From contig CALMRC010000102.1 in assembly GCA_937873275.1 (NCBI GenBank), forward strand, positions 1 to 62,637: 62,637 bases of DNA. The letters run 5' to 3'. The notes below the pieces were generated by a model. That model ran no database searches. It had not been told where the DNA came from and was given only the letters and a program-made list of their open reading frames with translations. Below, piece by piece: positions 1-62,637 of this stretch. Every line of letters begins with the position of its first letter. The first letter of the stretch is position 1. The position numbers and the translations under genes were made by a program. Origin of the DNA: an uncultured Spirochaetota bacterium. Lineage in GTDB: Bacteria; Spirochaetota; Spirochaetia; Treponematales; UBA12059.

Positions 1-702
1 GAGTTCCCCCTCCCGGGCGATCGACCCGGCCAGGATCTCGGTGCCGGGAGCCGCTCTCCGCGGCCGGGACTCCCCGGTCAGGGCCCCCGCGTCCACCCAG
101 CCCTCGCCGTGCTCCACGACCCCGTCCAGGGGCACCCGCTCGCCCGGACGGACCCGGACGAGCTCGCCCACCCGGACCTCCTCGGGCCGCAGGACGACGA
201 AGCTTCCGTCCCGGAGGACCCGGGCGGAGTCCGGGCGCAGGGCCAGGACGGCCCGGATGGAGTTCCGGCTCCGCCGGGCCGCGGACTCCTGCAGGATCTC
301 GCCGATCTTGTAGAAGATCATGACCCCCACGGCCTCCTCGGGATGGCCGATCAGGAAGGCCCCCACGGTGGACAGGGTCATCAGGAATAGTTCGTCGAAG
401 GGGTTGCCGGCCAGGATGTTCCGGGCCGCCCCCAGGATCACGTTCCATCCCGCAAGGAGGTAGGCGGCCAGGAACAGGACCGGGAGGCCCCCCGCGGGGG
501 GAAGGCCCGGGGCGCCGATCTCCAGCAGGAACCCGGCGCCCGCCACCAGGGCGGCGGATCCCAGGAAAAGTCCCTCCCGGACCAGGGCGGGATCCGGAAT
601 CCGGCGTCCCCCGGCGTCTCCGACCTTTCGGGCATCCGCCGGGGTTTCCGCCTTTCCGGCGCAGGACCCGCAGGCGCATTCGTAGCCGCTACTCGTTTCC
701 AC
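1..702 (-). CDS. Heavy-metal P1B-type ATPase, N-terminal part (cut by window edge)
   Basis: Efflux pump that uses ATP to export a soft metal ion across the inner membrane. Only the first 234 residues are visible; the phosphorylation site and ATP-binding domain lie beyond base 1. A cysteine-rich N terminus (CACGSC, residues 9-14) stands where longer relatives carry a full HMA domain. Hydrophobic segments follow at about 43-62, 75-95 and 115-150, then the actuator domain with TGES at about 209-212. The start is a GTG preceded by GAGGAGG; it overlaps the end of the upstream arsR-type gene by 14 bases, so the two are translationally coupled. The CadC-like regulator points to Cd/Pb/Zn rather than Cu, but the transmembrane metal-binding motif is not in view, so the substrate is inference. 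Confidence 0.9.
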   Translation of the reverse strand, partial: METSSGYECACGSCAGKAETPADARKVGDAGGRRIPDPALVREGLFLGSAALVAGAGFLLEIGAPGLPPAGGLPVLFLAAYLLAGWNVILGAARNILAGNPFDELFLMTLSTVGAFLIGHPEEAVGVMIFYKIGEILQESAARRSRNSIRAVLALRPDSARVLRDGSFVVLRPEEVRVGELVRVRPGERVPLDGVVEHGEGWVDAGALTGESRPRRAAPGTEILAGSIAREGEL

Positions 703-1075
703 GGTTTCCGTCCTCCTCGGCCAGATGCCCGGAAGCCACCGCCAGGATCTGTCGGACGTGGTCGTCGTCCAGGGCGTAGAATACCGTCTTCCCGTCCCGG
801 CGGTACCGGACCAGCCGGGACCGCTTGAGCACCGCCAGCTGGTGGCTCACGGCGGACTGGGTCATGTCCAGGGCGGCGGACAGGTCGCAGACGCAGAGCT
901 CCTCCGCGGCCAGGGCTCCCAGGATCCGGAGGCGGGAAGGGTCCGCGAAGACCTTGAAGAGCTCGCCCATCCGGAGCAGGCGGGCCACCGGGATCAGGGC
1001 TTCCCGGGCCCGCTCCACCCGGTCCTCGTGCACGGTCCTGCAGCCGCAGACCGCGGCTTTGTCCGAATCACTCAC
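689..1075 (-). CDS. ArsR/SmtB-family metal-sensing repressor, CadC-like
   Basis: Winged-helix repressor expected to release DNA when it binds metal, switching on the downstream ATPase. In 128 residues it has both family metal sites: ELCVCDL, the alpha-3 metal box, with an N-terminal CGC that in CadC joins the same site; and a C-terminal D-H...H-x-x-E arrangement (DDDH then GHLAEE) like the alpha-5 zinc site. The recognition helix region is TQSAVSHQLAVLK. I chose the GTG at 1075 because GGGAGG lies 5 bases before it. An upstream in-frame ATG at 1117 has no ribosome site and would put the start inside the operator-like repeat at 1106-1139. It forms a two-gene operon with the ATPase. Confidence 0.9.
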   Translation of the reverse strand: MSDSDKAAVCGCRTVHEDRVERAREALIPVARLLRMGELFKVFADPSRLRILGALAAEELCVCDLSAALDMTQSAVSHQLAVLKRSRLVRYRRDGKTVFYALDDDHVRQILAVASGHLAEEDGNRGNE

Positions 1076-1105
1076 GCCGCCTCCCTTCCCGAGCCGTCGT
1101 GGAGC

Positions 1106-1139
1106 ATATATGAACATATGAACATGTATTCATGTATAT
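1106..1139. promoter_or_regulatory. Probable ArsR/CadC operator upstream of the metal-efflux operon
   Basis: An AT-rich island in very GC-rich DNA. It holds the inverted repeat ATGAA-N6-TTCAT (1118-1133) and a tandem 8-base direct repeat ATGAACAT (1110-1117, 1118-1125). This resembles SmtB/ArsR operators, where half-sites of the TGAA type flank about 6 bases. It lies 31-64 bases before the chosen GTG. A perfect 12-bp palindrome, CGGGATATCCCG, follows at 1142-1153. Binding is inference. Confidence 0.6.
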
Positions 1140-1177
1140 CGCGGGATATCCCGAATGTCAAGGGCGGGACCTGGACC

Positions 1178-2347
1178 TCAAAGGCCCCCGGCCAGCACGG
1201 GTATGCTGATGAAGTTGCCCAGGGCGCCTCCCAGGCTGGACAGGAAGAAGATCAGCAGGATGTGGGTCACCCGGTTCCGGTAGAAACCTTTCAGGGTGGA
1301 GATGTCCTCGTTCAGGGTCTCGAAGTCCCGGACCGAGGGCTTGCGGAGGAAGGCCTCCACCAGGCCCGCGAACATGCCGACCCCGACCAGGGGATTGAGG
1401 GTGGCCGCGGGGGCGCTCAGGAAGGAAGCCAGGATGGTCAGGGGATGGGCCATGCAAAGGGCCGATCCCAGGGCCGCCAGGGATCCGTTCCAGAGCACCC
1501 ACTGGAGCAGCATCCGCAGGCTCACATCGGCGCCGGAGCGGAAGAAGCCCGCGGTGATGAGGCCGACCAGGGCCAGGGGGATGATCCATCCCAGGATGCG
1601 GGAGAGGGGGGAGGGCGGGGGAATCACCTCGAGGTCGGAAACGTCGACGCCGCCTTCCCCGGCGGTGAATTTCCGGAGCCAGGCTTCCAGGCCGTCCAGG
1701 TGCCCCGCCCCGACCACGGCCACCAGGGAGGCCTCGGGCTGGGAGAAGATCCGGGCGGCCAGGTAGCGGTCCCGCTCGTCGATGAGGACCTCCTTGACCG
1801 AGGGCATGTAGTCCGCCAGTTCCCGCATCATCCCGTCCAGCTCGTCCCGCTCCTTGAGCTTCTCCACCTCCTCGGCGGAGAGCTTCTCGTTCGTGAAGAC
1901 CCCGGACAACAAGCTGGCCAGGAGCTTGGACTTTCCCCAGAATCCGGACCTGCCCCAGGCCCGGCGCAGGGTCGTCTGGACCTCCCGGTCGCAGAGGCTC
2001 CAGGGGATGCCCAGGCGCTCGGCGGCCTCCACGGCGGCCAGCATCTCCTGGCCGGGCTTCACGCCGATGTCGCCCCCCAGCCGGCGCTGGAACGATGCCA
2101 GGGCCAGGTTGGCCAGGAGCAGGAAGCCCTTGCCCTCCCGGAGAACCTTCCCGATGTCCAGGCTCTCCCAGGTGGAGGACTTGGTCATGGACCGATACCG
2201 GCCCTCGTCCAGTTCGACGCAGACCCGTCCGGGCTTCTCGGACTCGATGATGGCGGCGGCCTCGTCGATGCTTTCCCGGGAGACGTGGGCGGTCCCCACG
2301 AGGACGAAGGTCCTGCCACCGAGTTCCAAACGGCGAACGTTCTGCAT
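1178..2347 (-). CDS. TraB-family protein with C-terminal membrane domain
   Basis: Member of the TraB family (PrgY/TraB/GumN superfamily), whose founding members block peptide pheromone activity; the family is thought to contain metal-dependent proteases. In 389 residues I see the conserved blocks GTAHVS (about 18-23), VCVELD (about 42-47), a KEVLIDERDRYLA stretch in the middle and VVGAGHLDGLEAW near residue 215. From about residue 245 the protein becomes strongly hydrophobic with several likely membrane spans. The soluble domain comes first and the membrane part second, as in the bacterial/archaeal pheromone-shutdown group. It ends about 100 bases before the metal-efflux operon and starts 33 bases after the TPR lipoprotein, so it may share that transcript. 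The physiological role is unknown. Confidence 0.85.
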   Translation of the reverse strand: MQNVRRLELGGRTFVLVGTAHVSRESIDEAAAIIESEKPGRVCVELDEGRYRSMTKSSTWESLDIGKVLREGKGFLLLANLALASFQRRLGGDIGVKPGQEMLAAVEAAERLGIPWSLCDREVQTTLRRAWGRSGFWGKSKLLASLLSGVFTNEKLSAEEVEKLKERDELDGMMRELADYMPSVKEVLIDERDRYLAARIFSQPEASLVAVVGAGHLDGLEAWLRKFTAGEGGVDVSDLEVIPPPSPLSRILGWIIPLALVGLITAGFFRSGADVSLRMLLQWVLWNGSLAALGSALCMAHPLTILASFLSAPAATLNPLVGVGMFAGLVEAFLRKPSVRDFETLNEDISTLKGFYRNRVTHILLIFFLSSLGGALGNFISIPVLAGGL

Positions 2348-2380
2348 CTTGCGCTCCAGGCTGGTAGATTCGGGCCGGGG

Positions 2381-3817
2381 TCAGGGCTTCGGGGTCAGGC
2401 GCTCCAGTTCCCGCTCCATCAGGCGGTACTCCAGGATACCCTCCCGGCCCATGTCCTTGGCCAGGAGAAGGTACCGCGCCCCCAGGGAAGCCTTGCCCTG
2501 GATGATCCAGTACTGCCCCAGATAGAACAGCATTTCCGCCCGCGTGTCGAGGCTCCTCTCCGCGGGTATCCGGTTTTCCAGCTCCGAGACCGCGTCGTTC
2601 CGGTCCTGAAGGAGCCGGAGGATGAGCCAGGGGAGGTTCTGGGTCTCCCGGTTCACCCGGGTCAGGTAGCGGGCGGCCAGGGCCTTGCCTTCCGCGTCCT
2701 GGCCGGCCCGGTAAGCCGAGATGACCGCCAGGATCCCGTACTCCACGCGGCCCGGTGAATAGGAGAGGGCCTTCTCGAAGCCCTCCCGGGCGGAGGCGAA
2801 ATCCCCCAGCCGGAAGGAGGTGGCGCCGATGGACTCGAAGGCGTACCAGTAGTCCGGGTACAGGGCCGTGATCTTCCGGTAGTCGGCCCGGGCCTCCTCG
2901 TCCTTCCCGGTCTGCTCCAGCATCCCTCCCCGGTAGACGTAGGGGAGGAAGTAGTCGGGTTCCAGGCGGATCGCCTCGTCGAAGTCCGCCCGGGCCTCGT
3001 CCAGCCGGCCCAGGTCCATCCGGAACCGTCCCCGCTCGATGCGGTACCAGGGTACCTCCGGATCCAGCCGGATCGCCTCGTCCAGGTCCTGCAGGCTCTC
3101 CGCGTACTTGCCCAGGCGGTACCGCACCCCGCTCCGGTCGGCCCGGGCCTGGGAGGAGGAGGGGTGGACCTGGACGGCCCGGTTCAGGGCGACCTCCGCC
3201 TCCGCGGCCTTGTCCCGCCGCAGGAGGGTCCTGCCCAGGCCCAGGAGGCCGGAGAGGTTGTCCGGGTCCGCGGAGACGCTTTTCCGGTAGAATTCTTCCG
3301 CCTTCGCGTAGTTCTTCCCCGCGTACCAGGAATCCCCGTAGGCCGCCAGGGCTTCGGGATTGGCCGGATCCGCCGCGAGCACCTTGTCCAGGGCGGTCCG
3401 GAGAGCCTTGTCGTCCCCGGAGTAACGTTCCACCTGGGCGGCCGCCATCCAGGCATCGGGATCCCCGGGAGCCGCCGCGACCGCCTCCGCGGCCGCGGCC
3501 CGGGCCTCGGGCAGCTTGCCGGCGGAAACCAGGACCGAGGAGAGGAGGATCCGGTATTCGTTCTTCCCGGGGTTTTCCGCGATCAGGTCCCGGAGTCTCG
3601 ACTCGGCCGAGCCGAAGTCTCCCCGGGAGAGCAGGTCGGACAGGGTCTCCATGGTTCGTATTTCCCGTTCCCCGGGGCTCAGGGCCGTTTCCGGGACTTT
3701 TTCGGGGACGGGGGGGCGTTCCGGTCCTCCCGCGCAGGAGGAGACCAGGAGGGCCGCCGCGGCCAGGAGGGCCGCCGCGAACCGGGAGGCCGCGGGATTG
3801 TTGCGGGTACCACGCAT
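2381..3817 (-). CDS. TPR-repeat lipoprotein
   Basis: Exported protein of 478 residues built of tetratricopeptide repeats, a scaffold for protein-protein contacts. The start at 3817 gives a short positively charged N terminus, an alanine/leucine-rich core and the lipobox LVSSC at about residues 25-29, so it should be lipid-anchored outside the inner membrane. An upstream ATG at 3883 would add 22 charged residues before the signal peptide and is rejected; GGAGA lies before the chosen ATG. From about residue 70 there are many degenerate 34-residue repeats with AxxDFxxAxxLxP-like spacing, for example LDEAIRLDPEVPWYR and FDEAIRLEPDYF. It is divergent from the large unknown membrane protein at 3937. 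No enzymatic motif is visible; an assembly or cell-envelope role is inference. Confidence 0.8.
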   Translation of the reverse strand: MRGTRNNPAASRFAAALLAAAALLVSSCAGGPERPPVPEKVPETALSPGEREIRTMETLSDLLSRGDFGSAESRLRDLIAENPGKNEYRILLSSVLVSAGKLPEARAAAAEAVAAAPGDPDAWMAAAQVERYSGDDKALRTALDKVLAADPANPEALAAYGDSWYAGKNYAKAEEFYRKSVSADPDNLSGLLGLGRTLLRRDKAAEAEVALNRAVQVHPSSSQARADRSGVRYRLGKYAESLQDLDEAIRLDPEVPWYRIERGRFRMDLGRLDEARADFDEAIRLEPDYFLPYVYRGGMLEQTGKDEEARADYRKITALYPDYWYAFESIGATSFRLGDFASAREGFEKALSYSPGRVEYGILAVISAYRAGQDAEGKALAARYLTRVNRETQNLPWLILRLLQDRNDAVSELENRIPAERSLDTRAEMLFYLGQYWIIQGKASLGARYLLLAKDMGREGILEYRLMERELERLTPKP

Positions 3818-3896
3818 CGGGGTTCTCCGTTCGATCTTGGTCTGGCGAGGGCCCATGGTACGGTGTTCCCGGATTCCGCGCAAGGTCGAGGGTCGA

Positions 3897-3925
3897 TTGA
3901 ATTCCCCGGGAAAACCTGCTAGAGT
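3897..3925 (+). promoter_or_regulatory. Sigma-70-type promoter for the gene at 3937
   Basis: TTGAAT (3897-3902), a 17-base spacer, then TAGAGT (3920-3925). The expected start of transcription is about 3932, only some 5 bases before the ATG at 3937, and no Shine-Dalgarno sequence is visible. This fits a leaderless or near-leaderless mRNA. Confidence 0.6.
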
Positions 3926-3936
3926 CCGCCCATACC

Positions 3937-5748
3937 ATGAAACTTCGGGCGTTCGGACGGGGCCTGGCCCTCGCCGTTCTCTATATCGGCATACTCCTCG
4001 GCCTCGTCCTGCTCCAATTCCGGGAAGGCGGGGACTTCACCCTGGTGTCCTCGGGGATAACCCTGAAGGGCCGGTCCGGGGAGGGCGAAGGCTCCCTGGT
4101 CTCCGGAAGCCTAAGCTTCGGGGGCCTGGTCCTGGTCTTCTCCCCCGCCAAGCCTCTGGGATGGACCGCCCAGGACGGCAGCGGGCGCTCGGCCCTGCCG
4201 AAATCCTACCAGGTGACGAAGGACGGCTTCCTGATCCAATTCACGGACGGCCTGGAACTTCGGGCCCGATCCTCCGGCGAGCCGGGCTCCCGGGCGGCCT
4301 TCGAATTCTCCCGAAAGACCGGCCCCCTCCGGAACGTCGTCGCGACCCTGGCCCCGACCCGCCGATCCCGGTTGACCCAGGAGTCCAAGACCTACTTCCT
4401 AGCGGGGAGCGCCGGACGCTTCGTACTGGACGTGCCGGAAGGCGCGGTCTCCCCGGATCGCCGCAGCCTGACCCTCGCCTTCGCCCGGGGTCGGATCTCT
4501 CCCGCTTCCGTATCCAAGGCCGAGGAGGGCGTGCCCACGGCCTCCCTGCGCTTCCTGGACCAGGCGGCCCTGGATCCCGCGGTTTTCCAGCGGGAGGTTT
4601 CCGCCTTCCGGGACAAGGTCTGGAAGGGACTGTCCGCGGATCGGTTCCTTCCGGAGACGGTGGAGTGGAGGGGTTCCTCCGGGAAGGCCGCCTTCTCCGA
4701 GGCCGCTCTCACGGCTTACCTGGCGGAGGCTTGGTCCCGGGGCCAGGGTCCCGCCGCCTTCGAGCGGGTCCAGGCGGCCAATACCCTGTATGCCGGCTCC
4801 CTGACCTACCTTTCCGTGCCCTTCCTGGGCCGAACCGTTGAACGGATGCGGGCCTTCGAGGAAGCAGACCTTCTGGAGGTCAAACGTCTGGAGCGGCTCG
4901 TCCAGGCGAGGAACCCGGAACTGCTGGAAAAACCGGGTCTGGTCCGCTTCCTCCTGGACCGGGCCCCCTACGCCCTGGCCCGGGACGCTTTTCAGATGGT
5001 AGGGTCCCTGGACCTCGCTTCCCTCACGATCGCCCAGGCCGCGGGGGGGCTGGCCGCCTGGGCCGAGGCGGAGGATCTTTTCGAGTCCGGGGAAAACCCC
5101 TTCGCCCGGTTCTCCGGCATCCCGGAACGCCAGATCCTTCCCGCCGTCGTCCGGGCGGGAGACGGGTACTTCCTGGCCTCCGGGTCGGACGGCTCCGTCG
5201 ACCTGGTCACCTCCATCCGCGCGGGCCTGTCCCTCATCCGGCTGGGGGACGCGACGGCGAAAACCATGTTCACGGGCATCGGACAGAGCCTTGTCCTGGG
5301 CGCCCTCCGTCTGGCGGATCCCCTCGGGTTCCTCCCCCGGACCGTCGTCCTCCGGAACGGGGCCGTGGCGGACCGGCTGGAGGTCCTGGCTCCCGAGGAG
5401 GCTTACCCCCTGGTCGCGGGCAATCCGTACTATCCCCGGGAGGTGTCCTTCTTCAAGGAGGTCGGTCCCGGGGCCTGGATGTGGACCTGTTCCCCGAAGG
5501 TGTCGATTTCCGCCACGTCGGAGCGCATGGTCTGGACCCTGGAATTCCCGGAACAGGGGGTCCACTACATCGCGGCGTACGGGGTCAAACCCTTCTCCAA
5601 GATGCAGCTCTACGGCCTGGACTATCCCATGGATCCGGCCTTCGAGAACTACAACGCCTCGGGCTACCTGTACCGCCGGGCGTCCAACGTCGTGTACTTC
5701 AAGATGCGCCACAAGTCCCGCACCGAGGACATCCGGATGTACTACTAG
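3937..5748 (+). CDS. Large membrane-anchored protein of unknown function
   Basis: I do not recognise a characterised family. The 603-residue product starts with a charged stretch and one clear hydrophobic segment (about residues 8-27), so most of the chain should face the periplasm or outside, anchored by its N terminus. The rest is mixed, without repeats or evident catalytic motifs; the C-terminal 80 residues are rich in Tyr, Asn and aromatic residues. Reading frame use and third-position G/C are uniform, so the gene looks intact. The start is fixed by the promoter just upstream and by the lack of an alternative. It is divergent from the TPR lipoprotein and stands alone, followed by a convergent small lipoprotein gene. 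It may belong to a lineage-specific envelope family, which a profile search could confirm. Confidence 0.7.
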   Translation: MKLRAFGRGLALAVLYIGILLGLVLLQFREGGDFTLVSSGITLKGRSGEGEGSLVSGSLSFGGLVLVFSPAKPLGWTAQDGSGRSALPKSYQVTKDGFLIQFTDGLELRARSSGEPGSRAAFEFSRKTGPLRNVVATLAPTRRSRLTQESKTYFLAGSAGRFVLDVPEGAVSPDRRSLTLAFARGRISPASVSKAEEGVPTASLRFLDQAALDPAVFQREVSAFRDKVWKGLSADRFLPETVEWRGSSGKAAFSEAALTAYLAEAWSRGQGPAAFERVQAANTLYAGSLTYLSVPFLGRTVERMRAFEEADLLEVKRLERLVQARNPELLEKPGLVRFLLDRAPYALARDAFQMVGSLDLASLTIAQAAGGLAAWAEAEDLFESGENPFARFSGIPERQILPAVVRAGDGYFLASGSDGSVDLVTSIRAGLSLIRLGDATAKTMFTGIGQSLVLGALRLADPLGFLPRTVVLRNGAVADRLEVLAPEEAYPLVAGNPYYPREVSFFKEVGPGAWMWTCSPKVSISATSERMVWTLEFPEQGVHYIAAYGVKPFSKMQLYGLDYPMDPAFENYNASGYLYRRASNVVYFKMRHKSRTEDIRMYY

Positions 5749-5790
5749 GCCGCCCGGAATTCCGGACCGGTCCCTTCTGCCCCGGGGAAA

Positions 5791-6102
5791 TCAGTTCCCG
5801 GAGGCCGTCCGGGCTTCCTCGGCGGCCTTGGCCAGCAGATCCGCCAGCTTGGCCAGGGTTTCCGCGGGAAGCCCGTCCATGCGGCCCTGCAGCTCCTTGA
5901 CCAGTTTTTCCAACTCTATCGCCTTCGCAAGCGCGGCGTCCCCGGAGGCCGTCCGAGCCGCCAGTTCATCGATCCGTCGGATCACCTGGGCGTTGTTTTC
6001 CTCCACGGATTGTACCGTGGCGACACCCAGGGTCTTCCATACCGTGGCGCACCCGGCGAGCAGCATCGCCAGGGCAATGGAAAGAAGCGCGTACTTTTTC
6101 AT
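5791..6102 (-). CDS. Small coiled-coil lipoprotein
   Basis: A 103-residue exported protein. The ATG at 6102 gives a Lys-Lys start, a hydrophobic core and the lipobox LLAGC (about residues 14-18); an in-frame ATG six codons upstream would only lengthen the N-region. After a short linker the chain is a continuous, strongly heptad-patterned helix (about residues 35-95) rich in Glu, Lys, Leu and Ala, so an oligomeric coiled coil tethered to the membrane is likely. It resembles Lpp-type or phage-tail-like small coiled-coil lipoproteins in form only. It is convergent with the preceding gene and divergent from the rhodanese gene. Function unknown. Confidence 0.65.
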   Translation of the reverse strand: MKKYALLSIALAMLLAGCATVWKTLGVATVQSVEENNAQVIRRIDELAARTASGDAALAKAIELEKLVKELQGRMDGLPAETLAKLADLLAKAAEEARTASGN

Positions 6103-6304
6103 GGAATCGGCTCCTCGCATTCTTCCGCGTTCGGACGGCCCGGGTCTCCGTCTCCGCCCGATACCGCGATCCTAGGACGGAATCCCCGATCCCGCAAGGC
6201 CGGGACGAGCCGCGGGCCGGACGGAATCCTCTCCTTCGGCCCGGCTCGTCTTCTTGTCCCGGCCCGTCCTTACCATTACCTTTTCAATCATCAAGGAGAT
6301 TTCG

Positions 6305-6685
6305 ATGAAACGATCCGTCCTACTGGCTTTCGCCTTCCTGTCGGCCGCGTCCGCGTTCGCCCAGGCCCGGCCGAAACCCATATCCCCGGCTGCCGCCCGG
6401 GACCTCCTGGCCTCGGACAAGAGCGTCCTGCTTCTGGACGTCCGCACCCGGGAGGAGTACCTGGAGGCCCGGATTCCCGGGGCCGTCCTCCTGCCCTACG
6501 ATGCGATCGACGCGGCCAGCGCGGCCCGGGTCGTGGGCCCCAAGGACCGCACGGTGGTGGTGTACTGCCGCTCGGGCCGCCGGAGCGCCGTGGCGGCGTC
6601 CACCCTGGCCTCCCTGGGCTACCGGAACGTGTACGACCTGGGCGGCATCGGGTCCTGGCCCTATGGGACCGTCCGTGGGGAGTAG
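6305..6685 (+). CDS. Exported single-domain rhodanese
   Basis: A sulfurtransferase-fold protein of 126 residues with an N-terminal signal peptide (about residues 1-20, ending AFAQA), so it should act in the periplasm. The rhodanese core shows LLLDVRTREEY near residue 45, IPGAVLLPY, and the active-site loop CRSGRRS near residue 97 with the catalytic cysteine that would carry the persulfide. The start at 6305 has AAGGAGAT five bases upstream, while the next upstream ATG (6254) lacks a ribosome site and would precede the signal peptide. It is a single gene, ending just before the strong palindrome at 6737-6773. The six-residue loop is typical of sulfurtransferases rather than Cdc25-like phosphatases. 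The in vivo sulfur donor is unknown. Confidence 0.85.
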   Translation: MKRSVLLAFAFLSAASAFAQARPKPISPAAARDLLASDKSVLLLDVRTREEYLEARIPGAVLLPYDAIDAASAARVVGPKDRTVVVYCRSGRRSAVAASTLASLGYRNVYDLGGIGSWPYGTVRGE

Positions 6686-6736
6686 CATCGGAAGATTCGG
6701 GGTGGGGATCGGCGAAGACTTTAGGCCTCGCCGCCC

Positions 6737-6773
6737 GGTGTGTCCAATACGTTTCTAACGTATTGGACACACC
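6737..6773. repeat. Perfect 17-bp inverted repeat, dispersed palindrome copy 1
   Basis: GGTGTGTCCAATACGTT (6737-6753), loop TCT, then its exact reverse complement (6757-6773). It lies between convergent genes, so it can end transcription from both sides, but there is no T-tract. A diverged relative is at 49733-49773, so this is probably a REP-like dispersed element and not only a terminator. Confidence 0.8.
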
Positions 6774-6776
6774 TCG

Positions 6777-8060
6777 CTATTTCATGAACAGCCCCGGCAG
6801 GAACTCGGTGAACCACGGAACGTAGGTGATCAGGAGGAGAACCGCGATCATGGCCGGCCAGAGGGGAAGCATGGCCCGGCTCGCTTTCTCGATCGTCGTC
6901 TTTCCCACGATGCACCCGACGAAGAGGCTCGCGCCCACGGGAGGGGAGGTCAGGCCGATGCCGAGGTTGAGCATGAGCAGGATACCGAAGGTGACTTCGC
7001 TCATCCCCGCGGCCTTCACCACGGGAAGCAGGACCGGGGTCACGATCACGATCAGGGGCGCCACGTCCATCACCATCCCCAGGAGGATGATCAGGACGTT
7101 CACCAGGAGCAGGATCAGGAAGGGATTCCGGGTGAGGCCCAGGAAGGCGTTCATGACCGCCGCGGGAATCTGCAGGTAGGTCATCATCCACCCGAAGGCG
7201 GAGGCGCAGCCGATCAGGAACAGGACGATGGCCGTGGTCTTTACGGATTCCATCAGGATGGGCCACAGGTCGCGGACCCGGAGCTCCTTGTACACGACGA
7301 ACCCCAGGAAGGCGGCGTAGAGTACGGAGACGGCGGAAGCCTCCGTGGCGGTGAAGATGCCCGCCGCGATGCCGACCACGATGATCAGGGCGGCCAGGAG
7401 GGCCAGGATCCCGTCCGCCGCGATGCGCAGGCTGGCCCTCAGGGGGGGGCGCTGTTCGCAGGGGTACTTCCGTTTCAGGGCGATGATGAAGCAGGCGACC
7501 GACAATGCGAGCCCCAGGAGTATGCCCGGGATGTAGCCCGCCAGGAACAGGCGCCCCACCGACACCCCTCCCGCTACCATGGCGTAGATGACCATGTTGT
7601 GGGACGGCGGGATGATGATCCCCTGGCTGGCGGACGCGACGGTCACGGCCACGGAGAAATCCCTCCCGTAGCCCTTCTCCACCATCATCGGGATCATGAT
7701 GCTCCCCGTGGAGGAGACGTCCGCCACCGCGGAGCCCGAGACCCCGCCGAAGAACATGGACTCGATGCAGTTCACGATGGCCAGGCCCCCGGGCAGGGGG
7801 CCCACGATCACGTAGGCGAAGTCCACCATGCGCTTGGCCACCCCGCCGCGGGCCATGATGGATCCCGCCAGGATGAACAGGGGTATGGCCAGGAGGGGGA
7901 AGGATTGCATGCTTGCCGCAACCCGCTGGGCTATGACGGCGGGTCCCATCCCCACCGCGGAGGCGGCCAGCAGGGAGGAGATGCCGAGGCTGAAGGAGAT
8001 GGGGATGCCCAGGACGATCAGCAGGGCGAAGGACCCCAGGAGGATGATCTCAACGGGCAT
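6777..8060 (-). CDS. dctM: TRAP transporter large permease subunit (DctM)
   Basis: Membrane subunit that carries the substrate with sodium in a tripartite ATP-independent periplasmic transporter. The 427 residues are almost entirely hydrophobic, with about twelve predicted spans, the usual DctM length. Typical family stretches include the GxxxxG-rich N terminus and the loop around SGSAVADVSSTGSIMIPMM (about residues 102-120), and PPSHNMVIYAM in the next segment. The start overlaps the end of dctQ by 11 bases, so they are translationally coupled. Gene order dctP-dctQ-dctM is complete. The substrate cannot be read from this subunit; a sugar acid or other carboxylate is likely from the family and from the neighbouring SDR and ula genes. 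Confidence 0.95.
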   Translation of the reverse strand: MPVEIILLGSFALLIVLGIPISFSLGISSLLAASAVGMGPAVIAQRVAASMQSFPLLAIPLFILAGSIMARGGVAKRMVDFAYVIVGPLPGGLAIVNCIESMFFGGVSGSAVADVSSTGSIMIPMMVEKGYGRDFSVAVTVASASQGIIIPPSHNMVIYAMVAGGVSVGRLFLAGYIPGILLGLALSVACFIIALKRKYPCEQRPPLRASLRIAADGILALLAALIIVVGIAAGIFTATEASAVSVLYAAFLGFVVYKELRVRDLWPILMESVKTTAIVLFLIGCASAFGWMMTYLQIPAAVMNAFLGLTRNPFLILLLVNVLIILLGMVMDVAPLIVIVTPVLLPVVKAAGMSEVTFGILLMLNLGIGLTSPPVGASLFVGCIVGKTTIEKASRAMLPLWPAMIAVLLLITYVPWFTEFLPGLFMK

Positions 8061-8568
8061 CGGCGCCCTCCTTCCGGGGGGATCCCGTCCCCAGGGCTTC
8101 CGCGGCGTTCCGGACGACCCGAAGGGCCGCGAAGGCGATCATGAAGGCCGCCGCGATCGGGAGGACCACGTAGGTCACGCCGAGGGGCAGGGGTATCGTG
8201 GACATCCGGCTGGTCCAGGTGGCTTCCGTGAGGAGCCATCCGTTCGTGAGCAGGAAGGCGGCGAACCAGCCGATCGCCGCGTCGATGAGGATCTCGAGTA
8301 CCAGGCCGAACCGTTTCGGCAGTTTCTTCGTGACGAATTCCAGGCGCATGTGGTCTCCGGTCCAGACGGCCCCGGCGGCTCCGAGCAGTCCGATCCACAT
8401 GATCGCCGTCACGGAGAATTCCTCCACCCAGATCGGGCTGTTTTGCAGGACGTAGCGCGCGAAAACCTGCCAGCAGACGAGGACGGACAGCAGGCCCATG
8501 ATCGCCGCCGCGACGCCGATGAGGATGCGCTCGATCCGGTCGATGATTCTGAACAATGTGCCTGGCAT
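8050..8568 (-). CDS. dctQ: TRAP transporter small permease subunit (DctQ)
   Basis: Small membrane partner of DctM, 172 residues with four hydrophobic spans (about 12-35, 48-68, 87-107, 127-150), as expected for DctQ. I place the start at 8568, where GGGGGA precedes the ATG; a longer version from 8619 would add 17 polar residues and lacks a ribosome site. The family signature region WIGLLGAAGAVWTGDHMRLE (about residues 54-73) is present. It sits between dctP and dctM, with a gap of about 115 bases after dctP and an 11-base overlap with dctM. Confidence 0.92.
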   Translation of the reverse strand: MPGTLFRIIDRIERILIGVAAAIMGLLSVLVCWQVFARYVLQNSPIWVEEFSVTAIMWIGLLGAAGAVWTGDHMRLEFVTKKLPKRFGLVLEILIDAAIGWFAAFLLTNGWLLTEATWTSRMSTIPLPLGVTYVVLPIAAAFMIAFAALRVVRNAAEALGTGSPRKEGADAR

Positions 8569-8682
8569 GGGATCCCCCGTCGAAGAAGCGTTGCCTTGAG
8601 TATACGACTCCCGGGGCATCCGCGCTGGTCCGACGCGGGATGCCCCGGGAGCCGAGGTTCGGGGTCCGGCGGAATCGCCGAC

Positions 8683-9654
8683 CTATTTCGTGGCCACGAT
8701 CGCGTCGATCAGGTCCTTGCCCACGATGGGCTCGAAATCCTTCCAGACGCCCCCGACGGCCTTCTGGAACTCGGTGATGTCCTTCACCTCGTTGAAGATC
8801 ATCCCCTTGGCCTTGAGGTCCGCGACGGTCTTGTCGATCATCTCCCCCCAGAGCTTGTTGTGCTTCTCCATGGCCTCCAGGGCGGTCTGCTCGATCATGG
8901 TCTGCAGGTTACGGGGCAGGCTGTCGAAGAGCTTCTTGTTCATCATGAGGAAGTCGGGGATGGAGGAGTGGCGGGTGTAGCTGTAGTACTTCGCCACCTC
9001 CTGCATGTTGAAGGAAAGGACGGTCGGTTCGTTGTTCTCCCACCCGTCGATCACCTTGGTCTGGAGGGCGCTGTACACCTCGGACTGGCCCATGGGGACG
9101 GCGTTGCCGCCCAGGGCGTTGATCGTGTCGATGAGGGGCTTGCTCTGCATGACCCGGATCTTGAGGCCCTTGAGGTCCGCGGGGGTGTTGATCGGACCCT
9201 TGGAGGTCGTGATGGACCGGAATCCGGCGTCCATGAAGGCCAGTCCCTTGTATCCGGCCTTGTCCAGGTCGGCCATCAGGCGCTTGCCGATGGGACCCTG
9301 CAGGACCTTGTGCTGGTGGTCCAGGTTCCGCCAGATCAGGGGCAGGGAGATTACCTGGAAGGTCGGCGCGTACTGTCCCACCGGCCCGGAGGACACCTTC
9401 GCGAATTCCAGGGACCCGATCTTGATGGATTCGATGTAATCCTTTTCCTGGCCGAGCTGACCCGCGGGGAAGAGGGTCAGCTTTATGTCCCCGCCGCTTT
9501 TGCGGGCGAGCTCGTCGGCGAAGAAGACGAGGGCCTGGTGGACGGGGTGGGTGTCCGGCAGGACGGACGCCAGCTTCCAGTTGTACTTGGGAGCCCCGGC
9601 CGCCAGGGTCAAGGCAACCGCGGCCAGAAGGACGCAGGCGAGGAATCGTTTCAT
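8683..9654 (-). CDS. dctP: TRAP transporter periplasmic solute-binding protein (DctP)
   Basis: Binds the substrate in the periplasm and delivers it to DctQM. The 323 residues begin with a signal peptide (about 1-19), followed by a DctP-family fold. Recognisable positions are LPDTHPVHQALVFFADELA early in the chain, the LKGLKIRVMQS stretch near residue 165 whose Arg binds the substrate carboxylate in this family, and GWENNEPTV near 205. AAGGAGACC precedes the ATG. It is the first gene of dctPQM and is divergent from the SDR gene, with an operator-like dyad between them. DctP proteins with an accompanying sugar-type dehydrogenase commonly import uronates or related sugar acids; that is inference here. 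Confidence 0.95.
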   Translation of the reverse strand: MKRFLACVLLAAVALTLAAGAPKYNWKLASVLPDTHPVHQALVFFADELARKSGGDIKLTLFPAGQLGQEKDYIESIKIGSLEFAKVSSGPVGQYAPTFQVISLPLIWRNLDHQHKVLQGPIGKRLMADLDKAGYKGLAFMDAGFRSITTSKGPINTPADLKGLKIRVMQSKPLIDTINALGGNAVPMGQSEVYSALQTKVIDGWENNEPTVLSFNMQEVAKYYSYTRHSSIPDFLMMNKKLFDSLPRNLQTMIEQTALEAMEKHNKLWGEMIDKTVADLKAKGMIFNEVKDITEFQKAVGGVWKDFEPIVGKDLIDAIVATK

Positions 9655-9679
9655 GATGGTCTCCTTTGGTCGGTCATGA

Positions 9680-9713
9680 GTTCCGTATTATGGAACAACG
9701 TTTCACGATCAAA
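9680..9713. promoter_or_regulatory. Operator-like dyads between dctP and the SDR gene
   Basis: GTTCC-N7-GGAAC (9680-9696) overlaps TGGAACAACGTTTCA (9691-9705), which fits the TGRAAC-N3-GTTYCA pattern of KdgR/IclR-type operators. ACGATCAAA (9705-9713) continues it and recalls the GATCGT motif of the ula locus. The site lies in an AT-rich patch 26-59 bases before dctP. No IclR-family gene is in the window. Confidence 0.45.
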
Positions 9714-9779
9714 AATAGTGTAAAACCCTTTTCCCAAACGCGCAAGCCGAATTCCGACGCCCGGCGGCGTCCGCCGCGC

Positions 9780-9808
9780 TTGCCGACGATCCCGGGCGGC
9801 GTTAGACT
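9780..9808 (+). promoter_or_regulatory. Promoter for the SDR gene
   Basis: TTGCCG (9780-9785), 17-base spacer, TAGACT (9803-9808). The ATG is at 9832 after a GGGGGG ribosome site, giving a normal short leader. Confidence 0.5.
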
Positions 9809-9831
9809 GGGTTCGGAAAGGGGGGCACGGC

Positions 9832-10593
9832 ATGGATCCACTTCGCGGGAAAAAGGCCCTGGTGACGGGCGGCGGATCGGGCATCGGGAACGCCATCGTA
9901 CGGGAATTGGCGGCCCGGGGCGCGGAGGTCCTGATCCACTACTTCAAGAGCGGGGACTCCGCCCGGGCCCTTTCGGAGGAGATCCGCTCGGCCGGAGGTT
10001 CGGCCGAGGCCGTTCAAGCCGACCTCACCGGCGAGGACGGGGCACGGTCCCTGGCCGAGGTCGCGGAGCGGCGCTGGGGCAGCCTGGACGTCCTGGTGAA
10101 CAACACCGGGGACCTCGTGGGACGGCGGAAGCTGGAGGAGGCGGATCTCGATTTCTACCGCTCCGTGATGGCGGTGAACCTGGACTCCCTGGTGTTCGTG
10201 ACCCGCGCCCTGATCCCCCTTCTCCGGAAACCCGGGGCCGCGTCCATCGTCAACCTGTCCTCCCTGGCCGGCCGGAAGGGCGGACACGGAGGCTCCCTGG
10301 TCTATTCCACCGCCAAGGGCGCGGTCCTGTCCTTCACGCGCTCGCTTTCCACGGAGCTGGCCCCGGACGGGATCCGGGTGAACGCGGTGGCCCCCGGCCT
10401 CATCCTGGGATCCGCCTTCCACCGGATCCACACGACCGAGGAATCCAAGCGGGCGACCATCCGGGACATCCCCCTCCGTCGCGCCGGCACCTGCGAGGAC
10501 GTCGCCCGGGCCGTGGCCTTCCTGGCTGGCGAGTACGACGGATTCATCACGGGCGCCACCCTGGACATCAACGGCGGGGTTTACATGGCCTAG
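9832..10593 (+). CDS. Short-chain dehydrogenase/reductase (SDR)
   Basis: Classical NAD(P)-dependent oxidoreductase of 253 residues. It shows the cofactor motif TGGGSGIG (about 13-20), NNTG (about 90-93), the catalytic serine in NLSSLAG (about 140) and YSTAK (about 157-161) with the catalytic Tyr and Lys. C-terminal features VNAVAPG and FITGATLDINGG are typical of the FabG/gluconate-dehydrogenase-like group. In the cofactor region an HYFKSGDSA stretch follows beta-2, without an acidic residue at its end, which may favour NADP; this is uncertain. The gene is divergent from dctPQM across a shared regulatory region, so it probably oxidises or reduces the imported sugar acid. Substrate not determinable from sequence. 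Confidence 0.92.
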   Translation: MDPLRGKKALVTGGGSGIGNAIVRELAARGAEVLIHYFKSGDSARALSEEIRSAGGSAEAVQADLTGEDGARSLAEVAERRWGSLDVLVNNTGDLVGRRKLEEADLDFYRSVMAVNLDSLVFVTRALIPLLRKPGAASIVNLSSLAGRKGGHGGSLVYSTAKGAVLSFTRSLSTELAPDGIRVNAVAPGLILGSAFHRIHTTEESKRATIRDIPLRRAGTCEDVARAVAFLAGEYDGFITGATLDINGGVYMA

Positions 10594-10653
10594 CCCGGGG
10601 GCCCGGTTCCGGGGCGGCCGGGGCTTCGGCGGGCCCGGCCGTTCTCCCGCCTA

Positions 10654-12429
10654 TCAATCCACGGACCGCCCGTGGACCCGTTCCCGCTGTCCGTACCCGG
10701 TGTGGAGCAGGTGGTGGGCCTTCTCCGAGCAGGGAGAGCCGAGGAAGGTCTCGTACAACCGCTGGACCGCGGGATTCTCGTGGGATTTCCGGCTCCGCAG
10801 GCTCCGGTCCTCCCCGTAGAGGCCGCTCCCCCGTTCCTCCCGGGTGCCCAGGGTCGAGCCGAAGGGCTGCCCGCCCCCCCCGACGCAGCCCCCGGGGCAG
10901 GCCATGATCTCCACGAAGTGGTAGTCGCTCTTCCCCGTCGCGGCCAATTGGGCCTGGATCCGGTCCAGTATCCTGCGGGCGTTCCCGAGGCCGTGGGCCA
11001 CCGCCACCTTCAGCTCCAGGGTGCCCCCGTCCGGGAGCGGCAGGGGCACGACGGCCTCCTTGACCCCCTCCATCCCCCGCACGGGCAGGATGTCCACGTT
11101 TTCCAGCTCCCCCCCGGTCACCAGGTGGTAGGCCGTGCGCAGGGCCGCCTCCATGACACCCCCGGTCGCCCCGAAGATGGTGGCCGCCCCGGTGTACGAA
11201 CCCATCAGCTCGTCCGCGGGGGCTTCCTCGAGGTCCTCGAACCGGATGCCGGACTCCTTGATCATCCGGGCCAGTTCCCGGGTGGTCAGCACGAAGTCCA
11301 CGTCCTTGAAGCCGCTGGACCGCATCTCCGGCCGATCCGCCTCGAACTTCTTGGCCGTGCAGGGCATGACGGACACCGAAACGATCTCCGCGGGGTCGAG
11401 CCCCGCCTCCCGGGGGTAGTAGGTCTTCGCCAGGGCCCCGAACATCTGCTGGGGGCTCTTCGCGGAGGAGACCAGGCGCCGGAGCCCGGGATAGAAGGTC
11501 TCCATGAACTTGATCCACCCCGGCGAGCAGGACGTGATGACCGGCAGGTCCGGGCTCCCCGAGACGATGCGCTCTACGACCTCCGTCCCCTCCTCCAGGA
11601 TGCACACGTCCGCGGCGAAATTGGTGTCGAAGACCCGGTCGAAGCCCAGTTTCCGGAGGGCCGCGTGCATCCGGCCGGATACGACCGTGCCGGGGGGCAG
11701 GCCGAACTCCTCACCCAGGGCCGCCCGGATGGCGGGAGCCTCCTGCACGACCACGTGCTTCCGGGAATCCGCCAGGGCCCTGCGGACCTCCCGGGTATCG
11801 TCCCGGGAGGACAGGGCCCCCACGGGGCAGTAGACCACGCACTGGCCGCAGTTCACGCAGACGCTGTCCTCGATGGTCAGGTCGAAGGCGGTGCCGATCT
11901 TGGTATGGTAGCCCCGCCCGATCCGGGTGAGGTTGGCCACCCCCTGCACTTCCGTGCAGACCGATACGCAGCGGTTGCAGAGGATGCACTTGTTGGGGTC
12001 CCGGAGGACGATGCCCCCGTCGCTGCGCCGGGAATAGCCCTCCTTTGCGGGCATCCGGATCTCCCGGATCCCGAGGTCCTGGCCGATCCTCTGGAGGTCG
12101 CACTTTCCGTGCTTGTCGCAGATGGGGCAGTCCGCGGCATGGTCCGCCAGGATCAGTTCGATCAGGGTGCGGCGCGTGTCCATCACCCGGGGCGTGTTGG
12201 TCTGGACGCGCATCCCTTCCCCGATCGGGGTGCAGCAGGACCTCCGCACGCCCACGCCCTCGATCTCCACCACGCACATCCCGCAGGTGCCGTTCGGCTT
12301 GAGGTCGGGGTGGAAGCACAGGCTCGGCACCTCGTACCCCGCCGTACGGGCCGCCTGGAGGATCGTGGTCCCCTCCGGGACCTTCACCCCGACTCCGTTG
12401 ATGGTCAGCGAGACATCGCGAGCATCCAT
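10654..12429 (-). CDS. hydA: [FeFe]-hydrogenase catalytic subunit HydA (multimeric, NAD-linked type)
   Basis: Makes or consumes H2 at the H-cluster. In 591 residues: an N-terminal [2Fe-2S] domain (Cys about 38, 49, 52, 65, with NGTCGMC); a His/Cys-ligated [4Fe-4S] site (ADCPICDKHGKC, about 98-109); two ferredoxin clusters (CILCNRCVSVC and CVNCGQCVVYC, about 148-201); then H-cluster motifs TSCSPGW (299-305), MPCTAKKFE (355-363) and MACPGGCVGGGGQP (509-522). The canonical TSCCPGW has Ser in place of its second Cys. The C-terminal small-subunit-like region (SHENPAV to HHLLHTGY) is present. The start is the ATG after GACAGGAGG; it overlaps hydB by 25 bases. It works with HydB and HydC as a soluble NAD(P)H- and perhaps ferredoxin-linked enzyme. 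Maturation genes hydEFG are not in the window. Confidence 0.95.
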   Translation of the reverse strand: MDARDVSLTINGVGVKVPEGTTILQAARTAGYEVPSLCFHPDLKPNGTCGMCVVEIEGVGVRRSCCTPIGEGMRVQTNTPRVMDTRRTLIELILADHAADCPICDKHGKCDLQRIGQDLGIREIRMPAKEGYSRRSDGGIVLRDPNKCILCNRCVSVCTEVQGVANLTRIGRGYHTKIGTAFDLTIEDSVCVNCGQCVVYCPVGALSSRDDTREVRRALADSRKHVVVQEAPAIRAALGEEFGLPPGTVVSGRMHAALRKLGFDRVFDTNFAADVCILEEGTEVVERIVSGSPDLPVITSCSPGWIKFMETFYPGLRRLVSSAKSPQQMFGALAKTYYPREAGLDPAEIVSVSVMPCTAKKFEADRPEMRSSGFKDVDFVLTTRELARMIKESGIRFEDLEEAPADELMGSYTGAATIFGATGGVMEAALRTAYHLVTGGELENVDILPVRGMEGVKEAVVPLPLPDGGTLELKVAVAHGLGNARRILDRIQAQLAATGKSDYHFVEIMACPGGCVGGGGQPFGSTLGTREERGSGLYGEDRSLRSRKSHENPAVQRLYETFLGSPCSEKAHHLLHTGYGQRERVHGRSVD

Positions 12430-14072
12430 CGCTGGGCCTCCTGTCGTTCCTTCAGGACGTTGAAGCGGCATACCCCCGCCCGGCACTTCCCGTTCACGTG
12501 CTCCGCGAACTCCTCGCGGAAGTACCGGATCGCCGTGGCCAGGGGCAGGTAGGGCGACTGCCCCAGGGCGCAGTACGAGGCCACCTTCATGGCCGACGCG
12601 ATCTCCTCCAGGAGGTCGATGTCCGACATCCGGGCGGATCCGGTCCGGAAACCGTTCACGGCCCGGACAAGCCGTTCGTTGCCGATCCGGCAGGGGACGC
12701 AGGAGCCGCAGGACTCGTGGAGGAAGAAGTTCAGGATCCCGTGGACCATGTCCACGATGCAGGTCGTCTCGTCCATCACCAGCATGGATCCCGAGCCCAG
12801 GATGCCGCCTTTCTCCTTGAGGGCGTCGAAGTGCATGGCCTCGTCCAGGACGCTCGGGTCGAAGATGCCTCCGGAGGACCCGCCCACCTGGACGGCCTTG
12901 AGCCGCCGCCGGCCCCGGATGCCGCCCCCGAAGCCGTAGATGAGCTCCCGAAGGCTGGTCGTGGTCTCCATCTCGACCAGGCCCGGGCTGACCACGTGGC
13001 CGATGATCAGGTAGATCTTGGTGCCCGGGGACCGCTCGGTGCCGAACTGCCGGAACCAGGCGGCCCCGTTGCGCAGGATGGGCGGGACGTTGGCCAGGGT
13101 CTCCACGTTGTTCACCACCGTGGGCCGGCCCCAGAGACCCTCCGTGGTCGGGTAGGGAGGCTTGAGGCGGGGCGTACCGCGCTTGCCCTCCAGGGACTCG
13201 ATGAGGGCGGTCTCCTCCCCGCAGATGTAGGCCCCCGCCCCTTCCTTGACCTTCACCTCGAAGGAGAAGGACGAACCCAGGACGTTCGGGCCGAGGTAAC
13301 CCGCGTCCCGGGATAGCCGGATGGCGTTCTCCAGGCGGTCGATGGAGGTGCGGTATTCCCCCCGGACGTAGACGAAACCTTCCCGGGCCCCCGTGGCGTA
13401 CCCCGCCAAGGCCATGGCCTCCAGGATCCGGAAGGGGTCCCCCTCCAGGAGGATCCGGTCCTTGAAGGTGCCCGGCTCCCCCTCGTCGGCGTTGCAGATC
13501 ACGTACTTCCGGTCCCCCGGGGCGTCCTTCACGGCCTCCCACTTCATCCCCGTGGGAAAGCCCGCGCCTCCCCGTCCCCGCAGGCCGGACTCCTTGACGG
13601 TCTCCAGGACGCCCTCGGGGGTGCCGTTCCGCACCGCCTCCTCCAGGGCCTTGAAGCCGTCCCGGGACCGGTACTCGGACAGGCTTTCCGGGTCGACGGC
13701 GCCGACGTTGTCCAGGACCACCCGGCCGCGGCCCTTCTTGATGATCCCCTCCTTGCGGCGCCATTCCATGAGGCGCCGGGTCTCCGGGGAACCCAGGAAG
13801 AGCTCCTCCACGGGCTTGCCGTTGATGAAGTGCTGCTCCACGATGCGGGCCGCGTCCCCGGGCTTGAGGTTTCCGTAGTAGACCTCGTCGGGGTATACGA
13901 GCAGGCAGACGCCCCGTCCGCTGACCCCGAGATTGGCGGATTCCAGGATGCGGACGTCCTCCGATAGGAATTCCTTCCGGAGCTTGGCCTCCAACACCTC
14001 CTGGAACTCCCGGGCCCCGGCCTTCACCGCCTCCTCGCTCACGTCGAGGATCACGTGCATCAGGGGGATCAT
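12405..14072 (-). CDS. hydB: HydB/NuoF-like NADH- and FMN-binding hydrogenase subunit
   Basis: Diaphorase subunit passing electrons between NAD(H) and the hydrogenase. The 555 residues contain a short N-terminal thioredoxin-like segment that has lost the [2Fe-2S] cysteines, the NADH/FMN motifs GLRGRGGAGFPTG (about 164) and CNADEGEPGTFKDR, GAGAYICGEETALI, and the [4Fe-4S] ligands CGSCVPC (455-461) plus a Cys in SYCALG. Many HydB proteins continue with a two-cluster ferredoxin domain; this one stops about 25 residues after GKCRAGVC, so that domain is absent. It overlaps hydC by 4 bases (ATGA) and hydA by 25, a tightly coupled operon. Whether the trimer bifurcates electrons cannot be decided from sequence alone. 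Confidence 0.93.
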   Translation of the reverse strand: MIPLMHVILDVSEEAVKAGAREFQEVLEAKLRKEFLSEDVRILESANLGVSGRGVCLLVYPDEVYYGNLKPGDAARIVEQHFINGKPVEELFLGSPETRRLMEWRRKEGIIKKGRGRVVLDNVGAVDPESLSEYRSRDGFKALEEAVRNGTPEGVLETVKESGLRGRGGAGFPTGMKWEAVKDAPGDRKYVICNADEGEPGTFKDRILLEGDPFRILEAMALAGYATGAREGFVYVRGEYRTSIDRLENAIRLSRDAGYLGPNVLGSSFSFEVKVKEGAGAYICGEETALIESLEGKRGTPRLKPPYPTTEGLWGRPTVVNNVETLANVPPILRNGAAWFRQFGTERSPGTKIYLIIGHVVSPGLVEMETTTSLRELIYGFGGGIRGRRRLKAVQVGGSSGGIFDPSVLDEAMHFDALKEKGGILGSGSMLVMDETTCIVDMVHGILNFFLHESCGSCVPCRIGNERLVRAVNGFRTGSARMSDIDLLEEIASAMKVASYCALGQSPYLPLATAIRYFREEFAEHVNGKCRAGVCRFNVLKERQEAQRWMLAMSR

Positions 14073-14530
14073 GGCTCCTCCCTTCGTTTCCGGTCGATGA
14101 TCTCCCGGAGCCGCACTCCGTCGAGGTTCCCGTAGATCTCCCCGTCGATCATCATCGCCGGGGCGATCCCGCAGGTTCCCAGGCAGCTGGACATCTCGAG
14201 GGTGAACAGTCCGTCCTCGGTCGTGTCGCCGAATTCCACCCCCAGGTACTCCCGGAGTTCGTCCCGGATGGTCCGTCCCCCCATGAGGTGGCAGGGCGGC
14301 GAAGCGCAGACCCGGACGACGTGACGGCCCCGGGGCTGGACCGAGAACATCGAATAGAAGGTGGCCACTCCGTAGACGAAGCTGTACGGCAGCTCCAGGT
14401 AATCGGCCACCTCCCGGATTTCCGGTTCGTCCAGGAAATTCCGGGTGCTGTCGTTCTGGACCCTGTGCAGGATCGCGAGCAGGTTGTCCTGGGTCGGTTC
14501 CAGGGAACGGACGATCTGGCGGGTCGTCAT
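14069..14530 (-). CDS. hydC: HydC/NuoE-like [2Fe-2S] hydrogenase subunit
   Basis: Small electron-transfer subunit, 153 residues, thioredoxin-like fold with one [2Fe-2S] cluster. The ligands are C-A-S-P-P-C (about 80-85) and C-L-G-T-C (about 117-121), preceded by the helical NuoE N-terminal domain with YSFVYGVATFYSMFS. First gene of hydCBA; AAAGGAGGATCC lies before the ATG. A promoter lies far upstream (14774-14802), leaving a leader of about 237 bases. Partners are HydB and HydA immediately downstream with overlapping starts. Confidence 0.95.
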   Translation of the reverse strand: MTTRQIVRSLEPTQDNLLAILHRVQNDSTRNFLDEPEIREVADYLELPYSFVYGVATFYSMFSVQPRGRHVVRVCASPPCHLMGGRTIRDELREYLGVEFGDTTEDGLFTLEMSSCLGTCGIAPAMMIDGEIYGNLDGVRLREIIDRKRREEP

Positions 14531-14767
14531 GGGGATCCTCCTTTCGGCGGACGGGATGGACCGGACCGGCGGGAAGGGGAGGAGGGGTCTTCGGCGGGAA
14601 GCGAGGGTCCGCCCCGGGGAGGGACGGAGGAGGAAGAGCCGGACGGAATCACTGGGAACCCGTCGGACACCGAGGCAGCCTCCCCGGTCGGGAATCCGTG
14701 CAGCCCGGGATGTCGTGGCGCCGGCCGTCCGCGGTCGACCGGTCGGCCGGCCCGCGGTAGTTGTTCG
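14531..14767 (-). other. Long GC-rich untranslated leader of hydCBA
   Basis: If the promoter at 14774-14802 is used, about 237 bases are transcribed before hydC. They hold no convincing gene. The clearest structure is GCCGGCCG (14720-14727) pairing with CGGCCGGC (14744-14751) around the internal palindrome CGGTCGACCG. I do not recognise a known riboswitch. Together with 14803-15044 this is a gene-free stretch of about 510 bases; the other half carries the ulaD regulatory sites. Confidence 0.4.
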
Positions 14768-14773
14768 GTAGAA

Positions 14774-14802
14774 AGTATCCCTTCGAGAGTTTCATCTGTC
14801 AA
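14774..14802 (-). promoter_or_regulatory. Promoter of hydCBA
   Basis: On the minus strand: TTGACA (14802-14797), 17-base spacer, GATACT (14779-14774). The -35 box is a perfect consensus. I see no Rex-type TTGTGA/TCACAA dyad nearby. Confidence 0.65.
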
Positions 14803-14904
14803 TACGACTCCCGCGCCCCGGGCGGAGCGGGGAACGGGGACGTGCGATCCGGGGATCGGGCATCGGGGCCCGGCTTCTTCTGGTTACAAGTGAGCACAAT
14901 AGTG

Positions 14905-14929
14905 ATCGTTTGATGGCCCTCGAAACGAT
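14905..14929. promoter_or_regulatory. Operator-like dyad upstream of ulaD
   Basis: ATCGTTT (14905-14911) and AAACGAT (14923-14929) form a perfect inverted repeat with 11 bases between. The core GATCGTTT recurs near the deoR-type gene and the FGGY kinase (24000-24007 and, inverted, 24930-24937), with GATCGTTC at the rbsB-like promoter (23889-23896). It lies about 36 bases upstream of the ulaD -35 box. A common regulator, probably the DeoR-family protein encoded at 24025-24801, is inferred. Confidence 0.45.
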
Positions 14930-14965
14930 GAATTCGATAATCGATGTTTAAAACGAACAAATAAG

Positions 14966-14994
14966 TTGCAAATATTTGAATATAGGTCTACAAT
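14966..14994 (+). promoter_or_regulatory. Promoter of the ulaDEF operon
   Basis: TTGCAA (14966-14971), 17-base spacer, TACAAT (14989-14994), in an AT-rich stretch about 50 bases before the ulaD ATG. A good match to the vegetative consensus. Confidence 0.7.
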
Positions 14995-15044
14995 TCGACC
15001 AAAATCTGGTTCATTCGTTCATATTTTGCCCAAAGGAGTACCCC

Positions 15045-15722
15045 ATGGCACTGCCCCTGCTTCAGCTCGCCCTGGACAACAAGACCCTGCCGGACGCCCT
15101 GGTCTCCACCCGGCTCCTGGCCTCGGAGGTGGACGTGCTGGAGGCCGGTACCATACTCTGCTGCTCCGAGGGCATGCAGGCGGTTCGCTGCCTGAAGGCC
15201 CTCTACCCGGACCGGATCGTCCTTGCGGACATCAAGGCCGCGGACGCGGGTACCATCCTGGCCAACATGGTCTATGACGCGGGGGCGGACTGGATGACCG
15301 TGATCTGCTGTGCCCCCATCGCCACGGTTGAAAGCGCCCTGGCCGCCGCCAAAACCCGCAACGACGCGGGCAAGACCGGGGGGGTGCCCCGGGACGTCCA
15401 GGTCGAGCTGACGGGCTCCTGGACCTGGGAGGAAGCCGCGGCCTGGAGATCCGCGGGGGTGCGCCAGGTCGTGTACCACCGGGGCCGGGACGCCCAGGCG
15501 GCCGGCCAGTCCTGGGGCGAGGAGGACCTGTCCAAGATCCGCCGCCTGGCGGACATGGGCTTCGACCTTTCCATCACCGGGGGCCTCGTGGAGGACGACC
15601 TGCCCCTCTTCAAGGGCATCCCCGTGAAGGTCTTCATCTCCGGGCGCTCCATCCGGGACGCCGCGGATCCCGCCGCCGCCGCCCGGTCCTTCAAGGCCCG
15701 GATCGCCGAGCTCTGGGGTTAG
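15045..15722 (+). CDS. ulaD: 3-keto-L-gulonate-6-phosphate decarboxylase
   Basis: Converts 3-keto-L-gulonate 6-phosphate to L-xylulose 5-phosphate and CO2. The 225-residue chain is collinear with the E. coli UlaD/SgbH sequences as I recall them, with family blocks [16 protein letters not shown] (the D-x-K-x-x-D catalytic motif, about 62-67), [38 protein letters not shown] and [10 protein letters not shown]. The close match favours KGPDC over hexulose-phosphate synthase. AAAGGAG precedes the ATG at 15045; an upstream in-frame ATG at 14976 lies before the promoter -10 box and is rejected. First gene of ulaD-ulaE-ulaF, 2 bases from ulaE. Together with UlaG and the FGGY kinase it points to L-ascorbate or diketo/ketogulonate catabolism. 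Confidence 0.95.
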
Positions 15723-15724
15723 GC

Positions 15725-16600
15725 GTGGACGAGCGGCCCCGAACCCTGCCTCCCCGGATCGGGATCTACGAGAAGGCCCTGCCGGCGGGGCTCGACTGGC
15801 CCGGGATGCTCCGGGCGGCCCGGGAGGCGGGGTACGAGTACGTGGAGATGTCCGTGGACGAGACGGACGCCCGGCTGGCCCGCCTGGAGTGGACGGCGGC
15901 GGAGCGGGCGTCGTTCCGTCAGGTGGTGGCGGATTCCGGGCTCCGGGTGCCCTCGATGTGCCTGTCCGGGCACCGGCGCTATCCGTTCGGAAGCGTGGAT
16001 CCGGCCGTACGGAAGCGCGCCCGGGAGATCCTGGCCCGGGCCGTGGACCTGGCCGCGGATACGGGGATCCGGACCATCCAGCTGGCGGGCTACGACGTCT
16101 ACTACGAGCCGTCGACCCCGGAGACCCGGGCGCGGTTCGAGGAGGGGCTGGCCTGGGCTGTGGAGCTGGCGGAGCGGGCCCAGGTCTGCGTCGCCCTGGA
16201 GATCATGGACACGCCCTTCCTGGGCACGATCACCCGGTGGCTCCGGTTCGCGGAGAAACTGCCCTCCGCCTGGTTCCAGGTCTACCCGGACATCGGGAAC
16301 CTCTCGGCCTGGGCCGAGGACGTGGCCGGGGAATTGGCGAAGGCCCGGGGCCGGATCGCGGCGGTCCACCTGAAGGACACGCTGAGGCCCCGGCCGGGCT
16401 TCCCGGGGAAGTTCCGGGAGGTTCCCTTCGGGACCGGATGCGTGGACTTCCCGGGGGCCTTCCGCGCCCTGCGGTCGATCGGGTATCGTGGCTCGTACCT
16501 GGTCGAGATGTGGACGGACCGGTCCCCGGACCCGGCCGCGGAGATCCGGGCCGCCCGGGAATGGATCCTGGGCCGGATGCGGGAAGGAGGCATCGCGTGA
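15725..16600 (+). CDS. ulaE: L-xylulose-5-phosphate 3-epimerase (UlaE/SgbU type)
   Basis: Epimerises L-xylulose 5-phosphate to L-ribulose 5-phosphate. A TIM-barrel AP-endonuclease-2-fold protein of 291 residues with the family features GIYEKALP, EMSVDETDARLARLEW, MCLSGHRRYPFGS, a metal-ligand Glu in VALEIMDTPF (about 159), YPDIGNLSAW, HLKDT and a C-terminal E in YLVEMW. These match the UlaE/SgbU/UlaE-like hexulose-6-phosphate isomerase group closely. The start is GTG, 2 bases after ulaD. The stop overlaps the ulaF start by 4 bases (GTGA). The position between ulaD and ulaF is the same as in the E. coli ula and yia-sgb operons. Confidence 0.93.
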   Translation: MDERPRTLPPRIGIYEKALPAGLDWPGMLRAAREAGYEYVEMSVDETDARLARLEWTAAERASFRQVVADSGLRVPSMCLSGHRRYPFGSVDPAVRKRAREILARAVDLAADTGIRTIQLAGYDVYYEPSTPETRARFEEGLAWAVELAERAQVCVALEIMDTPFLGTITRWLRFAEKLPSAWFQVYPDIGNLSAWAEDVAGELAKARGRIAAVHLKDTLRPRPGFPGKFREVPFGTGCVDFPGAFRALRSIGYRGSYLVEMWTDRSPDPAAEIRAAREWILGRMREGGIA

Positions 16601-17292
16601 ACGTCGACGAGCTGAGGGAGTCCGTCTTCCGCGCCAACTTGGAGCTCCGGGACCGGGGCCTGGCCATCCTGACCTGGGGCAACGCCTCCGGCATCGACCG
16701 GGAGCGCGGCGTCGTGGCCATCAAGCCCTCGGGGGTTCCCTACGACGCGATGCGGCCCGGGGACATGGTCTTGGTGGACCTGGACGGGAAGTTCCTGGAA
16801 GGGAACCTGCGTCCGTCCTCGGACCTGGCCACCCATCTTGTCCTGTACCGGGCCTTCCCCGCCCTCGGGGGCGTCGTGCACACCCACTCGGTCCACGCCA
16901 CCGCCCTGGCCCAGGCCGGGGCCGACCTGGAGGCGGAGGGGACCACCCACGCGGACCACTTTTACGGTCCGGTGCCCTGTACCCGGGGCCTGACTCGGGC
17001 GGAAATCGAGGGGGAGTACGAGGCCGAGACCGGGAACGTCATCGTGGAGACCTTCCGGACCCGGGGTATCGATCCCGCCCGGGTCCCCGCGGTCCTGGTA
17101 CGGAACCACGGCCCCTTCGCCTGGGGGAAGAGTCCCGGGGACGCCGCGTTGAACGCCGTGGTCCTGGAGGAGGTGGCCCGGATGTCCATCCTGTCCCGGG
17201 CCTACGGGAACCCGGGGCCCATGCCCAAGGAGCTCCTGGACCGGCATTATCTTCGGAAGCACGGGGCCGGGGCGTACTACGGGCAGAAGTAA
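16597..17292 (+). CDS. ulaF: L-ribulose-5-phosphate 4-epimerase (UlaF/AraD/SgbE type)
   Basis: Converts L-ribulose 5-phosphate to D-xylulose 5-phosphate, which enters the pentose phosphate pathway. In 231 residues: TWGNASGID, the phosphate-binding KPSGVPYD and SSDLATH, the zinc-ligand pair HTHS (about 94-97), ADHFYGPVPCTR, and a third His ligand near residue 170 in LVRNHGPFAWG, followed by AYYGQK at the C terminus. All residues needed for the class II aldolase-type epimerase are present. The GTG start at 16597 follows GGAAGGAGG and overlaps ulaE by 4 bases. Last gene of the ulaDEF unit; the next gene has its own promoter. Confidence 0.95.
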   Translation: MNVDELRESVFRANLELRDRGLAILTWGNASGIDRERGVVAIKPSGVPYDAMRPGDMVLVDLDGKFLEGNLRPSSDLATHLVLYRAFPALGGVVHTHSVHATALAQAGADLEAEGTTHADHFYGPVPCTRGLTRAEIEGEYEAETGNVIVETFRTRGIDPARVPAVLVRNHGPFAWGKSPGDAALNAVVLEEVARMSILSRAYGNPGPMPKELLDRHYLRKHGAGAYYGQK

Positions 17293-17318
17293 GGGGGTGG
17301 GCGGCCCGAAGCGAGCCC

Positions 17319-17347
17319 TTGATTAGGTTCTTTTTTATAGATACTAT
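17319..17347 (+). promoter_or_regulatory. Promoter of the acetate-type transporter gene
   Basis: TTGATT (17319-17324), 17-base spacer, TACTAT (17342-17347). The ATG follows at 17355 with only CCCGCCC between, so transcription should begin at or next to the start codon; no ribosome site is visible. Probable leaderless mRNA. Confidence 0.65.
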
Positions 17348-17354
17348 CCCGCCC

Positions 17355-17981
17355 ATGTCGGATCCCCTCAACCAACCCCACAGCAAGACCAGCATCGTGG
17401 TGGCCAACCCCTCGGCCATGGGCCTCTTCGGGCTGGCCATGGTGACCCTGGTCGCCTCCACCCAGAAACTCGGCTGGACCTCGGGCACCGCCTTCGAGCT
17501 GCCCTGGGCCCTCTTCCTCGGCGCGTCCCTCCAGCTGTACGCGTCCATCCTGGACGCCAAGCTGAACAACGCCTTCGGCGCCACGGCCTTCGGCGGCTAC
17601 GCCTTCTTCTGGTTCGCCGTCGGCATGACCTGGATGATCCAGGGCGGCTGGTTCGGACCGGACGTAGCGGCCCGGGCGGACATCCGCCAGCTGGGCGTCG
17701 CCTTCGCAGGCTACCTGGTCTTCAGCCTCTACATGACACTCGGCGCCCTGGCCACCACCAAGGTCCTATTCGGCATCTTCGTGCTGATCGACCTGCTTTT
17801 CCTGGGCCTGTCCCTGTCCGTCCTGGGGGTCGCCCCGGAATTCTTCCACACCCTGGCGGGCTGGGCGGAACTGGCCATCGCCTTGGCGTCCTTCTACGCC
17901 TCCGCGGCGGCCATCCTGAACGTCCAGTTCGGCCGGACGATCCTCCCCCTCGGGAAGGCCTTCGGCATCCGCCGCGGCTGA
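17355..17981 (+). CDS. satP: GPR1/FUN34/YaaH (SatP) family acetate/succinate transporter
   Basis: Inner-membrane channel-like carrier for acetate and small carboxylates. The 208 residues have six hydrophobic spans. The family signature N-P-[AS]-x-[ML]-G-L appears as NPSAMGLFGLA (about 19-29), the first span's constriction motif, and FGGYAFFWFAVGM corresponds to the third segment. No signal peptide. The gene lies 62 bases after ulaF but has its own strong promoter and no Shine-Dalgarno sequence, suggesting leaderless translation. Downstream is a terminator shared with the convergent ulaG operon. Acetate is a plausible end product of ascorbate fermentation via acetyl phosphate, so export is a sensible role; direction is inference. 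Confidence 0.9.
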   Translation: MSDPLNQPHSKTSIVVANPSAMGLFGLAMVTLVASTQKLGWTSGTAFELPWALFLGASLQLYASILDAKLNNAFGATAFGGYAFFWFAVGMTWMIQGGWFGPDVAARADIRQLGVAFAGYLVFSLYMTLGALATTKVLFGIFVLIDLLFLGLSLSVLGVAPEFFHTLAGWAELAIALASFYASAAAILNVQFGRTILPLGKAFGIRRG

Positions 17982-18047
17982 CCGGTAGCCCCGCGGAACG
18001 CACGACCGGCCGTTTCGGCCGGAGGCCGCCCCGCGCTTCCCGATGCG

Positions 18048-18087
18048 GCAATAAAAAGGCCTCCGGATCTCCGGGGGCCTTTATTGC
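18048..18087. terminator. Bidirectional terminator between satP and ulaG
   Basis: GCAATAAAAAGGCCTCCGG (18048-18066), a 4-base loop, and CCGGGGGCCTTTATTGC (18071-18087). A strong GC stem is flanked by an A-run on one side and T's on the other, so it can work from both directions. Confidence 0.8.
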
Positions 18088-18090
18088 ATA

Positions 18091-18164
18091 CGGCGGATAG
18101 ACGATCCGCCGACCTCGCCGAAACCGGAAGGTTTCGGCGCCGGCCGGACGCGAGCGTCCGGCCG
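18091..18164. repeat. Three tandem short hairpins abutting the ulaG stop codon
   Basis: CGGCGGAT-N5-ATCCGCCG (18091-18111), CCGAAACC-GGAA-GGTTTCGG (18118-18137) and CGGCCGGACG-CGAG-CGTCCGGCCG (18141-18164). The last one ends one base before the ulaG stop codon at 18165-18167. With the terminator at 18048-18087 this makes four stem-loops in 117 bases. A similar cluster is at 51735-51974. Confidence 0.75.
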
Positions 18165-19229
18165 CTACAGGAACGAGGGGTACGGCAGGTCCGTCGGGCC
18201 TTCGAAGACGTCCTCGAAGCCCCGGGGGTAGTGGTACTCGATCCGGTCCTTGTCGACGGGCCAGGTGAACTTGCCCCCCACCTGCCATACGAAGGGTGTG
18301 AAGCCGTAGCCCAGGCGGTCCTTCCGCATCCTCCACAGGGCCACGATCTCCATGGGGTCCGCCTGGAAGTTCGTCCAGATGTCGTGGTGGAAGGGTATGA
18401 CCGTCTTGGCGTTCAGGCACTCCGCCATGCGCAGGATGTCCACGCTGGTCATCTTGTCCGTCACGCCCCGGGGATTCTCCCCGAAGGAGCCGAGGGCCAC
18501 GTCGATCCTGTGCTCGTTTCCGTGCTTGGCGTAGTGGTTGGAGTAGTGGGAGTCCCCGGAGTGGTAGAGGGAGCCGCCGGGGGTCTTGAAAAGGTAGTTC
18601 ACCGCCCGTTCGTCCATGTCCTGGGGCATTCGGCCCGCCAGGCCCTGGTCCGCGGGGGCGGTGATCAGGGCGGTCCGGTCGAAGGATTCCAGGGCCAGGA
18701 TCTCGACGTCCTTGACCTTGACGACGTCCCCGGGCTTCACGGTCACGCAGCGGCCCTCCGGCACCCCCCAGGAGGTCCAGAGCTTCACGCAGGCCGCCGG
18801 CCCGACGAAGGGGACGTCGGGGCCGCAGTTCTTCAGGACCGCGGCGGCCACGTTCACGTCGATGTGGTCGTTGTGGTCGTGGGTGGCCAGGACGGCGTCC
18901 ACGTTCTTGATGGCGAAGGGATCCAGGGGGAAAATCGAGTTCCGGAGGTTCAGCTGGAGCTTTTTGGCTCCCGTCATCCTCTGCATCTGGTGTCCCGCGG
19001 CCATCACGGGATTCTTGTGGGTCTTCTTTCCGGTCCCGACCCAGAAATCGGTGCAGATGTTCGCCCCCCCCGGGGACTTGAGCCAGATGCCCGTGCAGCC
19101 CAGCCACCATATAGCGAAGGTCCCGGGGGCGACCTTTTCGTCCTCGATCTCCTCGTTGAGCCAGGTTCCCCATTCGGGAAAGGTGCCCAGGATCCAGGAT
19201 TCCCGGGTGATTCCGTCGATCTTAGCCAA
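18165..19229 (-). CDS. ulaG: L-ascorbate-6-phosphate lactonase (UlaG)
   Basis: Metallo-beta-lactamase-fold hydrolase that opens the lactone ring of L-ascorbate 6-phosphate to give 3-keto-L-gulonate 6-phosphate, the UlaD substrate. The 354 residues match UlaG length and show WLGCTGIWL, the metal-binding THDHNDHID (116-124), [11 protein letters not shown] and [12 protein letters not shown], all characteristic of the UlaG branch. The start codon is TTG, with an excellent AGGAGG 6 bases upstream. It is the last gene of the ABC-importer operon (25 bases after the permease gene), which ties the importer to ascorbate-type substrates. UlaG is known from PTS-dependent pathways in which the substrate arrives phosphorylated; here no PTS gene is present. 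Confidence 0.93.
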
Positions 19230-19254
19230 AACTGTCCTCCTATGGTTCTTTTCG

Positions 19255-20214
19255 CTACGCCCGGGAGAGGGTTCGGCGCTTGGGCACCAGGTACCCCTCG
19301 TTCAAGAGCAGGGCGAGTATGATCACGGTGCCGATCGCGATGGGTTGATATAGGTTCGGCACGTTCAATAGATTGAGGCCGTTGATGATGAAGGCCACCA
19401 TGATGGCCCCGATCAGGGCTCCCACGACGGAACCCCGGCCGCCCACGGCGCTGGTACCGCCGATCACCAGGGCGGTCATCACGTCCAGCTCGATCCCCGA
19501 GGCCGCGGCCGCGAAGACCTGCTGGGTCAGGGAGGCCAGGATCACGCCCCCCACCGCGGAGGTGCCGCCGGAGATCGTGTAGGAGATCAGCCGGACCCGG
19601 TCGGGGTCCACGCCGGACAGCCGGGCGGCCACCTCGTTGGACCCCACCGCCATGACCTGGCGCCCGAAGGCCGTCCTGCGGAGTACGAACTGGCTCGTGA
19701 TCACCAGGGCTACCATGATGTAGATCGGGTTGGGCAGGCCCAAAAAGCGGCCCGTGCTGATAAGGATGAAGGGTTTCGGTTCCAGGATGGCCAGCATGGC
19801 GCCCTGGGAGACCACCAGGGCGATCCCGTAGAGGTAGGTCTTGGCGGCCATGGTGACCACGAAGGCGGGGATCTTGATCTTGGCCACGATGAAGCCGTTG
19901 AACAGGCCCACCAGGGATCCGATGACCACGGTCAGGAAGATGGACGGGATCCAGGGTATCCCCATCCGGTTCATGAACAGGTCCACCACGATGCCCGAGA
20001 GGGCGGCCGTGGAGCCCAGGGACAGGTCGATGCCCCCGGTGATCCGCGGGTAGATGGCCCCGGAGGACAGGATGCCGATGAAGCATACCGACCAGACCAC
20101 GTTGGTCAGGTTGTCCAGGGTCAGGAACCGCGGGGACAGGATGGTCAGCACCGCCATCAGGGGTACCAGGACGATGGCGAGCCGGAGTTCGGTGGCGATC
20201 GGTTTCTTATTCAT
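19255..20214 (-). CDS. Ribose-type sugar ABC transporter permease (RbsC family), copy 1
   Basis: Membrane subunit of a CUT2/ribose-type importer. The 319 residues carry eight to ten hydrophobic spans and RbsC-family blocks: [16 protein letters not shown] (about 59-74), [30 protein letters not shown] and [25 protein letters not shown] near the C terminus. It overlaps the ATPase gene by 8 bases and is followed by ulaG after 25 bases. A second, clearly different permease gene lies upstream of the ATPase, so the transporter is probably a heterodimer with two distinct membrane subunits, as in some CUT2 systems. The substrate is inferred from ulaG in the same operon. Confidence 0.92.
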
Positions 20215-21739
20215 CGTCTCCCTCCCGGATGCCGGAGGCGGCGCGCAGGATCTTCTCGCCCGTCAGGACGCATTCCCGGAACTCATGGAAGAACCGGCCT
20301 TGCCGGAGGACGATCACCCGGTCCGACAGGCGGGTGAGCTCCGGCAGGTCCGAAGACACCAGGAGGACGGACACCCCCCGGGCCGAGAGGGCCCGGATGT
20401 GCTCGTAGATCTCCTCCTTGGCGCCGATGTCGATACCCACCGTGGGTTCGTCGATGAAGATCAGCTTGAGATCCCGGACCAGCCACTTTGCCAGGACCAC
20501 CTTCTGCTGGTTCCCTCCGGACAGGTTCCCCACCAGCTGCTCCGGCCGGGGAGGCTTCACGTTCAACAGCTCGATGCCCCGGGCCGCCCGGCGGTCCTCC
20601 TCCTTGACGCTCACGATGCCCCGGGGGGCGATCCGGTCCAGGTTCGGGATGCCGATGTTCCGGGTGATGGATTGGGTGGCCAGGATGCCCTGGAGGCGGC
20701 GTTCCTCGGGGATGAAGCCGATCCCGCCCTCGATGGACTTCCGGACCGAGGGGACCCATTCCTTCCCCAGGTAGCGGATCGTGCCGGCGTCGAAGGGATC
20801 CGCCCCGTACAGCGCCCGGACCAGCTCCGTCCGTCCGGAGCCCACCAGGCCCCCGATGCCCAGGACTTCGCCCTCGTGGAGGTCGAAGGACAGGTCCTCG
20901 AACTTCCCCACCGAGGTCAGACCCCGGACCTCCAGCACCACGTTCCCGCCCTTGGGCGAAAGCTCGTGCTGGACCGCCTTCTCCTCCAGCTTGTGGCCGA
21001 TCATGAGGCGGATGATCTCCTCCGGGCTGATCTCCTCCTTGTCCAGGACCTTCACGAGCTTGCCGTCCCGGAGGACCGTCACCCGGTCCGACAAGGAATA
21101 GACCTCCTCCATCCGGTGGGAGATATAGAGGACGCTGATCCCCTCGCTCTTGAGGAGGGCGATGATCTTGAAGAGCATCTCCACCTCCGTCTTGGTCAGG
21201 GAGGAGGTCGGCTCGTCCATGATCATGAGGCTCGCCTTGCCGGACAGGGCCTTCAGGATCTCCACCAGCTGGCGCTGGGCGATGCTGATGTCGTCGATCA
21301 GGTCCCCGGGTTTCAGGGGGAATTGGTACCGCTCGATGAGATCCCGGGCCTGGTCGTTCAACTTCCGGACGTCGATCAGCCGGGTGAGGGGGCGGAGGGG
21401 CTCCTTGCCCAGGAAGATGTTCTGGGCCACCGTCATGCCCGGGATCAGGCTGAGTTCCTGGTAAATGACCGCGATGCCCAGGGCCTCCGCGTCCCGCCGG
21501 AGATGCTCCATCGGAACCACGGTCCCGTCGTACACCATCTGGCCGGAATCCCGGCCCGTGGCGCCGGTGATGATCTTGATGAGCGTGGACTTGCCCGCGC
21601 CGTTCTCCCCGACCAGGGCGTGGACCTCGCCCCGGCGCACCGAGAAGTCCACGGCGTCCAGGACCACGTGGCCCGAGTAGGATTTCGTGATGGAGCGGCA
21701 CTCCAGGAGGAGGTCCGCGCCGATATCGTTGGTCGCCAT
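20207..21739 (-). CDS. Ribose-type sugar ABC transporter ATP-binding protein (RbsA family)
   Basis: Tandem ATPase that powers the importer; 510 residues with two nucleotide-binding domains. Domain 1 has GENGAGKST (Walker A, about 44-52) and a Q-loop and MDEPTSSL (Walker B). Domain 2 has the degenerate Walker A GLVGSGRTE typical of CUT2 ATPases, with signature NLSGGNQQKVVLAKWL and IDEPTVGIDIG. The domain 1 signature is degenerate (ISIAQRQLVEI), as is usual in RbsA. GGAGGG precedes the ATG. The gene sits between the two permease genes and overlaps the second by 8 bases. Confidence 0.95.
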   Translation of the reverse strand: MATNDIGADLLLECRSITKSYSGHVVLDAVDFSVRRGEVHALVGENGAGKSTLIKIITGATGRDSGQMVYDGTVVPMEHLRRDAEALGIAVIYQELSLIPGMTVAQNIFLGKEPLRPLTRLIDVRKLNDQARDLIERYQFPLKPGDLIDDISIAQRQLVEILKALSGKASLMIMDEPTSSLTKTEVEMLFKIIALLKSEGISVLYISHRMEEVYSLSDRVTVLRDGKLVKVLDKEEISPEEIIRLMIGHKLEEKAVQHELSPKGGNVVLEVRGLTSVGKFEDLSFDLHEGEVLGIGGLVGSGRTELVRALYGADPFDAGTIRYLGKEWVPSVRKSIEGGIGFIPEERRLQGILATQSITRNIGIPNLDRIAPRGIVSVKEEDRRAARGIELLNVKPPRPEQLVGNLSGGNQQKVVLAKWLVRDLKLIFIDEPTVGIDIGAKEEIYEHIRALSARGVSVLLVSSDLPELTRLSDRVIVLRQGRFFHEFRECVLTGEKILRAASGIREGDDE

Positions 21740-21748
21740 GCCGCCCTC

Positions 21749-22762
21749 CTAGGCCGCGTCCCGGCCCCGCTCGGCCGAGAGCCGCTTGATCTTGGCCCGG
21801 GCCGCCAGGTGCTCCCGGAGTTTTTTCTGCCAGACGTCCACGATGACCGTCACCACGATGATTCCCCCGATGGCGATCGGCTGGATCCAGGGGGAGATGC
21901 CGGTCTTCAGGATCCCGTTCTTGATGAGGGCCAGGAAGAGGGACCCGAGCATCGTGCCCCAGACGTCCCCGACGCCCCCGGAGAAGGCGGTGCCCCCGAT
22001 GACCACCGAGGCTATGACGTCCATTTCGGAGCCCAGGCCCAGCTCCGGCATCGCGGTCATCATCCGGGAGGAGATGAAGACCGCGGCCAGGGATGCGCAG
22101 ACTCCCGAGAACATGTAGACCCCGATGGTGGTGCGTTCCGTGTCGATCCCCGTCAGCCGGGCGGCGGTGGGGTTGGCGCCGGTGGCGTATATGTTCGTTC
22201 CCGTGCGGGTGTGCTTGAGGAAGACCTGGGCGCCGACTCCCAGGATCAGGAAGGCCATGGTGGTTCGGTAGATCCCGAAGAGCCCGGAAGTCCCGAACCA
22301 GAGGTAGGAGTCGTTCTGGATGTAGACGTTCTGCACGAAGCCCAGGGAGTCCTTTACGGCGATGACCAGGGCCAGGCCCGACAGGATGCTGCGGGTGGCC
22401 AGGGTCACGATGAACTCCGGAAGCTTGAACTTGGTGATGAAGTAGCCGTTCACCAGGCCCGTCAGGGCTCCGACGAAGAGGGAGAGGAATACCAGGACGG
22501 GGATCGGGACCTTGGTGTAGTGGAGGAAGTTGATGCAGACCATGGAGGTCACCGCGACGACCCCGCCGATGGACATGTCGATCCCGGCGGTGATCATCAC
22601 GAAGGTAAACCCCACGGCGATGATCCCCGTCTGGGCCGCTTCCTGCAGGAGCTTGAGCAGGTTCCCGGAGCTCAGGAAGACCGGGTTGATCGCGGTGATC
22701 AGGGCGGAAAGAGCGAGCATCAGGCCGATCAGGATCAGCCTACGGACGGCATGGTGGGACAC
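21749..22762 (-). CDS. Ribose-type sugar ABC transporter permease (RbsC family), copy 2
   Basis: Second membrane subunit of the importer, 337 residues, about nine hydrophobic spans. Family blocks are ITAGIDMSIGGVVAVTSMV (about 58-76), EFIVTLATRSILSGLALV, TGANPTAARLTGID and VIASVVIGGTAFSGGVGDVWG. The basic C-terminal tail (KKLREHLAARAKIKRL) is cytoplasmic. Start is GTG with GGAGG upstream. It lies 105 bases after the binding-protein gene and 9 bases before the ATPase gene. The two permeases in this operon share the fold and motifs but are far from identical, which suggests an old duplication and a heterodimeric pore. Confidence 0.92.
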   Translation of the reverse strand: MSHHAVRRLILIGLMLALSALITAINPVFLSSGNLLKLLQEAAQTGIIAVGFTFVMITAGIDMSIGGVVAVTSMVCINFLHYTKVPIPVLVFLSLFVGALTGLVNGYFITKFKLPEFIVTLATRSILSGLALVIAVKDSLGFVQNVYIQNDSYLWFGTSGLFGIYRTTMAFLILGVGAQVFLKHTRTGTNIYATGANPTAARLTGIDTERTTIGVYMFSGVCASLAAVFISSRMMTAMPELGLGSEMDVIASVVIGGTAFSGGVGDVWGTMLGSLFLALIKNGILKTGISPWIQPIAIGGIIVVTVIVDVWQKKLREHLAARAKIKRLSAERGRDAA

Positions 22763-22867
22763 GGCGGGCCTCCGTTTTGGATTGGAAGCGGCGGGACCAC
22801 CCCGCGCCCGGCCTCCGGACGTGCCGGTCGGCGCGGACGCGGGCGGACCCGTTGGGGACGGAAGGGA

Positions 22868-23812
22868 CTACCAGCGATCCTCGGGGGCGATCTGGCCGAC
22901 GGTCTCCTTGGTGGCGGCGAAGGGCGGAATCTGGATGACCTTGGTCTCGGCGGCCTTGGAGGGCCCGAGCTTCTTCTGGAGGATCTCCATGACCATTTCC
23001 GCGATCAGGCTGCCCTGGGCGAAGGAGTTGTTGTACGCGGTTCCGGCGATCTTTCCCTGCTCGATGAGGGCCAGGGTGCTCTTCTGGCCGTTGGCGCCCC
23101 AGACCTTGATCTGGTCCAGGCGGCCGGCGGCCTCGGCGGCGATCATGGCGCCCTCGGCCATGTTGTCGTTGACCGCGAAGACCCCGTCCAGCTGCTTGTT
23201 GGCCTGGAGGAAGCCGTTCATGATGGTGATGGCGATCTCCTTCTTCCAGCCCTCGGCGCTCTGGGCCCCGACGATCTTGATGTTCGGGTAGAGCTCGGCC
23301 AGGGCCTGGCGGAAGCCCTTCTCCCGGTTGACGCCCAGGATGGCGCCCGGGGGCGACTGGATGATGACCACGTTGCCCTTGCCGCCCAGCTGCTTGCCCA
23401 TCTCCTTGCCCACGGCGTAGCCGGCGGAGATGTCCGCCATCTGGACGCTGGCGGTGTGCTTCTGGATGGTGGCCAGGTTCACCGTGATGACGGGGATGCC
23501 CTTGGCCTCCGCGGCCTTTACCGAGGCGGAGAGCCCCGCGGCGTCCATGGCCTGCAGGACGATGGCGTCGTACTTCTGGTTGATCACGTCGTCCATGTAG
23601 GAAACCTGGAGTTCCGCCTTGAGCTGGGCGTCGAAGGACTGGACCTTGACGTTCGGGTACTTGCGGAACACGCGCATCATGCCCTCGAGCCAGGCGTTCG
23701 TGTTGGGCTGGCCGATGGACTGGGGGATGTACGCGACCTTGTAGGTCTGGGCGAAGACGGGGACGGCGAGCAGTACGCAGAGCAGCGCCGCGACGATAGC
23801 GGTCTTCTTCAT
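22868..23812 (-). CDS. Periplasmic sugar-binding protein of ribose-type ABC transporter (RbsB family)
   Basis: Substrate-binding protein, 314 residues, with a signal peptide (about 1-21, ending VFAQT). It has the periplasmic-binding-protein type 1 fold: VAYIPQSIGQPNTNAW at the start, YDAIVLQAMDAAGL, PVITVNLATI, EKGFRQALAE, GVFAVNDNMAEGAM and VWGANGQKSTLALIEQGKI are the usual sugar-pocket segments. AGGAGG precedes the ATG. It is the first gene of the five-gene operon binding protein-permease-ATPase-permease-ulaG; such high-copy binding proteins often come first. The downstream lactonase and nearby ulaDEF suggest ascorbate or a related lactone/sugar acid as substrate, but ligand specificity cannot be read from sequence. 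Confidence 0.95.
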   Translation of the reverse strand: MKKTAIVAALLCVLLAVPVFAQTYKVAYIPQSIGQPNTNAWLEGMMRVFRKYPNVKVQSFDAQLKAELQVSYMDDVINQKYDAIVLQAMDAAGLSASVKAAEAKGIPVITVNLATIQKHTASVQMADISAGYAVGKEMGKQLGGKGNVVIIQSPPGAILGVNREKGFRQALAELYPNIKIVGAQSAEGWKKEIAITIMNGFLQANKQLDGVFAVNDNMAEGAMIAAEAAGRLDQIKVWGANGQKSTLALIEQGKIAGTAYNNSFAQGSLIAEMVMEILQKKLGPSKAAETKVIQIPPFAATKETVGQIAPEDRW

Positions 23813-23886
23813 TCTGTGCCTCCTGGGCTGGATGGATCCGATCCGATTCGCCGGTGGACAGGAGGGTGCAGCAACGCGAATCGATC

Positions 23887-23928
23887 TTGATCGTTCCCCA
23901 GGATAAATCCCTAATGCTCATTTGGCAA
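23887..23928 (-). promoter_or_regulatory. Promoter of the ABC importer-ulaG operon with GATCGTT motif
   Basis: On the minus strand TTGCCA (23928-23923), 17-base spacer, TATCCT (23905-23900). TTGATCGTTC (plus strand, 23887-23896) overlaps the expected transcription start, a good place for a repressor. Just upstream lie two direct copies of CATTATTT(T)CG (about 23930-23950). Confidence 0.6.
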
Positions 23929-23999
23929 GCATTATTTTCGCATTATTTCGTTTTTATGTTCTAAAAGTGTCCCTTTAACCCTTATTCGATCATTTTATC

Positions 24000-24007
24000 G
24001 ATCGTTT
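24000..24007. promoter_or_regulatory. GATCGTTT motif between the importer operon and the deoR-type gene
   Basis: GATCGTTT at 24000-24007, within the AT-rich stretch TCGATCATTTTATCGATCG (23986-24004), which holds two nested GATC half-sites. It lies just past the 3' end of the regulator gene and upstream of the importer promoter. Same core as at 14904-14911 and, inverted, 24930-24937. Confidence 0.35.
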
Positions 24008-24024
24008 ATGGGCGCCGAAGGGTA

Positions 24025-24801
24025 TCAAGCCAGGATCACCTGGATGCCCAGGGCTTCCAGGTCCTTCCGGTAGGGATCCGGGCAGTCCACGTCGGTGACG
24101 AGGATATCCACCTTCGAAAGCGGGGAGGATACGAAGTTTGCTACCTTTCCCATCTTGGAGGAGTCCGCCAGGACGATGATCTTCCCGTGGGTATGCTCGA
24201 TCATCGCCTGGTTCACGCTGCACTCCTGGTAGACGCTGGTCGTTAGCCCCCGATCCAGGGACAGGCCGTTGGTGCCCAGGATGGTGTGGTCCGCCCAGAT
24301 GTTCCGGATGGCGGACAGCGTGAACTCCCCGACCAGGGACTGGGACTGTTCCCGGTACTCGCCGCCCAGGATCATGAGCTCCAGTCCCGGGGAGCCGGGG
24401 ACCGACAGGGAGGCCACGTTGTTCGTGATGACCTTCGCCCTCCGTCCCGCCAGGGCCCGGAGGAAGCAGAGGGTCGTGGATCCCGAGTTCATGAACAGGA
24501 TTCCGTCGTCCTCCAGGAGCCGCACGGCCGCGGCGGCGATCCGGTTCTTGGCCTCGATGTTGAGGACGTCCTTCTCGCTGAGCATCTTCTCGGGGACGGA
24601 GCCGTCCTCCTCCACGGGGACGGCACCCCCGTGCCTGCGCAGCAGGGAGCCCTCCCGGGAGAGGTGGTCCAGGTCCCGGCGGATCGTGATCGGGGAGACG
24701 CCGAGGGACTCCGAGAGCTCCTCCACGGTGGCCATTCCCCTCGACCGGACCGATTCCAGTATATGCAAGCGTCTTCTGTATACCGCCGCGTTCGAAGCCA
24801 T
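24025..24801 (-). CDS. DeoR-family transcriptional regulator
   Basis: Sugar-phosphate-responsive repressor of the DeoR/GlpR/UlaR family, 258 residues. The N-terminal winged helix shows RRLHILESVRSRGMATVEEL and the recognition helix VSPITIRRDLDHL, followed by the family hallmark LRRHGGAVP. The sensor domain (isomerase-like) has NSGSTTLCFLRAL, ILGTNGLSLDRGLTT and ADSSKMGK, all standard ligand-pocket motifs. I start at 24801, where GGGGAGAG precedes the ATG; a 22-residue longer form lacks a ribosome site. It is divergent from the FGGY kinase gene. UlaR of E. coli belongs to this family, so control of the ula-type genes is likely; the shared GATCGTTT motif supports this but is inference. Confidence 0.92.
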   Translation of the reverse strand: MASNAAVYRRRLHILESVRSRGMATVEELSESLGVSPITIRRDLDHLSREGSLLRRHGGAVPVEEDGSVPEKMLSEKDVLNIEAKNRIAAAAVRLLEDDGILFMNSGSTTLCFLRALAGRRAKVITNNVASLSVPGSPGLELMILGGEYREQSQSLVGEFTLSAIRNIWADHTILGTNGLSLDRGLTTSVYQECSVNQAMIEHTHGKIIVLADSSKMGKVANFVSSPLSKVDILVTDVDCPDPYRKDLEALGIQVILA

Positions 24802-24892
24802 GGCTCTCCCCGTTCGACCGTTCCGGGCTTTTCGGACTTCCCGGACGTCCGTCCATATATGTACCATACGGGGCGAAGCTCGGCTAGCATTT

Positions 24893-24944
24893 TTGATCGC
24901 TTATCCGAATATCTTGCGCGATCCGATCCAAACGATCGTATACT
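24893..24944 (+). promoter_or_regulatory. Promoter/operator region of the FGGY kinase gene
   Basis: TTGATCGCTTATC (24893-24905) and AAACGATC (24930-24937, inverted GATCGTTT) bracket a weak promoter TTGCGC (24914-24919), 19-base spacer, TATACT (24939-24944). The second motif abuts the -10 box, a position suited to repression by the divergent DeoR-family protein. Confidence 0.45.
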
Positions 24945-24959
24945 GTTCACGGAGGCGCC

Positions 24960-26453
24960 ATGGGAACCGAAGGCATCATCGCGATCGACGCGGGCACGAC
25001 CAGCATCCGGGCCGTCCTGTTCGACCGGTCCGGGCGGGCCGCGTCCGCCGCCCAGGAGGAGAACCCCCCGGCGTACCACGGCGACGGCCGGGTGGAGCAG
25101 GAGGCCTCCACCTGGGCGGGGGCCCTCTTCCGGATCCTGGGCCGGATCTCCCGGGAGGCCGCGGCCGAAGGAGTCGGCGTGTCGGCGATCACCGTCACCG
25201 CCAACCGATCCTGCGTCCTTCCCGTGGATTCCCGGGGAGGGGCCCTCCATCCGGTCATCATGTGGCAGGATACCCGAACCGACGGGATCTGCCGCGAACT
25301 CGCCGCCCAGTCCCGCAGGGTCTACGAGCGGTCCGGCCTACCCGTCACCTCGGTGTTCTCGGCGGTCAAGATGGCCTGGCTCCGGAGGGAGCGCCCGGAG
25401 GTATGGGCCCGGACGGCCCGGATGCTGGGGGTCCAGGATTACCTGATCTTCCTTCTCACCGGACTTTTCGTCACGAACCGCTCCCTGGCCAGCCGCACGA
25501 ACCTGTTGAGCCTGGAGACCGGGGACTGGGACCCGGAACTCCTCGGGATCTTCGGTATCGAGCGCCGGGTCCTCTGCGACCTGGTCGATCCCGGCCGGGA
25601 GGCGGGGGCCCTGACCCCCGAGGCGGCGGCCGCCGCCGAGCTTCCCCCGGGCATCCCGGTGGTGACCGCCGGGGGAGACCAGCAGTGCGCGGCCCTGGGC
25701 ATGGGGCTCCTGGCGGCGGGGGACGTTGTGGCCAACACGGGCACCGGTTCCTACGTGATCGGCCTGTCCGACCGGCCCGTCCGGGATCCGGAGATGCGCC
25801 TGTATTGCAACATCTCGGCCCTCCCCGGGCGCTACGTGGCGGAGGCCGCCTCCCCCGCGGCGGGGGTCGCCTACCGATGGTTCCGGGACCGCTTCTACGG
25901 GGGGCCGGACGGTTCGGCGGACGGGTTCGGGGCCGTCAACGCCGAAGTCGAGGCGTCCCCTCCCGGGGCGAACGGTGTGGTCCACCTTCCCCGATTCAAG
26001 AGCATGGGGGCCGGGGTCGGAAACCCCGGAATCTCGGCCGGCCGGGCCTCTTTCCACGGCATCGGCCTTTCGACCTCCCGGGGCGACCTGGCCCGGGCCG
26101 TCCTGGAGGGCGTGGCCGCGGACATGGCGGACAACCTGGGGCTGGTCGAGCGATGGACGGGTCCCAAGGAGGCGGTTCGGGTCGCGGGGGGACTGACCCG
26201 GTTCCCGGAGTTCGACCGTATCCTGGCCTCCCTCTGCGGCCGTCCGGTTGTCCTGGCCCCGGAAAGCGAGGCCACCGCCCGGGGAGCCTGGATCAGCGCC
26301 GCGGTCCGCCGGGGCCTGTACCCGGACGCCGCGGCGGCCTATGCCGCCTCCGGCGCGGGAGCGGGGGACCGGATCTTCGAGCCGGACCCCGCCCGGCGGG
26401 ACGTGTACGCGAGGCTGCGGGAGGAGCGGGCCAGGCTCGGATCCTCGGACTGA
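24960..26453 (+). CDS. FGGY-family carbohydrate kinase
   Basis: Phosphorylates a sugar or sugar acid with ATP; 497 residues, normal for the family. It shows AIDAGTTSIRAVLFD (phosphate 1 motif, about 8-22), VEQEAS, the TANRSCVLPVD and WQDTRTD substrate-region blocks, TAGGDQQCAALG with the catalytic Asp (about 238), NTGTGSYV (phosphate 2) and the adenosine motif RVAGGLTRFPEFDRILA. GGAGG lies before the ATG. The kinase is divergent from the DeoR-family gene and flanked by ula genes, with no PTS present. Candidates are LyxK/YiaP-like 3-keto-L-gulonate or L-xylulose kinase, or a kinase acting on ascorbate itself at O6. The sequence alone does not choose between these; xylulokinase is also possible. 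Confidence 0.88.
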   Translation: MGTEGIIAIDAGTTSIRAVLFDRSGRAASAAQEENPPAYHGDGRVEQEASTWAGALFRILGRISREAAAEGVGVSAITVTANRSCVLPVDSRGGALHPVIMWQDTRTDGICRELAAQSRRVYERSGLPVTSVFSAVKMAWLRRERPEVWARTARMLGVQDYLIFLLTGLFVTNRSLASRTNLLSLETGDWDPELLGIFGIERRVLCDLVDPGREAGALTPEAAAAAELPPGIPVVTAGGDQQCAALGMGLLAAGDVVANTGTGSYVIGLSDRPVRDPEMRLYCNISALPGRYVAEAASPAAGVAYRWFRDRFYGGPDGSADGFGAVNAEVEASPPGANGVVHLPRFKSMGAGVGNPGISAGRASFHGIGLSTSRGDLARAVLEGVAADMADNLGLVERWTGPKEAVRVAGGLTRFPEFDRILASLCGRPVVLAPESEATARGAWISAAVRRGLYPDAAAAYAASGAGAGDRIFEPDPARRDVYARLREERARLGSSD

Positions 26454-26500
26454 GGTCCGCGGCCGCTGCCGCCGGCGGCACGACGCGCACCGACTCCCGG

Positions 26501-28570
26501 TCAGCCGGTCCTGAAACGTCCGACGGAGTCGCGGACGATGTCGATGCTCTGCGAGAGCTTCGAGATCGCGGTGTTGAGATCCCGCATCGCCTCGATGATC
26601 TCCCGGGTGCCGATGTCGATCTCCCGGATCCCGTTGAGGGATTCCTGGCTCACGGAGAGAACGCTTGCCGCGCGTCCGCGTATCGTCTCGCTGCGTTCCG
26701 CGATACGGACGGAGCCGGATTCCACCCGCTCGGTGGCCTCCCGCAGGGCGAGTATCGCCCGGGAAATCTCCTCGGCCCCCAGGGAAAGCTCGTCCGTCGC
26801 GTGGGCGATCTCGTCAAAGGCCTCCCGGGCCGTGCCGATCTGGGTTTCGATGTTCCCGTATTTCGTGTGGACGTTGTCCGTGAAGGTCTTGAGCTTGCGG
26901 ATGTCCTCGGCGTTCTTGCCGAGGCTCTCCCCGATGGCTTTCGCGTTCTCCGCCGAGGACTCCGCGAGGGACCGAATTTCCGACGCCACCACGGCGAATC
27001 CCCGGCCGCTGTCGCCCGCGTGGGCGGCCTCTATCGCGGCGTTCATCGAAAGGATGTTCGTCTGGGTCGCGATGCCGTTGATCGCGGTGATGGCCTCTTG
27101 GAGCCGCTCAAGGGATCCGGCGAGCTCGGCGACCTTCTCCGCCGTCGCCTCTACCTCCTCCCGCCCGCCGTCGGTCAGGGCCTGTAGTTCGGCCAGCGCG
27201 GAGGTCTTGGTCCGTGCGGTGGAAGCCACGCTCCGGATGGAGGCGAGCATCTGCTCCACCGCCGCGGAGGACTGGGTGACGGCCGAGGCTTGCGCCTGCA
27301 CCTGTTCGGAGAGACTGCGGCCGTCTTCCGCGATCTCCTCCGCCGCGGAGGAGGATCCTTCCGCCTCCGCCGAGAGACGCTCGATCTGCCCACGCATGGA
27401 TCGGATGGTCGCCGCGATCTCCTCCGCCGCAGCCCCCGTCTCCGTGGAGCTCGAGGCCACCACGGTCTTCTGGGCGGTCGCCTCCTCTACCGCGACCTGA
27501 ACGGAGGACACGATGCCGGCCAAGGATTCCACGAAGCCGTTGAACTCTCTCGCCGCCGCGCCGATCTCGTCGGAACGGCGGACCGCCAGCCTTGCGCCGA
27601 GATCCCCGCCGCCCGCGGAGATGGCCCCCAGCCTCGCCCCGAGATCCGCCAAGGGACGCAGCACCAGGCGGGATACCGCCCCCAGGGACACGGCCAGGGA
27701 GAGCAGGCCGACGAGGCCCAACAGGGCGCCCGTCCTCGTAAAGGAGCCGGCTTCGGCCGTGATCGCCGCCTCGTCGGCTTCCACGAAGACGGACCACCCG
27801 TTGCCGGCGGGCTTTCGGAATGCGATTTTGCGCCGGCCGGAATCCTCGAAGCGAAGGAACTCCCCCGGCGGAAGGCCCGAAAGGCCGCGGACGGCCGGCC
27901 GGTCCGTGTAATCCACCAGGTCTTCCTTGCTGAGGAGGGCAGGATCGTCGTGGGCGATCAGGAACCCTCCCCCGTCCACGACGAAAAGGGATCCTCCCTC
28001 GAAGCGATTTCTCCCGACTATGTTCGAGATCTCCGTCAGCGTGGAGGCGAGGAGCAATACGCCGGCCGGAGTCGGCGATCCGTCCGCCGCCGGTATCGGG
28101 AACCCGTAGGCGACCGCGGGAACCGGCGGGTTCAGGGACCGCCCCATGAGGACCTGCCGGGCGACCGGCATCCCCGCCATCGCCTCGGTGAAGTAGGTCC
28201 TGTCCGCCCGGCTACCGCTTCCCGGACGTCCGTCGTTGAGGATGAAAACGCTACCGTCCGGTTTGATGGAATACAGGGTGTAGACGTAGGCCGAGAGGGC
28301 CGGGAAAGCCCCGGCGAACGCGGCCGCGTGGCCTCCCGGGTCCATGGCCCGAACCGCCGGATTGCCCGTGACGGTCCTCGCCGCCGTGACGATGGTCTCC
28401 TCCCAGCGGTCGATGTCGTTCGCGGCCGTCTCCGCCCGGTGCCGGATATCCTCGAAGGCCGCGTCGAGCAGCAGGGAGCGAGCCCGGATCGTCACGAATC
28501 CTACGAGCGTCCCAAGCACGACAAGGGCGATTACCGTTGCCAACAGAGTCAGGCGCGCGCCGATTTTCAT
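26501..28570 (-). CDS. Methyl-accepting chemotaxis protein
   Basis: Membrane chemoreceptor, 689 residues. TM1 (about 8-30) is followed by a periplasmic sensor domain of the Cache type (about 35-275; features such as [19 protein letters not shown] and AYGFPIPA), TM2 (about 280-305), a HAMP linker and a long cytoplasmic signalling helix pair. The highly conserved hairpin tip reads [20 protein letters not shown] with [17 protein letters not shown] next. The start at 28570 has GGGGGA upstream; an alternative 20 codons earlier would place polar residues before TM1. The gene stands alone, between the FGGY kinase and the transketolase operon. Cache domains often bind organic acids or amino acids; a role in sensing the imported sugar acids is only suggested by position. 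Confidence 0.93.
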
Positions 28571-28746
28571 CGGGTATCCCCCTGAACCGATACTCGTATC
28601 TAAATTTACATTATGTGTATTAGTGTCCACCTCTTCAAGGAATCATCGGTACGCTCCGCGATCCGGAGTGACCTTCCGCGAATCCGCTCCCGGGAACGGC
28701 GCCGGAATCCGGCGATCTTCCCGTCTTCCCATTGAAGATCCGCCTG

Positions 28747-29721
28747 TTACGTGTACACCTCGGGATTCAGACAGTCCGGGGCCTTCTGGCCCTTCACCAT
28801 GGCGATCACGTTCGCGGCCGCTTTCAAGGCCATTCCGTTCCGGCTGGAGACCGTGGCGCTGGCGGTGTGGGGGGTGATGACCACGTTCGGCAGGGAGGCC
28901 AGGCCCTCCGCCAGGGCGGGCTCCCGCTCGTAGACGTCCAGGCCGGCCCCCGCGATGAGCCCGTCCTTCAAGGCCCGGACCAGGTCGTCCTCGGCAAGCA
29001 CCGGACCCCGGGCGGTGTTGACGAGGTAGGCGGTCTTCTTCATCTTCCGGAAGGTGTCGTAGGTGAAGAGGTGCCGGGTCTCCGGCATCAGGGGCACGTG
29101 GACGCTCACGAAATCCGACTGGGCAAGGAGTTCCTCGAAGGGAACGAAGCGGGCGCCGACGGCCTTCTCCAAGGCCTCGTTGCGGCGGGCGTCGGTGTAC
29201 AGGACCTTCATGCGGAAGCCGACGCTCTTGGCGGCCATGGCCGCCCCGATCCGTCCGGCCCCCACGATGCCCAGGGTCGCCCCGGTCACGTCCCCGCCGA
29301 TGAACTGCAAGGGCCCCCAGCCCTTCCATGACCCCGAGCGGTTCACGCCGTCGGACTCCACCACCCGCCGGGCCGCGGCGAACAGCAGGGCCCAGGCCAT
29401 GTCCGCCGTGGCGTCCGTGAGCACGTCCGGGGTGTTGGACAGGGGAATCCGGCGGCGGGTGGCCTCCGGCACGTCCAGGTTGTCGAAGCCCACGGCGAAG
29501 TTGGCGAAGCCCTTGACCCCCGCGGCGGCCTCGAAGGCCTCGGCGTCGACCTTGTCCGTGAGGAGGCAGACCACCCCGTCCCGGCCTTGGATCGCGTCCA
29601 GGAATTCCCGGCGGGTCAGGGGCCGGTCGTGGGGGCTCACCTCCACCTCGCATTCCTTCCGGAGCAGGTCCAGCCCCGCGTCGGGGATGCGCCGGGTCAC
29701 GTATACCTTGGGTTTCGCCAT
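28747..29721 (-). CDS. D-2-hydroxyacid dehydrogenase (glyoxylate/hydroxypyruvate reductase type)
   Basis: NAD(P)-dependent oxidoreductase of 324 residues acting on D-2-hydroxyacids such as glycerate, glycolate or gluconate. It shows the substrate-loop FANFAVGFDNLDV (about 72-84), the Rossmann motif GIVGAGRIGAAMA (about 151-163), VNTARGPV with the catalytic Arg (about 235), LDVYEREP with the catalytic Glu (about 264) and ITPHTASA with the catalytic His (about 282). The closest general type is GyaR/GhrB. AAGGAGACG precedes the ATG. Last gene of the operon starting at 33589, about 85 bases after the TIM-barrel gene. It could handle glycolaldehyde-, glycerate- or ketoacid-type products of the pathway. 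Confidence 0.9.
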   Translation of the reverse strand: MAKPKVYVTRRIPDAGLDLLRKECEVEVSPHDRPLTRREFLDAIQGRDGVVCLLTDKVDAEAFEAAAGVKGFANFAVGFDNLDVPEATRRRIPLSNTPDVLTDATADMAWALLFAAARRVVESDGVNRSGSWKGWGPLQFIGGDVTGATLGIVGAGRIGAAMAAKSVGFRMKVLYTDARRNEALEKAVGARFVPFEELLAQSDFVSVHVPLMPETRHLFTYDTFRKMKKTAYLVNTARGPVLAEDDLVRALKDGLIAGAGLDVYEREPALAEGLASLPNVVITPHTASATVSSRNGMALKAAANVIAMVKGQKAPDCLNPEVYT

Positions 29722-29805
29722 CGTCGTCTCCTTGGAAAGAATATGCCCGGCGCGGATCGAAGTCCCGCCGGGCAGTCGAATGATCGGGCGGTGTCCGGAC
29801 CCGCC

Positions 29806-30771
29806 TCAGTCCCGGAGCCCGAAAACCTCGGTCTCCAGGAGCTTCCAGGTCTCCAGGTACCCGGGCCCGCCCATCCGGGCCTCGATGGCCTTGGAATCCA
29901 GGCGGTCCAGGAGCTTCTCGATCCGGCGGGAGAGCCGGGCGTTCGCCTCGAAGGTGCCCGCCACGTCCCAGCGGGTCGGGCTCGTGTCCGAGGTGTACCA
30001 CCCGTCGTACCCGATACGGCGAAGATACCACAGGAACTCCACGTACTCCAGGTAGTGCTTGGTGCCGCAGAAATAGTCCCAGTCCCACTTGCCGTCGTTG
30101 TCGTTGATGTGCACGTACAGGGGTACCCCGCTTCCGTGCACCAGGGCCGCGGCCTCCGCGGGGTTCTCCCCCCCGTAGACCGAGTGCCCGAAGTCCAGGG
30201 TGACCCCCAGGCCCCGGGTTCCCGCGTCCCGGATCAGGCAGAGGGTCTTGGCCGCGCTGTCGACGAAGCACCGGCCCCGGGTCTCCGAGGGTTTGTACTC
30301 CACGAAGAGGGTCACCTCGGGCCGGTGGGCCGCGGCTTCCGCGAAGGCGTCCGCCAGGTGACGCCAGGAAGCGGCGTAGTCGTACTGGAAGGAGAACTCG
30401 TACCCGTCTCCCAGGGGACAACAGGTCACCTTGTCCGCCCCGACGGCGGCGGCGTAGTCCTTGGCCTCCTTGAGGAAGCGGACGGCCTTGGCCCGGATCC
30501 CGGGATCCGAGGAGGTCAAGCCCCCGGAGCGGAACTCGGGTTCCGCCTTGACGTTCACGTTGATCGCCGCCACGGAAAGCCGGTGCTTGGCCAGGAGGGA
30601 CTTGAGCTCTCCCGCGGAGGGGACCTCGTAGGGATGGACCACCTCGACCCCGGAATAGCCGGGGATGGAGGCCAACAGCTTGAACTTTGCGTCCAGGTCC
30701 AGGGCCTCGTTGTATTCATGGAACCGGTCCTTGGTCTTGCCCAGGAATCCGGTGATGACGGCCAGCTTCAT
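29806..30771 (-). CDS. Sugar phosphate isomerase/epimerase, AP-endonuclease-2 fold (TIM barrel)
   Basis: A 321-residue TIM-barrel protein of the xylose-isomerase-like/AP endonuclease 2 superfamily. Likely metal ligands and active-site residues are seen in GVEVVHPYE (about 36-44), TLFVEYKPSE (about 175, Glu), VTLDFGHSVYGGENPAEA (about 205, Asp/His), PLYVHINDNDGKWDWD (about 238) and WYTSDTSPTRWDV near the end. These features fit a sugar epimerase or isomerase acting on an unphosphorylated or phosphorylated ketose. Between the transketolase small-subunit gene and the dehydrogenase gene in the same operon. The exact reaction is not recognisable; a second, distinct protein of the same fold opens the operon. 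Confidence 0.85.
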   Translation of the reverse strand: MKLAVITGFLGKTKDRFHEYNEALDLDAKFKLLASIPGYSGVEVVHPYEVPSAGELKSLLAKHRLSVAAINVNVKAEPEFRSGGLTSSDPGIRAKAVRFLKEAKDYAAAVGADKVTCCPLGDGYEFSFQYDYAASWRHLADAFAEAAAHRPEVTLFVEYKPSETRGRCFVDSAAKTLCLIRDAGTRGLGVTLDFGHSVYGGENPAEAAALVHGSGVPLYVHINDNDGKWDWDYFCGTKHYLEYVEFLWYLRRIGYDGWYTSDTSPTRWDVAGTFEANARLSRRIEKLLDRLDSKAIEARMGGPGYLETWKLLETEVFGLRD

Positions 30772-30822
30772 GCGGTCCTCCTTCTCGTCTCGATGCCGGA
30801 GCCGCCCGGGGGCGGTCCGGGA

Positions 30823-31776
30823 CTAGTTCTTTCGCGCGACCAGGTCCCGGGCCGTCCGGGCGATGGCGGCGGCGTCCAGGCCGAACTTCTCCAGGGTCTT
30901 GGCGTACGCCCCGCTCTCGGCGAAGGTGTCCGCCAGGCCCAGTTGTGCGAAAGGCACGGAGCGGCCGTTCCGCATGCACCAGGCCGCCAACTCGTAGCCC
31001 AGGCCGTTCCGCCTCTGGTGGTTTTCCGCCACCAGTAGGGCTCCGGTACGGTCCAGGGACTTCGCCAGGGCGGCCTCGTCCCAGGGCTTCAGGGAGTAGA
31101 GGTCCAGTACCTCCGCGGAGATCCCCTCGGCGGCCAGGAGCTCCGCCGCCTCGACGGCCTGGATGACCATGTCCCCCAGGCAGGCGATGGTCACGTCGTC
31201 CCCGCGCCGGGGGGTGTGGCTCCCGCCCACCCGGAAGGTGGTCTCCGGGGCGTAGACCTCCTTGAGGGGATCCCGCATGAGTCGGACGAAGACGGGGCCC
31301 GGGGTGTTCCGGGCCAGGTCGAAGGCCGCCCGGGCGCTCGCGCTGTCGCAGGGGGCCAGGACGGTCATGTTCGGCAGGGTCGCCATGAAGGCCAGGTCCT
31401 CGGTGGCCTGGTGGGTCACCCCGTCGATGGCCGCGGTCACCCCCGCGTGGCTGGAGAAGATCTTCACGTTGAGGCGCGGGTAGCAGACGAAGGACCGCAC
31501 CGCCTCCAGGGCCCGCATGGTCAGGAAGACGCCGTATCCGCAGACGAAGACGGTCCGGCCGTCCGCGGCCAGGCCCGCGGCGGCGGCCATGGTCCCGAGC
31601 TCCGCGATGCCCAGGTTGAAGTACCGGTCGGGGTAGGCGTCCCCGAAGAGGTAGGAATAGGTGGAATACCCGATGTCCGAATCCAGGACCACGAAGCTCC
31701 GGTCCTCCCTCGCGGCCTCCACCAGCCGGTCCATGATGGCGCGCCGGGTGGGCGCCTTGGCGGGGGGCAGGCTCAT
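30823..31776 (-). CDS. Split transketolase, C-terminal (pyrimidine-binding and C-) subunit
   Basis: Second half of a two-gene transketolase, 317 residues. It contains the pyrimidine-binding domain, with the catalytic Glu in NLGIAELGTMAAAAGLAADG (about 54-73), FSSHAGVTAAIDGVTHQATEDLA (about 110) and the swivelling C-terminal domain. I take the ATG at 31776, whose GGGAGG ribosome site lies within the 3' end of the partner gene; start and stop overlap as ATGA. The N-terminal TPP-binding half is directly upstream. Split transketolases occur in many anaerobes and in dedicated catabolic operons; the neighbouring isomerases suggest a specialised ketose (phosphate) substrate here. Confidence 0.93.
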   Translation of the reverse strand: MSLPPAKAPTRRAIMDRLVEAAREDRSFVVLDSDIGYSTYSYLFGDAYPDRYFNLGIAELGTMAAAAGLAADGRTVFVCGYGVFLTMRALEAVRSFVCYPRLNVKIFSSHAGVTAAIDGVTHQATEDLAFMATLPNMTVLAPCDSASARAAFDLARNTPGPVFVRLMRDPLKEVYAPETTFRVGGSHTPRRGDDVTIACLGDMVIQAVEAAELLAAEGISAEVLDLYSLKPWDEAALAKSLDRTGALLVAENHQRRNGLGYELAAWCMRNGRSVPFAQLGLADTFAESGAYAKTLEKFGLDAAAIARTARDLVARKN

Positions 31777-32624
31777 TCGGTCCTCCCTTCGATCTCCTCG
31801 CAGGCCCGTCGGCGTTCCTCGTCCGAGGGCGGCTTGCCGTGCCACTCGCGCTTGTCCTCCATGAAGCTCACTCCCTTTCCCTTGACCGTCCGGGCGATCA
31901 CGCAGGTGGGCTTGCCGGTGCGCTCCCGGGCCTTTTCCAGGGTCGCCAGGACCTGCCGCATGTCGTGCCCGTCCATCTCCAGGACCCGCCAGTTGAAGGA
32001 CTCGAACTTCCGGTCGATGGGCTCCATGGGCAGGATGTCGTCCGCCCGGCCGTCGTTCTGGAGGTTGTTCCGATCCACGATGGCCACCAGGTTATCCAGG
32101 CGGTACTTGGCCGCCTGGGCGGCGGTTTCCCAAACCACCCCCTCGTCCAGTTCCCCGTCCCCGAGCACAGCCCAGACCGTGTTCGTACGGCCCGAAAGCC
32201 GGGCGTCCAGGGCCATGCCCAGGGCCTGCCCGAACCCGAGGCCCAGGGATCCCGAGGTGGCGTCCACCCCGGGCAGGTAGGTCGCCACGGGGTGACCCTG
32301 GAGACGGCTGTCGTTTCGCCGCAGGGTGGAGAGCTCCTCCACCGGGAAGTAGCCCCGGAGGGCCAGGGCGGCGTACCAGACCGGGCAGGCGTGGCCCTTG
32401 GAAAGGACGAAGCGGTCCCGGTCGGGCTTGCGGGGCTCGGCCGGGTCGATGTCCATCAGGTCGAAGTACAGGGCGGTCACGAAGTCCGCGGCGGAGAGGC
32501 TCCCTCCGCAGTGCCCGGACTGCGCGGAATGGACCATCTCCACGATGGCGCGGCGCACGTCCCGGGCCTTGGCCTCCAGGAACGCGACCCGCTCCTCCGG
32601 GGAGCGGGCGCTCGGATTCGTCAT
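31773..32624 (-). CDS. Split transketolase, N-terminal (TPP-binding) subunit
   Basis: First half of a two-gene transketolase, 283 residues. SGHCGGSLSAADFVTALYF (about 37-55), RFVLSKGHACPVWYAALA, GSLGLGFGQALGMALDA and the thiamine-diphosphate motif GDGELDEG (about 152-159) running to N-N-L-Q-N-D (about 184-189) are all present, as are the conserved histidines. AAAGGAGC precedes the ATG. The stop overlaps the C-terminal subunit start by 4 bases and the start overlaps the TIM-barrel gene stop by 4, so the three are translated as a unit. With its partner it transfers a two-carbon ketol unit between sugar phosphates. Confidence 0.94.
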   Translation of the reverse strand: MTNPSARSPEERVAFLEAKARDVRRAIVEMVHSAQSGHCGGSLSAADFVTALYFDLMDIDPAEPRKPDRDRFVLSKGHACPVWYAALALRGYFPVEELSTLRRNDSRLQGHPVATYLPGVDATSGSLGLGFGQALGMALDARLSGRTNTVWAVLGDGELDEGVVWETAAQAAKYRLDNLVAIVDRNNLQNDGRADDILPMEPIDRKFESFNWRVLEMDGHDMRQVLATLEKARERTGKPTCVIARTVKGKGVSFMEDKREWHGKPPSDEERRRACEEIEGRTE

Positions 32625-33589
32625 ACGGGGCTCCTTTCAAGGTTGCGGGCTCCGGGCCCGGGGGCGTTCATGGGATCCGGGGACGCGACCCGCGGATCGG
32701 CCGCGGCCGTCCGGGGCGGGGAGGCGGGAGGCGGGGGCATCCAGGTGTCCAGGGTCTCCCGGGCTTTCCGGTATTCCCGGGCCACGTCCCCGGGGGGGCA
32801 CACGATCTCCACGTCCAGCCCGCCCCGGTACCCCGAAGCCGCCAGGGCTGCCAGGAGGGGGCGGAAGGGGATGGTCCCGTCCCCGGGCGGCCGGGAGAGG
32901 TTTTCGATCCCGTCGTTGTCGCAGAGGTGGGTGGCCGCGATCGCCCCGCCCAACTGTCCCGGAAGGGACGGTACGTCCTCCCCCATGGCGTGGAAGTGCC
33001 CGGTGTCCAGCACCAGGCCCAGGTTTTCCAGCCCGGGTATCGACAGCAGGTCCCGGAATTCGGCGCTTCCGCCCAGGACGTTGCCCGGAAGGAGCTCCAG
33101 GGCGGGGCGGAACCCGGCCCTCCGGGCGGCCTCGGCCAGGAGGCCCAGCCTCTCGACCAGGGCGCCCCGGAGGCCGGCGCGGACCGCGGCGATCGCGGCT
33201 CCGTGGGCGCTTCCTCCCTCCCGGTCCAGGACCAGGGCGGGGAGGGGCACCGCGAACACCTGCGCGCCCCCCAGGGCCGCCGCGATCTCCAGGGCCCGGG
33301 CCGTCCCCTCCGGAAGGCCCCGACGTCCCAGTGCTTCGGGAGTCGCGAAATTTGAACCCAGCCAGTGGGCCACGAAGGGCCCGATCGAAAGTCCCAGGTC
33401 CCGGGCCCGGTCGGCGATCCTTCCGGAGTCCGCCCCGGTCCATGCGGACGATATCTCGGCCCGGAAGGCTTCCGGCTGAAAGGCTCCGTACCCGAGATCC
33501 CGGATGCCCGGGAGGGCGTCCAGGATATCCGCGGGCCGAAATCCCGGGCCGAAGGAGGAGTAGAAGTACGCGGGGGATACTCCGTACAT
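32621..33589 (-). CDS. TIM-barrel sugar isomerase/epimerase, AP-endonuclease-2 fold
   Basis: First gene of the operon, 322 residues. Features of the family: SPAYFYSSFG, YGAFQPEAF (Glu ligand), LELLPGNVLG (about 160, Glu), LVLDTGHFHAMGED (about 187, Asp/His), THLCDNDGIE (about 215, His/Asp) and LDVEIVCPPGD (Glu). The C-terminal 30 residues (after about 287) are Pro/Ala-rich and probably disordered, more than most relatives have. Only a weak CAGG precedes the ATG. The promoter region carries the large TTGTATACAA dyad and is shared with the divergent GntR genes, so this operon is probably under their control. Reaction unknown; isomerisation of a sugar acid or branched pentose feeding the transketolase is plausible. 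Confidence 0.83.
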   Translation of the reverse strand: MYGVSPAYFYSSFGPGFRPADILDALPGIRDLGYGAFQPEAFRAEISSAWTGADSGRIADRARDLGLSIGPFVAHWLGSNFATPEALGRRGLPEGTARALEIAAALGGAQVFAVPLPALVLDREGGSAHGAAIAAVRAGLRGALVERLGLLAEAARRAGFRPALELLPGNVLGGSAEFRDLLSIPGLENLGLVLDTGHFHAMGEDVPSLPGQLGGAIAATHLCDNDGIENLSRPPGDGTIPFRPLLAALAASGYRGGLDVEIVCPPGDVAREYRKARETLDTWMPPPPASPPRTAAADPRVASPDPMNAPGPGARNLERSPV

Positions 33590-33611
33590 AGAACCTGCTT
33601 ATCCAAAAATA

Positions 33612-33676
33612 TTGTATACAAAACATAGACCGACTCCGGCCTCCTGTCAAGGCCGGAATCGGTTGTTTGTATACAA
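33612..33676. promoter_or_regulatory. GntR-type operator pair within a 65-bp dyad
   Basis: Two copies of the palindrome TTGTATACAA (33612-33621 and 33667-33676) lie 55 bases apart, centre to centre. Between them the arms continue as ACCGA-C-TCCGGCC and GGCCGGA-A-TCGGT, so the whole stretch is one large imperfect inverted repeat. It separates the transketolase operon from the two GntR/FCD regulator genes. TTGTATACAA matches the T-G-T-A-T-A-C-A cores of FCD-type GntR operators. Confidence 0.75.
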
Positions 33677-33681
33677 AATCA

Positions 33682-33711
33682 TTGACCGGCCCCGTTCCGG
33701 GGGCATAGAAT
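33682..33711 (+). promoter_or_regulatory. Promoter of the tandem GntR genes
   Basis: TTGACC (33682-33687), 18-base spacer, TAGAAT (33706-33711), then GGACCC and the ATG at 33718. The -35 box begins 6 bases after the second TTGTATACAA operator, so autoregulation is likely. The mRNA should be leaderless. Confidence 0.6.
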
Positions 33712-33717
33712 GGACCC

Positions 33718-34386
33718 ATGCGAGAATCCCGCTTCGAAGACCTCGCGGAACAGGTTTACCGGGCCCTACGGGAAATGATCCTCACCGGGGAGCTCGTCCC
33801 GGGGCAGAAGCTCGTGCAGGAAGCCCTTTCGGAGCGCCTGGGCGTGTCCCGGACCCCCCTCCTGGCCGCCTTCTCCAAGCTCGAGAAGGAGCTTCTCGTG
33901 GAGCTCATCCCCCGCCGGGGCGCCTACGTGAAGCGCCTGTCTCCCCGGGAGCTCCTCCACCTGTACGACGTCCGGCTTCGCCTGGAGCCCCTCGGGGCGG
34001 CCGAGGCGGCCCGCAACCTGGACGAAGCGGGGCGGGCGGAGCTGGAGGCGGCCTTCGCGGCCTACCGGGCCTGCGTGGCCGCCGGGGACGCGGCCCGGGT
34101 CCGGGTGGCGGACTTCGAATTCCACGGTACCCTGATGCGTCTCAGCCGGAACACGATCCTGGACCGCATCCTTTCGTCTTTCGCCATCGTCCTGTCCAGC
34201 AACCAGCGGGGCCTGATGAAGCCCATGGAGAAGAGCCTGGCGGAACACGAGGCCCTGGTGGCCGCGGTACTGCGGGGGGACGAGGCGAGCGCGGAGTCCC
34301 TCATGCATGCCCACCTCGCGGAAGCCCGGGACGCCGCCGCGGTCCTGGCGGAGCCCCGACCCGGGGCATCGGCGGGGAGGTCCTAG
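33718..34386 (+). CDS. GntR-family regulator with FCD sensor domain, copy 1
   Basis: Transcription factor of 222 residues. The N-terminal winged helix has VYRALREMILTGELVPGQKL, and recognition-helix sequence SERLGVSRTPLLAAFSKLEKE (about 38-58). The FCD domain carries the metal/ligand-binding His/Asp set: LYDVRLRLEPL, DFEFHGTLM (about 139), and a late His pair in LAEHEALV and LMHAHLAEA. The start at 33718 sits right after the promoter and has no Shine-Dalgarno sequence. Divergent from the isomerase-transketolase operon with paired operators in between, so it very likely controls that operon in response to a carboxylate or sugar acid. Two bases upstream of a second regulator of the same family. 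Confidence 0.93.
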   Translation: MRESRFEDLAEQVYRALREMILTGELVPGQKLVQEALSERLGVSRTPLLAAFSKLEKELLVELIPRRGAYVKRLSPRELLHLYDVRLRLEPLGAAEAARNLDEAGRAELEAAFAAYRACVAAGDAARVRVADFEFHGTLMRLSRNTILDRILSSFAIVLSSNQRGLMKPMEKSLAEHEALVAAVLRGDEASAESLMHAHLAEARDAAAVLAEPRPGASAGRS

Positions 34387-34387
34387 G

Positions 34388-35041
34388 ATGCCGCGCATCC
34401 AGAGGACCGTGGTATCCACGGCGGTGTACGACGCGGTGAAGGAGATGCTCTTCGACGGGACCTGGCTTCCCGGCGACCGGATCGACCGCAAGGCCCTGGC
34501 GGTCCGCCTGGGTGTGAGCCCGACCCCGGTGAACGACGCCCTCCACCGCCTGACCGGGGAGGGGCTCGTGGAATCCCGGTTCCGGGACGGGTTCTTCGTG
34601 CCCGACTATTCCGACTCGGATCTGGCGGACCTCTTCGCGGTGCGGGCGGGAATCGAGGGCGTGGCCGCACGGCTCTGCGCGGAGGAGGCTTCCCCCGGGG
34701 AGATCGAAAACCTCTGCGCCCCCTTCGAACCCTTCACCCGGGGTATACCCCCGGAAGGGACGGAGGAGTACCTGCGGGCGGACAAGGCCTTCCACGCGGG
34801 TATCCTGGCCGCGTCCGGCAGCGCCCGGCTTCGGGAGGTGGAGCGATTCTTCGGCCACGTGTTCCGGAGCTACGAGCACGGCCTGGTGAGGTCCCCGTCG
34901 GAAACCCTCCCCGAGCACCGCCGGATCATCGAGGCCCTGAGGTCCCGGGACGGCCGGGAGGCCCAGGCGGCCATGTCGGACCACCTCCTGCGGTCCCGCC
35001 GGGCCCTCATGGACCGGGCCCGACGAGGTCTCCCGGACTGA
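34388..35041 (+). CDS. GntR-family regulator with FCD sensor domain, copy 2
   Basis: Second FCD-type GntR regulator, 217 residues, starting 1 base after the stop of the first. The winged helix shows VYDAVKEMLFDGTWLPGDRI and VRLGVSPTPVNDALHRLTGEG. The FCD domain has LFAVRAGIEGVAARL, DKAFHAGILAASG (about 135) and LPEHRRIIEAL, AAMSDHLLRSR with the usual His positions. The two neighbours are only moderately similar, so this is not a recent duplication. A heterodimer, or responses to two ligands by two regulators on one operator pair, would fit the two TTGTATACAA sites; both ideas are inference. Confidence 0.92.
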   Translation: MPRIQRTVVSTAVYDAVKEMLFDGTWLPGDRIDRKALAVRLGVSPTPVNDALHRLTGEGLVESRFRDGFFVPDYSDSDLADLFAVRAGIEGVAARLCAEEASPGEIENLCAPFEPFTRGIPPEGTEEYLRADKAFHAGILAASGSARLREVERFFGHVFRSYEHGLVRSPSETLPEHRRIIEALRSRDGREAQAAMSDHLLRSRRALMDRARRGLPD

Positions 35042-35131
35042 GGATCCGTCGGGTCGGCGCCGGCCGCCCGTCTCTTGCGCCCCGGCTCCGCAGTGGCGAA
35101 GCGCGTCGATCCGGGCTATAGTTACCTCGAT

Positions 35132-37120
35132 ATGAAAAGTAGAAACGCCTTCGCCCTCGTTCCCCTCGCCCTGGTACTCTGCGGCTGCGCCCTTCTGCCC
35201 CAGCGGGGCGTGAAGGCCGCGGTCCTGGACCTGAGAAGCCCCGTAAGCGCGGTTCCCCTGACGGGGGAGTGGAACGCGACCGTAGGGGGGCGAATCGCCT
35301 CCGCATCCGCCCCCCTTCGCTCCCTCCTGCCGGCCCCGAAGGCCGAGGCGCCCGAGTCCTGGTCCCTAACGACCCTCCTGCGGGACGGGGAGGGATACTC
35401 CCTACTGGTGCCCTTCCCGGCGGAGATTTCCGGGGTCTACCTGGATTCCCGGCCCGTCTGGGAGCGCCCCGCCGGGGGGTCCGCCCCCGCGGCGCCCCTC
35501 GTCCTGGATCTTCCTTCGGAATCCTCCGGCGTCCTACGGGTGGAGGTTCCCTCCGGCGGACGGTCCCCCGGCGGACCGACCCTCGCGGCGACGCCCTTCC
35601 TCCTGGGGAGTCCGAGGGCCGTGGAGGACTACCGGGGCCTGGTTTCCCTCCTGGCGGGAATCAAGGTGGGATCCTTCGGGGGAGCCCTGCTGGTGGCCCT
35701 GCTCTTCGCATTGATCAGCCGACGGGGCCGGGGATTCCTCTCCCTGGGGATCTACCTGGCCGCCACCCTGGCCTATTTCCTCGTCCGGGACGCCTCCGTC
35801 CTGGGGTGGCTTCCCCTGGAGTCCTCCGTCCTGGACCGGATCTATTCCGCAGCCTGGTCCCTCCAGGTCGCGGGGTTCGCCGTCCTGGGATTGGCCCTCT
35901 GCGATCGGGACCTGCCCTCCGCGGTCCGGCCGGTCCTCATCCTTCCACCCCTCCTGCTGGCCGCCGCGGCCCTGGTTCCCGCGCCCGTCCTGCGTCCCGT
36001 CCACGCCGCTTCCCTCGTCTGGGCGGGTCTGTCCTATGCCGTCCTGATCCTCTGGTACGCCTACCGGTCCCTGCGGGGCGACCGGCGCTCCATACCCGTC
36101 CTGTTGGGCGGAGTCCTCCTGGCGGGAGCCTACGGAGTCCGGCTCGCGGTACCGGACTCCCTCCTCCTGGCCCGGTTCCTGGAGCCCGCGGGGGCCGGGG
36201 TCTTCACCGTCCTCGCGTCCCTGACGGTCATCCGCAAGGTGGGGGACGCCTTCGAGGAGGCGGAAAACCTCTCCGCCTACGTGGACAGCGTTTCCACCTC
36301 GGTCAAACGCTTCATCCCCGCGGAGTTCATGGACTACCTCCAGAAGACCGACGTGACGGACCTCAAGCTCGGGGACCACGTGGAGAAGGAGATGACCATC
36401 TTCTTCTCCGACATCCGGGGCTTCACCCAGCTCTCGGAGTCCCTGACGGAGGAGCAGACCTTCGCCTTCATCAACTCCTACCTGGCCCGGATGGTTCCCG
36501 TCATCAAGGAACGGGGCGGCTTCGTGGATAAGTACGTGGGGGACGCCATCATGGCCCTCTTCCCGGACGCGGGAGGGGCCGACCAGGCCCTTCGCGCGGC
36601 CCTGGAGATGCAGAGCCGGGTCGTGGAATACAACCGCCACCGGGCGAGCGTCGGGTACCGGGCCATCGAGATGGGGATCGGAATCCATACGGGCACCCTG
36701 ATGCTGGGCGTCGTGGGGGTCCAGGACCGGATGGAGAACACCGTCATCTCCGACGCGGTGAACCTGTCCTCCCGGCTCCAGGCCATCGCCAAGGCATTCA
36801 ACATCGGGGTGGTGGTCAGCGAGCAGTCCTTCAAGTCCCTGGAAGACCCCACCCTCTTCAAGTACCGCTTCATCGGCAAGGTCCGGGTGAAGGGCAAGGC
36901 CGCCCCGGTGTCCTGTTTCGAGATCTTCGGGGACACCCAGGACGAGGCTTTCGACGACCGGAAGATCAAGGCCAGCACCTATTTCGAGCAGGGCATGCTC
37001 CGGTACTACCAGAAGGACTTCCTGGCGGGCTTCCATTACTTCCAGAAAGCCTTGGAATTCCTGCCCCAGGACGGGGCTTCCCGGTTCTACATGGAAGTGT
37101 GCTGGCGCAAGAAGGATTGA
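35132..37120 (+). CDS. Membrane-anchored class III adenylate cyclase with C-terminal TPR
   Basis: Makes cyclic AMP. In 662 residues: a signal segment ending in a lipobox-like LCGC (about 16-19), an external beta-rich domain (about 35-165), seven hydrophobic spans (about 180-370, 7TMR-DISM-like), a linker helix and a class III cyclase domain with the metal Asp residues in FFSDIRGF (D427) and YVGDAIMALF (D471), KEMTIFF before them and NTVISDAVNLSSRLQ after, then a TPR-like tail (about 600-655). Both metal ligands are present, so it should be active. The -10-like TATAGT at 35117-35122 lies 9 bases before the ATG, so the mRNA may be leaderless; an in-frame ATG at 35075 lies upstream of this box. 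Followed after 16 bases by the beta-galactosidase gene. Confidence 0.9.
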   Translation: MKSRNAFALVPLALVLCGCALLPQRGVKAAVLDLRSPVSAVPLTGEWNATVGGRIASASAPLRSLLPAPKAEAPESWSLTTLLRDGEGYSLLVPFPAEISGVYLDSRPVWERPAGGSAPAAPLVLDLPSESSGVLRVEVPSGGRSPGGPTLAATPFLLGSPRAVEDYRGLVSLLAGIKVGSFGGALLVALLFALISRRGRGFLSLGIYLAATLAYFLVRDASVLGWLPLESSVLDRIYSAAWSLQVAGFAVLGLALCDRDLPSAVRPVLILPPLLLAAAALVPAPVLRPVHAASLVWAGLSYAVLILWYAYRSLRGDRRSIPVLLGGVLLAGAYGVRLAVPDSLLLARFLEPAGAGVFTVLASLTVIRKVGDAFEEAENLSAYVDSVSTSVKRFIPAEFMDYLQKTDVTDLKLGDHVEKEMTIFFSDIRGFTQLSESLTEEQTFAFINSYLARMVPVIKERGGFVDKYVGDAIMALFPDAGGADQALRAALEMQSRVVEYNRHRASVGYRAIEMGIGIHTGTLMLGVVGVQDRMENTVISDAVNLSSRLQAIAKAFNIGVVVSEQSFKSLEDPTLFKYRFIGKVRVKGKAAPVSCFEIFGDTQDEAFDDRKIKASTYFEQGMLRYYQKDFLAGFHYFQKALEFLPQDGASRFYMEVCWRKKD

Positions 37121-37136
37121 GAGGACCGGAGGACGC

Positions 37137-39137
37137 ATGGGCTTGAGCTTCGGAGTCGACTGGTATCCCGAGCAGTGGGACCGGTCCCGGTGGGAATCCG
37201 ACGCGGACCGCATGAGGGCGTTCGGCGTACGGACGGTACGGATGATGGAGTTCGCCTGGGCCCTGGTGGAACCCGAGCCCGGGCGCTACGATTTCTCCCT
37301 CTTCGACGAGGCGATCCGCGTCCTCGCGGACCGCGGGATCTCCGTCATCCTGGGGACCCCCACGGCCACCCTCCCCGCCTGGCTGGCCCTGGATCCCTCC
37401 GGGGTCCTCCAGACCCACCCCTCCGGCCGGGTTCGGGACTTCGGGGCCCGCCGGGAGGGCTGCTGGAACGCCCCCGCCTACCGGGAGGCCTCCCGGCGCC
37501 TGGTGCGGGCGATCGCGGAGCGGTACGGGAAGCGGCCGGAGGTGGAGGGCTTCCAGATCGACAACGAGCTGGGCCACGAGGGCTCGGACCGCTGCGTCTG
37601 CCCCCATTGCGCCCGGGAATGGCGCGCCTGGCTGGCCCGGCGCCACGGGGACGTGAAAGCCCTGAACGAGGCCTGGGGGACGGTCTTCTGGGGACGGACG
37701 GTATCCGACTTCTCCCAGGTCCCGGTGCCCCGGATCCAGCCGGCGACCCGCCACAACCCCGCCCTCCTCCTGGACTACGACCGCTTTCTCTCGGACACCG
37801 CGACGGCCTTCGCGGACGAGCAGGTCGGGATCCTCCGGGCGGCCTCGGATCCGGGGAAATGGATCACCACGAACCTCTTCCCCGTGCCGTTCTCCCTGTC
37901 CCTGGACATGGAGGACGTGACCGGGGGCATGGACTTCGCCTCCTGGGACAACTACCCCGTCTGGGGGGAGGACGAAGCACCCCTTCCGTACTTCTTCCAG
38001 TCCTTCCTGATGACCTACGTCCGGGGGCTCAAGGAGGACAAGGCCTTCACGGTGATGGAGCAGATGAGCGGGATCCAGGCCCACGTCTGCCTGGGGCACC
38101 TCCCTCCGGAACGGCAGGTGGCCCTGTGGACCGCCCAGGCCGTAGCCCGGGGGGCCGAGCGGATCGTCTACTTCCGGTGGCGCACCGCCGCCTTCGCCCA
38201 GGAACAGCTCTGCTACGGCCTTTTGGACACGGACGACCGGGAGACCGAGCGCATGCGGGTCCTGGGGGACAACCTCGTCCGGGCCCGGGAGGCCTTCTCG
38301 GACTTCGCCTCCGAGCCCGTGGAGAGCCCCGCCTGCCTGGTCTACTCCAAGGACGACGCCCGCCTCCTGCGGGAGCAGTACCTCTCCCTGGGGCTCTATC
38401 ATCGGGCCAACGACTGGATGCAGGCGGGCCTGGACGCGGAGCTGGCCAAATGGTTCGCCCCCTTCGTCGCCTTCAACGTCAACGCGGACGTGAAGAGCGT
38501 CCGGTCCGTGGACCTGGACCGGTACAAGCTCGTCTCCCTGCCCCTCTACCAGATGGCGGACCCCGAGTTCGTGGAGCGCCTGGCGGCCTGGGTGGACCGG
38601 GGAGGCGTGCTTGTCCTGTCCTACCGGTCCGGCGCCCGGGACCTCTCGAACCGCAACGTCTCCGAGCCCCTGCCGGGCCTCTTCCGGGCCCTGGCGGGGG
38701 TCCGGGTTCCCCGGTTCGAGGCCCTGGGGAAGACCAAGGCCCGCCTGCGGGTCGGGAACCTGCCGATCCCCGCGGGAGGGGAGGTCTGGGCGGACATCCT
38801 GGAGCCCGAGACCGCCCGGCCCGTCGCCGTCTGGTCGGATCGGAGGAAGTTCTACCGGGGGGCTCCCTGCGTCACCGTGAATACCCTGGGTCGGGGCAAG
38901 GTCTGGTACGTCGGCACGAGCCCGGACCCCGCGGCGACCTTCCTGCTCTACCGGCGGATCCTCAAATCCGCGGGCATCGATCCGCGGTTCGCCGGAACCG
39001 GAGTGGAAATCGTGGACCGGCGGAAGGCGGACGGTTCCGAGGTCTCCGTGGTCCTGAACCACACGCCCCGTCGTCGTCGGATCCTCGGCCGCGCCCTGGA
39101 GCCCTGGGGCTGGACCGTGGTCCCCAAGCGGGGATAG
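37137..39137 (+). CDS. Beta-galactosidase, glycoside hydrolase family 42
   Basis: Cytoplasmic enzyme splitting terminal beta-galactosides; 666 residues, the usual GH42 length. The TIM-barrel domain opens with GVDWYPEQW; the acid/base Glu is in QIDNELGHE (E144), the nucleophile Glu in TVMEQMSG (E308). Cysteines at about 109, 153, 155 and 158 (CVCPHC) match the zinc cluster of GH42. A trimerisation domain (about 380-590, with GVLVLSYRSGARD) and a small C-terminal beta domain complete the architecture. No signal peptide. GGAGG lies just before the ATG, 16 bases after the cyclase gene, so they may share a transcript. Galactan-derived oligosaccharides are likely substrates. Confidence 0.95.
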   Translation: MGLSFGVDWYPEQWDRSRWESDADRMRAFGVRTVRMMEFAWALVEPEPGRYDFSLFDEAIRVLADRGISVILGTPTATLPAWLALDPSGVLQTHPSGRVRDFGARREGCWNAPAYREASRRLVRAIAERYGKRPEVEGFQIDNELGHEGSDRCVCPHCAREWRAWLARRHGDVKALNEAWGTVFWGRTVSDFSQVPVPRIQPATRHNPALLLDYDRFLSDTATAFADEQVGILRAASDPGKWITTNLFPVPFSLSLDMEDVTGGMDFASWDNYPVWGEDEAPLPYFFQSFLMTYVRGLKEDKAFTVMEQMSGIQAHVCLGHLPPERQVALWTAQAVARGAERIVYFRWRTAAFAQEQLCYGLLDTDDRETERMRVLGDNLVRAREAFSDFASEPVESPACLVYSKDDARLLREQYLSLGLYHRANDWMQAGLDAELAKWFAPFVAFNVNADVKSVRSVDLDRYKLVSLPLYQMADPEFVERLAAWVDRGGVLVLSYRSGARDLSNRNVSEPLPGLFRALAGVRVPRFEALGKTKARLRVGNLPIPAGGEVWADILEPETARPVAVWSDRRKFYRGAPCVTVNTLGRGKVWYVGTSPDPAATFLLYRRILKSAGIDPRFAGTGVEIVDRRKADGSEVSVVLNHTPRRRRILGRALEPWGWTVVPKRG

Positions 39138-39147
39138 CGGGGCGGGG

Positions 39148-39672
39148 GTGGACGCCGCGGACTGGGACGCCCGGGGCCGGGACCTCACGGCCCGGGGGGA
39201 CCTGGAGGGGGCCGAGGCGGCCTTTCGGGCGGCCCTGGAGCTCGATCCCGGGAGCCCGGACCTCCTGTACAACCTGGGCACCGTCCTCCGGGACCGGGGC
39301 CTCCGGGAGGAAGCCCGATCCGCCTTCCTGGCGGTCCTGGAGGCGGCTCCTCCCCGGGCGGACGCCCTGACCGCCCTGGGCCTCCTGGCCTGGGAGGAGG
39401 GTGACGGATCCGGGGCGGAGATCCTCTACCGCCGGGCCCTCCGGACCGATCCCTCCCTTCCCGAAGCCTGGAACAATCTCGGGGTCGTGCTCTTCGTCTC
39501 TGCCCGGTACCCGGAGGCCCGGGAGGCCTTCGAGCGGGCCGTCGCCCTGCGGCCGGGGTACGCGGACGCCTGGTTCAACCTCCGGGACGCCTGCGCGGAG
39601 TTGGGAGACCGACGGGCCGCCCGGGCCGCGGATCGCCGGTACCGGGACCTGTCGGGCGGCGCCCGGGGCTGA
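39148..39672 (+). CDS. Small TPR-repeat protein
   Basis: A soluble protein of 174 residues made of about four tetratricopeptide repeats: for example ALELDPGSPDLLYNLGTVLR, ALRTDPSLPEAWNNLGVVL and AVALRPGYADAWFNLRDAC. No signal peptide or membrane span, so it should be cytoplasmic. The start is a GTG with a purine-rich GGGGCGGGG upstream, 10 bases after the beta-galactosidase stop, so translational coupling is likely. Partner and role unknown; TPR proteins usually mediate complex formation. Confidence 0.75.
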   Translation: MDAADWDARGRDLTARGDLEGAEAAFRAALELDPGSPDLLYNLGTVLRDRGLREEARSAFLAVLEAAPPRADALTALGLLAWEEGDGSGAEILYRRALRTDPSLPEAWNNLGVVLFVSARYPEAREAFERAVALRPGYADAWFNLRDACAELGDRRAARAADRRYRDLSGGARG

Positions 39673-39730
39673 ACCGGGGCGGAGCCGGTCCGGATCTCCG
39701 ATCGGATACCGACCGAAAGCTCGTATTTTT

Positions 39731-39760
39731 CTGACAAGCGCAGCGGCCCGGGTGTATACT
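39731..39760 (+). promoter_or_regulatory. Promoter of the 5'-nucleotidase-type lipoprotein gene
   Basis: CTGACA (39731-39736), 18-base spacer, TATACT (39755-39760). The leader then holds a small stem (CCCCGCG at 39766-39772 with CGCGGGG at about 39788-39794) followed by AAAAGGAGG before the ATG. Confidence 0.65.
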
Positions 39761-39813
39761 GGATGCCCCGCGCTCCGAATAGTCGGTCGCGGGGATTCTA
39801 AAAGGAGGCATCC

Positions 39814-41682
39814 ATGAAACGCTCGTTCCGTGTCCTGGCCGCGGTCGCCCTGATCGCGGCCCTGGTCCTGGGATCCTGCGCGACGAAGTTCGACCAGTTC
39901 GTCGACCAGCCCCTCAAGATCACCTTCATCGAGACCTCGGACATCCACGGGGCCATCTTCCCCTACGACTTCATCACCGGGAAGACCCTGGACACCTCCA
40001 TGGCCCAGGTGGCGGCCCTGGTGAAGGAGAAGCGGGCCGCCGGGGAGGTGGTGCTCCTGGAGGACGGGGATTCCCTCCAGGGCCAGCCCACGGTCTACTA
40101 CTACAACTTCGAGAAGACCGGAGTTCCCCACATCTGGTCCGACGTCCTCAACTACCTGGCCTATGACGCCGTGACGGTGGGCAACCACGACATCGAGGCG
40201 GGGCATCCCGTCTACGACAAGATGGTGAAGGAGCTCAAGATGCCCTTCATCTGCGCCAACGTGGTGGACGAGAAGACGGGCGAGCCCTACTTCAAGCCCT
40301 ATACCGTCGTGATCCGCCAGGGCGTGAAGATCGCGATCCTCGGCATGGCCGAGCCCAAGATCCCGGAGCAGCTGCCCCGGGCCTTCTGGAGCGGTATGGA
40401 CATCCTGGACATGGTCGAGACCGCGAAGAAATGGGTCCCGATCATCCTGGAGAAGGAAAAGCCGGACCTCCTGGTCGGACTCTTCCATGCCGGTGTGGAC
40501 TTCACCTACGGCGGCCAGGCGGCGGATACCCCCAAGAACGAAAGCGGCAGCCAGCTGGTCGTCGAGCGCGTCCCGGGCTTCGACTTCATCCTGGTCGGCC
40601 ACGACCACGCGGGTTGGGACGGCCAGGGCTACGATCCCGCCACGAAGAAGAAGATGTGGGTGAAGGACCCGAACGGCAAGGTGGTTCCCATCTACGGGGC
40701 CCTGCCGGGCGCGACCGCGATCCCCGTCGTGGAAGTCTCCCTGCGCTGGGACAAGCCGAACAAGACCTGGATCAAGGACGTGAACGGCACCCTCCTGGCC
40801 CTCAAGGGCAAGCCTACCGACCCGGACTTCCTGGCCAAGTTCGATCCCTACAAGGCCGAGCTCATGGCCTGGGTCGAGCGGCCCATCGGCAAGATGAGCG
40901 GCAAGATCACCTCGGACGTCGCGATGTTCGGGGATTCCGCCTTCGTGGACCTGATCCACAAGATCCAGCTGGAGCTCTGCGCGGACCCGGCCATGGGTCT
41001 CAAGCCCGCCCAGGTCTCCTTCGCCGCCCCCCTGGACATGTACGCCTACCTTCCCACCACGGCGGACGGGACCATCAAGGTCCGGGACATGTTCAGCCTC
41101 TACAAGTACGAGAACTTCCTGTACACCATGGACCTGACGGGCGAGCAGATCAAGAAGTTCATGGAGTACTCCTACGGCGGCTGGTTCAACACCATGGCCG
41201 GCGCGGAGGACGACCTCATCGCCTTCGCCAAGGACAAGGAGGGCAAGCTCATCTTCAACGCCCGGTACAATTCCTACGACACCGTCACCCGGGCGTACAA
41301 CTACGACTCCGTGGCGGGGATCAACTACACGGTGGACGTGTCCAAGCCCGCGGGAAGCCGGATCACCATCCTCGGCATGTCCGACGGCAAGCCCTTCGAC
41401 CTGGCCAAGACCTACAGCGTGGCCATCAACTCCTACCGCGGCTCCGGCGGCGGCGGACACCTGACCAAGGGCGTAGGCCTGGACGCCAAGAAGCTCTCGA
41501 AGCTGGAGATGGTGACCTCCTCCACCACGAAGGATCTCCGGTACTACATGCTCAAGTGGTTCGAGAAGCAGCCGGGCGTCATCACCCCCGTCTCGGACAA
41601 CAACTGGAAGGTGATCCCCGAGGACTGGGCCGCCGCGGGGGCCAAGAAGGACTATCCCCTGCTGTATCCGCCCGCCAAATAG
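39814..41682 (+). CDS. 5'-nucleotidase/UshA-type metallophosphatase lipoprotein
   Basis: Exported calcineurin-like phosphoesterase of 622 residues. The signal peptide ends with the lipobox VLGSC (about 20-24). The metal-binding blocks are ETSDIHG (about 41-47), EDGDSLQGQ (about 90), VGNHDIEAG (about 129), LFHAGVD (about 224) and VGHDHAGWDG (about 262), the complete set for a binuclear centre. The C-terminal 5'-nucleotidase domain (about 360-600) includes FSLYKYENFLYTMDLTG and NSYRGSGGGGH, which forms the nucleotide pocket in this family. AAAAGGAGG precedes the ATG. It stands alone with its own promoter and terminator. It would release nucleosides outside the cell, which the BMP-type importer at 51975-56795 could take up. 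Confidence 0.92.
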   Translation: MKRSFRVLAAVALIAALVLGSCATKFDQFVDQPLKITFIETSDIHGAIFPYDFITGKTLDTSMAQVAALVKEKRAAGEVVLLEDGDSLQGQPTVYYYNFEKTGVPHIWSDVLNYLAYDAVTVGNHDIEAGHPVYDKMVKELKMPFICANVVDEKTGEPYFKPYTVVIRQGVKIAILGMAEPKIPEQLPRAFWSGMDILDMVETAKKWVPIILEKEKPDLLVGLFHAGVDFTYGGQAADTPKNESGSQLVVERVPGFDFILVGHDHAGWDGQGYDPATKKKMWVKDPNGKVVPIYGALPGATAIPVVEVSLRWDKPNKTWIKDVNGTLLALKGKPTDPDFLAKFDPYKAELMAWVERPIGKMSGKITSDVAMFGDSAFVDLIHKIQLELCADPAMGLKPAQVSFAAPLDMYAYLPTTADGTIKVRDMFSLYKYENFLYTMDLTGEQIKKFMEYSYGGWFNTMAGAEDDLIAFAKDKEGKLIFNARYNSYDTVTRAYNYDSVAGINYTVDVSKPAGSRITILGMSDGKPFDLAKTYSVAINSYRGSGGGGHLTKGVGLDAKKLSKLEMVTSSTTKDLRYYMLKWFEKQPGVITPVSDNNWKVIPEDWAAAGAKKDYPLLYPPAK

Positions 41683-41696
41683 GCCTTTGACGAGGT

Positions 41697-41732
41697 GCAA
41701 CCGCCGCCGTCCGGGCGGCGGTTGCCTTTTTT
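41697..41732 (+). terminator. Rho-independent terminator of the 5'-nucleotidase gene
   Basis: GCAACCGCCGCC (41697-41708), 5-base loop, GGCGGCGGTTGC (41714-41725) and a T-run (41727-41732). A perfect 12-bp GC-rich stem. Confidence 0.9.
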
Positions 41733-41750
41733 AAGAATTACCGCTATTTT
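41722..41750 (+). promoter_or_regulatory. Promoter of hsp20, overlapping the preceding terminator
   Basis: TTGCCT (41722-41727) is formed by the last bases of the terminator stem and the first T of its T-run; after a 17-base spacer follows TATTTT (41745-41750). No CIRCE (HrcA) repeat is visible. Confidence 0.5.
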
Positions 41751-41878
41751 AAGGGTAACGGAACGGACGGTCCCCCAAGGATGCCCGATCCGTCTGCGCC
41801 GCTCCGTACGGAGGGCGCGATCCACGCCCCGCAGGACCGAGACGGTCCGGGGACGATCCTCGCGAGATGGAGGAAGGT

Positions 41879-42412
41879 ATGAAAGGCAATCGCATGTACG
41901 TGGACATCGGGTCCATGCTGGACGAGATCTTCGACGCGGCCAAGAACTTCGGCGAAGAGATGCAGGACAAGTTCGGCCCCGGAGGCCCCGCGCGGGGTCC
42001 CTGGTTCCACGGCCCGGACTTCGACGAGAATACCGACTGGTATCCCAACTTCTCCTACCCCCCGATGAACATATTCCTGACCCCCGAACGCACCCTGGTC
42101 TTCGAATTCGCGGTGGCGGGCTTCGACGAGAAGGACATCAGTCTCTCCTTCCAGGGGGACTACATGCTGTTCTCCGCCCGGATCGGCCTGGAGACCGCCC
42201 CGGAGGACGGGGTACGCTTCATCAAGCGCCGCCTCAAGCTCAAGGACATCGAGAAGCAGAAGTACTACGTTCCCGCGGACAAGTTCGCCCAGGAAAAGGT
42301 CAAGGCGGTGTTCAAGAACGGCATCCTCCGGGTGACCGTGCCTCCCAAGGAGGAGATGGAGACCGCCGAAGGCATCAAGATCGAGATCGTGAAGGAACCC
42401 GACTCGAACTGA
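41879..42412 (+). CDS. Hsp20/alpha-crystallin-type small heat-shock protein
   Basis: ATP-independent chaperone that binds unfolding proteins; 177 residues. The alpha-crystallin domain covers about residues 60-165: RTLVFEFAVAGFDEKDISLSF, an internal DYMLFSARI strand, a loop of basic residues (KRRLKLKDIEKQKYYVP) and the hallmark VFKNGILRVTVPPKEE. The C-terminal tail is short and charged. The start is uncertain: ATG at 41879 (used here) has AGGAAGG almost touching it; ATG at 41894 has AAAGG 7 bases upstream and could be the real one. The -35 box of its promoter overlaps the preceding terminator. A GC stem with T-run follows the gene. Confidence 0.85.
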   Translation: MKGNRMYVDIGSMLDEIFDAAKNFGEEMQDKFGPGGPARGPWFHGPDFDENTDWYPNFSYPPMNIFLTPERTLVFEFAVAGFDEKDISLSFQGDYMLFSARIGLETAPEDGVRFIKRRLKLKDIEKQKYYVPADKFAQEKVKAVFKNGILRVTVPPKEEMETAEGIKIEIVKEPDSN

Positions 42413-42433
42413 GCCGATAGCCGGTGAAACCGA

Positions 42434-42461
42434 GGGCCGCCCGTGAGGGCGGCCCTTTTTT
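42434..42461 (+). terminator. Terminator of hsp20
   Basis: GGGCCGCCC (42434-42442), loop GTGA, GGGCGGCCC (42447-42455), then six T's. It also faces the convergent anti-sigma factor gene, which ends at 42485. Confidence 0.9.
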
Positions 42462-42484
42462 GCGACCGGGTCCCCCCGGTTCCC

Positions 42485-42937
42485 CTACCGGACGGTCCGC
42501 GTCCGGGGCCGGCCGACCAGTCCGGAGAGCTCGTCCATATGGGTGCCGATGAAGAGGGCCCCGAAGACCGAGACCGCCAGGCCGAACACCAGGACGAAGG
42601 GAAGCATCCAGCGGTTCCCGTACTCCGTGATCACCAGGGAAAAGACCTTCTGGGCGGGGACCAGGACCACCGAGGACGCCAGGACCAGTCCCGTGAGGAT
42701 CCAGTCCCGAAGGGAGACCGAACGTCGGGGACGGGGCAGGAAGGGCAGGAGGGCCAGGACCCGGGAGGCGATGTCCGGCTCGGGGCCCGGCCGGCGGTAG
42801 AGCTCCAGGGCCCGGCGGCGCAGTTCCACCCGGGCGGCGCAGCGGGGACACCGGGCCAGGTGCAGGGCCAGGGACGGGGAGAGCTTGGCCCCCTCCTCCG
42901 CGCGGTCGTACCGTTCCTCGAACACCTCGCACTTCAT
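42485..42937 (-). CDS. Zinc-finger (HC2-type) membrane anti-sigma factor
   Basis: Likely holds the neighbouring ECF sigma factor inactive at the membrane. The 150 residues start with a cytoplasmic anti-sigma domain carrying the zinc-binding H-x3-C-x2-C pattern in LALHLARCPRCAARVELR (about 24-41), plus an early Cys (MKC). Two hydrophobic spans follow (about 78-96 and 108-130), then a short basic tail. The start overlaps the sigma factor stop by 4 bases (ATGA), the usual coupled arrangement of sigma and anti-sigma genes. The signal that releases the sigma factor is unknown. Confidence 0.82.
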   Translation of the reverse strand: MKCEVFEERYDRAEEGAKLSPSLALHLARCPRCAARVELRRRALELYRRPGPEPDIASRVLALLPFLPRPRRSVSLRDWILTGLVLASSVVLVPAQKVFSLVITEYGNRWMLPFVLVFGLAVSVFGALFIGTHMDELSGLVGRPRTRTVR

Positions 42938-43488
42938 CCGTCCACCTCCGGGGCGCCCAGCGCCCTGCGCAGCTCCCGCTTGGCGCGGAAGACGTGCGAC
43001 TTGATCGTGTTGACGGGGAACCCGGTGGTCTCGCTGATCTCCCCGTACTTCATGCCCAGGTAGAAGTACATGTCCAGGCAGACGGCGTACTTCTGGGGCA
43101 GTTCCTCCATGGCCTTCCGGAGGGCCGCGGCCGTCTCCTCCCGGATGTGCCGATCCTCCGGGTCCAGTTCCCGGGTGTCCACCGGATCGACCTCCAGGGG
43201 ATCGTACCGGGGTTTGCGCCGCGCCTCGTTGATGGCCGCGTTGTAGGCGATCCGGGTCAGCCAGGTGGAGAACTTGGCCGCCCCCCGGAAGGAGGCCAGG
43301 GCCGTATAGGCCTTGATCATCACATCCTGGGCGAAGTCCGCCGCGTCCTCGGCGTTCCGGAAGAATCCGTAGCCGATTCGCAGGACCCGGCGCTGGTGCC
43401 TTCGGATCAGCTCCCCGAAGGCGGCCGGCTCGCCGTCCAGGACCTTGGCCACCAGGACCTCGTCCGGAACGCCCGGTGCCTCCGTCAT
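42934..43488 (-). CDS. ECF (RpoE-type) RNA polymerase sigma factor
   Basis: Alternative sigma factor of 184 residues. Region 2 is seen in FGELIRRHQRRVLRIGYGFF and DAADFAQDVMIKAYTALASF with the region 2.4 stretch FSTWLTRIAYNAAINEARRK (about 72-91). After a linker, region 4 shows LPQKYAVCLDMYFYLGMKYG and the helix-turn-helix SETTGFPVNTIKSHVFRAKR. The ATG at 43488 overlaps the upstream membrane-protein stop by 4 bases, and its own stop overlaps the anti-sigma start. All three genes therefore form one coupled operon. The target promoter sequence is not identifiable here. Confidence 0.93.
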   Translation of the reverse strand: MTEAPGVPDEVLVAKVLDGEPAAFGELIRRHQRRVLRIGYGFFRNAEDAADFAQDVMIKAYTALASFRGAAKFSTWLTRIAYNAAINEARRKPRYDPLEVDPVDTRELDPEDRHIREETAAALRKAMEELPQKYAVCLDMYFYLGMKYGEISETTGFPVNTIKSHVFRAKRELRRALGAPEVDG

Positions 43489-43823
43489 CTCCTTCCGCGG
43501 GCGGCCCGGAAGCCGTAGAAGGCCAGGAAGGATATCCCGATCGCCAGGGGGATGGCCCCGCCCAGGATCTCGTACCCCAGGCCGTTCATCAGGGCCAGGA
43601 CGGCGGTCAGGGCGGCCCCGACCCCGGCCAGGAGGAGCCCCGCCAGGAGGCAGAAGGTGTCCAGGTCGAAGACGGGCCGCTGGTACTGGCCGCGTTCGAT
43701 CAGGACCGCCTTCTCCTTGTGGTTCCACAGGAGATAGAAGAAGATCACGACCGCGCCCGCCACGATTCCCACGATGGGGATGACGGAGACGATGATCTGG
43801 GAAGCCGCGGGAAGGTTCGTCAC
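43485..43823 (-). CDS. Small membrane protein of the ECF sigma operon
   Basis: A 112-residue protein with three hydrophobic spans (about 10-32, 57-80, 85-105) and a polar loop containing WNHKEKAVLIERGQY. It resembles the small DUF6249-type membrane proteins often encoded beside sigma factors, but I am not certain of the family. The start is GTG with GAGGTG upstream. It is the first gene of the three-gene operon and overlaps the sigma factor gene by 4 bases, so it may act as part of the signal-sensing complex; this is inference. Confidence 0.7.
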   Translation of the reverse strand: MTNLPAASQIIVSVIPIVGIVAGAVVIFFYLLWNHKEKAVLIERGQYQRPVFDLDTFCLLAGLLLAGVGAALTAVLALMNGLGYEILGGAIPLAIGISFLAFYGFRAARGRR

Positions 43824-43971
43824 GGTTGCACCTCGGGTTCCGGGAATTCGCGGGGCCGGCCGTCCCCCCGGGGGACCGATCGGAACCGCACTGTATTGGA
43901 CGCGAACGGGCCGATCCGGTTGCGTCTTCCCCCGGGAGCTCGACCTCGGGCGTCCGCTCCCGGGGCGGGCG

Positions 43972-44328
43972 TCAATCCAGGGTCCGGGTGGCGATGACGG
44001 GGATGCCCGTGCCCAGGGCGTCGGGCACCAGGACGTCCCCCCGCCGGACCGGGAGGCGTACCTCCAGGGAATAGAGAAGGCGGATCAGGTCCCCCGCCTT
44101 TTCCTTCGGGAAGGGCGCGGCGGTGCGCACGGGAACCCGGCAGCGGTCCTCGGGGAGGGCGCGGCAGGTGGCGGTGACCACCCGCTTGGGTGCCAGGAGC
44201 TCCTCCTCCGCGTACCGGGCACCCCGGGTACAGCGGTTGCCGGACACGGACAATCCCCCCGCGGGCAGGCGTTCCACCTCCAGGCGGCAGCCCAGTGGGC
44301 AGGTGATGCAGATCAGCTGTTCGGCCAT
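43972..44328 (-). CDS. DUF1667 protein, small subunit of the GlpA-like oxidoreductase system
   Basis: A 118-residue protein with an N-terminal cysteine motif, C-x2-C-x3-C (ICITCPLGCRL, about 6-16), and another cysteine at about 33 (GNRCTRG), suggesting an iron-sulfur or zinc site. The C-terminal half is a small beta domain with VLVPDALGTGIPVIATRTL. The DUF1667 family is regularly encoded after a GlpA-like and an FAD-dependent oxidoreductase gene, exactly as here (11 bases after the oxidoreductase). It probably forms a complex with them. Function in electron transfer is inference. Confidence 0.88.
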   Translation of the reverse strand: MAEQLICITCPLGCRLEVERLPAGGLSVSGNRCTRGARYAEEELLAPKRVVTATCRALPEDRCRVPVRTAAPFPKEKAGDLIRLLYSLEVRLPVRRGDVLVPDALGTGIPVIATRTLD

Positions 44329-44338
44329 CGTCGCTCCC

Positions 44339-45589
44339 TCAAAGTATGGCGATCTCGAGCACGGAATCCGGCCCGGCGCCCGCCAAGTCCTTGGGGTCCA
44401 GGGTCACGGAGATCATCTCCGAGGGCTGGATGTGGGCTTTCTTCCGGCTCTGGACCACCCGGTTGTCCAGGCGAACCTCCAGGACCGCGTCGTTCTTCAC
44501 GATCAGGGTCCGCAGGTAGAGCTTGTTCGGGGACTCCGGACCGACCCGGCAGGGGGCGGTGTACCGGACGTTCGGGCCCGCCTTGACCCGGAGTTCCCGG
44601 CCCGGGCCCTCCCCCCGGATCCACCGGGCGCAGGCCGCCCCGGCGCGCCGGGCTTCCTCGGCCACGTAGTCCACCAGGTCGTGGACGTGCAGGACGTTTC
44701 CCGCCGCGAAGATCCCCGGAACGTTGGTCATCATCCGGGAGTCCGTCCAGGGTCCGTTGGTCATGGGATTGAGCTCCACGCCCATCTTCTTGGACAGCTC
44801 GTTCTCCGGCACGAGCCCCACGGACAAGAGGACCGTGTCGCAGGGGATCCGGAAGGCCTTCTCGAAGCGCACCGCGCCGTCCTCGATGGGGGCGATCTCC
44901 ACGGACTCGACCCGGTCCCCCCCGAAGATCCCCGTGGTCAAGTGGGAGAGGTACAGGGGGATGTCGAAGTCGTGGAGGCACTGGACGATGTTTCGGGTGA
45001 GGCCCGAGGGGTAGGGCAGGATCTCCACGACCCCGTGGACCTTGGCCCCCGCCCAGCTCATGCGCCGGGCCATGATGAGGCCGATGTCCCCGGACCCGAT
45101 GATCACCGCGTCCTTCCCGGGCAGGTAGCCCTCCATGTTCACCAGGCGCTGGGCCAGCCCCGCGGTGTAGACCCCCGCCGGCCGGGCGCCGGGTATGCGG
45201 ATGTTGCCCCGGTTGCGTTCCCGGCAGCCCATGGCCAGGACCACGGCCCGGACGGAGACTCGGAGGATCCCGTGTTCGGCGGAGTACCCGAAGAGGACCT
45301 TCCGGTCCCCCGCGTCCTCCACGTCCATGACCGTGACTCCGAGGTACGCGTCCGCCCCGGAGGCCCGGAAGCGCTCCTCCATCCGTTCCGCGAACTCCGG
45401 GCCGGAGAGCTCCTCGTCGAACTCGATGAGTCCGAAGCCGTTGTGCACGCACTGGAGGAGGATGCCCCCCAGGTGGTCCTCCCGCTCCAGGATCACGCAG
45501 GAAAGCCCCGCCGCGCGGATCTCCAGGGCCGCGGCCATGCCCGCCGCCCCCCCGCCGATCACGGCGGCGTCGTAGGACAATTCTCTCAT
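44339..45589 (-). CDS. FAD/NAD(P)-dependent oxidoreductase
   Basis: Pyridine nucleotide-disulfide-type flavoprotein of 416 residues, without the redox disulfide. It has the FAD motif YDAAVIGGGAAGMAAALEI (about 6-24), a Cys-containing LLQCVHNGFGL, the NAD(P) motif AVIIGSGDIGLIMARRM (about 151-167), and the second FAD motif NVPGIFAAGNVLHVHD (about 280-295). It closely resembles the middle protein of the GlpA-like/FAD oxidoreductase/DUF1667 triad found in anaerobes. The start overlaps the GlpA-like stop by 4 bases. Probably transfers electrons from the GlpA-like subunit to NAD or another acceptor. Confidence 0.9.
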   Translation of the reverse strand: MRELSYDAAVIGGGAAGMAAALEIRAAGLSCVILEREDHLGGILLQCVHNGFGLIEFDEELSGPEFAERMEERFRASGADAYLGVTVMDVEDAGDRKVLFGYSAEHGILRVSVRAVVLAMGCRERNRGNIRIPGARPAGVYTAGLAQRLVNMEGYLPGKDAVIIGSGDIGLIMARRMSWAGAKVHGVVEILPYPSGLTRNIVQCLHDFDIPLYLSHLTTGIFGGDRVESVEIAPIEDGAVRFEKAFRIPCDTVLLSVGLVPENELSKKMGVELNPMTNGPWTDSRMMTNVPGIFAAGNVLHVHDLVDYVAEEARRAGAACARWIRGEGPGRELRVKAGPNVRYTAPCRVGPESPNKLYLRTLIVKNDAVLEVRLDNRVVQSRKKAHIQPSEMISVTLDPKDLAGAGPDSVLEIAIL

Positions 45590-47034
45590 AGGCGCCCCGA
45601 GAGCAGTTCGCTCCCGGCCCCCCGCTTGGTGATCCGGTCCCAGCCCATTCCGGTCTCCCGCATCAGGATCTTGAGGATCTTGTAGGTGCAGAACCCGCCC
45701 TGGCAACGGCCCATCTGGGCCCGGGTGAAGTACTTGATCCCGTCCAGGGTGGTGTGGCCGGCCCGGATGGCCGCCACGATCTCCGCCTCGCTGACCTTCT
45801 CGCAGCGGCAGACGATGTTCCCGTACCCGGGATCCTCCGCCACCAGGGCGTCCGCCCGGTAATGGTCGATGTCGAACATCCGGGGCCGCTCGGGCAGGAC
45901 CGGGTCGTAGCCCGGCCTCTCCACCAGCCGGAGCCCCGACTCCTTGAGGAGGTCCTTGACGTACTCCCCGATGGCGGGACTGGCGGTGAGTCCCGGGGAC
46001 TGGATGCCGGCCACGTGGATGAAGGCGGGCACCTTCCTCGAAGGCTCTATGTAGAAATCCTCCTCCAGGACGGGACGCTGGCCCGCGAAGGAGGTGATCA
46101 CGTCGTTCTCCGAGATCGACGGGATCATGGCCCGCGCGTTGCCCAGTATCATCTCCAGGTGCTCCCGGGTCGTGGCGGTGTCCGTCTTGTCGTCCGTCAT
46201 CTCCGCGGTGGGGCCGATCAGGACGGTCCCCTCCACGGTGGGCACCACGAGCATGCCCTTGGACACCGAGGTGGGCACCGGGAAGACCACCCGGTCCGGC
46301 CGGGCCCGGGTCATCCGGTCCAGGAGGTAGTACTCCCCCTTCCGGGCCCGGATCGTGTACTCCTCCGCGCCGAAGGCCCGGGAAACCTCGTCCGCGAAGA
46401 GGCCCGCGGCGTTCACGACGTACCGCGCCGAAAGGAAGGATCCGTCCGCGGCGCGGATCTTCCAGAGGTCGCCCTCCCTCTCGGCCTTCTCGGCCCGGAA
46501 GGAGGTGCGCACTTCGACCCCGTTCCGCTGGGCGGATTCCACCAGGGAGAAGACGAAGCGGTAGGGCTCCACGATCCCTCCGGCGGGCGCGTACAGGCCG
46601 CCGACGGTGTCCGGGTTCAGCTTGGGCTCCAGTTCCAGCATCCGCTCCCGGGAGCACATCTCGATCCCGATGACCCCGTTCTCCACCCCCTGCCGGTAGA
46701 GCTGGTCCACCACCCGCATCTCGTCCTCGTGGAGGGCGGCCACCACGATCCCGCAGCGCCGGAAGGGGAAGCCCAGCTCCCGGTGGAGCCGGTCGAACAT
46801 CAGGGCGCCCTGGACTTCCAGGCGCGCCTTGAGGTACTTCGAGCCGTGGTGGAAGCCCCCGTGGACGATGCCGGAGTTGGCCTTGGAGGTGCCGAAGGAG
46901 ACGTCCGCCTCCTTGTCCAGGAGGATGACGTCCAGCTCGTACTGGGAGAGTCTGCGGGCTATGTTCGCCCCGCAGACCCCCGCCCCGATGATCGCGACAT
47001 CGAAGATGCCGCCCGCAGCATTCTTGGATCCCAC
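45586..47034 (-). CDS. GlpA/LhgO-like FAD oxidoreductase with C-terminal [2Fe-2S] (BFD-like) domain
   Basis: DAO-family flavoprotein of 482 residues, likely oxidising glycerol 3-phosphate or a 2-hydroxyacid. FAD motif FDVAIIGAGVCGANIARRLS (about 11-30), then KANSGIVHGGFHHGSKYLKA, KGEYYLLD, AGIQSPGLTASPAIGEYV. The C-terminal domain has C-R-C (about 418-420) and C-x4-C (GRCQGGFC, about 453-460), the bacterioferritin-associated-ferredoxin-like cluster found in GlpA. It starts with GTG. With the next two genes it forms a coupled triad. The typical GlpB/GlpC subunits are absent, so quinone-linked anaerobic GlpABC is unlikely; an NAD-linked variant is more probable. Confidence 0.87.
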   Translation of the reverse strand: MGSKNAAGGIFDVAIIGAGVCGANIARRLSQYELDVILLDKEADVSFGTSKANSGIVHGGFHHGSKYLKARLEVQGALMFDRLHRELGFPFRRCGIVVAALHEDEMRVVDQLYRQGVENGVIGIEMCSRERMLELEPKLNPDTVGGLYAPAGGIVEPYRFVFSLVESAQRNGVEVRTSFRAEKAEREGDLWKIRAADGSFLSARYVVNAAGLFADEVSRAFGAEEYTIRARKGEYYLLDRMTRARPDRVVFPVPTSVSKGMLVVPTVEGTVLIGPTAEMTDDKTDTATTREHLEMILGNARAMIPSISENDVITSFAGQRPVLEEDFYIEPSRKVPAFIHVAGIQSPGLTASPAIGEYVKDLLKESGLRLVERPGYDPVLPERPRMFDIDHYRADALVAEDPGYGNIVCRCEKVSEAEIVAAIRAGHTTLDGIKYFTRAQMGRCQGGFCTYKILKILMRETGMGWDRITKRGAGSELLSGRL

Positions 47035-47093
47035 TCGCCTTGCCCCTCGCTTGGATGTTTATCGACGTCCGGCCGGTCGGCCCGGCGCTCTTC

Positions 47094-49631
47094 TCAAGCC
47101 CACCGGACCAGGCCCGGCAGGAAGGGATGCACCAGGGCCGCGTGCTTGGGCAGGATCCGGACCGAATACCCGTGCTGGCCGGTCACCGCGCAGGCGACGG
47201 CCACGTGATAGTTCCATCCCTGCCCCGCCGGGCCCGTCGGGGCCATCTCGGCGCGAAGGGGGTTGATGATCTCCCCCTGGCTGGACATGCCGCCGTGGTA
47301 GAGCTCCACGGCCACGTCCGCCGGAGCCAGACCCGCGAGCTCCACCCGTGCGGTCACGTTGACCGTGTCCCCCCGCTCCATGATGGGCTGGGCGTCGGTC
47401 TGGATGTCCAGGACCGCCACCCGGGGCCATTCCCGGCGCGCCTTTTCCAGGTAGGCCGCGACATCCTTGGCGGGGGCGAATTCCTTTTCCGCCATGGAGC
47501 GGTAGTTGTCCAGTGCGGGGAAGTAGTATTTGTCCGCGTACTCCATGAGCATCCGGTGGCAGGAGAACTTCTTGCCCACCTGCCGCATGGAGGCCTTCAT
47601 GGATCGGATCCACTCCCGGGGAAGGTTGTCCCGCCCCCGGGTGTAGAACATCGGGACGATCTCCCGTTCCAGAAGGTCGAAGAGGGCCTTGCTCTCCACC
47701 TCGTTCTGGAGTTCGTCGTCCCGGTATTCCTCTCCCCGGCCGATGGCCCAGCCGATCCCGGGCTCGTAACCCTCGTCCCACCACCCGTCCAGGACGGAGC
47801 AGTTGAGCACTCCGTTCATCCCGGCCTTCATGCCGCTGGTGCCCGAGGCCTCCAGGGGGCGCTTGGGGGTGTTGAGCCAGAGGTCCGAGCCGGAGGTCAT
47901 GTACCGGGCCATGGTCATATCGTAGTCCTCCAGGAAGACCATGCGGCTCTGTACGTCCTCCCTGCGGGAGAAATGGACCAGCTCCTTGATGAGCTCCTTG
48001 CCGGGCAGGTCGTGGGGGTGGGCCTTCCCGGCGAAGATGAGCTGGATGGGCCGGTCCTTGTCCTGGAGCAGGCGGATCAGCCGGTCCGGATCCCGCAGTA
48101 GGAGGTTCCCGCGTTTGTAGGTCGCGAACCTGCGGGCGAAGCTGATGGTCAGGATGGAGGGGGAGAGGGCGTCCTCGGCGTGGAAGAGGCGGCTCTCGGA
48201 AACCCCGGACCTCTGCATCTGCCTCCGGATCCGGTCCCGGGCGAAGACCACAAGCCGCTCCCGGCGGCGCTCGTGGGTCCGCCAGAGTTCCTCGTCGGAC
48301 ACCCGGTCGATCCGGTCGAAGATGTCCAGGTCCGTGGGCTCGTCGTAGAACCGGGGCCCGAAGTACCGGTCCAGGAGTTCCAGCATGTTGTTGGAGATCC
48401 AGGTCCGGGGGTGGACGCCGTTCGTGACGTGCCCAATGGGGACCTCCTCGACGGAGAGCCCGTTCCAGATCCCCTTCCACATCTGCCGGGAGACCTTGCC
48501 GTGGAGGGCCGCCACCCCGTTGGCGTAGGCGGAGACCTTGAGGGCGAAGACGGTCATGCAGAAGGGTTCGGAGTCGTCCTCCGGCCGCTCCCGTCCCAGG
48601 GACAGGAATTCCTTCCAGTCCATCTTGAGCTCGTGGCAGAGGCTCCGGAAGTACTTCTCCATGAGGTCGATGCCGAAGCGCTCGTTCCCCGCGGGCACGG
48701 GAGTGTGGGTGGTGAAGATGTTCGTGGGCCAGAGGACCTGGAGGGCCTCCTTCCAGGCGAAGCCCTTGGCCTGCATGACCTCCCGCAGGCGCTCCAGGGC
48801 CAGGAAGGCGGAGTGCCCCTCGTTCATGTGGGTGACCGCGGGGTTGATCCCCAGGGCCCGCAGGGCCCGGATTCCGCCGATGCCCAGGAGGATCTCCTGG
48901 CGGATGCGCATCTCCTTGTCCCCGCCGTAGAGGGTGGCGGTGATGACCCGGTCCTCCGGCGCGTTCTCGTCGATGTTCGTGTCCAGGAGGTAGAGCGAGG
49001 CTCGGCCCACCTTGACCTCCCAGACCTGGGCGGTCACGACCCGGCCGGCGTTGTCCACGGAGATCTTCACCGGGGAGCCGTCGGGCTTCTTGCACCGGTT
49101 GACCGGCATGTTGTACCAGTCGTTCTCGGGGTATTCCTCCTGCTGGTAGCCGTCGGGGTTGAGGTACTGCTTGAAATAGCCCTGCCGGTACAGAAGACCC
49201 ACGCCGACCAGGGGCAGGCCCAGGTCGGAGCTGGTCTTGATGTGGTCCCCCGAGAGGATCCCCAAGCCCCCGGAATAGGTCGGCAGGGAGATGTCCAGGC
49301 CGTACTCCATGGAGAAATAGGCCACCCGGTCCTCGTAGCTCCCCTTGTACCAGGTCTCGCCGTCCCGGTACCGGGTGAAGCGCTGGTATACGTCCCCCAG
49401 GGCCGCCAGGTAAGAATCGTCCTGGGCCACCTGCTCGTACCGCTCCTGGGAAACCATGCCCAGCATCTTGGCCGGGTTCTGGCGGCTCTGGAGCCAGATG
49501 TCGTAGTCCAGCCGGATGAAGAGCATGACGGCGTCGAAATTCCAGGAAAGCCACAGGTTGTGGGCCAGCTCTTCCAGGGGCAGGAGGGGCTCGGGGATTT
49601 TCGGCTTGACGGTGTGGGCGATGATCCGCAT
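47094..49631 (-). CDS. glgP: Alpha-glucan (glycogen/maltodextrin) phosphorylase, DUF3417-containing type
   Basis: Releases glucose 1-phosphate from alpha-1,4-glucans; 845 residues, standard for the alpha-glucan family phosphorylases that carry an N-terminal DUF3417 domain (LPLEELAHNLWLSWNFDA at about 17-34) rather than the E. coli GlgP type. Visible blocks include YFSMEYGLD, GGLGILSGDHIKTSSDLG, VTHMNEGHSAFLALER, FTTHTPVPAGNE and SGTSGMKAGMNG (about residue 597), which contains the Lys that binds pyridoxal phosphate. The gene stands alone. A degenerate palindromic repeat lies about 100 bases upstream. It implies glycogen storage or maltodextrin use. Confidence 0.95.
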   Translation of the reverse strand: MRIIAHTVKPKIPEPLLPLEELAHNLWLSWNFDAVMLFIRLDYDIWLQSRQNPAKMLGMVSQERYEQVAQDDSYLAALGDVYQRFTRYRDGETWYKGSYEDRVAYFSMEYGLDISLPTYSGGLGILSGDHIKTSSDLGLPLVGVGLLYRQGYFKQYLNPDGYQQEEYPENDWYNMPVNRCKKPDGSPVKISVDNAGRVVTAQVWEVKVGRASLYLLDTNIDENAPEDRVITATLYGGDKEMRIRQEILLGIGGIRALRALGINPAVTHMNEGHSAFLALERLREVMQAKGFAWKEALQVLWPTNIFTTHTPVPAGNERFGIDLMEKYFRSLCHELKMDWKEFLSLGRERPEDDSEPFCMTVFALKVSAYANGVAALHGKVSRQMWKGIWNGLSVEEVPIGHVTNGVHPRTWISNNMLELLDRYFGPRFYDEPTDLDIFDRIDRVSDEELWRTHERRRERLVVFARDRIRRQMQRSGVSESRLFHAEDALSPSILTISFARRFATYKRGNLLLRDPDRLIRLLQDKDRPIQLIFAGKAHPHDLPGKELIKELVHFSRREDVQSRMVFLEDYDMTMARYMTSGSDLWLNTPKRPLEASGTSGMKAGMNGVLNCSVLDGWWDEGYEPGIGWAIGRGEEYRDDELQNEVESKALFDLLEREIVPMFYTRGRDNLPREWIRSMKASMRQVGKKFSCHRMLMEYADKYYFPALDNYRSMAEKEFAPAKDVAAYLEKARREWPRVAVLDIQTDAQPIMERGDTVNVTARVELAGLAPADVAVELYHGGMSSQGEIINPLRAEMAPTGPAGQGWNYHVAVACAVTGQHGYSVRILPKHAALVHPFLPGLVRWA

Positions 49632-49732
49632 GGGGGGACTCCTAGCGGCGGGGGAGGGGGATATCCGCCGGGCGGAAGGCCCCCGCCGCTGAGGATAAGC
49701 CTAGTCGAGGGGGGTCCGGGGTGTCAAGAAAC

Positions 49733-49773
49733 CCGGGGTGTCCGGTACGTCGGTTACTTGTTGGACACCCCGG
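49733..49773. repeat. Dispersed palindrome, diverged copy 2
   Basis: CCGGGGTGTCC (49733-49743) and GGACACCCCGG (49763-49773) pair perfectly around a 19-base loop. The arms and loop (GGTGTCCGGTACGT ... ACTTGTTGGACACC) align with the element at 6737-6773 (GTGTCCAATACGT ... AACGTATTGGACAC). It lies between the phosphorylase and helicase-like genes, both on the minus strand. Confidence 0.6.
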
Positions 49774-49803
49774 CGACGAAGTTTCGCTTTGTCGACTCAC
49801 CGC

Positions 49804-51705
49804 TCAGGATCGGTCTGGGTCTTCTTCCTTCCGGGGGGCGTTGAAGATGCGCCCGAAGAAGCCGCCCCGGTCCGCTCCTCCCGATGCCGAGGGTGAGTCG
49901 GGAGCGCCCGGGGAGGCCGGACCGACGGGGCCGGAGGGAGTTCCGCTAGGCTCCAAGCGCGGCGGAGTCCCGTTCTGGGGCGTCCCGCCCGATCCCTCCG
50001 CTCCGGGGTGCCTGCCTCGCCGTCTGCGGCCCTTCTTCCTTCCGGGCGCCTTGGGCTCGGGGTTCTCCGCGAGGTGCTTGCCGTATTTTTCTTTGTACAG
50101 CCGCATCCGCTCCTCCATGGGAAGGGCGTAGGGATCCGCGAAGGAGGCCTGGGAAACGGGGTTGCCGCCCCGGGGCGCCCCGGCTCCGGAGGAACCCTTG
50201 CGGCCGCGCTTGTTCCGACGGTTTCCCCGACCGGATCCCTCGGTACGAGGTCCGGAATCCGATCCGCCCCGGTCCCGGGGAACCGGGGGATCCTGGGGCC
50301 GGTTGCGTGCGCCGGACCCGCCCAGGTTGACCCCCGTGAGTTCCGCGATCCCCGCGCGGATGGACTCCTGGTTGCGGAGATCGCCGTCCCGGCCCCGGCC
50401 GTCCCGCCGGAAACCGCCCTCCGTCCGGGGGCGTCGGCCCGGATCCCGCCGGTCGGGGCCCCGGTCCGGGCTACCCTCCCGGGGGGGGCGGTCGTCCCGG
50501 CCGCGTTCCCGGGACCGGTCTCCCTTCCACCCGGTCCGGTTCTCCCGGGGGCGTCCGCCCCGGTTCGGGCCCGCCCCGGCGCTCCGGTCCTCCGGGGCCA
50601 GGAGGGATTCGTCGGCCTGGACCGCCCCGAGGGAGATGCCCATGAACTGCTCCACCGCGGGGATCCCGTAGACGTAGCGGTCGCAGGCGAAATTTAGGAT
50701 GCGGGCGTCCGGGGCGGAAGGATCCAGGAGCCGGATCCGTTCGAGGTAGGGCTCGCCCTCCAGGGGAATGTCGTAGTTGATGACCAGCCGGAAGGATCCC
50801 CGGGGCACGCCCCGGGATCCCTCGTCCGTGAAGATGGCCGCCCCGAACTCACCGGCCCGGGCCCGCGCCGGGATGGCTTCCGCCCGTGCGGAGGGCAAGC
50901 CCTCGGCGACGCATTCCCCTCGCCGTCCGTTGGCCCCGAGCCTTCGGGCGACCTCCTGGGCGGTCTCCGGGAGGTTGCAGAAGACCGCGACGGGTCCCCG
51001 GGCGTCGGCTTTCAGGACCCCCAGGAGCAGGCGGATCTTGTTCTCCCCGGATACGTACCAGGTCGTCTGGGGGAGGTGCTTGGTCCGTTCCGCCTCCTCT
51101 TCCAGGTACAGTTCCACCGGGGCGTCCGCCAACTCGAGGGCCAGGGTCTGCTCCTTGATGTCCAGCCGCTCGGCGAAGAGCACCGTACGCCGCTCCCGGG
51201 GCGGCTGGAGCCGGGCGTTGATCCTGCGGAGGGTCCCGCTGAGGGGGGATTCCGTGAAGCGGGACAGGCCGTCCACGACCACGAATCCGAATCCTCCCAG
51301 GTCGAAGGAACCTTCCTCGTGGCGGGCGGACAGGACTTCCGCGGCACCCAGGACCAGTCTCGAGGTGGAGTCCGCCGGGTCCGGATCCCGTCCCAGGGGA
51401 TGCACCGGTATCCCCAGGGTTTCCGCGAGAGCGGCACCCCGGCCCGCGACCGCGGCGACGTCCTGGTCCGAGGGAAGAACGACCAGGCCCCGTCCTTCGG
51501 GCCGCTCCGCCAGGAGCCATTCGAAGACAGGGATGAGATACAGGAGTTCCCGGCCGGACCCGATCCGGACCTGGGCGGAGACGCTCTCCTTCCGGCGGTT
51601 CACGGGGTCGAGGATCTTGGAGAGGAAGGGATAGGGGGCATCCGGTTCCCGCGTCTCCAACGCGTGAAGCAGGACCTCGTGGAGGCCCAAATCGATTAGG
51701 TTCAT
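49804..51705 (-). CDS. Degenerate DEAD-box helicase-like protein with long Arg/Gly-rich tail
   Basis: The first 375 of 633 residues follow the two-RecA-domain layout of DEAD-box RNA helicases, but the catalytic motifs are lost: motif I reads GSGRE (49-53) where GSGKT is expected, motif II DGLS (145-148) for DEAD, motif III AER (178-180) for SAT, and the HRxGRxxR motif VI has become ERIRLLDPS (322-330). The flanking sequence still aligns: LLYLIPVFEWL, VFCNLPETAQEVARRLG, FTDEGSRGV and LVINYDIPLEGEPYLERI. After residue 375 comes a Pro/Gly/Arg/Asp-rich, probably disordered tail with RG, RNKRGRK and RKKGRRRRGR clusters that would bind RNA. ATP hydrolysis is unlikely; an RNA-binding scaffold or chaperone is inferred. 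The frame is intact. Confidence 0.8.
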   Translation of the reverse strand: MNLIDLGLHEVLLHALETREPDAPYPFLSKILDPVNRRKESVSAQVRIGSGRELLYLIPVFEWLLAERPEGRGLVVLPSDQDVAAVAGRGAALAETLGIPVHPLGRDPDPADSTSRLVLGAAEVLSARHEEGSFDLGGFGFVVVDGLSRFTESPLSGTLRRINARLQPPRERRTVLFAERLDIKEQTLALELADAPVELYLEEEAERTKHLPQTTWYVSGENKIRLLLGVLKADARGPVAVFCNLPETAQEVARRLGANGRRGECVAEGLPSARAEAIPARARAGEFGAAIFTDEGSRGVPRGSFRLVINYDIPLEGEPYLERIRLLDPSAPDARILNFACDRYVYGIPAVEQFMGISLGAVQADESLLAPEDRSAGAGPNRGGRPRENRTGWKGDRSRERGRDDRPPREGSPDRGPDRRDPGRRPRTEGGFRRDGRGRDGDLRNQESIRAGIAELTGVNLGGSGARNRPQDPPVPRDRGGSDSGPRTEGSGRGNRRNKRGRKGSSGAGAPRGGNPVSQASFADPYALPMEERMRLYKEKYGKHLAENPEPKAPGRKKGRRRRGRHPGAEGSGGTPQNGTPPRLEPSGTPSGPVGPASPGAPDSPSASGGADRGGFFGRIFNAPRKEEDPDRS

Positions 51706-51734
51706 ACGGTATCTCGCTTCGCAAAACAGTTTCG

Positions 51735-51974
51735 CCGCCCGCCAACGGGCGGGGACGTCGCGGTCCGAAGGACCGCGGGGGCGCTGGTGCGCCGGAACGG
51801 AAGGGCCGGCGGGCCCTTCCCGGGGATTGGACAGCCGTTGGATCCAGTATAGCGCCCGGTCGCGAAAAATCAAAGGTCCCCGCCCGACGGGTGGACCGAA
51901 TTTCCGGGACGGAATTTCGTCGAAGCCCGCCGCGCGGGCTTCGACGCCGTCGAGGACGCGAGGCGCCCTCGACG
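51735..51974. repeat. Cluster of tandem hairpins between helicase-like and ABC permease genes
   Basis: CCGCCCG-CCAA-CGGGCGG (51735-51752), CGCGGTCC-GAA-GGACCGCG (51759-51777), GGCGC-TGGT-GCGCC (51780-51793), GGAAGGGCC-GGCG-GGCCCTTCC (51799-51820), CGTCGAAGCCCGC-CGC-GCGGGCTTCGACG (51918-51946) and CGTCGAGG-N11-CCTCGACG (51956 region, 51948-51974). The last abuts the stop codon of the permease gene at 51975. Similar in style to 18091-18164. Confidence 0.75.
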
Positions 51975-52928
51975 CTATTTGTCTTCCCGCATGTAGGAGG
52001 TCCCCAGGGAGGCCGGGGCGCCGACCCGCTTGCTCAGGGTCTCCCACCAGGTGATCGCCACCAGGACCGCAATGGTGGCGATGTAGGGCAGCATGTTCAG
52101 GAAGCCGGCGGGGATGTTCGTCCCCGAGGCCTGGAGCCGGAACTGGACGGCGTTGATCCCCCCGAAGATCAGGGCCCCGGTGATGGCCCGGGCGGGATTC
52201 CACATGGAGAAGATGACCAGGGCGATGACGATCCAGCCCCGGCCGCCGGTGATGTTCTCGGACCATCCGGGGGTATAGGCCAGGGAGAGGTGGGCGCCGC
52301 CCAGGGCCGTGAGCATGCCGCCCAGGACCGTGTACAGGTACTTGGCCCGGAACACGGGAACCCCCATGGCGTCCGCGGTGCGGGGGTTCTCCCCCACGGC
52401 CCGGAGCCATAGTCCGTTCCGGGTCCGGTAGAGGTAGAACCAGGCCAGGGGGATCAGCAGGTAGATCCCGTAGGTGAGGATGTCCTGGTTCAGGAGGGCC
52501 CCCAGCACGGGGATCCGCCCCAGGGCGCCCGCGTCGATCGGCGCGAACCTCGGCCCGGTGAGCCCGACCAGGTACCGGCCGTTGGAGACCGGCCCCAGGC
52601 GCTGGCCCAGGAAACTGGCGAACCCCGTACCGAAGAGGGTGATCGCCAGGCCGCTCACCACCTGGTTGGCCCGCATGGTCACGGTCAGGAAGGCGTGGAT
52701 CAGGGAGAGGAGGCCCCCCACCGCGACGGCGGTCAGGAGGGCCAGGACCAGGCTGCCGGAATAGTAGACCACGGCGAAGCTGGACACGGCCCCCATGAGC
52801 ATGATGCCCTCGAGCCCCAGGTTCAGGATGCCCGCCCGTTCCGTGTAGGTCTCCCCGACGGTGGCGTACACGAGGCTCGTGCCCGCCCGAAGGGTGATCG
52901 CGAGTATCGAGGTGATCAGGTCCATCAT
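51975..52928 (-). CDS. Nucleoside-type ABC transporter permease 2 (BmpB/YufQ-like)
   Basis: Membrane subunit of an importer of the BMP/PnrA-linked family; 317 residues, about nine hydrophobic spans. Family blocks are GETYTERAGILNLGLEGIML (about 30-49), TVTMRANQVVSGLAITLFG, LWLRAVGENPRTADAMGV and FGGINAVQFRLQA. The start (ATG at 52928, with a second ATG directly after) overlaps the upstream permease stop by 4 bases. It pairs with the permease encoded just upstream as a heterodimer. A hairpin directly follows its stop codon. With the binding lipoprotein at 55698-56795, purine nucleosides are the probable substrate. Confidence 0.92.
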   Translation of the reverse strand: MMDLITSILAITLRAGTSLVYATVGETYTERAGILNLGLEGIMLMGAVSSFAVVYYSGSLVLALLTAVAVGGLLSLIHAFLTVTMRANQVVSGLAITLFGTGFASFLGQRLGPVSNGRYLVGLTGPRFAPIDAGALGRIPVLGALLNQDILTYGIYLLIPLAWFYLYRTRNGLWLRAVGENPRTADAMGVPVFRAKYLYTVLGGMLTALGGAHLSLAYTPGWSENITGGRGWIVIALVIFSMWNPARAITGALIFGGINAVQFRLQASGTNIPAGFLNMLPYIATIAVLVAITWWETLSKRVGAPASLGTSYMREDK

Positions 52929-54013
52929 TCCGCTCCCCCGGCGTCCGCCGCCGCATGCCGTCCGGTCCGCCGGATCCTGTACTCGGTGAAAAGGGATCCC
53001 GCCAGCAGGGGGAAGAGGATCATGCCCTGCATCAGGATGCCCATGGAGGCCGGCAGCCCCATCATCATCTGGACCTGGTCCCCCCCGACCAGGAGGGCCG
53101 CCATCAGGACCGCCACGAAGGGAACCGCCAGGGGGTTCAGCTGGGCCATCCACGCCACGATGATCGCCGTGTACCCGTAGCCCAGGGACAGGCCCTGCTG
53201 GAGGCGCCGGGATATACCCGTCACCTCGCCCACCCCCGCCAGGCCGCAGAGGGCCCCGGAAAGCAGGATGGCCAGGACCACGTTGCGCTCCACCGCGATG
53301 CCCTGGTACCGGGCCGCCTGGGGGCTGGCCCCGATGATCTTGAGCTCGAACCCCCAGCGGGTCCGGTTGATCACGAACCAGAGGATCAGGGCCAGGACCA
53401 GGCCGAAGACCAGGCCCAGGTGGGCCCGCCCGGCGATGCGGGGCATCCAGGCGGCCTCGGGGAAGGGCTCGGTCCCGGGGAACCCGTAGCCCTTGGGATC
53501 CCGCCAGGGGCCGTAGTAGAGGAATTCCGAGAAGAGGATGGCCACGTAGTTCAGCATCAGGGTGACCAGGGTCTCGTCCACCTTCAGGCGGGTTTTAAGC
53601 AGGGCGGGTATGCCCGCCCAGGCGGCCCCGGCCAGGCAGCCGACCAGGATGACCGCCGGGAGGAGCAGGAAGGACGGCATCCACCGGCCCCAGAAGATGG
53701 CCACCCAGGAGGCGGCGACCCCCGCCAGGGTGAGCTGGCCCTCGGCGCCGATGTTCCAGAACCGGAGCTTGAAAGCCAGGGCCACCCCCAGGCCCGTGAG
53801 GATGAGGGGGATGGCCTTCACCAGGGTTTCCGTGAAGGCCCGGCCGCTCCCGAAGGCGCCCCGGAACATGGCGCGGTAGGTGGCGAAGGGGTCCGCCCCG
53901 AAGGCCAGGAGCAGGACGCCCGTGAGGACCAGGGAAGCCAGGAAGGAGGCCGCGGGGACCAGGACCTGGGCCGGCCGGGAGATGTTCTTGCGCTTCTCGA
54001 TGAGGATGCTCAT
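52925..54013 (-). CDS. Nucleoside-type ABC transporter permease 1 (YufP-like)
   Basis: First membrane subunit of the importer; 362 residues with about ten hydrophobic spans. Typical blocks are LVKAIPLILTGLGVALAFKL, FWNIGAEGQLTLAGVAASWV (about 85-104), KVDETLVTLMLNYVAILFSE, IIGASPQAARYQGI and GLAGVGEVTGISRRLQQGLS. It overlaps the ATPase gene by 4 bases and the second permease gene by 4 bases, forming a tightly coupled ATPase-permease-permease unit. No signal peptide other than the first membrane span. Confidence 0.92.
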   Translation of the reverse strand: MSILIEKRKNISRPAQVLVPAASFLASLVLTGVLLLAFGADPFATYRAMFRGAFGSGRAFTETLVKAIPLILTGLGVALAFKLRFWNIGAEGQLTLAGVAASWVAIFWGRWMPSFLLLPAVILVGCLAGAAWAGIPALLKTRLKVDETLVTLMLNYVAILFSEFLYYGPWRDPKGYGFPGTEPFPEAAWMPRIAGRAHLGLVFGLVLALILWFVINRTRWGFELKIIGASPQAARYQGIAVERNVVLAILLSGALCGLAGVGEVTGISRRLQQGLSLGYGYTAIIVAWMAQLNPLAVPFVAVLMAALLVGGDQVQMMMGLPASMGILMQGMILFPLLAGSLFTEYRIRRTGRHAAADAGGAE

Positions 54014-55548
54014 GACGCGGTCTCCTTGCGCTCGACCCCCGCCATGAGGAGGCCCAGCTCCTCGGGGTCCGCCGACTCGGACGGGAAGGTTCCCATCGCC
54101 CGGCCCTCGAAGAGGACGATCACCGTATCCGCCACGGACAGGAGCTCCTCGATGTCCTCGGACACCAGGAGGACCGCCATGCCGGCGTCCCGCTGGGCCA
54201 CCAGTTCCTTGCGGACCGCCTCGGTGGCGCCGATGTCGAGCCCCCGGGAGGGATACACGGCGATAAGGAGGCTCCGGCAGGACTCGATCTCCCGGGCCAG
54301 GATGGTCTTCTGGATGTTGCCCCCGGACAGGAACTTCACCCGGGTTTCCGGGGAGGGAGTGGCGATGCGGAAGAGCTCGATCATCCTGCGAGCAAGGTCC
54401 AGGATACGGCGCGGAAGGAGGACAGCCCCCCGGGAGATGGGCGCCTCCCGGTAGCCCTTCATGGCCAGGTTGCTGGCCACGCTCATGTCCCCCACGGCGC
54501 CGACGGCGATCCGGTCCTGGGGAATGTGGCTGACCCCGCTCCGGATGATCTCCAGGGGGGTCTTGTTCGTGGACTCCACGCAGTTGATGGAGATTCCACC
54601 GGAAGTCACCGGCCGAAGGCCCGTGATGACCTCCGAGAGCTCCCGCTGGCCGTTGCCCGCCACCCCGGCAATACCGAGGATCTCCCCGGCCCGGACCTTG
54701 AGGGACAGGTCCCGCAGGGCCGGAAGCCCCCGGTCGTCCTGGGCGCAGACGTCCTTGAGCTCCAGGATGACCGCCCCGGGCTCGAAGGGTTTCTTCTCGA
54801 CCCGGAAGAGGACTTCCCGTCCGACCATCAGCCGGGCGAGATCCCGGGGGTCGGTCGCGGAGGTGACCTTCTCCACGACGACCTTGCCCTTGCGGAGCAC
54901 CATCACCCGGTCCGAGAAAGTCATGACCTCCTCCATCTTGTGGGTGATGAAGATGGCGCCCTTGCCCTCGTCCTTCATCCGGCGGACCACGGCGTTGAGC
55001 TCCACGGACTCCTGGGGAGTGAGCACCGCGGTGGGCTCGTCCAGGACCAGGATTTCCGCCTTCCGGTACAGCTGCTTGAGGATCTCCACCCGCTGCTGTT
55101 CCCCCACGGAGAGCTGCCAGACGTAGGCGTCCGGGTCGACCCTAAGGCCGTACTTGTCCGCCAATTCCAGGACGGAGCGCTTTACCCCGGCCATGTCGGG
55201 AACCAGGGGCAGGCCCGCCATGCCCAGCACGACGTTTTCCGCCACGGTCATGGTGTCCACCAGCATGAAGTTCTGGTGGACCATGCCGACCCCGTGGGCG
55301 GCCGCGTCCCGGGGGGACCGGATCTCGACCGGCTTCCCCTCGATGAGGATCTCCCCGTCGTCGGGGCGGTAGAGGCCCGCCAACACGTTCATGAGCGTGC
55401 TCTTCCCCGCGCCGTTCTCCCCCAGGAGGGCCAGGACCTCGCCGCGGTCCAGGCGGAGGTCCACTCCGTCGCAGGCCGTGACCCCGGGGAAGGATTTTCG
55501 GATGCCCCTCATTTCCACCAGGGGGACTGCCGCTTCCGTTGCGTCCAT
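54010..55548 (-). CDS. Nucleoside-type ABC transporter ATP-binding protein (YufO/BmpA-associated)
   Basis: Tandem ATPase of 512 residues driving the importer. Domain 1: GENGAGKST (Walker A, about 45-53), the signature variant LSVGEQQRVEILKQLYR, LDEPTAVLTPQE. Domain 2: degenerate Walker A GVAGNGQRE and signature FLSGGNIQKTILARE, with VYPSRGLDIGATE in place of a full Walker B/D-loop (the acidic residue is missing), as is common in this family. The start at 55548 has AAGGTG upstream; a GTG three codons earlier is possible. It follows the BMP lipoprotein gene across a terminator-like hairpin. Confidence 0.93.
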   Translation of the reverse strand: MDATEAAVPLVEMRGIRKSFPGVTACDGVDLRLDRGEVLALLGENGAGKSTLMNVLAGLYRPDDGEILIEGKPVEIRSPRDAAAHGVGMVHQNFMLVDTMTVAENVVLGMAGLPLVPDMAGVKRSVLELADKYGLRVDPDAYVWQLSVGEQQRVEILKQLYRKAEILVLDEPTAVLTPQESVELNAVVRRMKDEGKGAIFITHKMEEVMTFSDRVMVLRKGKVVVEKVTSATDPRDLARLMVGREVLFRVEKKPFEPGAVILELKDVCAQDDRGLPALRDLSLKVRAGEILGIAGVAGNGQRELSEVITGLRPVTSGGISINCVESTNKTPLEIIRSGVSHIPQDRIAVGAVGDMSVASNLAMKGYREAPISRGAVLLPRRILDLARRMIELFRIATPSPETRVKFLSGGNIQKTILAREIESCRSLLIAVYPSRGLDIGATEAVRKELVAQRDAGMAVLLVSEDIEELLSVADTVIVLFEGRAMGTFPSESADPEELGLLMAGVERKETAS

Positions 55549-55614
55549 ACGATTCACCTTGTCGAGCGGGATTGTCCGGTCCGCGGACTGCGGGGCGCCG
55601 TCGGGGCCCCGCGA

Positions 55615-55642
55615 GAAAAAGCCTCCCCTGGTCGGGGGAGGC
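55615..55642 (-). terminator. Terminator/attenuator between the BMP lipoprotein and its ATPase
   Basis: On the minus strand GCCTCCCC (55642-55635), 6-base loop, GGGGAGGC (55628-55621) followed by five T's. It sits inside the importer operon, so it may lower expression of ATPase and permeases relative to the abundant binding protein. Confidence 0.8.
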
Positions 55643-55697
55643 CTTCGGTACGGAGACCCGGCGGGCCGGACGGCGCGCCGGGCGTTCCGCGTCTGAC

Positions 55698-56795
55698 CTA
55701 CTTAACCTTCCCGACGACGCCTTCCACGAACCAGTCGAAGGAGAGCATCTCGCCGTCGGTCATCTTGGCGCCCGCGGCCACCTTGACGGCCCCGGTCTGG
55801 TCCTTGATCGGGCCGTAGAAGACGTCCCAGGTTCCGTCCAGGATCTTCTGCTCCGCGGCCTTGACCAGGTCCTTCACGTCCTGGGGGACGAGGGGGCTCA
55901 TGTCCGCCAGGCGGACAACACCAGCCTTGAGGCCTTCCCAGTACTGGTGGGTGGCCCAGGTTCCGGCCATGGCCTTGCCGATCGTGTCCTTGTAGTAGGC
56001 GCCCCAATTCCACACGGGGCTGGTCAGGACCGTGTCGCCCACGAAGGCGCGCATGTCCGAGTCGTAGCCGATGGAGAGCTTTCCGCGTTCCTTGGCGGCC
56101 TTCTGGGGCTCCACGGTGTCCTGGTGCTGGGCGATGATGTCGGCGCCGGCGTCCAGGAGGGCAACCGCGGCCTCGCGCTCCTTGACGGGGTCGTACCAGG
56201 TGTTCGTCCAGACAACGCGGACCTGGGCCTTGGGGTTGACCGAGCGGACGCCCAGGGTGAAGGCGTTGATCCCGCGGACGACCTCGGGAATCGGGAAGGC
56301 GGCGGCGTAGCCGATGATGTTGCTCTTGGTCATCTTGCCCGCCACGATGCCGGAGAGGTACCGGGGCTGGTAGATCCGGCCGAAGTAGGTGGACATGTTC
56401 TCGGAGGTCTTGTAGCCGGAGCAGTGCTCGAACTTGACCTTTGGGAACTCCTTGGCGACCTCGACCATCGGGTCCATGTAGCCGAAGGAGGTGGCGAAGA
56501 TCATGTCGTAGCCTTCCTGGGCGTACTGGCGGATGATGCGGGTGGCGTCCGGGCCCTCCGGCACGTTCTCGATGTAGACGGTCTTGACCTTGTCCCCGAA
56601 CTCCGCCTCCACCGCCTTGCGGCCCTGGTCGTGCTCATGGGTCCAGCCGAGGTCCCCGGGGGGGCCGATGTATACGAAGGCGACCTTGTAGGGCTCGGCC
56701 TTGGCCGCCACGGCGGCGGGCTCCGCCTTCTTCGCGCAGCCCGCGATCAGGGCGGCGGCGAGGAGGATCCAAAGAAGATTCCACCTGTTCTTCAT
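55698..56795 (-). CDS. BMP-family nucleoside-binding lipoprotein (PnrA/TmpC-like)
   Basis: Substrate-binding lipoprotein of an ABC importer; 365 residues. The signal peptide ends in the lipobox LIAGC (about 16-20), followed by a flexible Ala/Lys linker. The BMP domain begins with YKVAFVYIGPPGDLGWTHEH and shows the nucleoside-pocket regions IFATSFGYMDPM, FEHCSGYKTSENMSTYFGRI, NIIGYAAAFPIPEVVRGINA, HQDTVEPQKAA and SIGYDSDM. Relatives include Treponema TmpC/PnrA and Borrelia BmpA, which bind purine nucleosides. First gene of the importer operon; a terminator-like hairpin separates it from the ATPase gene. It may take up nucleosides released by the 5'-nucleotidase at 39814. Confidence 0.93.
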   Translation of the reverse strand: MKNRWNLLWILLAAALIAGCAKKAEPAAVAAKAEPYKVAFVYIGPPGDLGWTHEHDQGRKAVEAEFGDKVKTVYIENVPEGPDATRIIRQYAQEGYDMIFATSFGYMDPMVEVAKEFPKVKFEHCSGYKTSENMSTYFGRIYQPRYLSGIVAGKMTKSNIIGYAAAFPIPEVVRGINAFTLGVRSVNPKAQVRVVWTNTWYDPVKEREAAVALLDAGADIIAQHQDTVEPQKAAKERGKLSIGYDSDMRAFVGDTVLTSPVWNWGAYYKDTIGKAMAGTWATHQYWEGLKAGVVRLADMSPLVPQDVKDLVKAAEQKILDGTWDVFYGPIKDQTGAVKVAAGAKMTDGEMLSFDWFVEGVVGKVK

Positions 56796-56994
56796 GATAG
56801 GCTCCTTTGCTGGTTCGGGTATTCGTGGTCCCGCATCGACCCGTACGGTCCTGCGGGGGATCCCGTTGATGCTTTCCTAGGAGTAAACTACGCGCGGCCG
56901 GATATGTCAATTTATTTAGCGATTCGGGCCGGGCCGCGCGGACGCCCGTCCCCTCGGCCTCCCGCGATCGGAGGTCCGCACGCTTCCGGGCGTG

Positions 56995-57390
56995 CTAGCC
57001 GCCGGACTTGGCCGCCAGCTTCTCCTTGAACTTGGCGACGTTGATGATCGCCCGGACGTGGGTGCCTTCGCCGATCTTCTCCTTCTCGTCGAAGGCCTCG
57101 ACGCGGAAGGAAAGCATCTTCCCGTCCACCGCCAGAAGTTCGGCCCGGGCGGTCACGCGCATCCCCAGGGGGGTGGCGGCCAGGTGCTTCACGTCCAGGT
57201 GGTAGCCCACGGTGACCTGTCCGGGCTCCAGCCGCGGATCCACCGCGGACAGCGCCGCCTCCTCCATGGCCAGGATCATCATCGGCGTCGCGTATACGGG
57301 AACGCCTCCGGATCCGAGGTGGGCCGCGGTATGACGCTCCTCCACGATCAAGGTACGTTCTCCGACCAGTCCGGGTGCGAGATTCGGCAT
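56995..57390 (-). CDS. Hot-dog-fold thioesterase (FlK-like)
   Basis: A 131-residue single hot-dog-fold protein resembling the fluoroacetyl-CoA-thioesterase-like group. Features: TAAHLGSGGVPVYATPMMIL early in the chain, MEEAALSAVDPRLEPGQVTVG with the conserved Glu, a central HLAATPLGMRVTARAELL with the typical His, and FDEKEKIGEGTHVRAIINVAKF at the end. These positions match FlK-like proteins (Thr/Glu/His active site), where the physiological substrate is usually unknown. GGAGG precedes the ATG at 57390. It stands alone, divergent from tag. Likely hydrolyses a small acyl-CoA. Confidence 0.85.
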   Translation of the reverse strand: MPNLAPGLVGERTLIVEERHTAAHLGSGGVPVYATPMMILAMEEAALSAVDPRLEPGQVTVGYHLDVKHLAATPLGMRVTARAELLAVDGKMLSFRVEAFDEKEKIGEGTHVRAIINVAKFKEKLAAKSGG

Positions 57391-57607
57391 GACAACCTCC
57401 AGAAGTCTTTTAGCCAGCGTAGATCGGGAGCGGCGGACAGTCAACGGGAAGGGGGGTGGACGGTGGACGGAAATGGTAAATAGGGTTCGGAAGGCGCCCC
57501 CGCTTTTGCGAGGGCCCTTGAACGTATTAACCGGTTCGTCTTTCACCGACCACCGACCACTGTCCACCGATATTGCCCTCTTCCCCCGCCCGCGTTACCT
57601 TGTGCGC

Positions 57608-58177
57608 ATGGAACTGAAGCGCTGTCCCTGGGCCGGGACCGATCCGGACTACGTCCGTTACCACGACGAGGAATGGGGCGTTCCCCTGCGGGACGACCGG
57701 GCCCTCTTCGAGCTCCTCGTGCTGGAGGGGGCCCAGGCCGGCCTCTCCTGGATCACGGTCCTGAAGCGCCGGGAAGGGTACCGCCGGGCCTTCGAGGGCT
57801 TCGATCCCGAGCGGATCGCCCGGTACGGCCCCGCCGTCGAGGCCCGGCTGCTCTCGGATCCGGGTATCGTGCGGAACCGGCTCAAGGTGGCCTCCGCGAT
57901 ACGGAACGCCCGGGCCTTCCTGACCCTGAAGGAGGAGAGAGGGGCGTTCTCCGACTATCTGTGGGGCTTTACGGACGGACGGCCCGTCGTGAACCGCTGG
58001 AAGGAGATGTCCGAGGTCCCCGCCCGCACGGACCTGTCCGACCGGATATCCGCGGACCTGAAGCGGAGGGGCTTCAACTTCGTGGGGAGCGTGATCGTGT
58101 ACGCCTTCCTGCAGTCCGCCGGTATCGTCAACGACCACCTGGTGTCCTGCTTCCGGTGGAGGGAGTGCCAGCAGTAG
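57608..58177 (+). CDS. tag: DNA-3-methyladenine glycosylase I
   Basis: Removes 3-methyladenine from alkylated DNA; 189 residues, the normal length. N-terminal CPWAG (C6), YHDEEWGVP (H19), FELLVLEGAQAGLSWITVLK with the conserved Glu, and C-terminal NDHLVSCF (H177, C181) give the four ligands of the Tag zinc site. Helix-hairpin-helix region: IVRNRLKVASAIRNARAF, and GFNFVGSVIVYAFLQ lines the base pocket. All catalytic and zinc residues are present. The ATG at 57608 is preceded only by a weak purine stretch. Single gene, divergent from the thioesterase gene. Confidence 0.96.
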   Translation: MELKRCPWAGTDPDYVRYHDEEWGVPLRDDRALFELLVLEGAQAGLSWITVLKRREGYRRAFEGFDPERIARYGPAVEARLLSDPGIVRNRLKVASAIRNARAFLTLKEERGAFSDYLWGFTDGRPVVNRWKEMSEVPARTDLSDRISADLKRRGFNFVGSVIVYAFLQSAGIVNDHLVSCFRWRECQQ

Positions 58178-58281
58178 GTCGCGCCCCCAAATTTGCCTAG
58201 GCGCGCCCATACGGGGAAGCCGTTTGCCGATAGGAAGGATCGATGTGCCCGCCTTCGGCGGGCGGCGGCATCGCCATCGAA

Positions 58282-58332
58282 TAAAGAAGAACGGGATCGC
58301 CCCATGGTCGGATGCGATCCCGTTCTTCTTTA
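58282..58332. terminator. Very strong hairpin downstream of tag
   Basis: TAAAGAAGAACGGGATCGC (58282-58300) and its exact complement GCGATCCCGTTCTTCTTTA (58314-58332) form a perfect 19-bp stem with a 13-base loop. It lacks a long T-run but ends CTTCTTTA. Part of a gene-free stretch (58178-58535) that also has GCCCGCC-TTC-GGCGGGC at about 58247-58264. Confidence 0.65.
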
Positions 58333-58338
58333 AACCTC

Positions 58339-58494
58339 TGCCGGCGATGGGACTTCCCTCCGTGGCTCGACATCCTGTCTCGCCGCTCCGGGCCGCCTCG
58401 CTCGCTTTCGCGCGCGTCGTGCGCGCTCACCCCGGAAGCGCTCGACGTCTCGCGCTTCCGGGGCCGCTCGCTCGGTTCAAGTCCCATCGCGGCA
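58339..58494. repeat. Inverted-repeat element with ends copied from the tRNA-Leu 3' end
   Basis: Left end TGCCGGCGATGGGACTT (58339-58355) is an exact copy of the 3' end of the tRNA-Leu gene (58536-58552). Right end GGTTCAAGTCCCATCGCGGCA (58474-58494) is the inverted copy with one G missing. Inside is a perfect 12-bp stem, CCCCGGAAGCGC (58430-58441) with GCGCTTCCGGGG (58452-58463), and CG-rich simple sequence. No open reading frame of note. Confidence 0.75.
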
Positions 58495-58535
58495 TCGATT
58501 ATGGAGGTGCGCCCGAGGCGCACGAATGTAGGGTA

Positions 58536-58618
58536 TGCCGGCGATGGGACTTGAACCCATACATCCTCGCGGATAGTGGATTTTGAGTCCACCGCGTCTG
58601 CCGTTCCGCCACGCCGGC
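58536..58618 (-). tRNA. tRNA-Leu (anticodon CAA)
   Basis: Read on the minus strand from 58618: acceptor GCCGGCG (58618-58612) pairs with CGCCGGC (58543-58537), discriminator A at 58536. The D-arm region is TGGCGGAACGGCAGACGC; anticodon stem GTGGA/TCCAC encloses the loop CTCAAAA, giving anticodon CAA for the TTG codon. The long variable arm (TATCCGCGAGGATGT region) is typical of class II leucine tRNAs, and the T arm is ATGGG-TTCAAGT-CCCAT. CCA is not encoded. A 17-base direct copy of its 3' end lies at 58339-58355. Confidence 0.95.
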
Positions 58619-58674
58619 CCGTCGGGTATTGATACACGCCCCGGAGGTCATGGTCAAGGGCGATGCGCTCCGGG

Positions 58675-58703
58675 TTGCGCCGGGGGTCGTCCTACGGTAG
58701 GGT
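58675..58703 (+). promoter_or_regulatory. Promoter of the YkgJ-type gene
   Basis: TTGCGC (58675-58680), 17-base spacer, TAGGGT (58698-58703), then TCCAAC and the ATG at 58710. No ribosome site, so a leaderless mRNA is likely. Confidence 0.5.
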
Positions 58704-58709
58704 TCCAAC

Positions 58710-58994
58710 ATGAGCGAGAGGTCACCGGAACCGGCGGCGTTCGAGTGCCGGCCCGCCTGCGGGGCCTGCTGCGTCGCCCCCTCCATCGCCCCGACTTTTC
58801 CGGCCCTGCCGGAAGGAAAGCCCCCGGGAGTACCCTGCCCGCACCTGACCCGGGACTTCCGCTGCACCCTCTGGGGGCGGCCGGAACGGCCGTCCTTCTG
58901 CGGTTCCCTCAAGCCGGATCCGGAGATGTGCGGAGATTCCCGGGAATACGCCCTGTCCTGGCTTTCGGATTTGGAAGAAAAAACCCGCCCCTGA
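58710..58994 (+). CDS. YkgJ-family cysteine cluster protein
   Basis: A 94-residue protein with the YkgJ-type cysteine pattern: C13, C17-G-A-C20-C21 (CRPACGACC), then Cys at about 43, 52, 64 and 74. The family is thought to bind zinc or an iron-sulfur cluster; function unknown. The blocks PALPEGKPPGVPCPHLT and RCTLWGRPERPSFC are typical of its short members. No signal peptide. The last codons and stop lie inside the terminator stem of the convergent rsgA gene (58974-59002), so the two genes are packed to the limit. The 3' end of this gene (from 58935) is duplicated at 60814-60885. Confidence 0.85.
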   Translation: MSERSPEPAAFECRPACGACCVAPSIAPTFPALPEGKPPGVPCPHLTRDFRCTLWGRPERPSFCGSLKPDPEMCGDSREYALSWLSDLEEKTRP

Positions 58995-59006
58995 GGGGCG
59001 GGCCGG
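58935..59006 (+). repeat. 72-bp duplicated segment, copy A
   Basis: Begins GATTCCCGGGAAT, includes CTTTCGGA and GGAAGAAAAA and ends in the GC stem. Copy B at 60814-60885 matches at about 85 percent by eye, in the same orientation. Copy A contains the last 20 codons of the YkgJ-type gene and the rsgA terminator. The two copies bracket rsgA and the RNHCP gene. Confidence 0.75.
58974..59002 (-). terminator. Terminator of rsgA, overlapping the ykgJ 3' end
   Basis: On the minus strand CCCGCCCC (59002-58995), loop TCA, GGGGCGGG (58991-58984), then T's (58983-58978). The ykgJ stop codon TGA (58992-58994) forms the loop. Confidence 0.85.
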
Positions 59007-59044
59007 AATCGTCGGTTTCTTCGGAGCGGGATCTCGGGCGGGGT

Positions 59045-60124
59045 TCAATCCCCGGGCTGGAATTCCCTCTTCCCCGGGGCGCGTTGCAGCATCGAGATCT
59101 TCTTCCAACGGATGCGCTCGGCCCGCTGGGCGTTCTCCGTGCCCCGGAGCCGATGGTAGCGGACCTCCCGCATGTATTCCAGGTAACTCTCGTAACGGCG
59201 ATGGTCCAGACAGCCCTCCGAAAGGGCTTCCCGCACCGCGCATCCCGGCTCTCCCGTATGGCTGCAGTCCCGGTATCGGCATCCGGCGGCCAGGCCGGAG
59301 ATGTCCGGGAAGCTCGCGTCGACGCTTCCCTCGTCCGCCCAGAGCGCCGCTTCCCTCAGTCCTGGAGAATCCAGGAGCAGGGCCCCGTTCGGCGCCATGA
59401 ACAGGTCCCGGCTGGACGTGGCGTGGCGGCCGCGCCAATCGCCCTCCCGAACCTCCCGGGTCTTCCGGAATTCCCGTCCGAACAGGGCGTTGATCAGGGA
59501 AGACTTGCCGACGCCGGATTTTCCCAGGAAGAAGCAGGTCTCGCGGGGGGGAAGCCGGCTCCGGAGTTCGTCCAGGTTCAGTCCCGTCCTCGCGGAGACG
59601 GGAATCACCCCGGCCCCGGGGGCCGCGGCTTCGGCCTCCTCCAGGAAAGGCCGAGGATCGAGGACCAGGTCCGCCTTGTTGAGGACTACGACCGGTTCCG
59701 CACCGCTGTCCCGTACCAGGGTGAGCAGGCGTTCCGCCAGGCGAGGCAGGAAACCCCGGCCGCCGTCCAGGGCGAATACCAGAAGCACCGTGTCGAGGTT
59801 CGCGGCGAGCACCTGTTCCGACGCTCCGTTCCCGGGGGCTTTCCGGGAAAGGACGCCGCGGCGGGGTAGCACCGTCTCTATGACGTCCCGATCCCCCTCC
59901 TCCCGGCAGGCCACGAAGTCCCCCGTGACGGGGTAGTCCGAGGGCAGGACGGCCCGGTAGGCGAAGGCGCCGGAGACGGGGGCCGTCCGGGTCGTCCGGC
60001 CGTCCGTCAACGAGTACAGCCCCCTGCCGCCGCCGATCACCCGGCGTACCCCCGATTCGGCGATCCCGCAGGCGGACGCTTCCGCCCGGCGGGAATCGGT
60101 CCAGCCCCAGGATTCGAGGCTCAT
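59045..60124 (-). CDS. rsgA: Ribosome small-subunit-dependent GTPase A
   Basis: Circularly permuted GTPase that helps the last steps of 30S ribosome assembly; 359 residues. An N-terminal OB-fold domain (about 25-95) is followed by the permuted G-domain order G4-G1-G3: VVLNKADLV (about 146), FLGKSGVGKSS (about 198), LLLDSPGLREA (about 253). The C-terminal zinc site reads C-x-Y-x-D-C-x-H-x5-C (CRYRDCSHTGEPGC, about 283-296). The switch region carries RGRHATSSRDL, where the family's catalytic His sits. Starts directly at an ATG overlapping the RNHCP gene stop by 4 bases, so translation is coupled. Confidence 0.95.
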   Translation of the reverse strand: MSLESWGWTDSRRAEASACGIAESGVRRVIGGGRGLYSLTDGRTTRTAPVSGAFAYRAVLPSDYPVTGDFVACREEGDRDVIETVLPRRGVLSRKAPGNGASEQVLAANLDTVLLVFALDGGRGFLPRLAERLLTLVRDSGAEPVVVLNKADLVLDPRPFLEEAEAAAPGAGVIPVSARTGLNLDELRSRLPPRETCFFLGKSGVGKSSLINALFGREFRKTREVREGDWRGRHATSSRDLFMAPNGALLLDSPGLREAALWADEGSVDASFPDISGLAAGCRYRDCSHTGEPGCAVREALSEGCLDHRRYESYLEYMREVRYHRLRGTENAQRAERIRWKKISMLQRAPGKREFQPGD

Positions 60125-60510
60125 CCGGCGCCCCCGACGGACATCCCGGACGCCAACAGTTCCAGCGTCTTTCCCGCCGGGAAGGGGAGGCGGCTCAGGG
60201 GAAGGGCCGCCAGGGCGAACAGGAGGATCTCGTTATCCTCCCCGGAAACCCGGTTGGGACGAATAAATCCGCATTTCCTGCACCGGTGGAGGATGGACCA
60301 TTCGCCGGTCTCCTTGACCCATATTCCGATGGGATCCATGGTTCCCCGGCAGCCGCTCCTGCGGTCCCCGGTCCGTATGTCCAGGTGCATACTGCGCAGG
60401 CAGGCGGGGCAATGGTTTCGGTGTCCCGAAGGGGACGGAGGGACGGTGCGGCCGCAATGGCCGCAGATAAAATAATCGGGTCTCTCTGCGTTCTTGTCCG
60501 GTCTCGACAT
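60121..60510 (-). CDS. RNHCP-domain zinc-ribbon-like protein
   Basis: A 129-residue protein with the signature that names the RNHCP family: FICGHCGRTV (C-x2-C, about 15-24), RNHCPACLRSMHLD (about 31-44), GDRRSGCRGTMDPIGIWV and HRCRKCGFIRPNR (about 75-87). The paired C-x2-C motifs should bind zinc. The family's function is not established; a nucleic-acid-binding role is often assumed. The C-terminal third is hydrophobic but too short for a membrane protein. It is translationally coupled with rsgA (4-base overlap), which hints at a link to ribosome or RNA biology; this is inference. GAGAG lies before the ATG. Confidence 0.88.
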   Translation of the reverse strand: MSRPDKNAERPDYFICGHCGRTVPPSPSGHRNHCPACLRSMHLDIRTGDRRSGCRGTMDPIGIWVKETGEWSILHRCRKCGFIRPNRVSGEDNEILLFALAALPLSRLPFPAGKTLELLASGMSVGGAG

Positions 60511-60813
60511 CGTTCGACTCTCTTGAATGGATGATTTGCGGCGAAAATCGGGACGCCGGAGGCGTTCGATTCCGTTCTCGTGTGAGGGCGTGGAGTCTTG
60601 CGGATGACCGGTATAGAGGGATCGGAGGGAAGGGATGCGGACGGGCGCTAGGCGCGGCCTTTCGGACGGTTCGAGCGGGCGATCTGCGGTGCTCTCCGGG
60701 TGTCTCCCCTACTGCCGGGCATCCCGGCGGGCGGAAGCGGACATGAACGACCTCCTTCAACGTGGGTTGGAAAGAGAATATACCTCGATCGGCACCCGAG
60801 TCAATCGGTTCGG

Positions 60814-60885
60814 GATTCCCGGGAATGCTCCCGGGCCCGGCTTTCGGACTCGGAAGAAAAAGCCCGCCCCGGAGGGGGCGGGCCG
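60814..60885 (+). repeat. 72-bp duplicated segment, copy B
   Basis: Same order as copy A (58935-59006): GATTCCCGGGAAT, CTTTCGGA, GGAAGAAAAA and a CCCGCCCC stem. Here the sequence is not inside a functional gene, and the frame that would continue the YkgJ-type protein is not maintained, so copy B looks like the derived or decayed one. It now carries the dnaJ terminator. Confidence 0.75.
60854..60883 (-). terminator. Terminator of dnaJ
   Basis: On the minus strand GCCCGCCCC (60883-60875), 4-base loop, GGGGCGGGC (60870-60862), then a T-rich run (60861-60854). Confidence 0.85.
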
Positions 60886-60891
60886 GGCTTC

Positions 60892-62037
60892 CTAGCCGTT
60901 CTTAAGTTCCGACAGCCGCAGGGGGCGGGGATCCTTGGGGTCGTTCTCCACCCGGGCGAATTCCTCCAGGAGCTCCCGGCCGCGCTTGGAGAGCTTGGCG
61001 GGTACCTGGATCATCACCTTCACGTACATGTCGCCCCGGCGGGAGTTCGAGCCCGGGTGGGGGACTCCCTCCTCCCGGATCCGGAGCACCTTTCCGTGGG
61101 GTACCCCGGCGGGCACGGCGATGCTGATCTTCTTGCCCTCGATGGTCGGGACGGTGATCTCGGCCCCCAATGCCGCCTGGGCGATGGTGACGGGCACGGC
61201 GCAGTAGAGGTCGAAACCGTCCCGCTCGAAGAACTCGTGGGGCCGAACGTGGATGAACACGTACAGGTCCCCCGGGGGGCCCCCGTTGGCGCCCGTGTCG
61301 CCCTGGCCGGGGATCTGGACGCGCTTTCCGTCGTCCACTCCCGCGGGAATGGTGACCTTGATCTTCTGCCGCTTCTTGGCGAGCCCCGAGCCCGCGCAGT
61401 CCCGGCAGGGGTTCTCCACGATATACCCGTCCCCCCCGCAGGCGGGGCAGGGGGAGGCGATGGAGAAGAACCCGGAACTCCGCCGGACCTGGCCGGAGCC
61501 CTGGCACTGGGGACAGACCTTCCTCCCGCCCCCGGAGGCGGCCCCGGTGCCCTTGCAGGTGGGGCAGGAATCGTTCCGGGCGTAGGAGATCTCCACGGCG
61601 GTGCCGAAGACGGCCTGCTCGAAGGTGAGCTCCAGGTCGTACCGCAGGTCCTGGCCCTTGCCGACCCCCGACCGGCCCCGGGCTCCCCCGGAGCGTCCGC
61701 CGCCGAAGAAGGAATCGAAGATGTTGGAAAAGTCCCCGAACCCGAAGATGTCCTCGAAATCCCGGAACACCGAGGAGAAGTCGTGCTGTCCCCCCGCGCC
61801 GCCGCCCATTCCTTCCACGCCGGCGAATCCGAACTGGTCGTAGGCGGCCCGTTTCTGGTCGTCCCCGAGGATCTCGTAGGCCTCGGTGGCTTCCTTGAAG
61901 CGCTCCTCCGCGGCCTTGTCACCGGGATTCTTGTCCGGGTGGTTGGCGATGGCCATCCGGCGGTAGGCCTTCTTGATGTCGTCCTTGGAGGCGTTCTTGG
62001 GGATCCCCAAGACCTCGTAGTAATCCCGTTTCGCCAC
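60892..62037 (-). CDS. dnaJ: Chaperone protein DnaJ
   Basis: Hsp40 co-chaperone of DnaK, 381 residues, type I layout. J domain (1-70) with HPD (about 34-36) in IANHPDKNPGD; Gly/Phe-rich linker (about 75-125, FGFAGVEGMGGGAGG); four zinc-finger motifs C-x2-C-x-G-x-G starting CPTCKGTGA (about 150), CPQCQGSGQ, CPACGGDGY and CRDCAGSGL; then the C-terminal substrate-binding domains (VTIPAGVDDGKRVQIPGQGD, LGAEITVPTIEGKKIS). All motifs are intact. The start is GTG with AAGGACG upstream. It follows dnaK with a 69-base gap, a standard dnaK-dnaJ pair. Regulation is not visible because the operon start is outside the window. Confidence 0.97.
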   Translation of the reverse strand: MAKRDYYEVLGIPKNASKDDIKKAYRRMAIANHPDKNPGDKAAEERFKEATEAYEILGDDQKRAAYDQFGFAGVEGMGGGAGGQHDFSSVFRDFEDIFGFGDFSNIFDSFFGGGRSGGARGRSGVGKGQDLRYDLELTFEQAVFGTAVEISYARNDSCPTCKGTGAASGGGRKVCPQCQGSGQVRRSSGFFSIASPCPACGGDGYIVENPCRDCAGSGLAKKRQKIKVTIPAGVDDGKRVQIPGQGDTGANGGPPGDLYVFIHVRPHEFFERDGFDLYCAVPVTIAQAALGAEITVPTIEGKKISIAVPAGVPHGKVLRIREEGVPHPGSNSRRGDMYVKVMIQVPAKLSKRGRELLEEFARVENDPKDPRPLRLSELKNG

Positions 62038-62106
62038 GTGACGTCCTTACCGGACCGGTGCGGGCCCGGAGCCCCGGATTTCCGGGGTCTCCGAGCCGGC
62101 CGGATC

Positions 62107-62637
62107 CTATTTCTTTTCGTCCTCGTCGACGACGCGGTAATCCACGTCTTCCGCGGATTTCGGGCCGGCCTCGGGTTCGGGCTGGCCCTGGGGACCCTGT
62201 CCGTCCCCTCCGGCCGGGCCGCCGCCCTGGGCGCCCTGGCCGACGTTCTTGTAGATCTCCTCGGCGAGCTTGTAGGAGGACTGCTTCAGGGTCTCAATCT
62301 TCTCCCGGATCCGGGCGACGTCGTTGGACTCCACAGCCTCCCGGAGCTCCTTGATCGCCTTCTCGATGGCCTCTCGGTCCGAGGCGGTGACCTTCTCGCC
62401 GTATTCCTTGAGGGACTTCTCGGTTGCGTAGGCCAGGGTGTCCGCCTCGTTGCGGACCTCCGCGCGCTCCCGCTCCTTCTTGTCCTCCTCCGCGTGCATC
62501 TCCGCTTCCTTGACCATCTTGTTGATCTCGTCGTCGTTCAGCCCGCTGGAGGCCTCGATGCGGATCTTCTGTTCCTTGCCGGTTCCGAGGTCCTTGGCGG
62601 AGACGTGGACGATGCCGTTGGCGTCGATGTCGAAGGT
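62107..62637 (-). CDS. dnaK: Chaperone protein DnaK, C-terminal part (cut by window edge)
   Basis: The visible 176 residues are the end of Hsp70: the substrate-binding domain end [20 protein letters not shown], the helical lid ([20 protein letters not shown] through AEEIYKNVG) and a Gly/Gln/Pro-rich linker ending in the acidic [12 protein letters not shown], matching the conserved EEVD-like bacterial C terminus. The gene continues past base 62637, so the ATPase domain is not seen. The 69 bases to dnaJ hold a small hairpin (CCCCGGATTTCCGGGG, about 62072-62087). Confidence 0.95.

Follow-up and report, generated by a model that had tools for sequence, protein, structure and literature searches.

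Comparative genomics predicts an FGGY-family L-ascorbate 6-kinase in a ula cluster that lacks the UlaA-family permease

The FGGY kinase encoded in the ascorbate cluster of the window, the 62,637-nucleotide stretch of DNA analysed here, is probably an ATP-dependent L-ascorbate 6-kinase, a substrate predicted from comparative data. Anaerobic ascorbate use via UlaG is described as PTS-dependent. In the proposed pathway, free L-ascorbate would be imported by an RbsBAC-type ABC transporter, and the kinase would phosphorylate its terminal 6-hydroxyl group to give L-ascorbate 6-phosphate, taking over the job of the PTS in E. coli as a soluble enzyme. UlaG would open the lactone to 3-keto-L-gulonate 6-phosphate, UlaD would decarboxylate this product, and UlaE and UlaF would epimerise the result to D-xylulose 5-phosphate; these steps are known in E. 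coli and are transferred by homology. Judged by sequence comparison, the assignment is favoured by the co-occurrence of the kinase with UlaG, the mutual exclusion of phosphorylation modules, the conservation of UlaG, the pairing with three kinds of transporter, a pocket signature, independence from UlaD, and common promoter sites.

The kinase gene is an uninterrupted open reading frame of 497 residues, whose ATG start at position 24960 is immediately preceded by a GGAGG ribosome-binding sequence. The protein matches FGGY_N (PF00370, 194 bits) and FGGY_C (PF02782, 67 bits) along its whole length, and contains the GTG motif and the catalytic Asp240, which is invariant in the alignment. Its AlphaFold2 model (pLDDT 83.7, with an unreliable loop at residues 344-363) adopts the FGGY kinase fold and aligns over its full length with FGGY kinases of solved structure, with Z ~45 for gluconate kinase 3gbt and for glycerol kinases; the best match is 3gbt (Z 45, rmsd 2.7, 480 aligned residues). 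The two domains, the catalytic Asp and the fold match place the protein in the FGGY family. The modelled fold is common to all the matched kinases, and the substrate cannot be read from it. GlpK, XylB, LsrK and gluconate kinase share this fold, the catalytic Asp and the nucleotide-binding motifs, and none of them exceeds about 30% identity to it; the E. coli FGGY kinases are 23-29% identical (LyxK 25%, XylB 26%). Since every NCBIfam equivalog model scored far under its cut-off, the kinase is left without an assigned specificity. It is the sole FGGY protein of the ula cluster, consistent with the first-pass annotation, which had called it the only sugar kinase in an ascorbate locus; the intact reading frame, the domains, the catalytic Asp and the surrounding ula genes bear out that description.

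Table 1. Features of the ula cluster in the window and of related loci
Feature	Position	Strand	Basis
Three TGATCGTTT-like sites upstream of ulaD	14903..14959		Site search
UlaD	15045..15722	+	Homology begins at ATG 15045; NF009832 over cut-off; 63% to E. coli UlaD
UlaE/SgbU, L-xylulose/L-ribulose-5-phosphate 3-epimerase	15725..16600	+	TIGR00542 over cut-off; 57% to SgbU
UlaF/AraD, L-ribulose-5-phosphate 4-epimerase	16594..17292	+	NF006047 over cut-off; 56% to UlaF
GPR1/FUN34/YaaH-family membrane protein	17400..17981	+	PF01184; near cluster in G001 and G064 too
UlaG, L-ascorbate 6-phosphate lactonase	18165..19229	-	NF008688, 643 bits vs cut-off 306; 76% to E. coli UlaG
RbsC-type permease 2	19255..20214	-	ORF; synteny in relatives
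RbsA-type double ATPase	20207..21739	-	ORF; synteny in relatives
RbsC-type permease 1	21749..22762	-	ORF; synteny in relatives
RbsB-type substrate-binding protein	22868..23812	-	PF13407; kept in cluster
rbsB upstream region, TGATCRTTT-like sites (e.g. 23888, 23999)	23813..24024		Site search
DeoR-family regulator	24025..24867	-	PF08220/PF00455; 30% to E. coli UlaR; kept beside kinase
Divergent kinase/DeoR intergenic region, two TGATCGTTT-like sites (24894, 24930)	24868..24959		Site search
FGGY kinase, predicted L-ascorbate 6-kinase	24960..26453	+	PF00370/PF02782; own clade 100/98; UlaG-linked pocket signature
PfkB-family kinase in ulaG cluster	L080:7929-9005, L079:10359-11426, L074:11202-12212, G251:C393:962-2026		Genomes without FGGY kinase and without UlaABC
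~350-aa FG-GAP-like protein	L028:10479-11561, L029:10677-11768, L030:7008-8120, L117:10040-11140		
~350-aa FG-GAP-like protein, more loci	L026:8239-9330, L128:6089-7306, L077:10703-11746, L082:10179-11279		

Orthologues of UlaG, UlaD, UlaE and UlaF in one cluster place the locus in the ula pathway, and the window UlaD is closer to UlaD (63% identity) than to SgbH (52%). Divergently from the kinase run the genes for the DeoR regulator, RbsB, RbsC, RbsA, RbsC and UlaG, and the ulaD-ulaE-ulaF operon with the YaaH-family gene faces this run. The helix-turn-helix of the DeoR protein begins at residue 30 of the annotated frame, and the real start is probably further in. The cluster resembles the E. 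coli ula regulon in its lactonase, decarboxylase, epimerases and DeoR-type regulator, but where E. coli has the UlaABC PTS it has an ABC transporter plus a soluble kinase, which would split uptake from phosphorylation. The genome, 97% complete, yielded EI but no EIIC-GAT (UlaA-family) permease, and the idea of a PTS encoded outside the cluster was rejected on the missing EIIC-GAT. Over 100 ulaG loci were surveyed in 2011, and every one was reported to have the ulaABCDEF unit (PMC3219644). TGATCRTTT-like sites, first spotted by eye, number three ahead of ulaD, four ahead of rbsB and two in the kinase/DeoR intergenic region; shuffling each region 300 times never gave as many. They recur in relatives, where several regions are individually not significant. 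These common sites suggest a single regulon.

A separate operon at 28747-33589 encodes a split transketolase, two xylose-isomerase-like TIM barrels and a 2-hydroxyacid dehydrogenase, and it is complete beside the kinase only within the same genus. A split transketolase operon is the kinase's neighbour in the window, G001 and G002. The kinase could be an ordinary pentulose kinase, for xylulose, ribulose or apulose, that serves this operon or the ula genes, as its adjacency in these three genomes and the best NCBIfam match, XylB, would allow. We consider this very improbable. The XylB score is 243 bits against a cut-off of 380, and the XylB and glycerol kinase assignments were rejected on such curated cut-offs; the genome has six further FGGY proteins elsewhere, among them kinases closer to AraB, XylB and GlpK. 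Since most relatives keep the kinase and UlaG without the transketolase operon, service to that operon in particular seems unlikely.

In the tree, the kinase group, including a copy from Levilactobacillus brevis, is set apart from LyxK, XylB, AraB, GlpK, LsrK, FucK, RhaB and YgcE with support of 100/98, a value that applies to the whole group and does not fix the position of the G100 and G125 kinases inside it. All UlaG-linked kinases share R83, S84, M101, Q103, D104, Q241, Q242, C243, N259 and Y265. This signature is held even in G103 (36% identity) and in the L. brevis copy (32%), and at position 102 the single departure is a cysteine in G002. Together, S84, M101, C243, N259 and Y265 are peculiar to the clade when compared with FGGY kinases of known specificity. 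Positions 83/84, 102 and 265 align with the substrate contacts R83/E84, W103 and F270 of GlpK. The kinases of G100 and G125, two genomes in which UlaG was not found, carry A84, V243 and F265 (S84A, C243V and Y265F).

The L. brevis gene lies on a plasmid (L134, NZ_CP113121.1), immediately upstream of ulaG and then ulaD, and a lone EIIC-GAT permease belongs to the same cluster. A gene for a LyxK-like kinase accompanies ulaE and ulaF on this plasmid, and insertion sequences interrupt the region. This relative was reached through UlaG; no close copy of the kinase was found on plasmids at 1e-60. The comparison covered genomes of one class together with E. coli and plasmid records, and the only support across phyla is this one plasmid.

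Of 297 evenly sampled class genomes, 11 have a kinase of the clade (E<=1e-70), 26 have UlaG scoring over cut-off and 9 have both (hypergeometric P=3.5e-9, a guide only, as shared ancestry is ignored). The two kinases without UlaG, in G100 and G125, are 38-39% identical to the window kinase and have a GntP gluconate-type permease and a 2-hydroxyacid dehydrogenase as cluster neighbours. Among further kinase-bearing genomes of the order, 10 of 11 have UlaG, the exception being G005, which is 72% complete. Scanning the genome collection with the single kinase sequence returned generic FGGY kinases only. In close relatives the set of kinase, DeoR, RbsBAC, UlaG and ula enzymes is retained, but the gene order varies. 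Since the kinase and UlaG lie on different contigs in the fragmented genomes G030, G047, G058, G079, G112 and G177, their adjacency there is extrapolated from relatives. Seven genomes that yielded no UlaD still have the kinase alongside UlaG, a pattern that links it more closely to the lactonase than to the decarboxylase; the converse combination, kinase and UlaD in a near-complete genome without UlaG, was not seen.

Among 27 UlaG genomes in which the module was identifiable (UlaG at >=60% identity to that of the window or E. coli), each has one phosphorylation module and none has two: the FGGY kinase in 19, a PfkB-family kinase beside UlaG in four (G210, G251, G260 and G291) and UlaABC in four (G035, G245, G275 and G300). 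The P value of this mutual exclusion, 4.5e-7, likewise ignores shared ancestry and is a guide only. No module was seen in the UlaG genomes G143, G166 and G270, which have contig ends or broken or incomplete assemblies. High-scoring EIIC-GAT proteins in G098, G251 and G291 do not match E. coli UlaA and were treated as other PTS permeases. The PfkB proteins beside ulaG are 85-100% identical to the query copy, and the next PfkB in 43 genomes is 52% identical; in G210 the gene lies ~6 kb from ulaG on the same contig. The PfkB protein is a candidate for a second ascorbate kinase family. Three unrelated kinds of transporter accompany the FGGY kinase, namely RbsBAC, a CUT1 type (SBP_bac_1 with two BPD_transp_1) and an XylFGH-like system (L077). 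Transporters of these types do not phosphorylate their cargo. What is constant across the clusters is one phosphorylation step together with UlaG.

The kinase might also act after UlaG. UlaG would then open free L-ascorbate to 3-keto-L-gulonate, and the kinase would phosphorylate this product for UlaD, in the manner of LyxK, an FGGY kinase described as acting on 3-keto-L-gulonate (PMC6958661). Module exclusion is equally expected in this case, which counts against taking it as evidence for an ascorbate kinase, and since both leading models predict it, the substrate state of UlaG decides between them. UlaG of the window is 76% identical to the PTS-dependent E. coli enzyme and keeps 107 of the 112 columns invariant among PTS-linked UlaGs. 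PTS-, FGGY- and PfkB-linked UlaGs interleave within one clade, and a PTS-linked and a PfkB-linked copy (L078 and L079) are 88% identical. A switch from a phosphorylated to a free substrate seems unlikely over such small distances, and the kinase therefore most likely acts before UlaG. Action after UlaG would be compatible with the presence of UlaD in the window and with the PfkB replacement, which resembles 2-keto-3-deoxygluconate kinases. Since the FGGY kinases of the G100/G125 type also lie in a gluconate-type cluster, both families may lean toward open-chain keto-acids. Moreover, UlaG-like proteins of 52-55% identity occur with no kinase nearby (L081 and L083-L088), so the UlaG scaffold may act on free lactones. 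These proteins form a branch outside the three-module clade and have lost M76 and H80, which are invariant in all three modules. A kinase for 3-keto-L-gulonate is further disfavoured by the retention of the kinase with UlaG where UlaD was not found and by the converse combination not having been seen. LyxK orthology was rejected on 25% identity, the separate clade and different pocket residues, and the E. coli yia-sgb operon that encodes LyxK differs from the window cluster in having no lactonase and in carrying the 2,3-diketo-L-gulonate symporter YiaMNO. On balance, we regard phosphorylation of 3-keto-L-gulonate as rather unlikely. The first-pass annotation had reasoned that UlaG, if it keeps its known specificity, needs a phosphorylated substrate and that this protein is the sole kinase at hand, and had left an ascorbate kinase and a LyxK-like enzyme as its two options. 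The reasoning is strengthened by the tracking of the clade with UlaG, module exclusion and the near-identical UlaGs; of the options, the ascorbate kinase has become the more likely, and the analogy with LyxK has lost ground on identity, clade and pocket.

Among the clusters of UlaG-like proteins without a nearby kinase, those in L084-L088 (52-54%) contain a CUT1-like ABC transporter and dehydrogenase-like genes, with no UlaD nearby, and possibly represent a lactone pathway without phosphorylation. The proteins in L081 and L083 (~55%) are accompanied by TctABC-like transporter genes and the ~350-aa FG-GAP-like protein of Table 1.

A further alternative to L-ascorbate itself is a close analogue or derivative, either an isomer or an O-substituted form that is trimmed first, which the kinase and UlaG would convert through a different phospho-lactone. 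URO-D- and MTTB-family genes occur in ascorbate-type clusters (URO-D in L068:13788-15140 and L075:16709-17848, MTTB in L077:6428-8020). Corrinoid methyltransferases belong to both families, a hint that the substrate may be methylated in some lineages. We also know of no ABC protein that binds ascorbate, which would fit an analogue. However, UlaD, UlaE and UlaF of the window score as standard ascorbate enzymes, and PTS-linked UlaGs are placed among the kinase-linked ones; an analogue thus appears improbable.

The preferred reading, an L-ascorbate 6-kinase, would extend the known ula pathway by a variant that has a newly predicted activity in a known kinase family. The broader proposal, that ATP-dependent L-ascorbate 6-kinases were recruited at least twice, from the FGGY and PfkB families, as soluble replacements of the PTS working with several unrelated ABC transporters, is in our view evenly balanced. 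A full-text search of open-access literature found no paper on an ascorbate kinase, which does not establish priority. If the reading is correct, a PTS-free branch with a predicted ascorbate kinase activity is added to ascorbate use, and the cluster holds the first candidate ABC importer for vitamin C. Bacteria importing vitamin C by an ABC pump would feed the same breakdown pathway as the PTS of E. coli, a clear-cut example of modules being exchanged while the lactonase is conserved, and the annotation of such proteins as xylulokinase or glycerol kinase would be corrected.

All eight UlaG genomes that yielded no UlaD (G025, G058, G064, G067, G091, G103, G177 and G035) encode a ~350-aa protein beside the kinase or UlaG. 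It matched no Pfam or NCBIfam family over cut-off and has a weak FG-GAP match; it may form a beta-propeller, and it contains invariant His, Arg and Asp residues. Genomes that have UlaD showed no copy at the UlaG/UlaD locus, and two of them, G119 and G291, have one elsewhere. This FG-GAP-like protein is a candidate for a non-homologous replacement of the decarboxylase UlaD.
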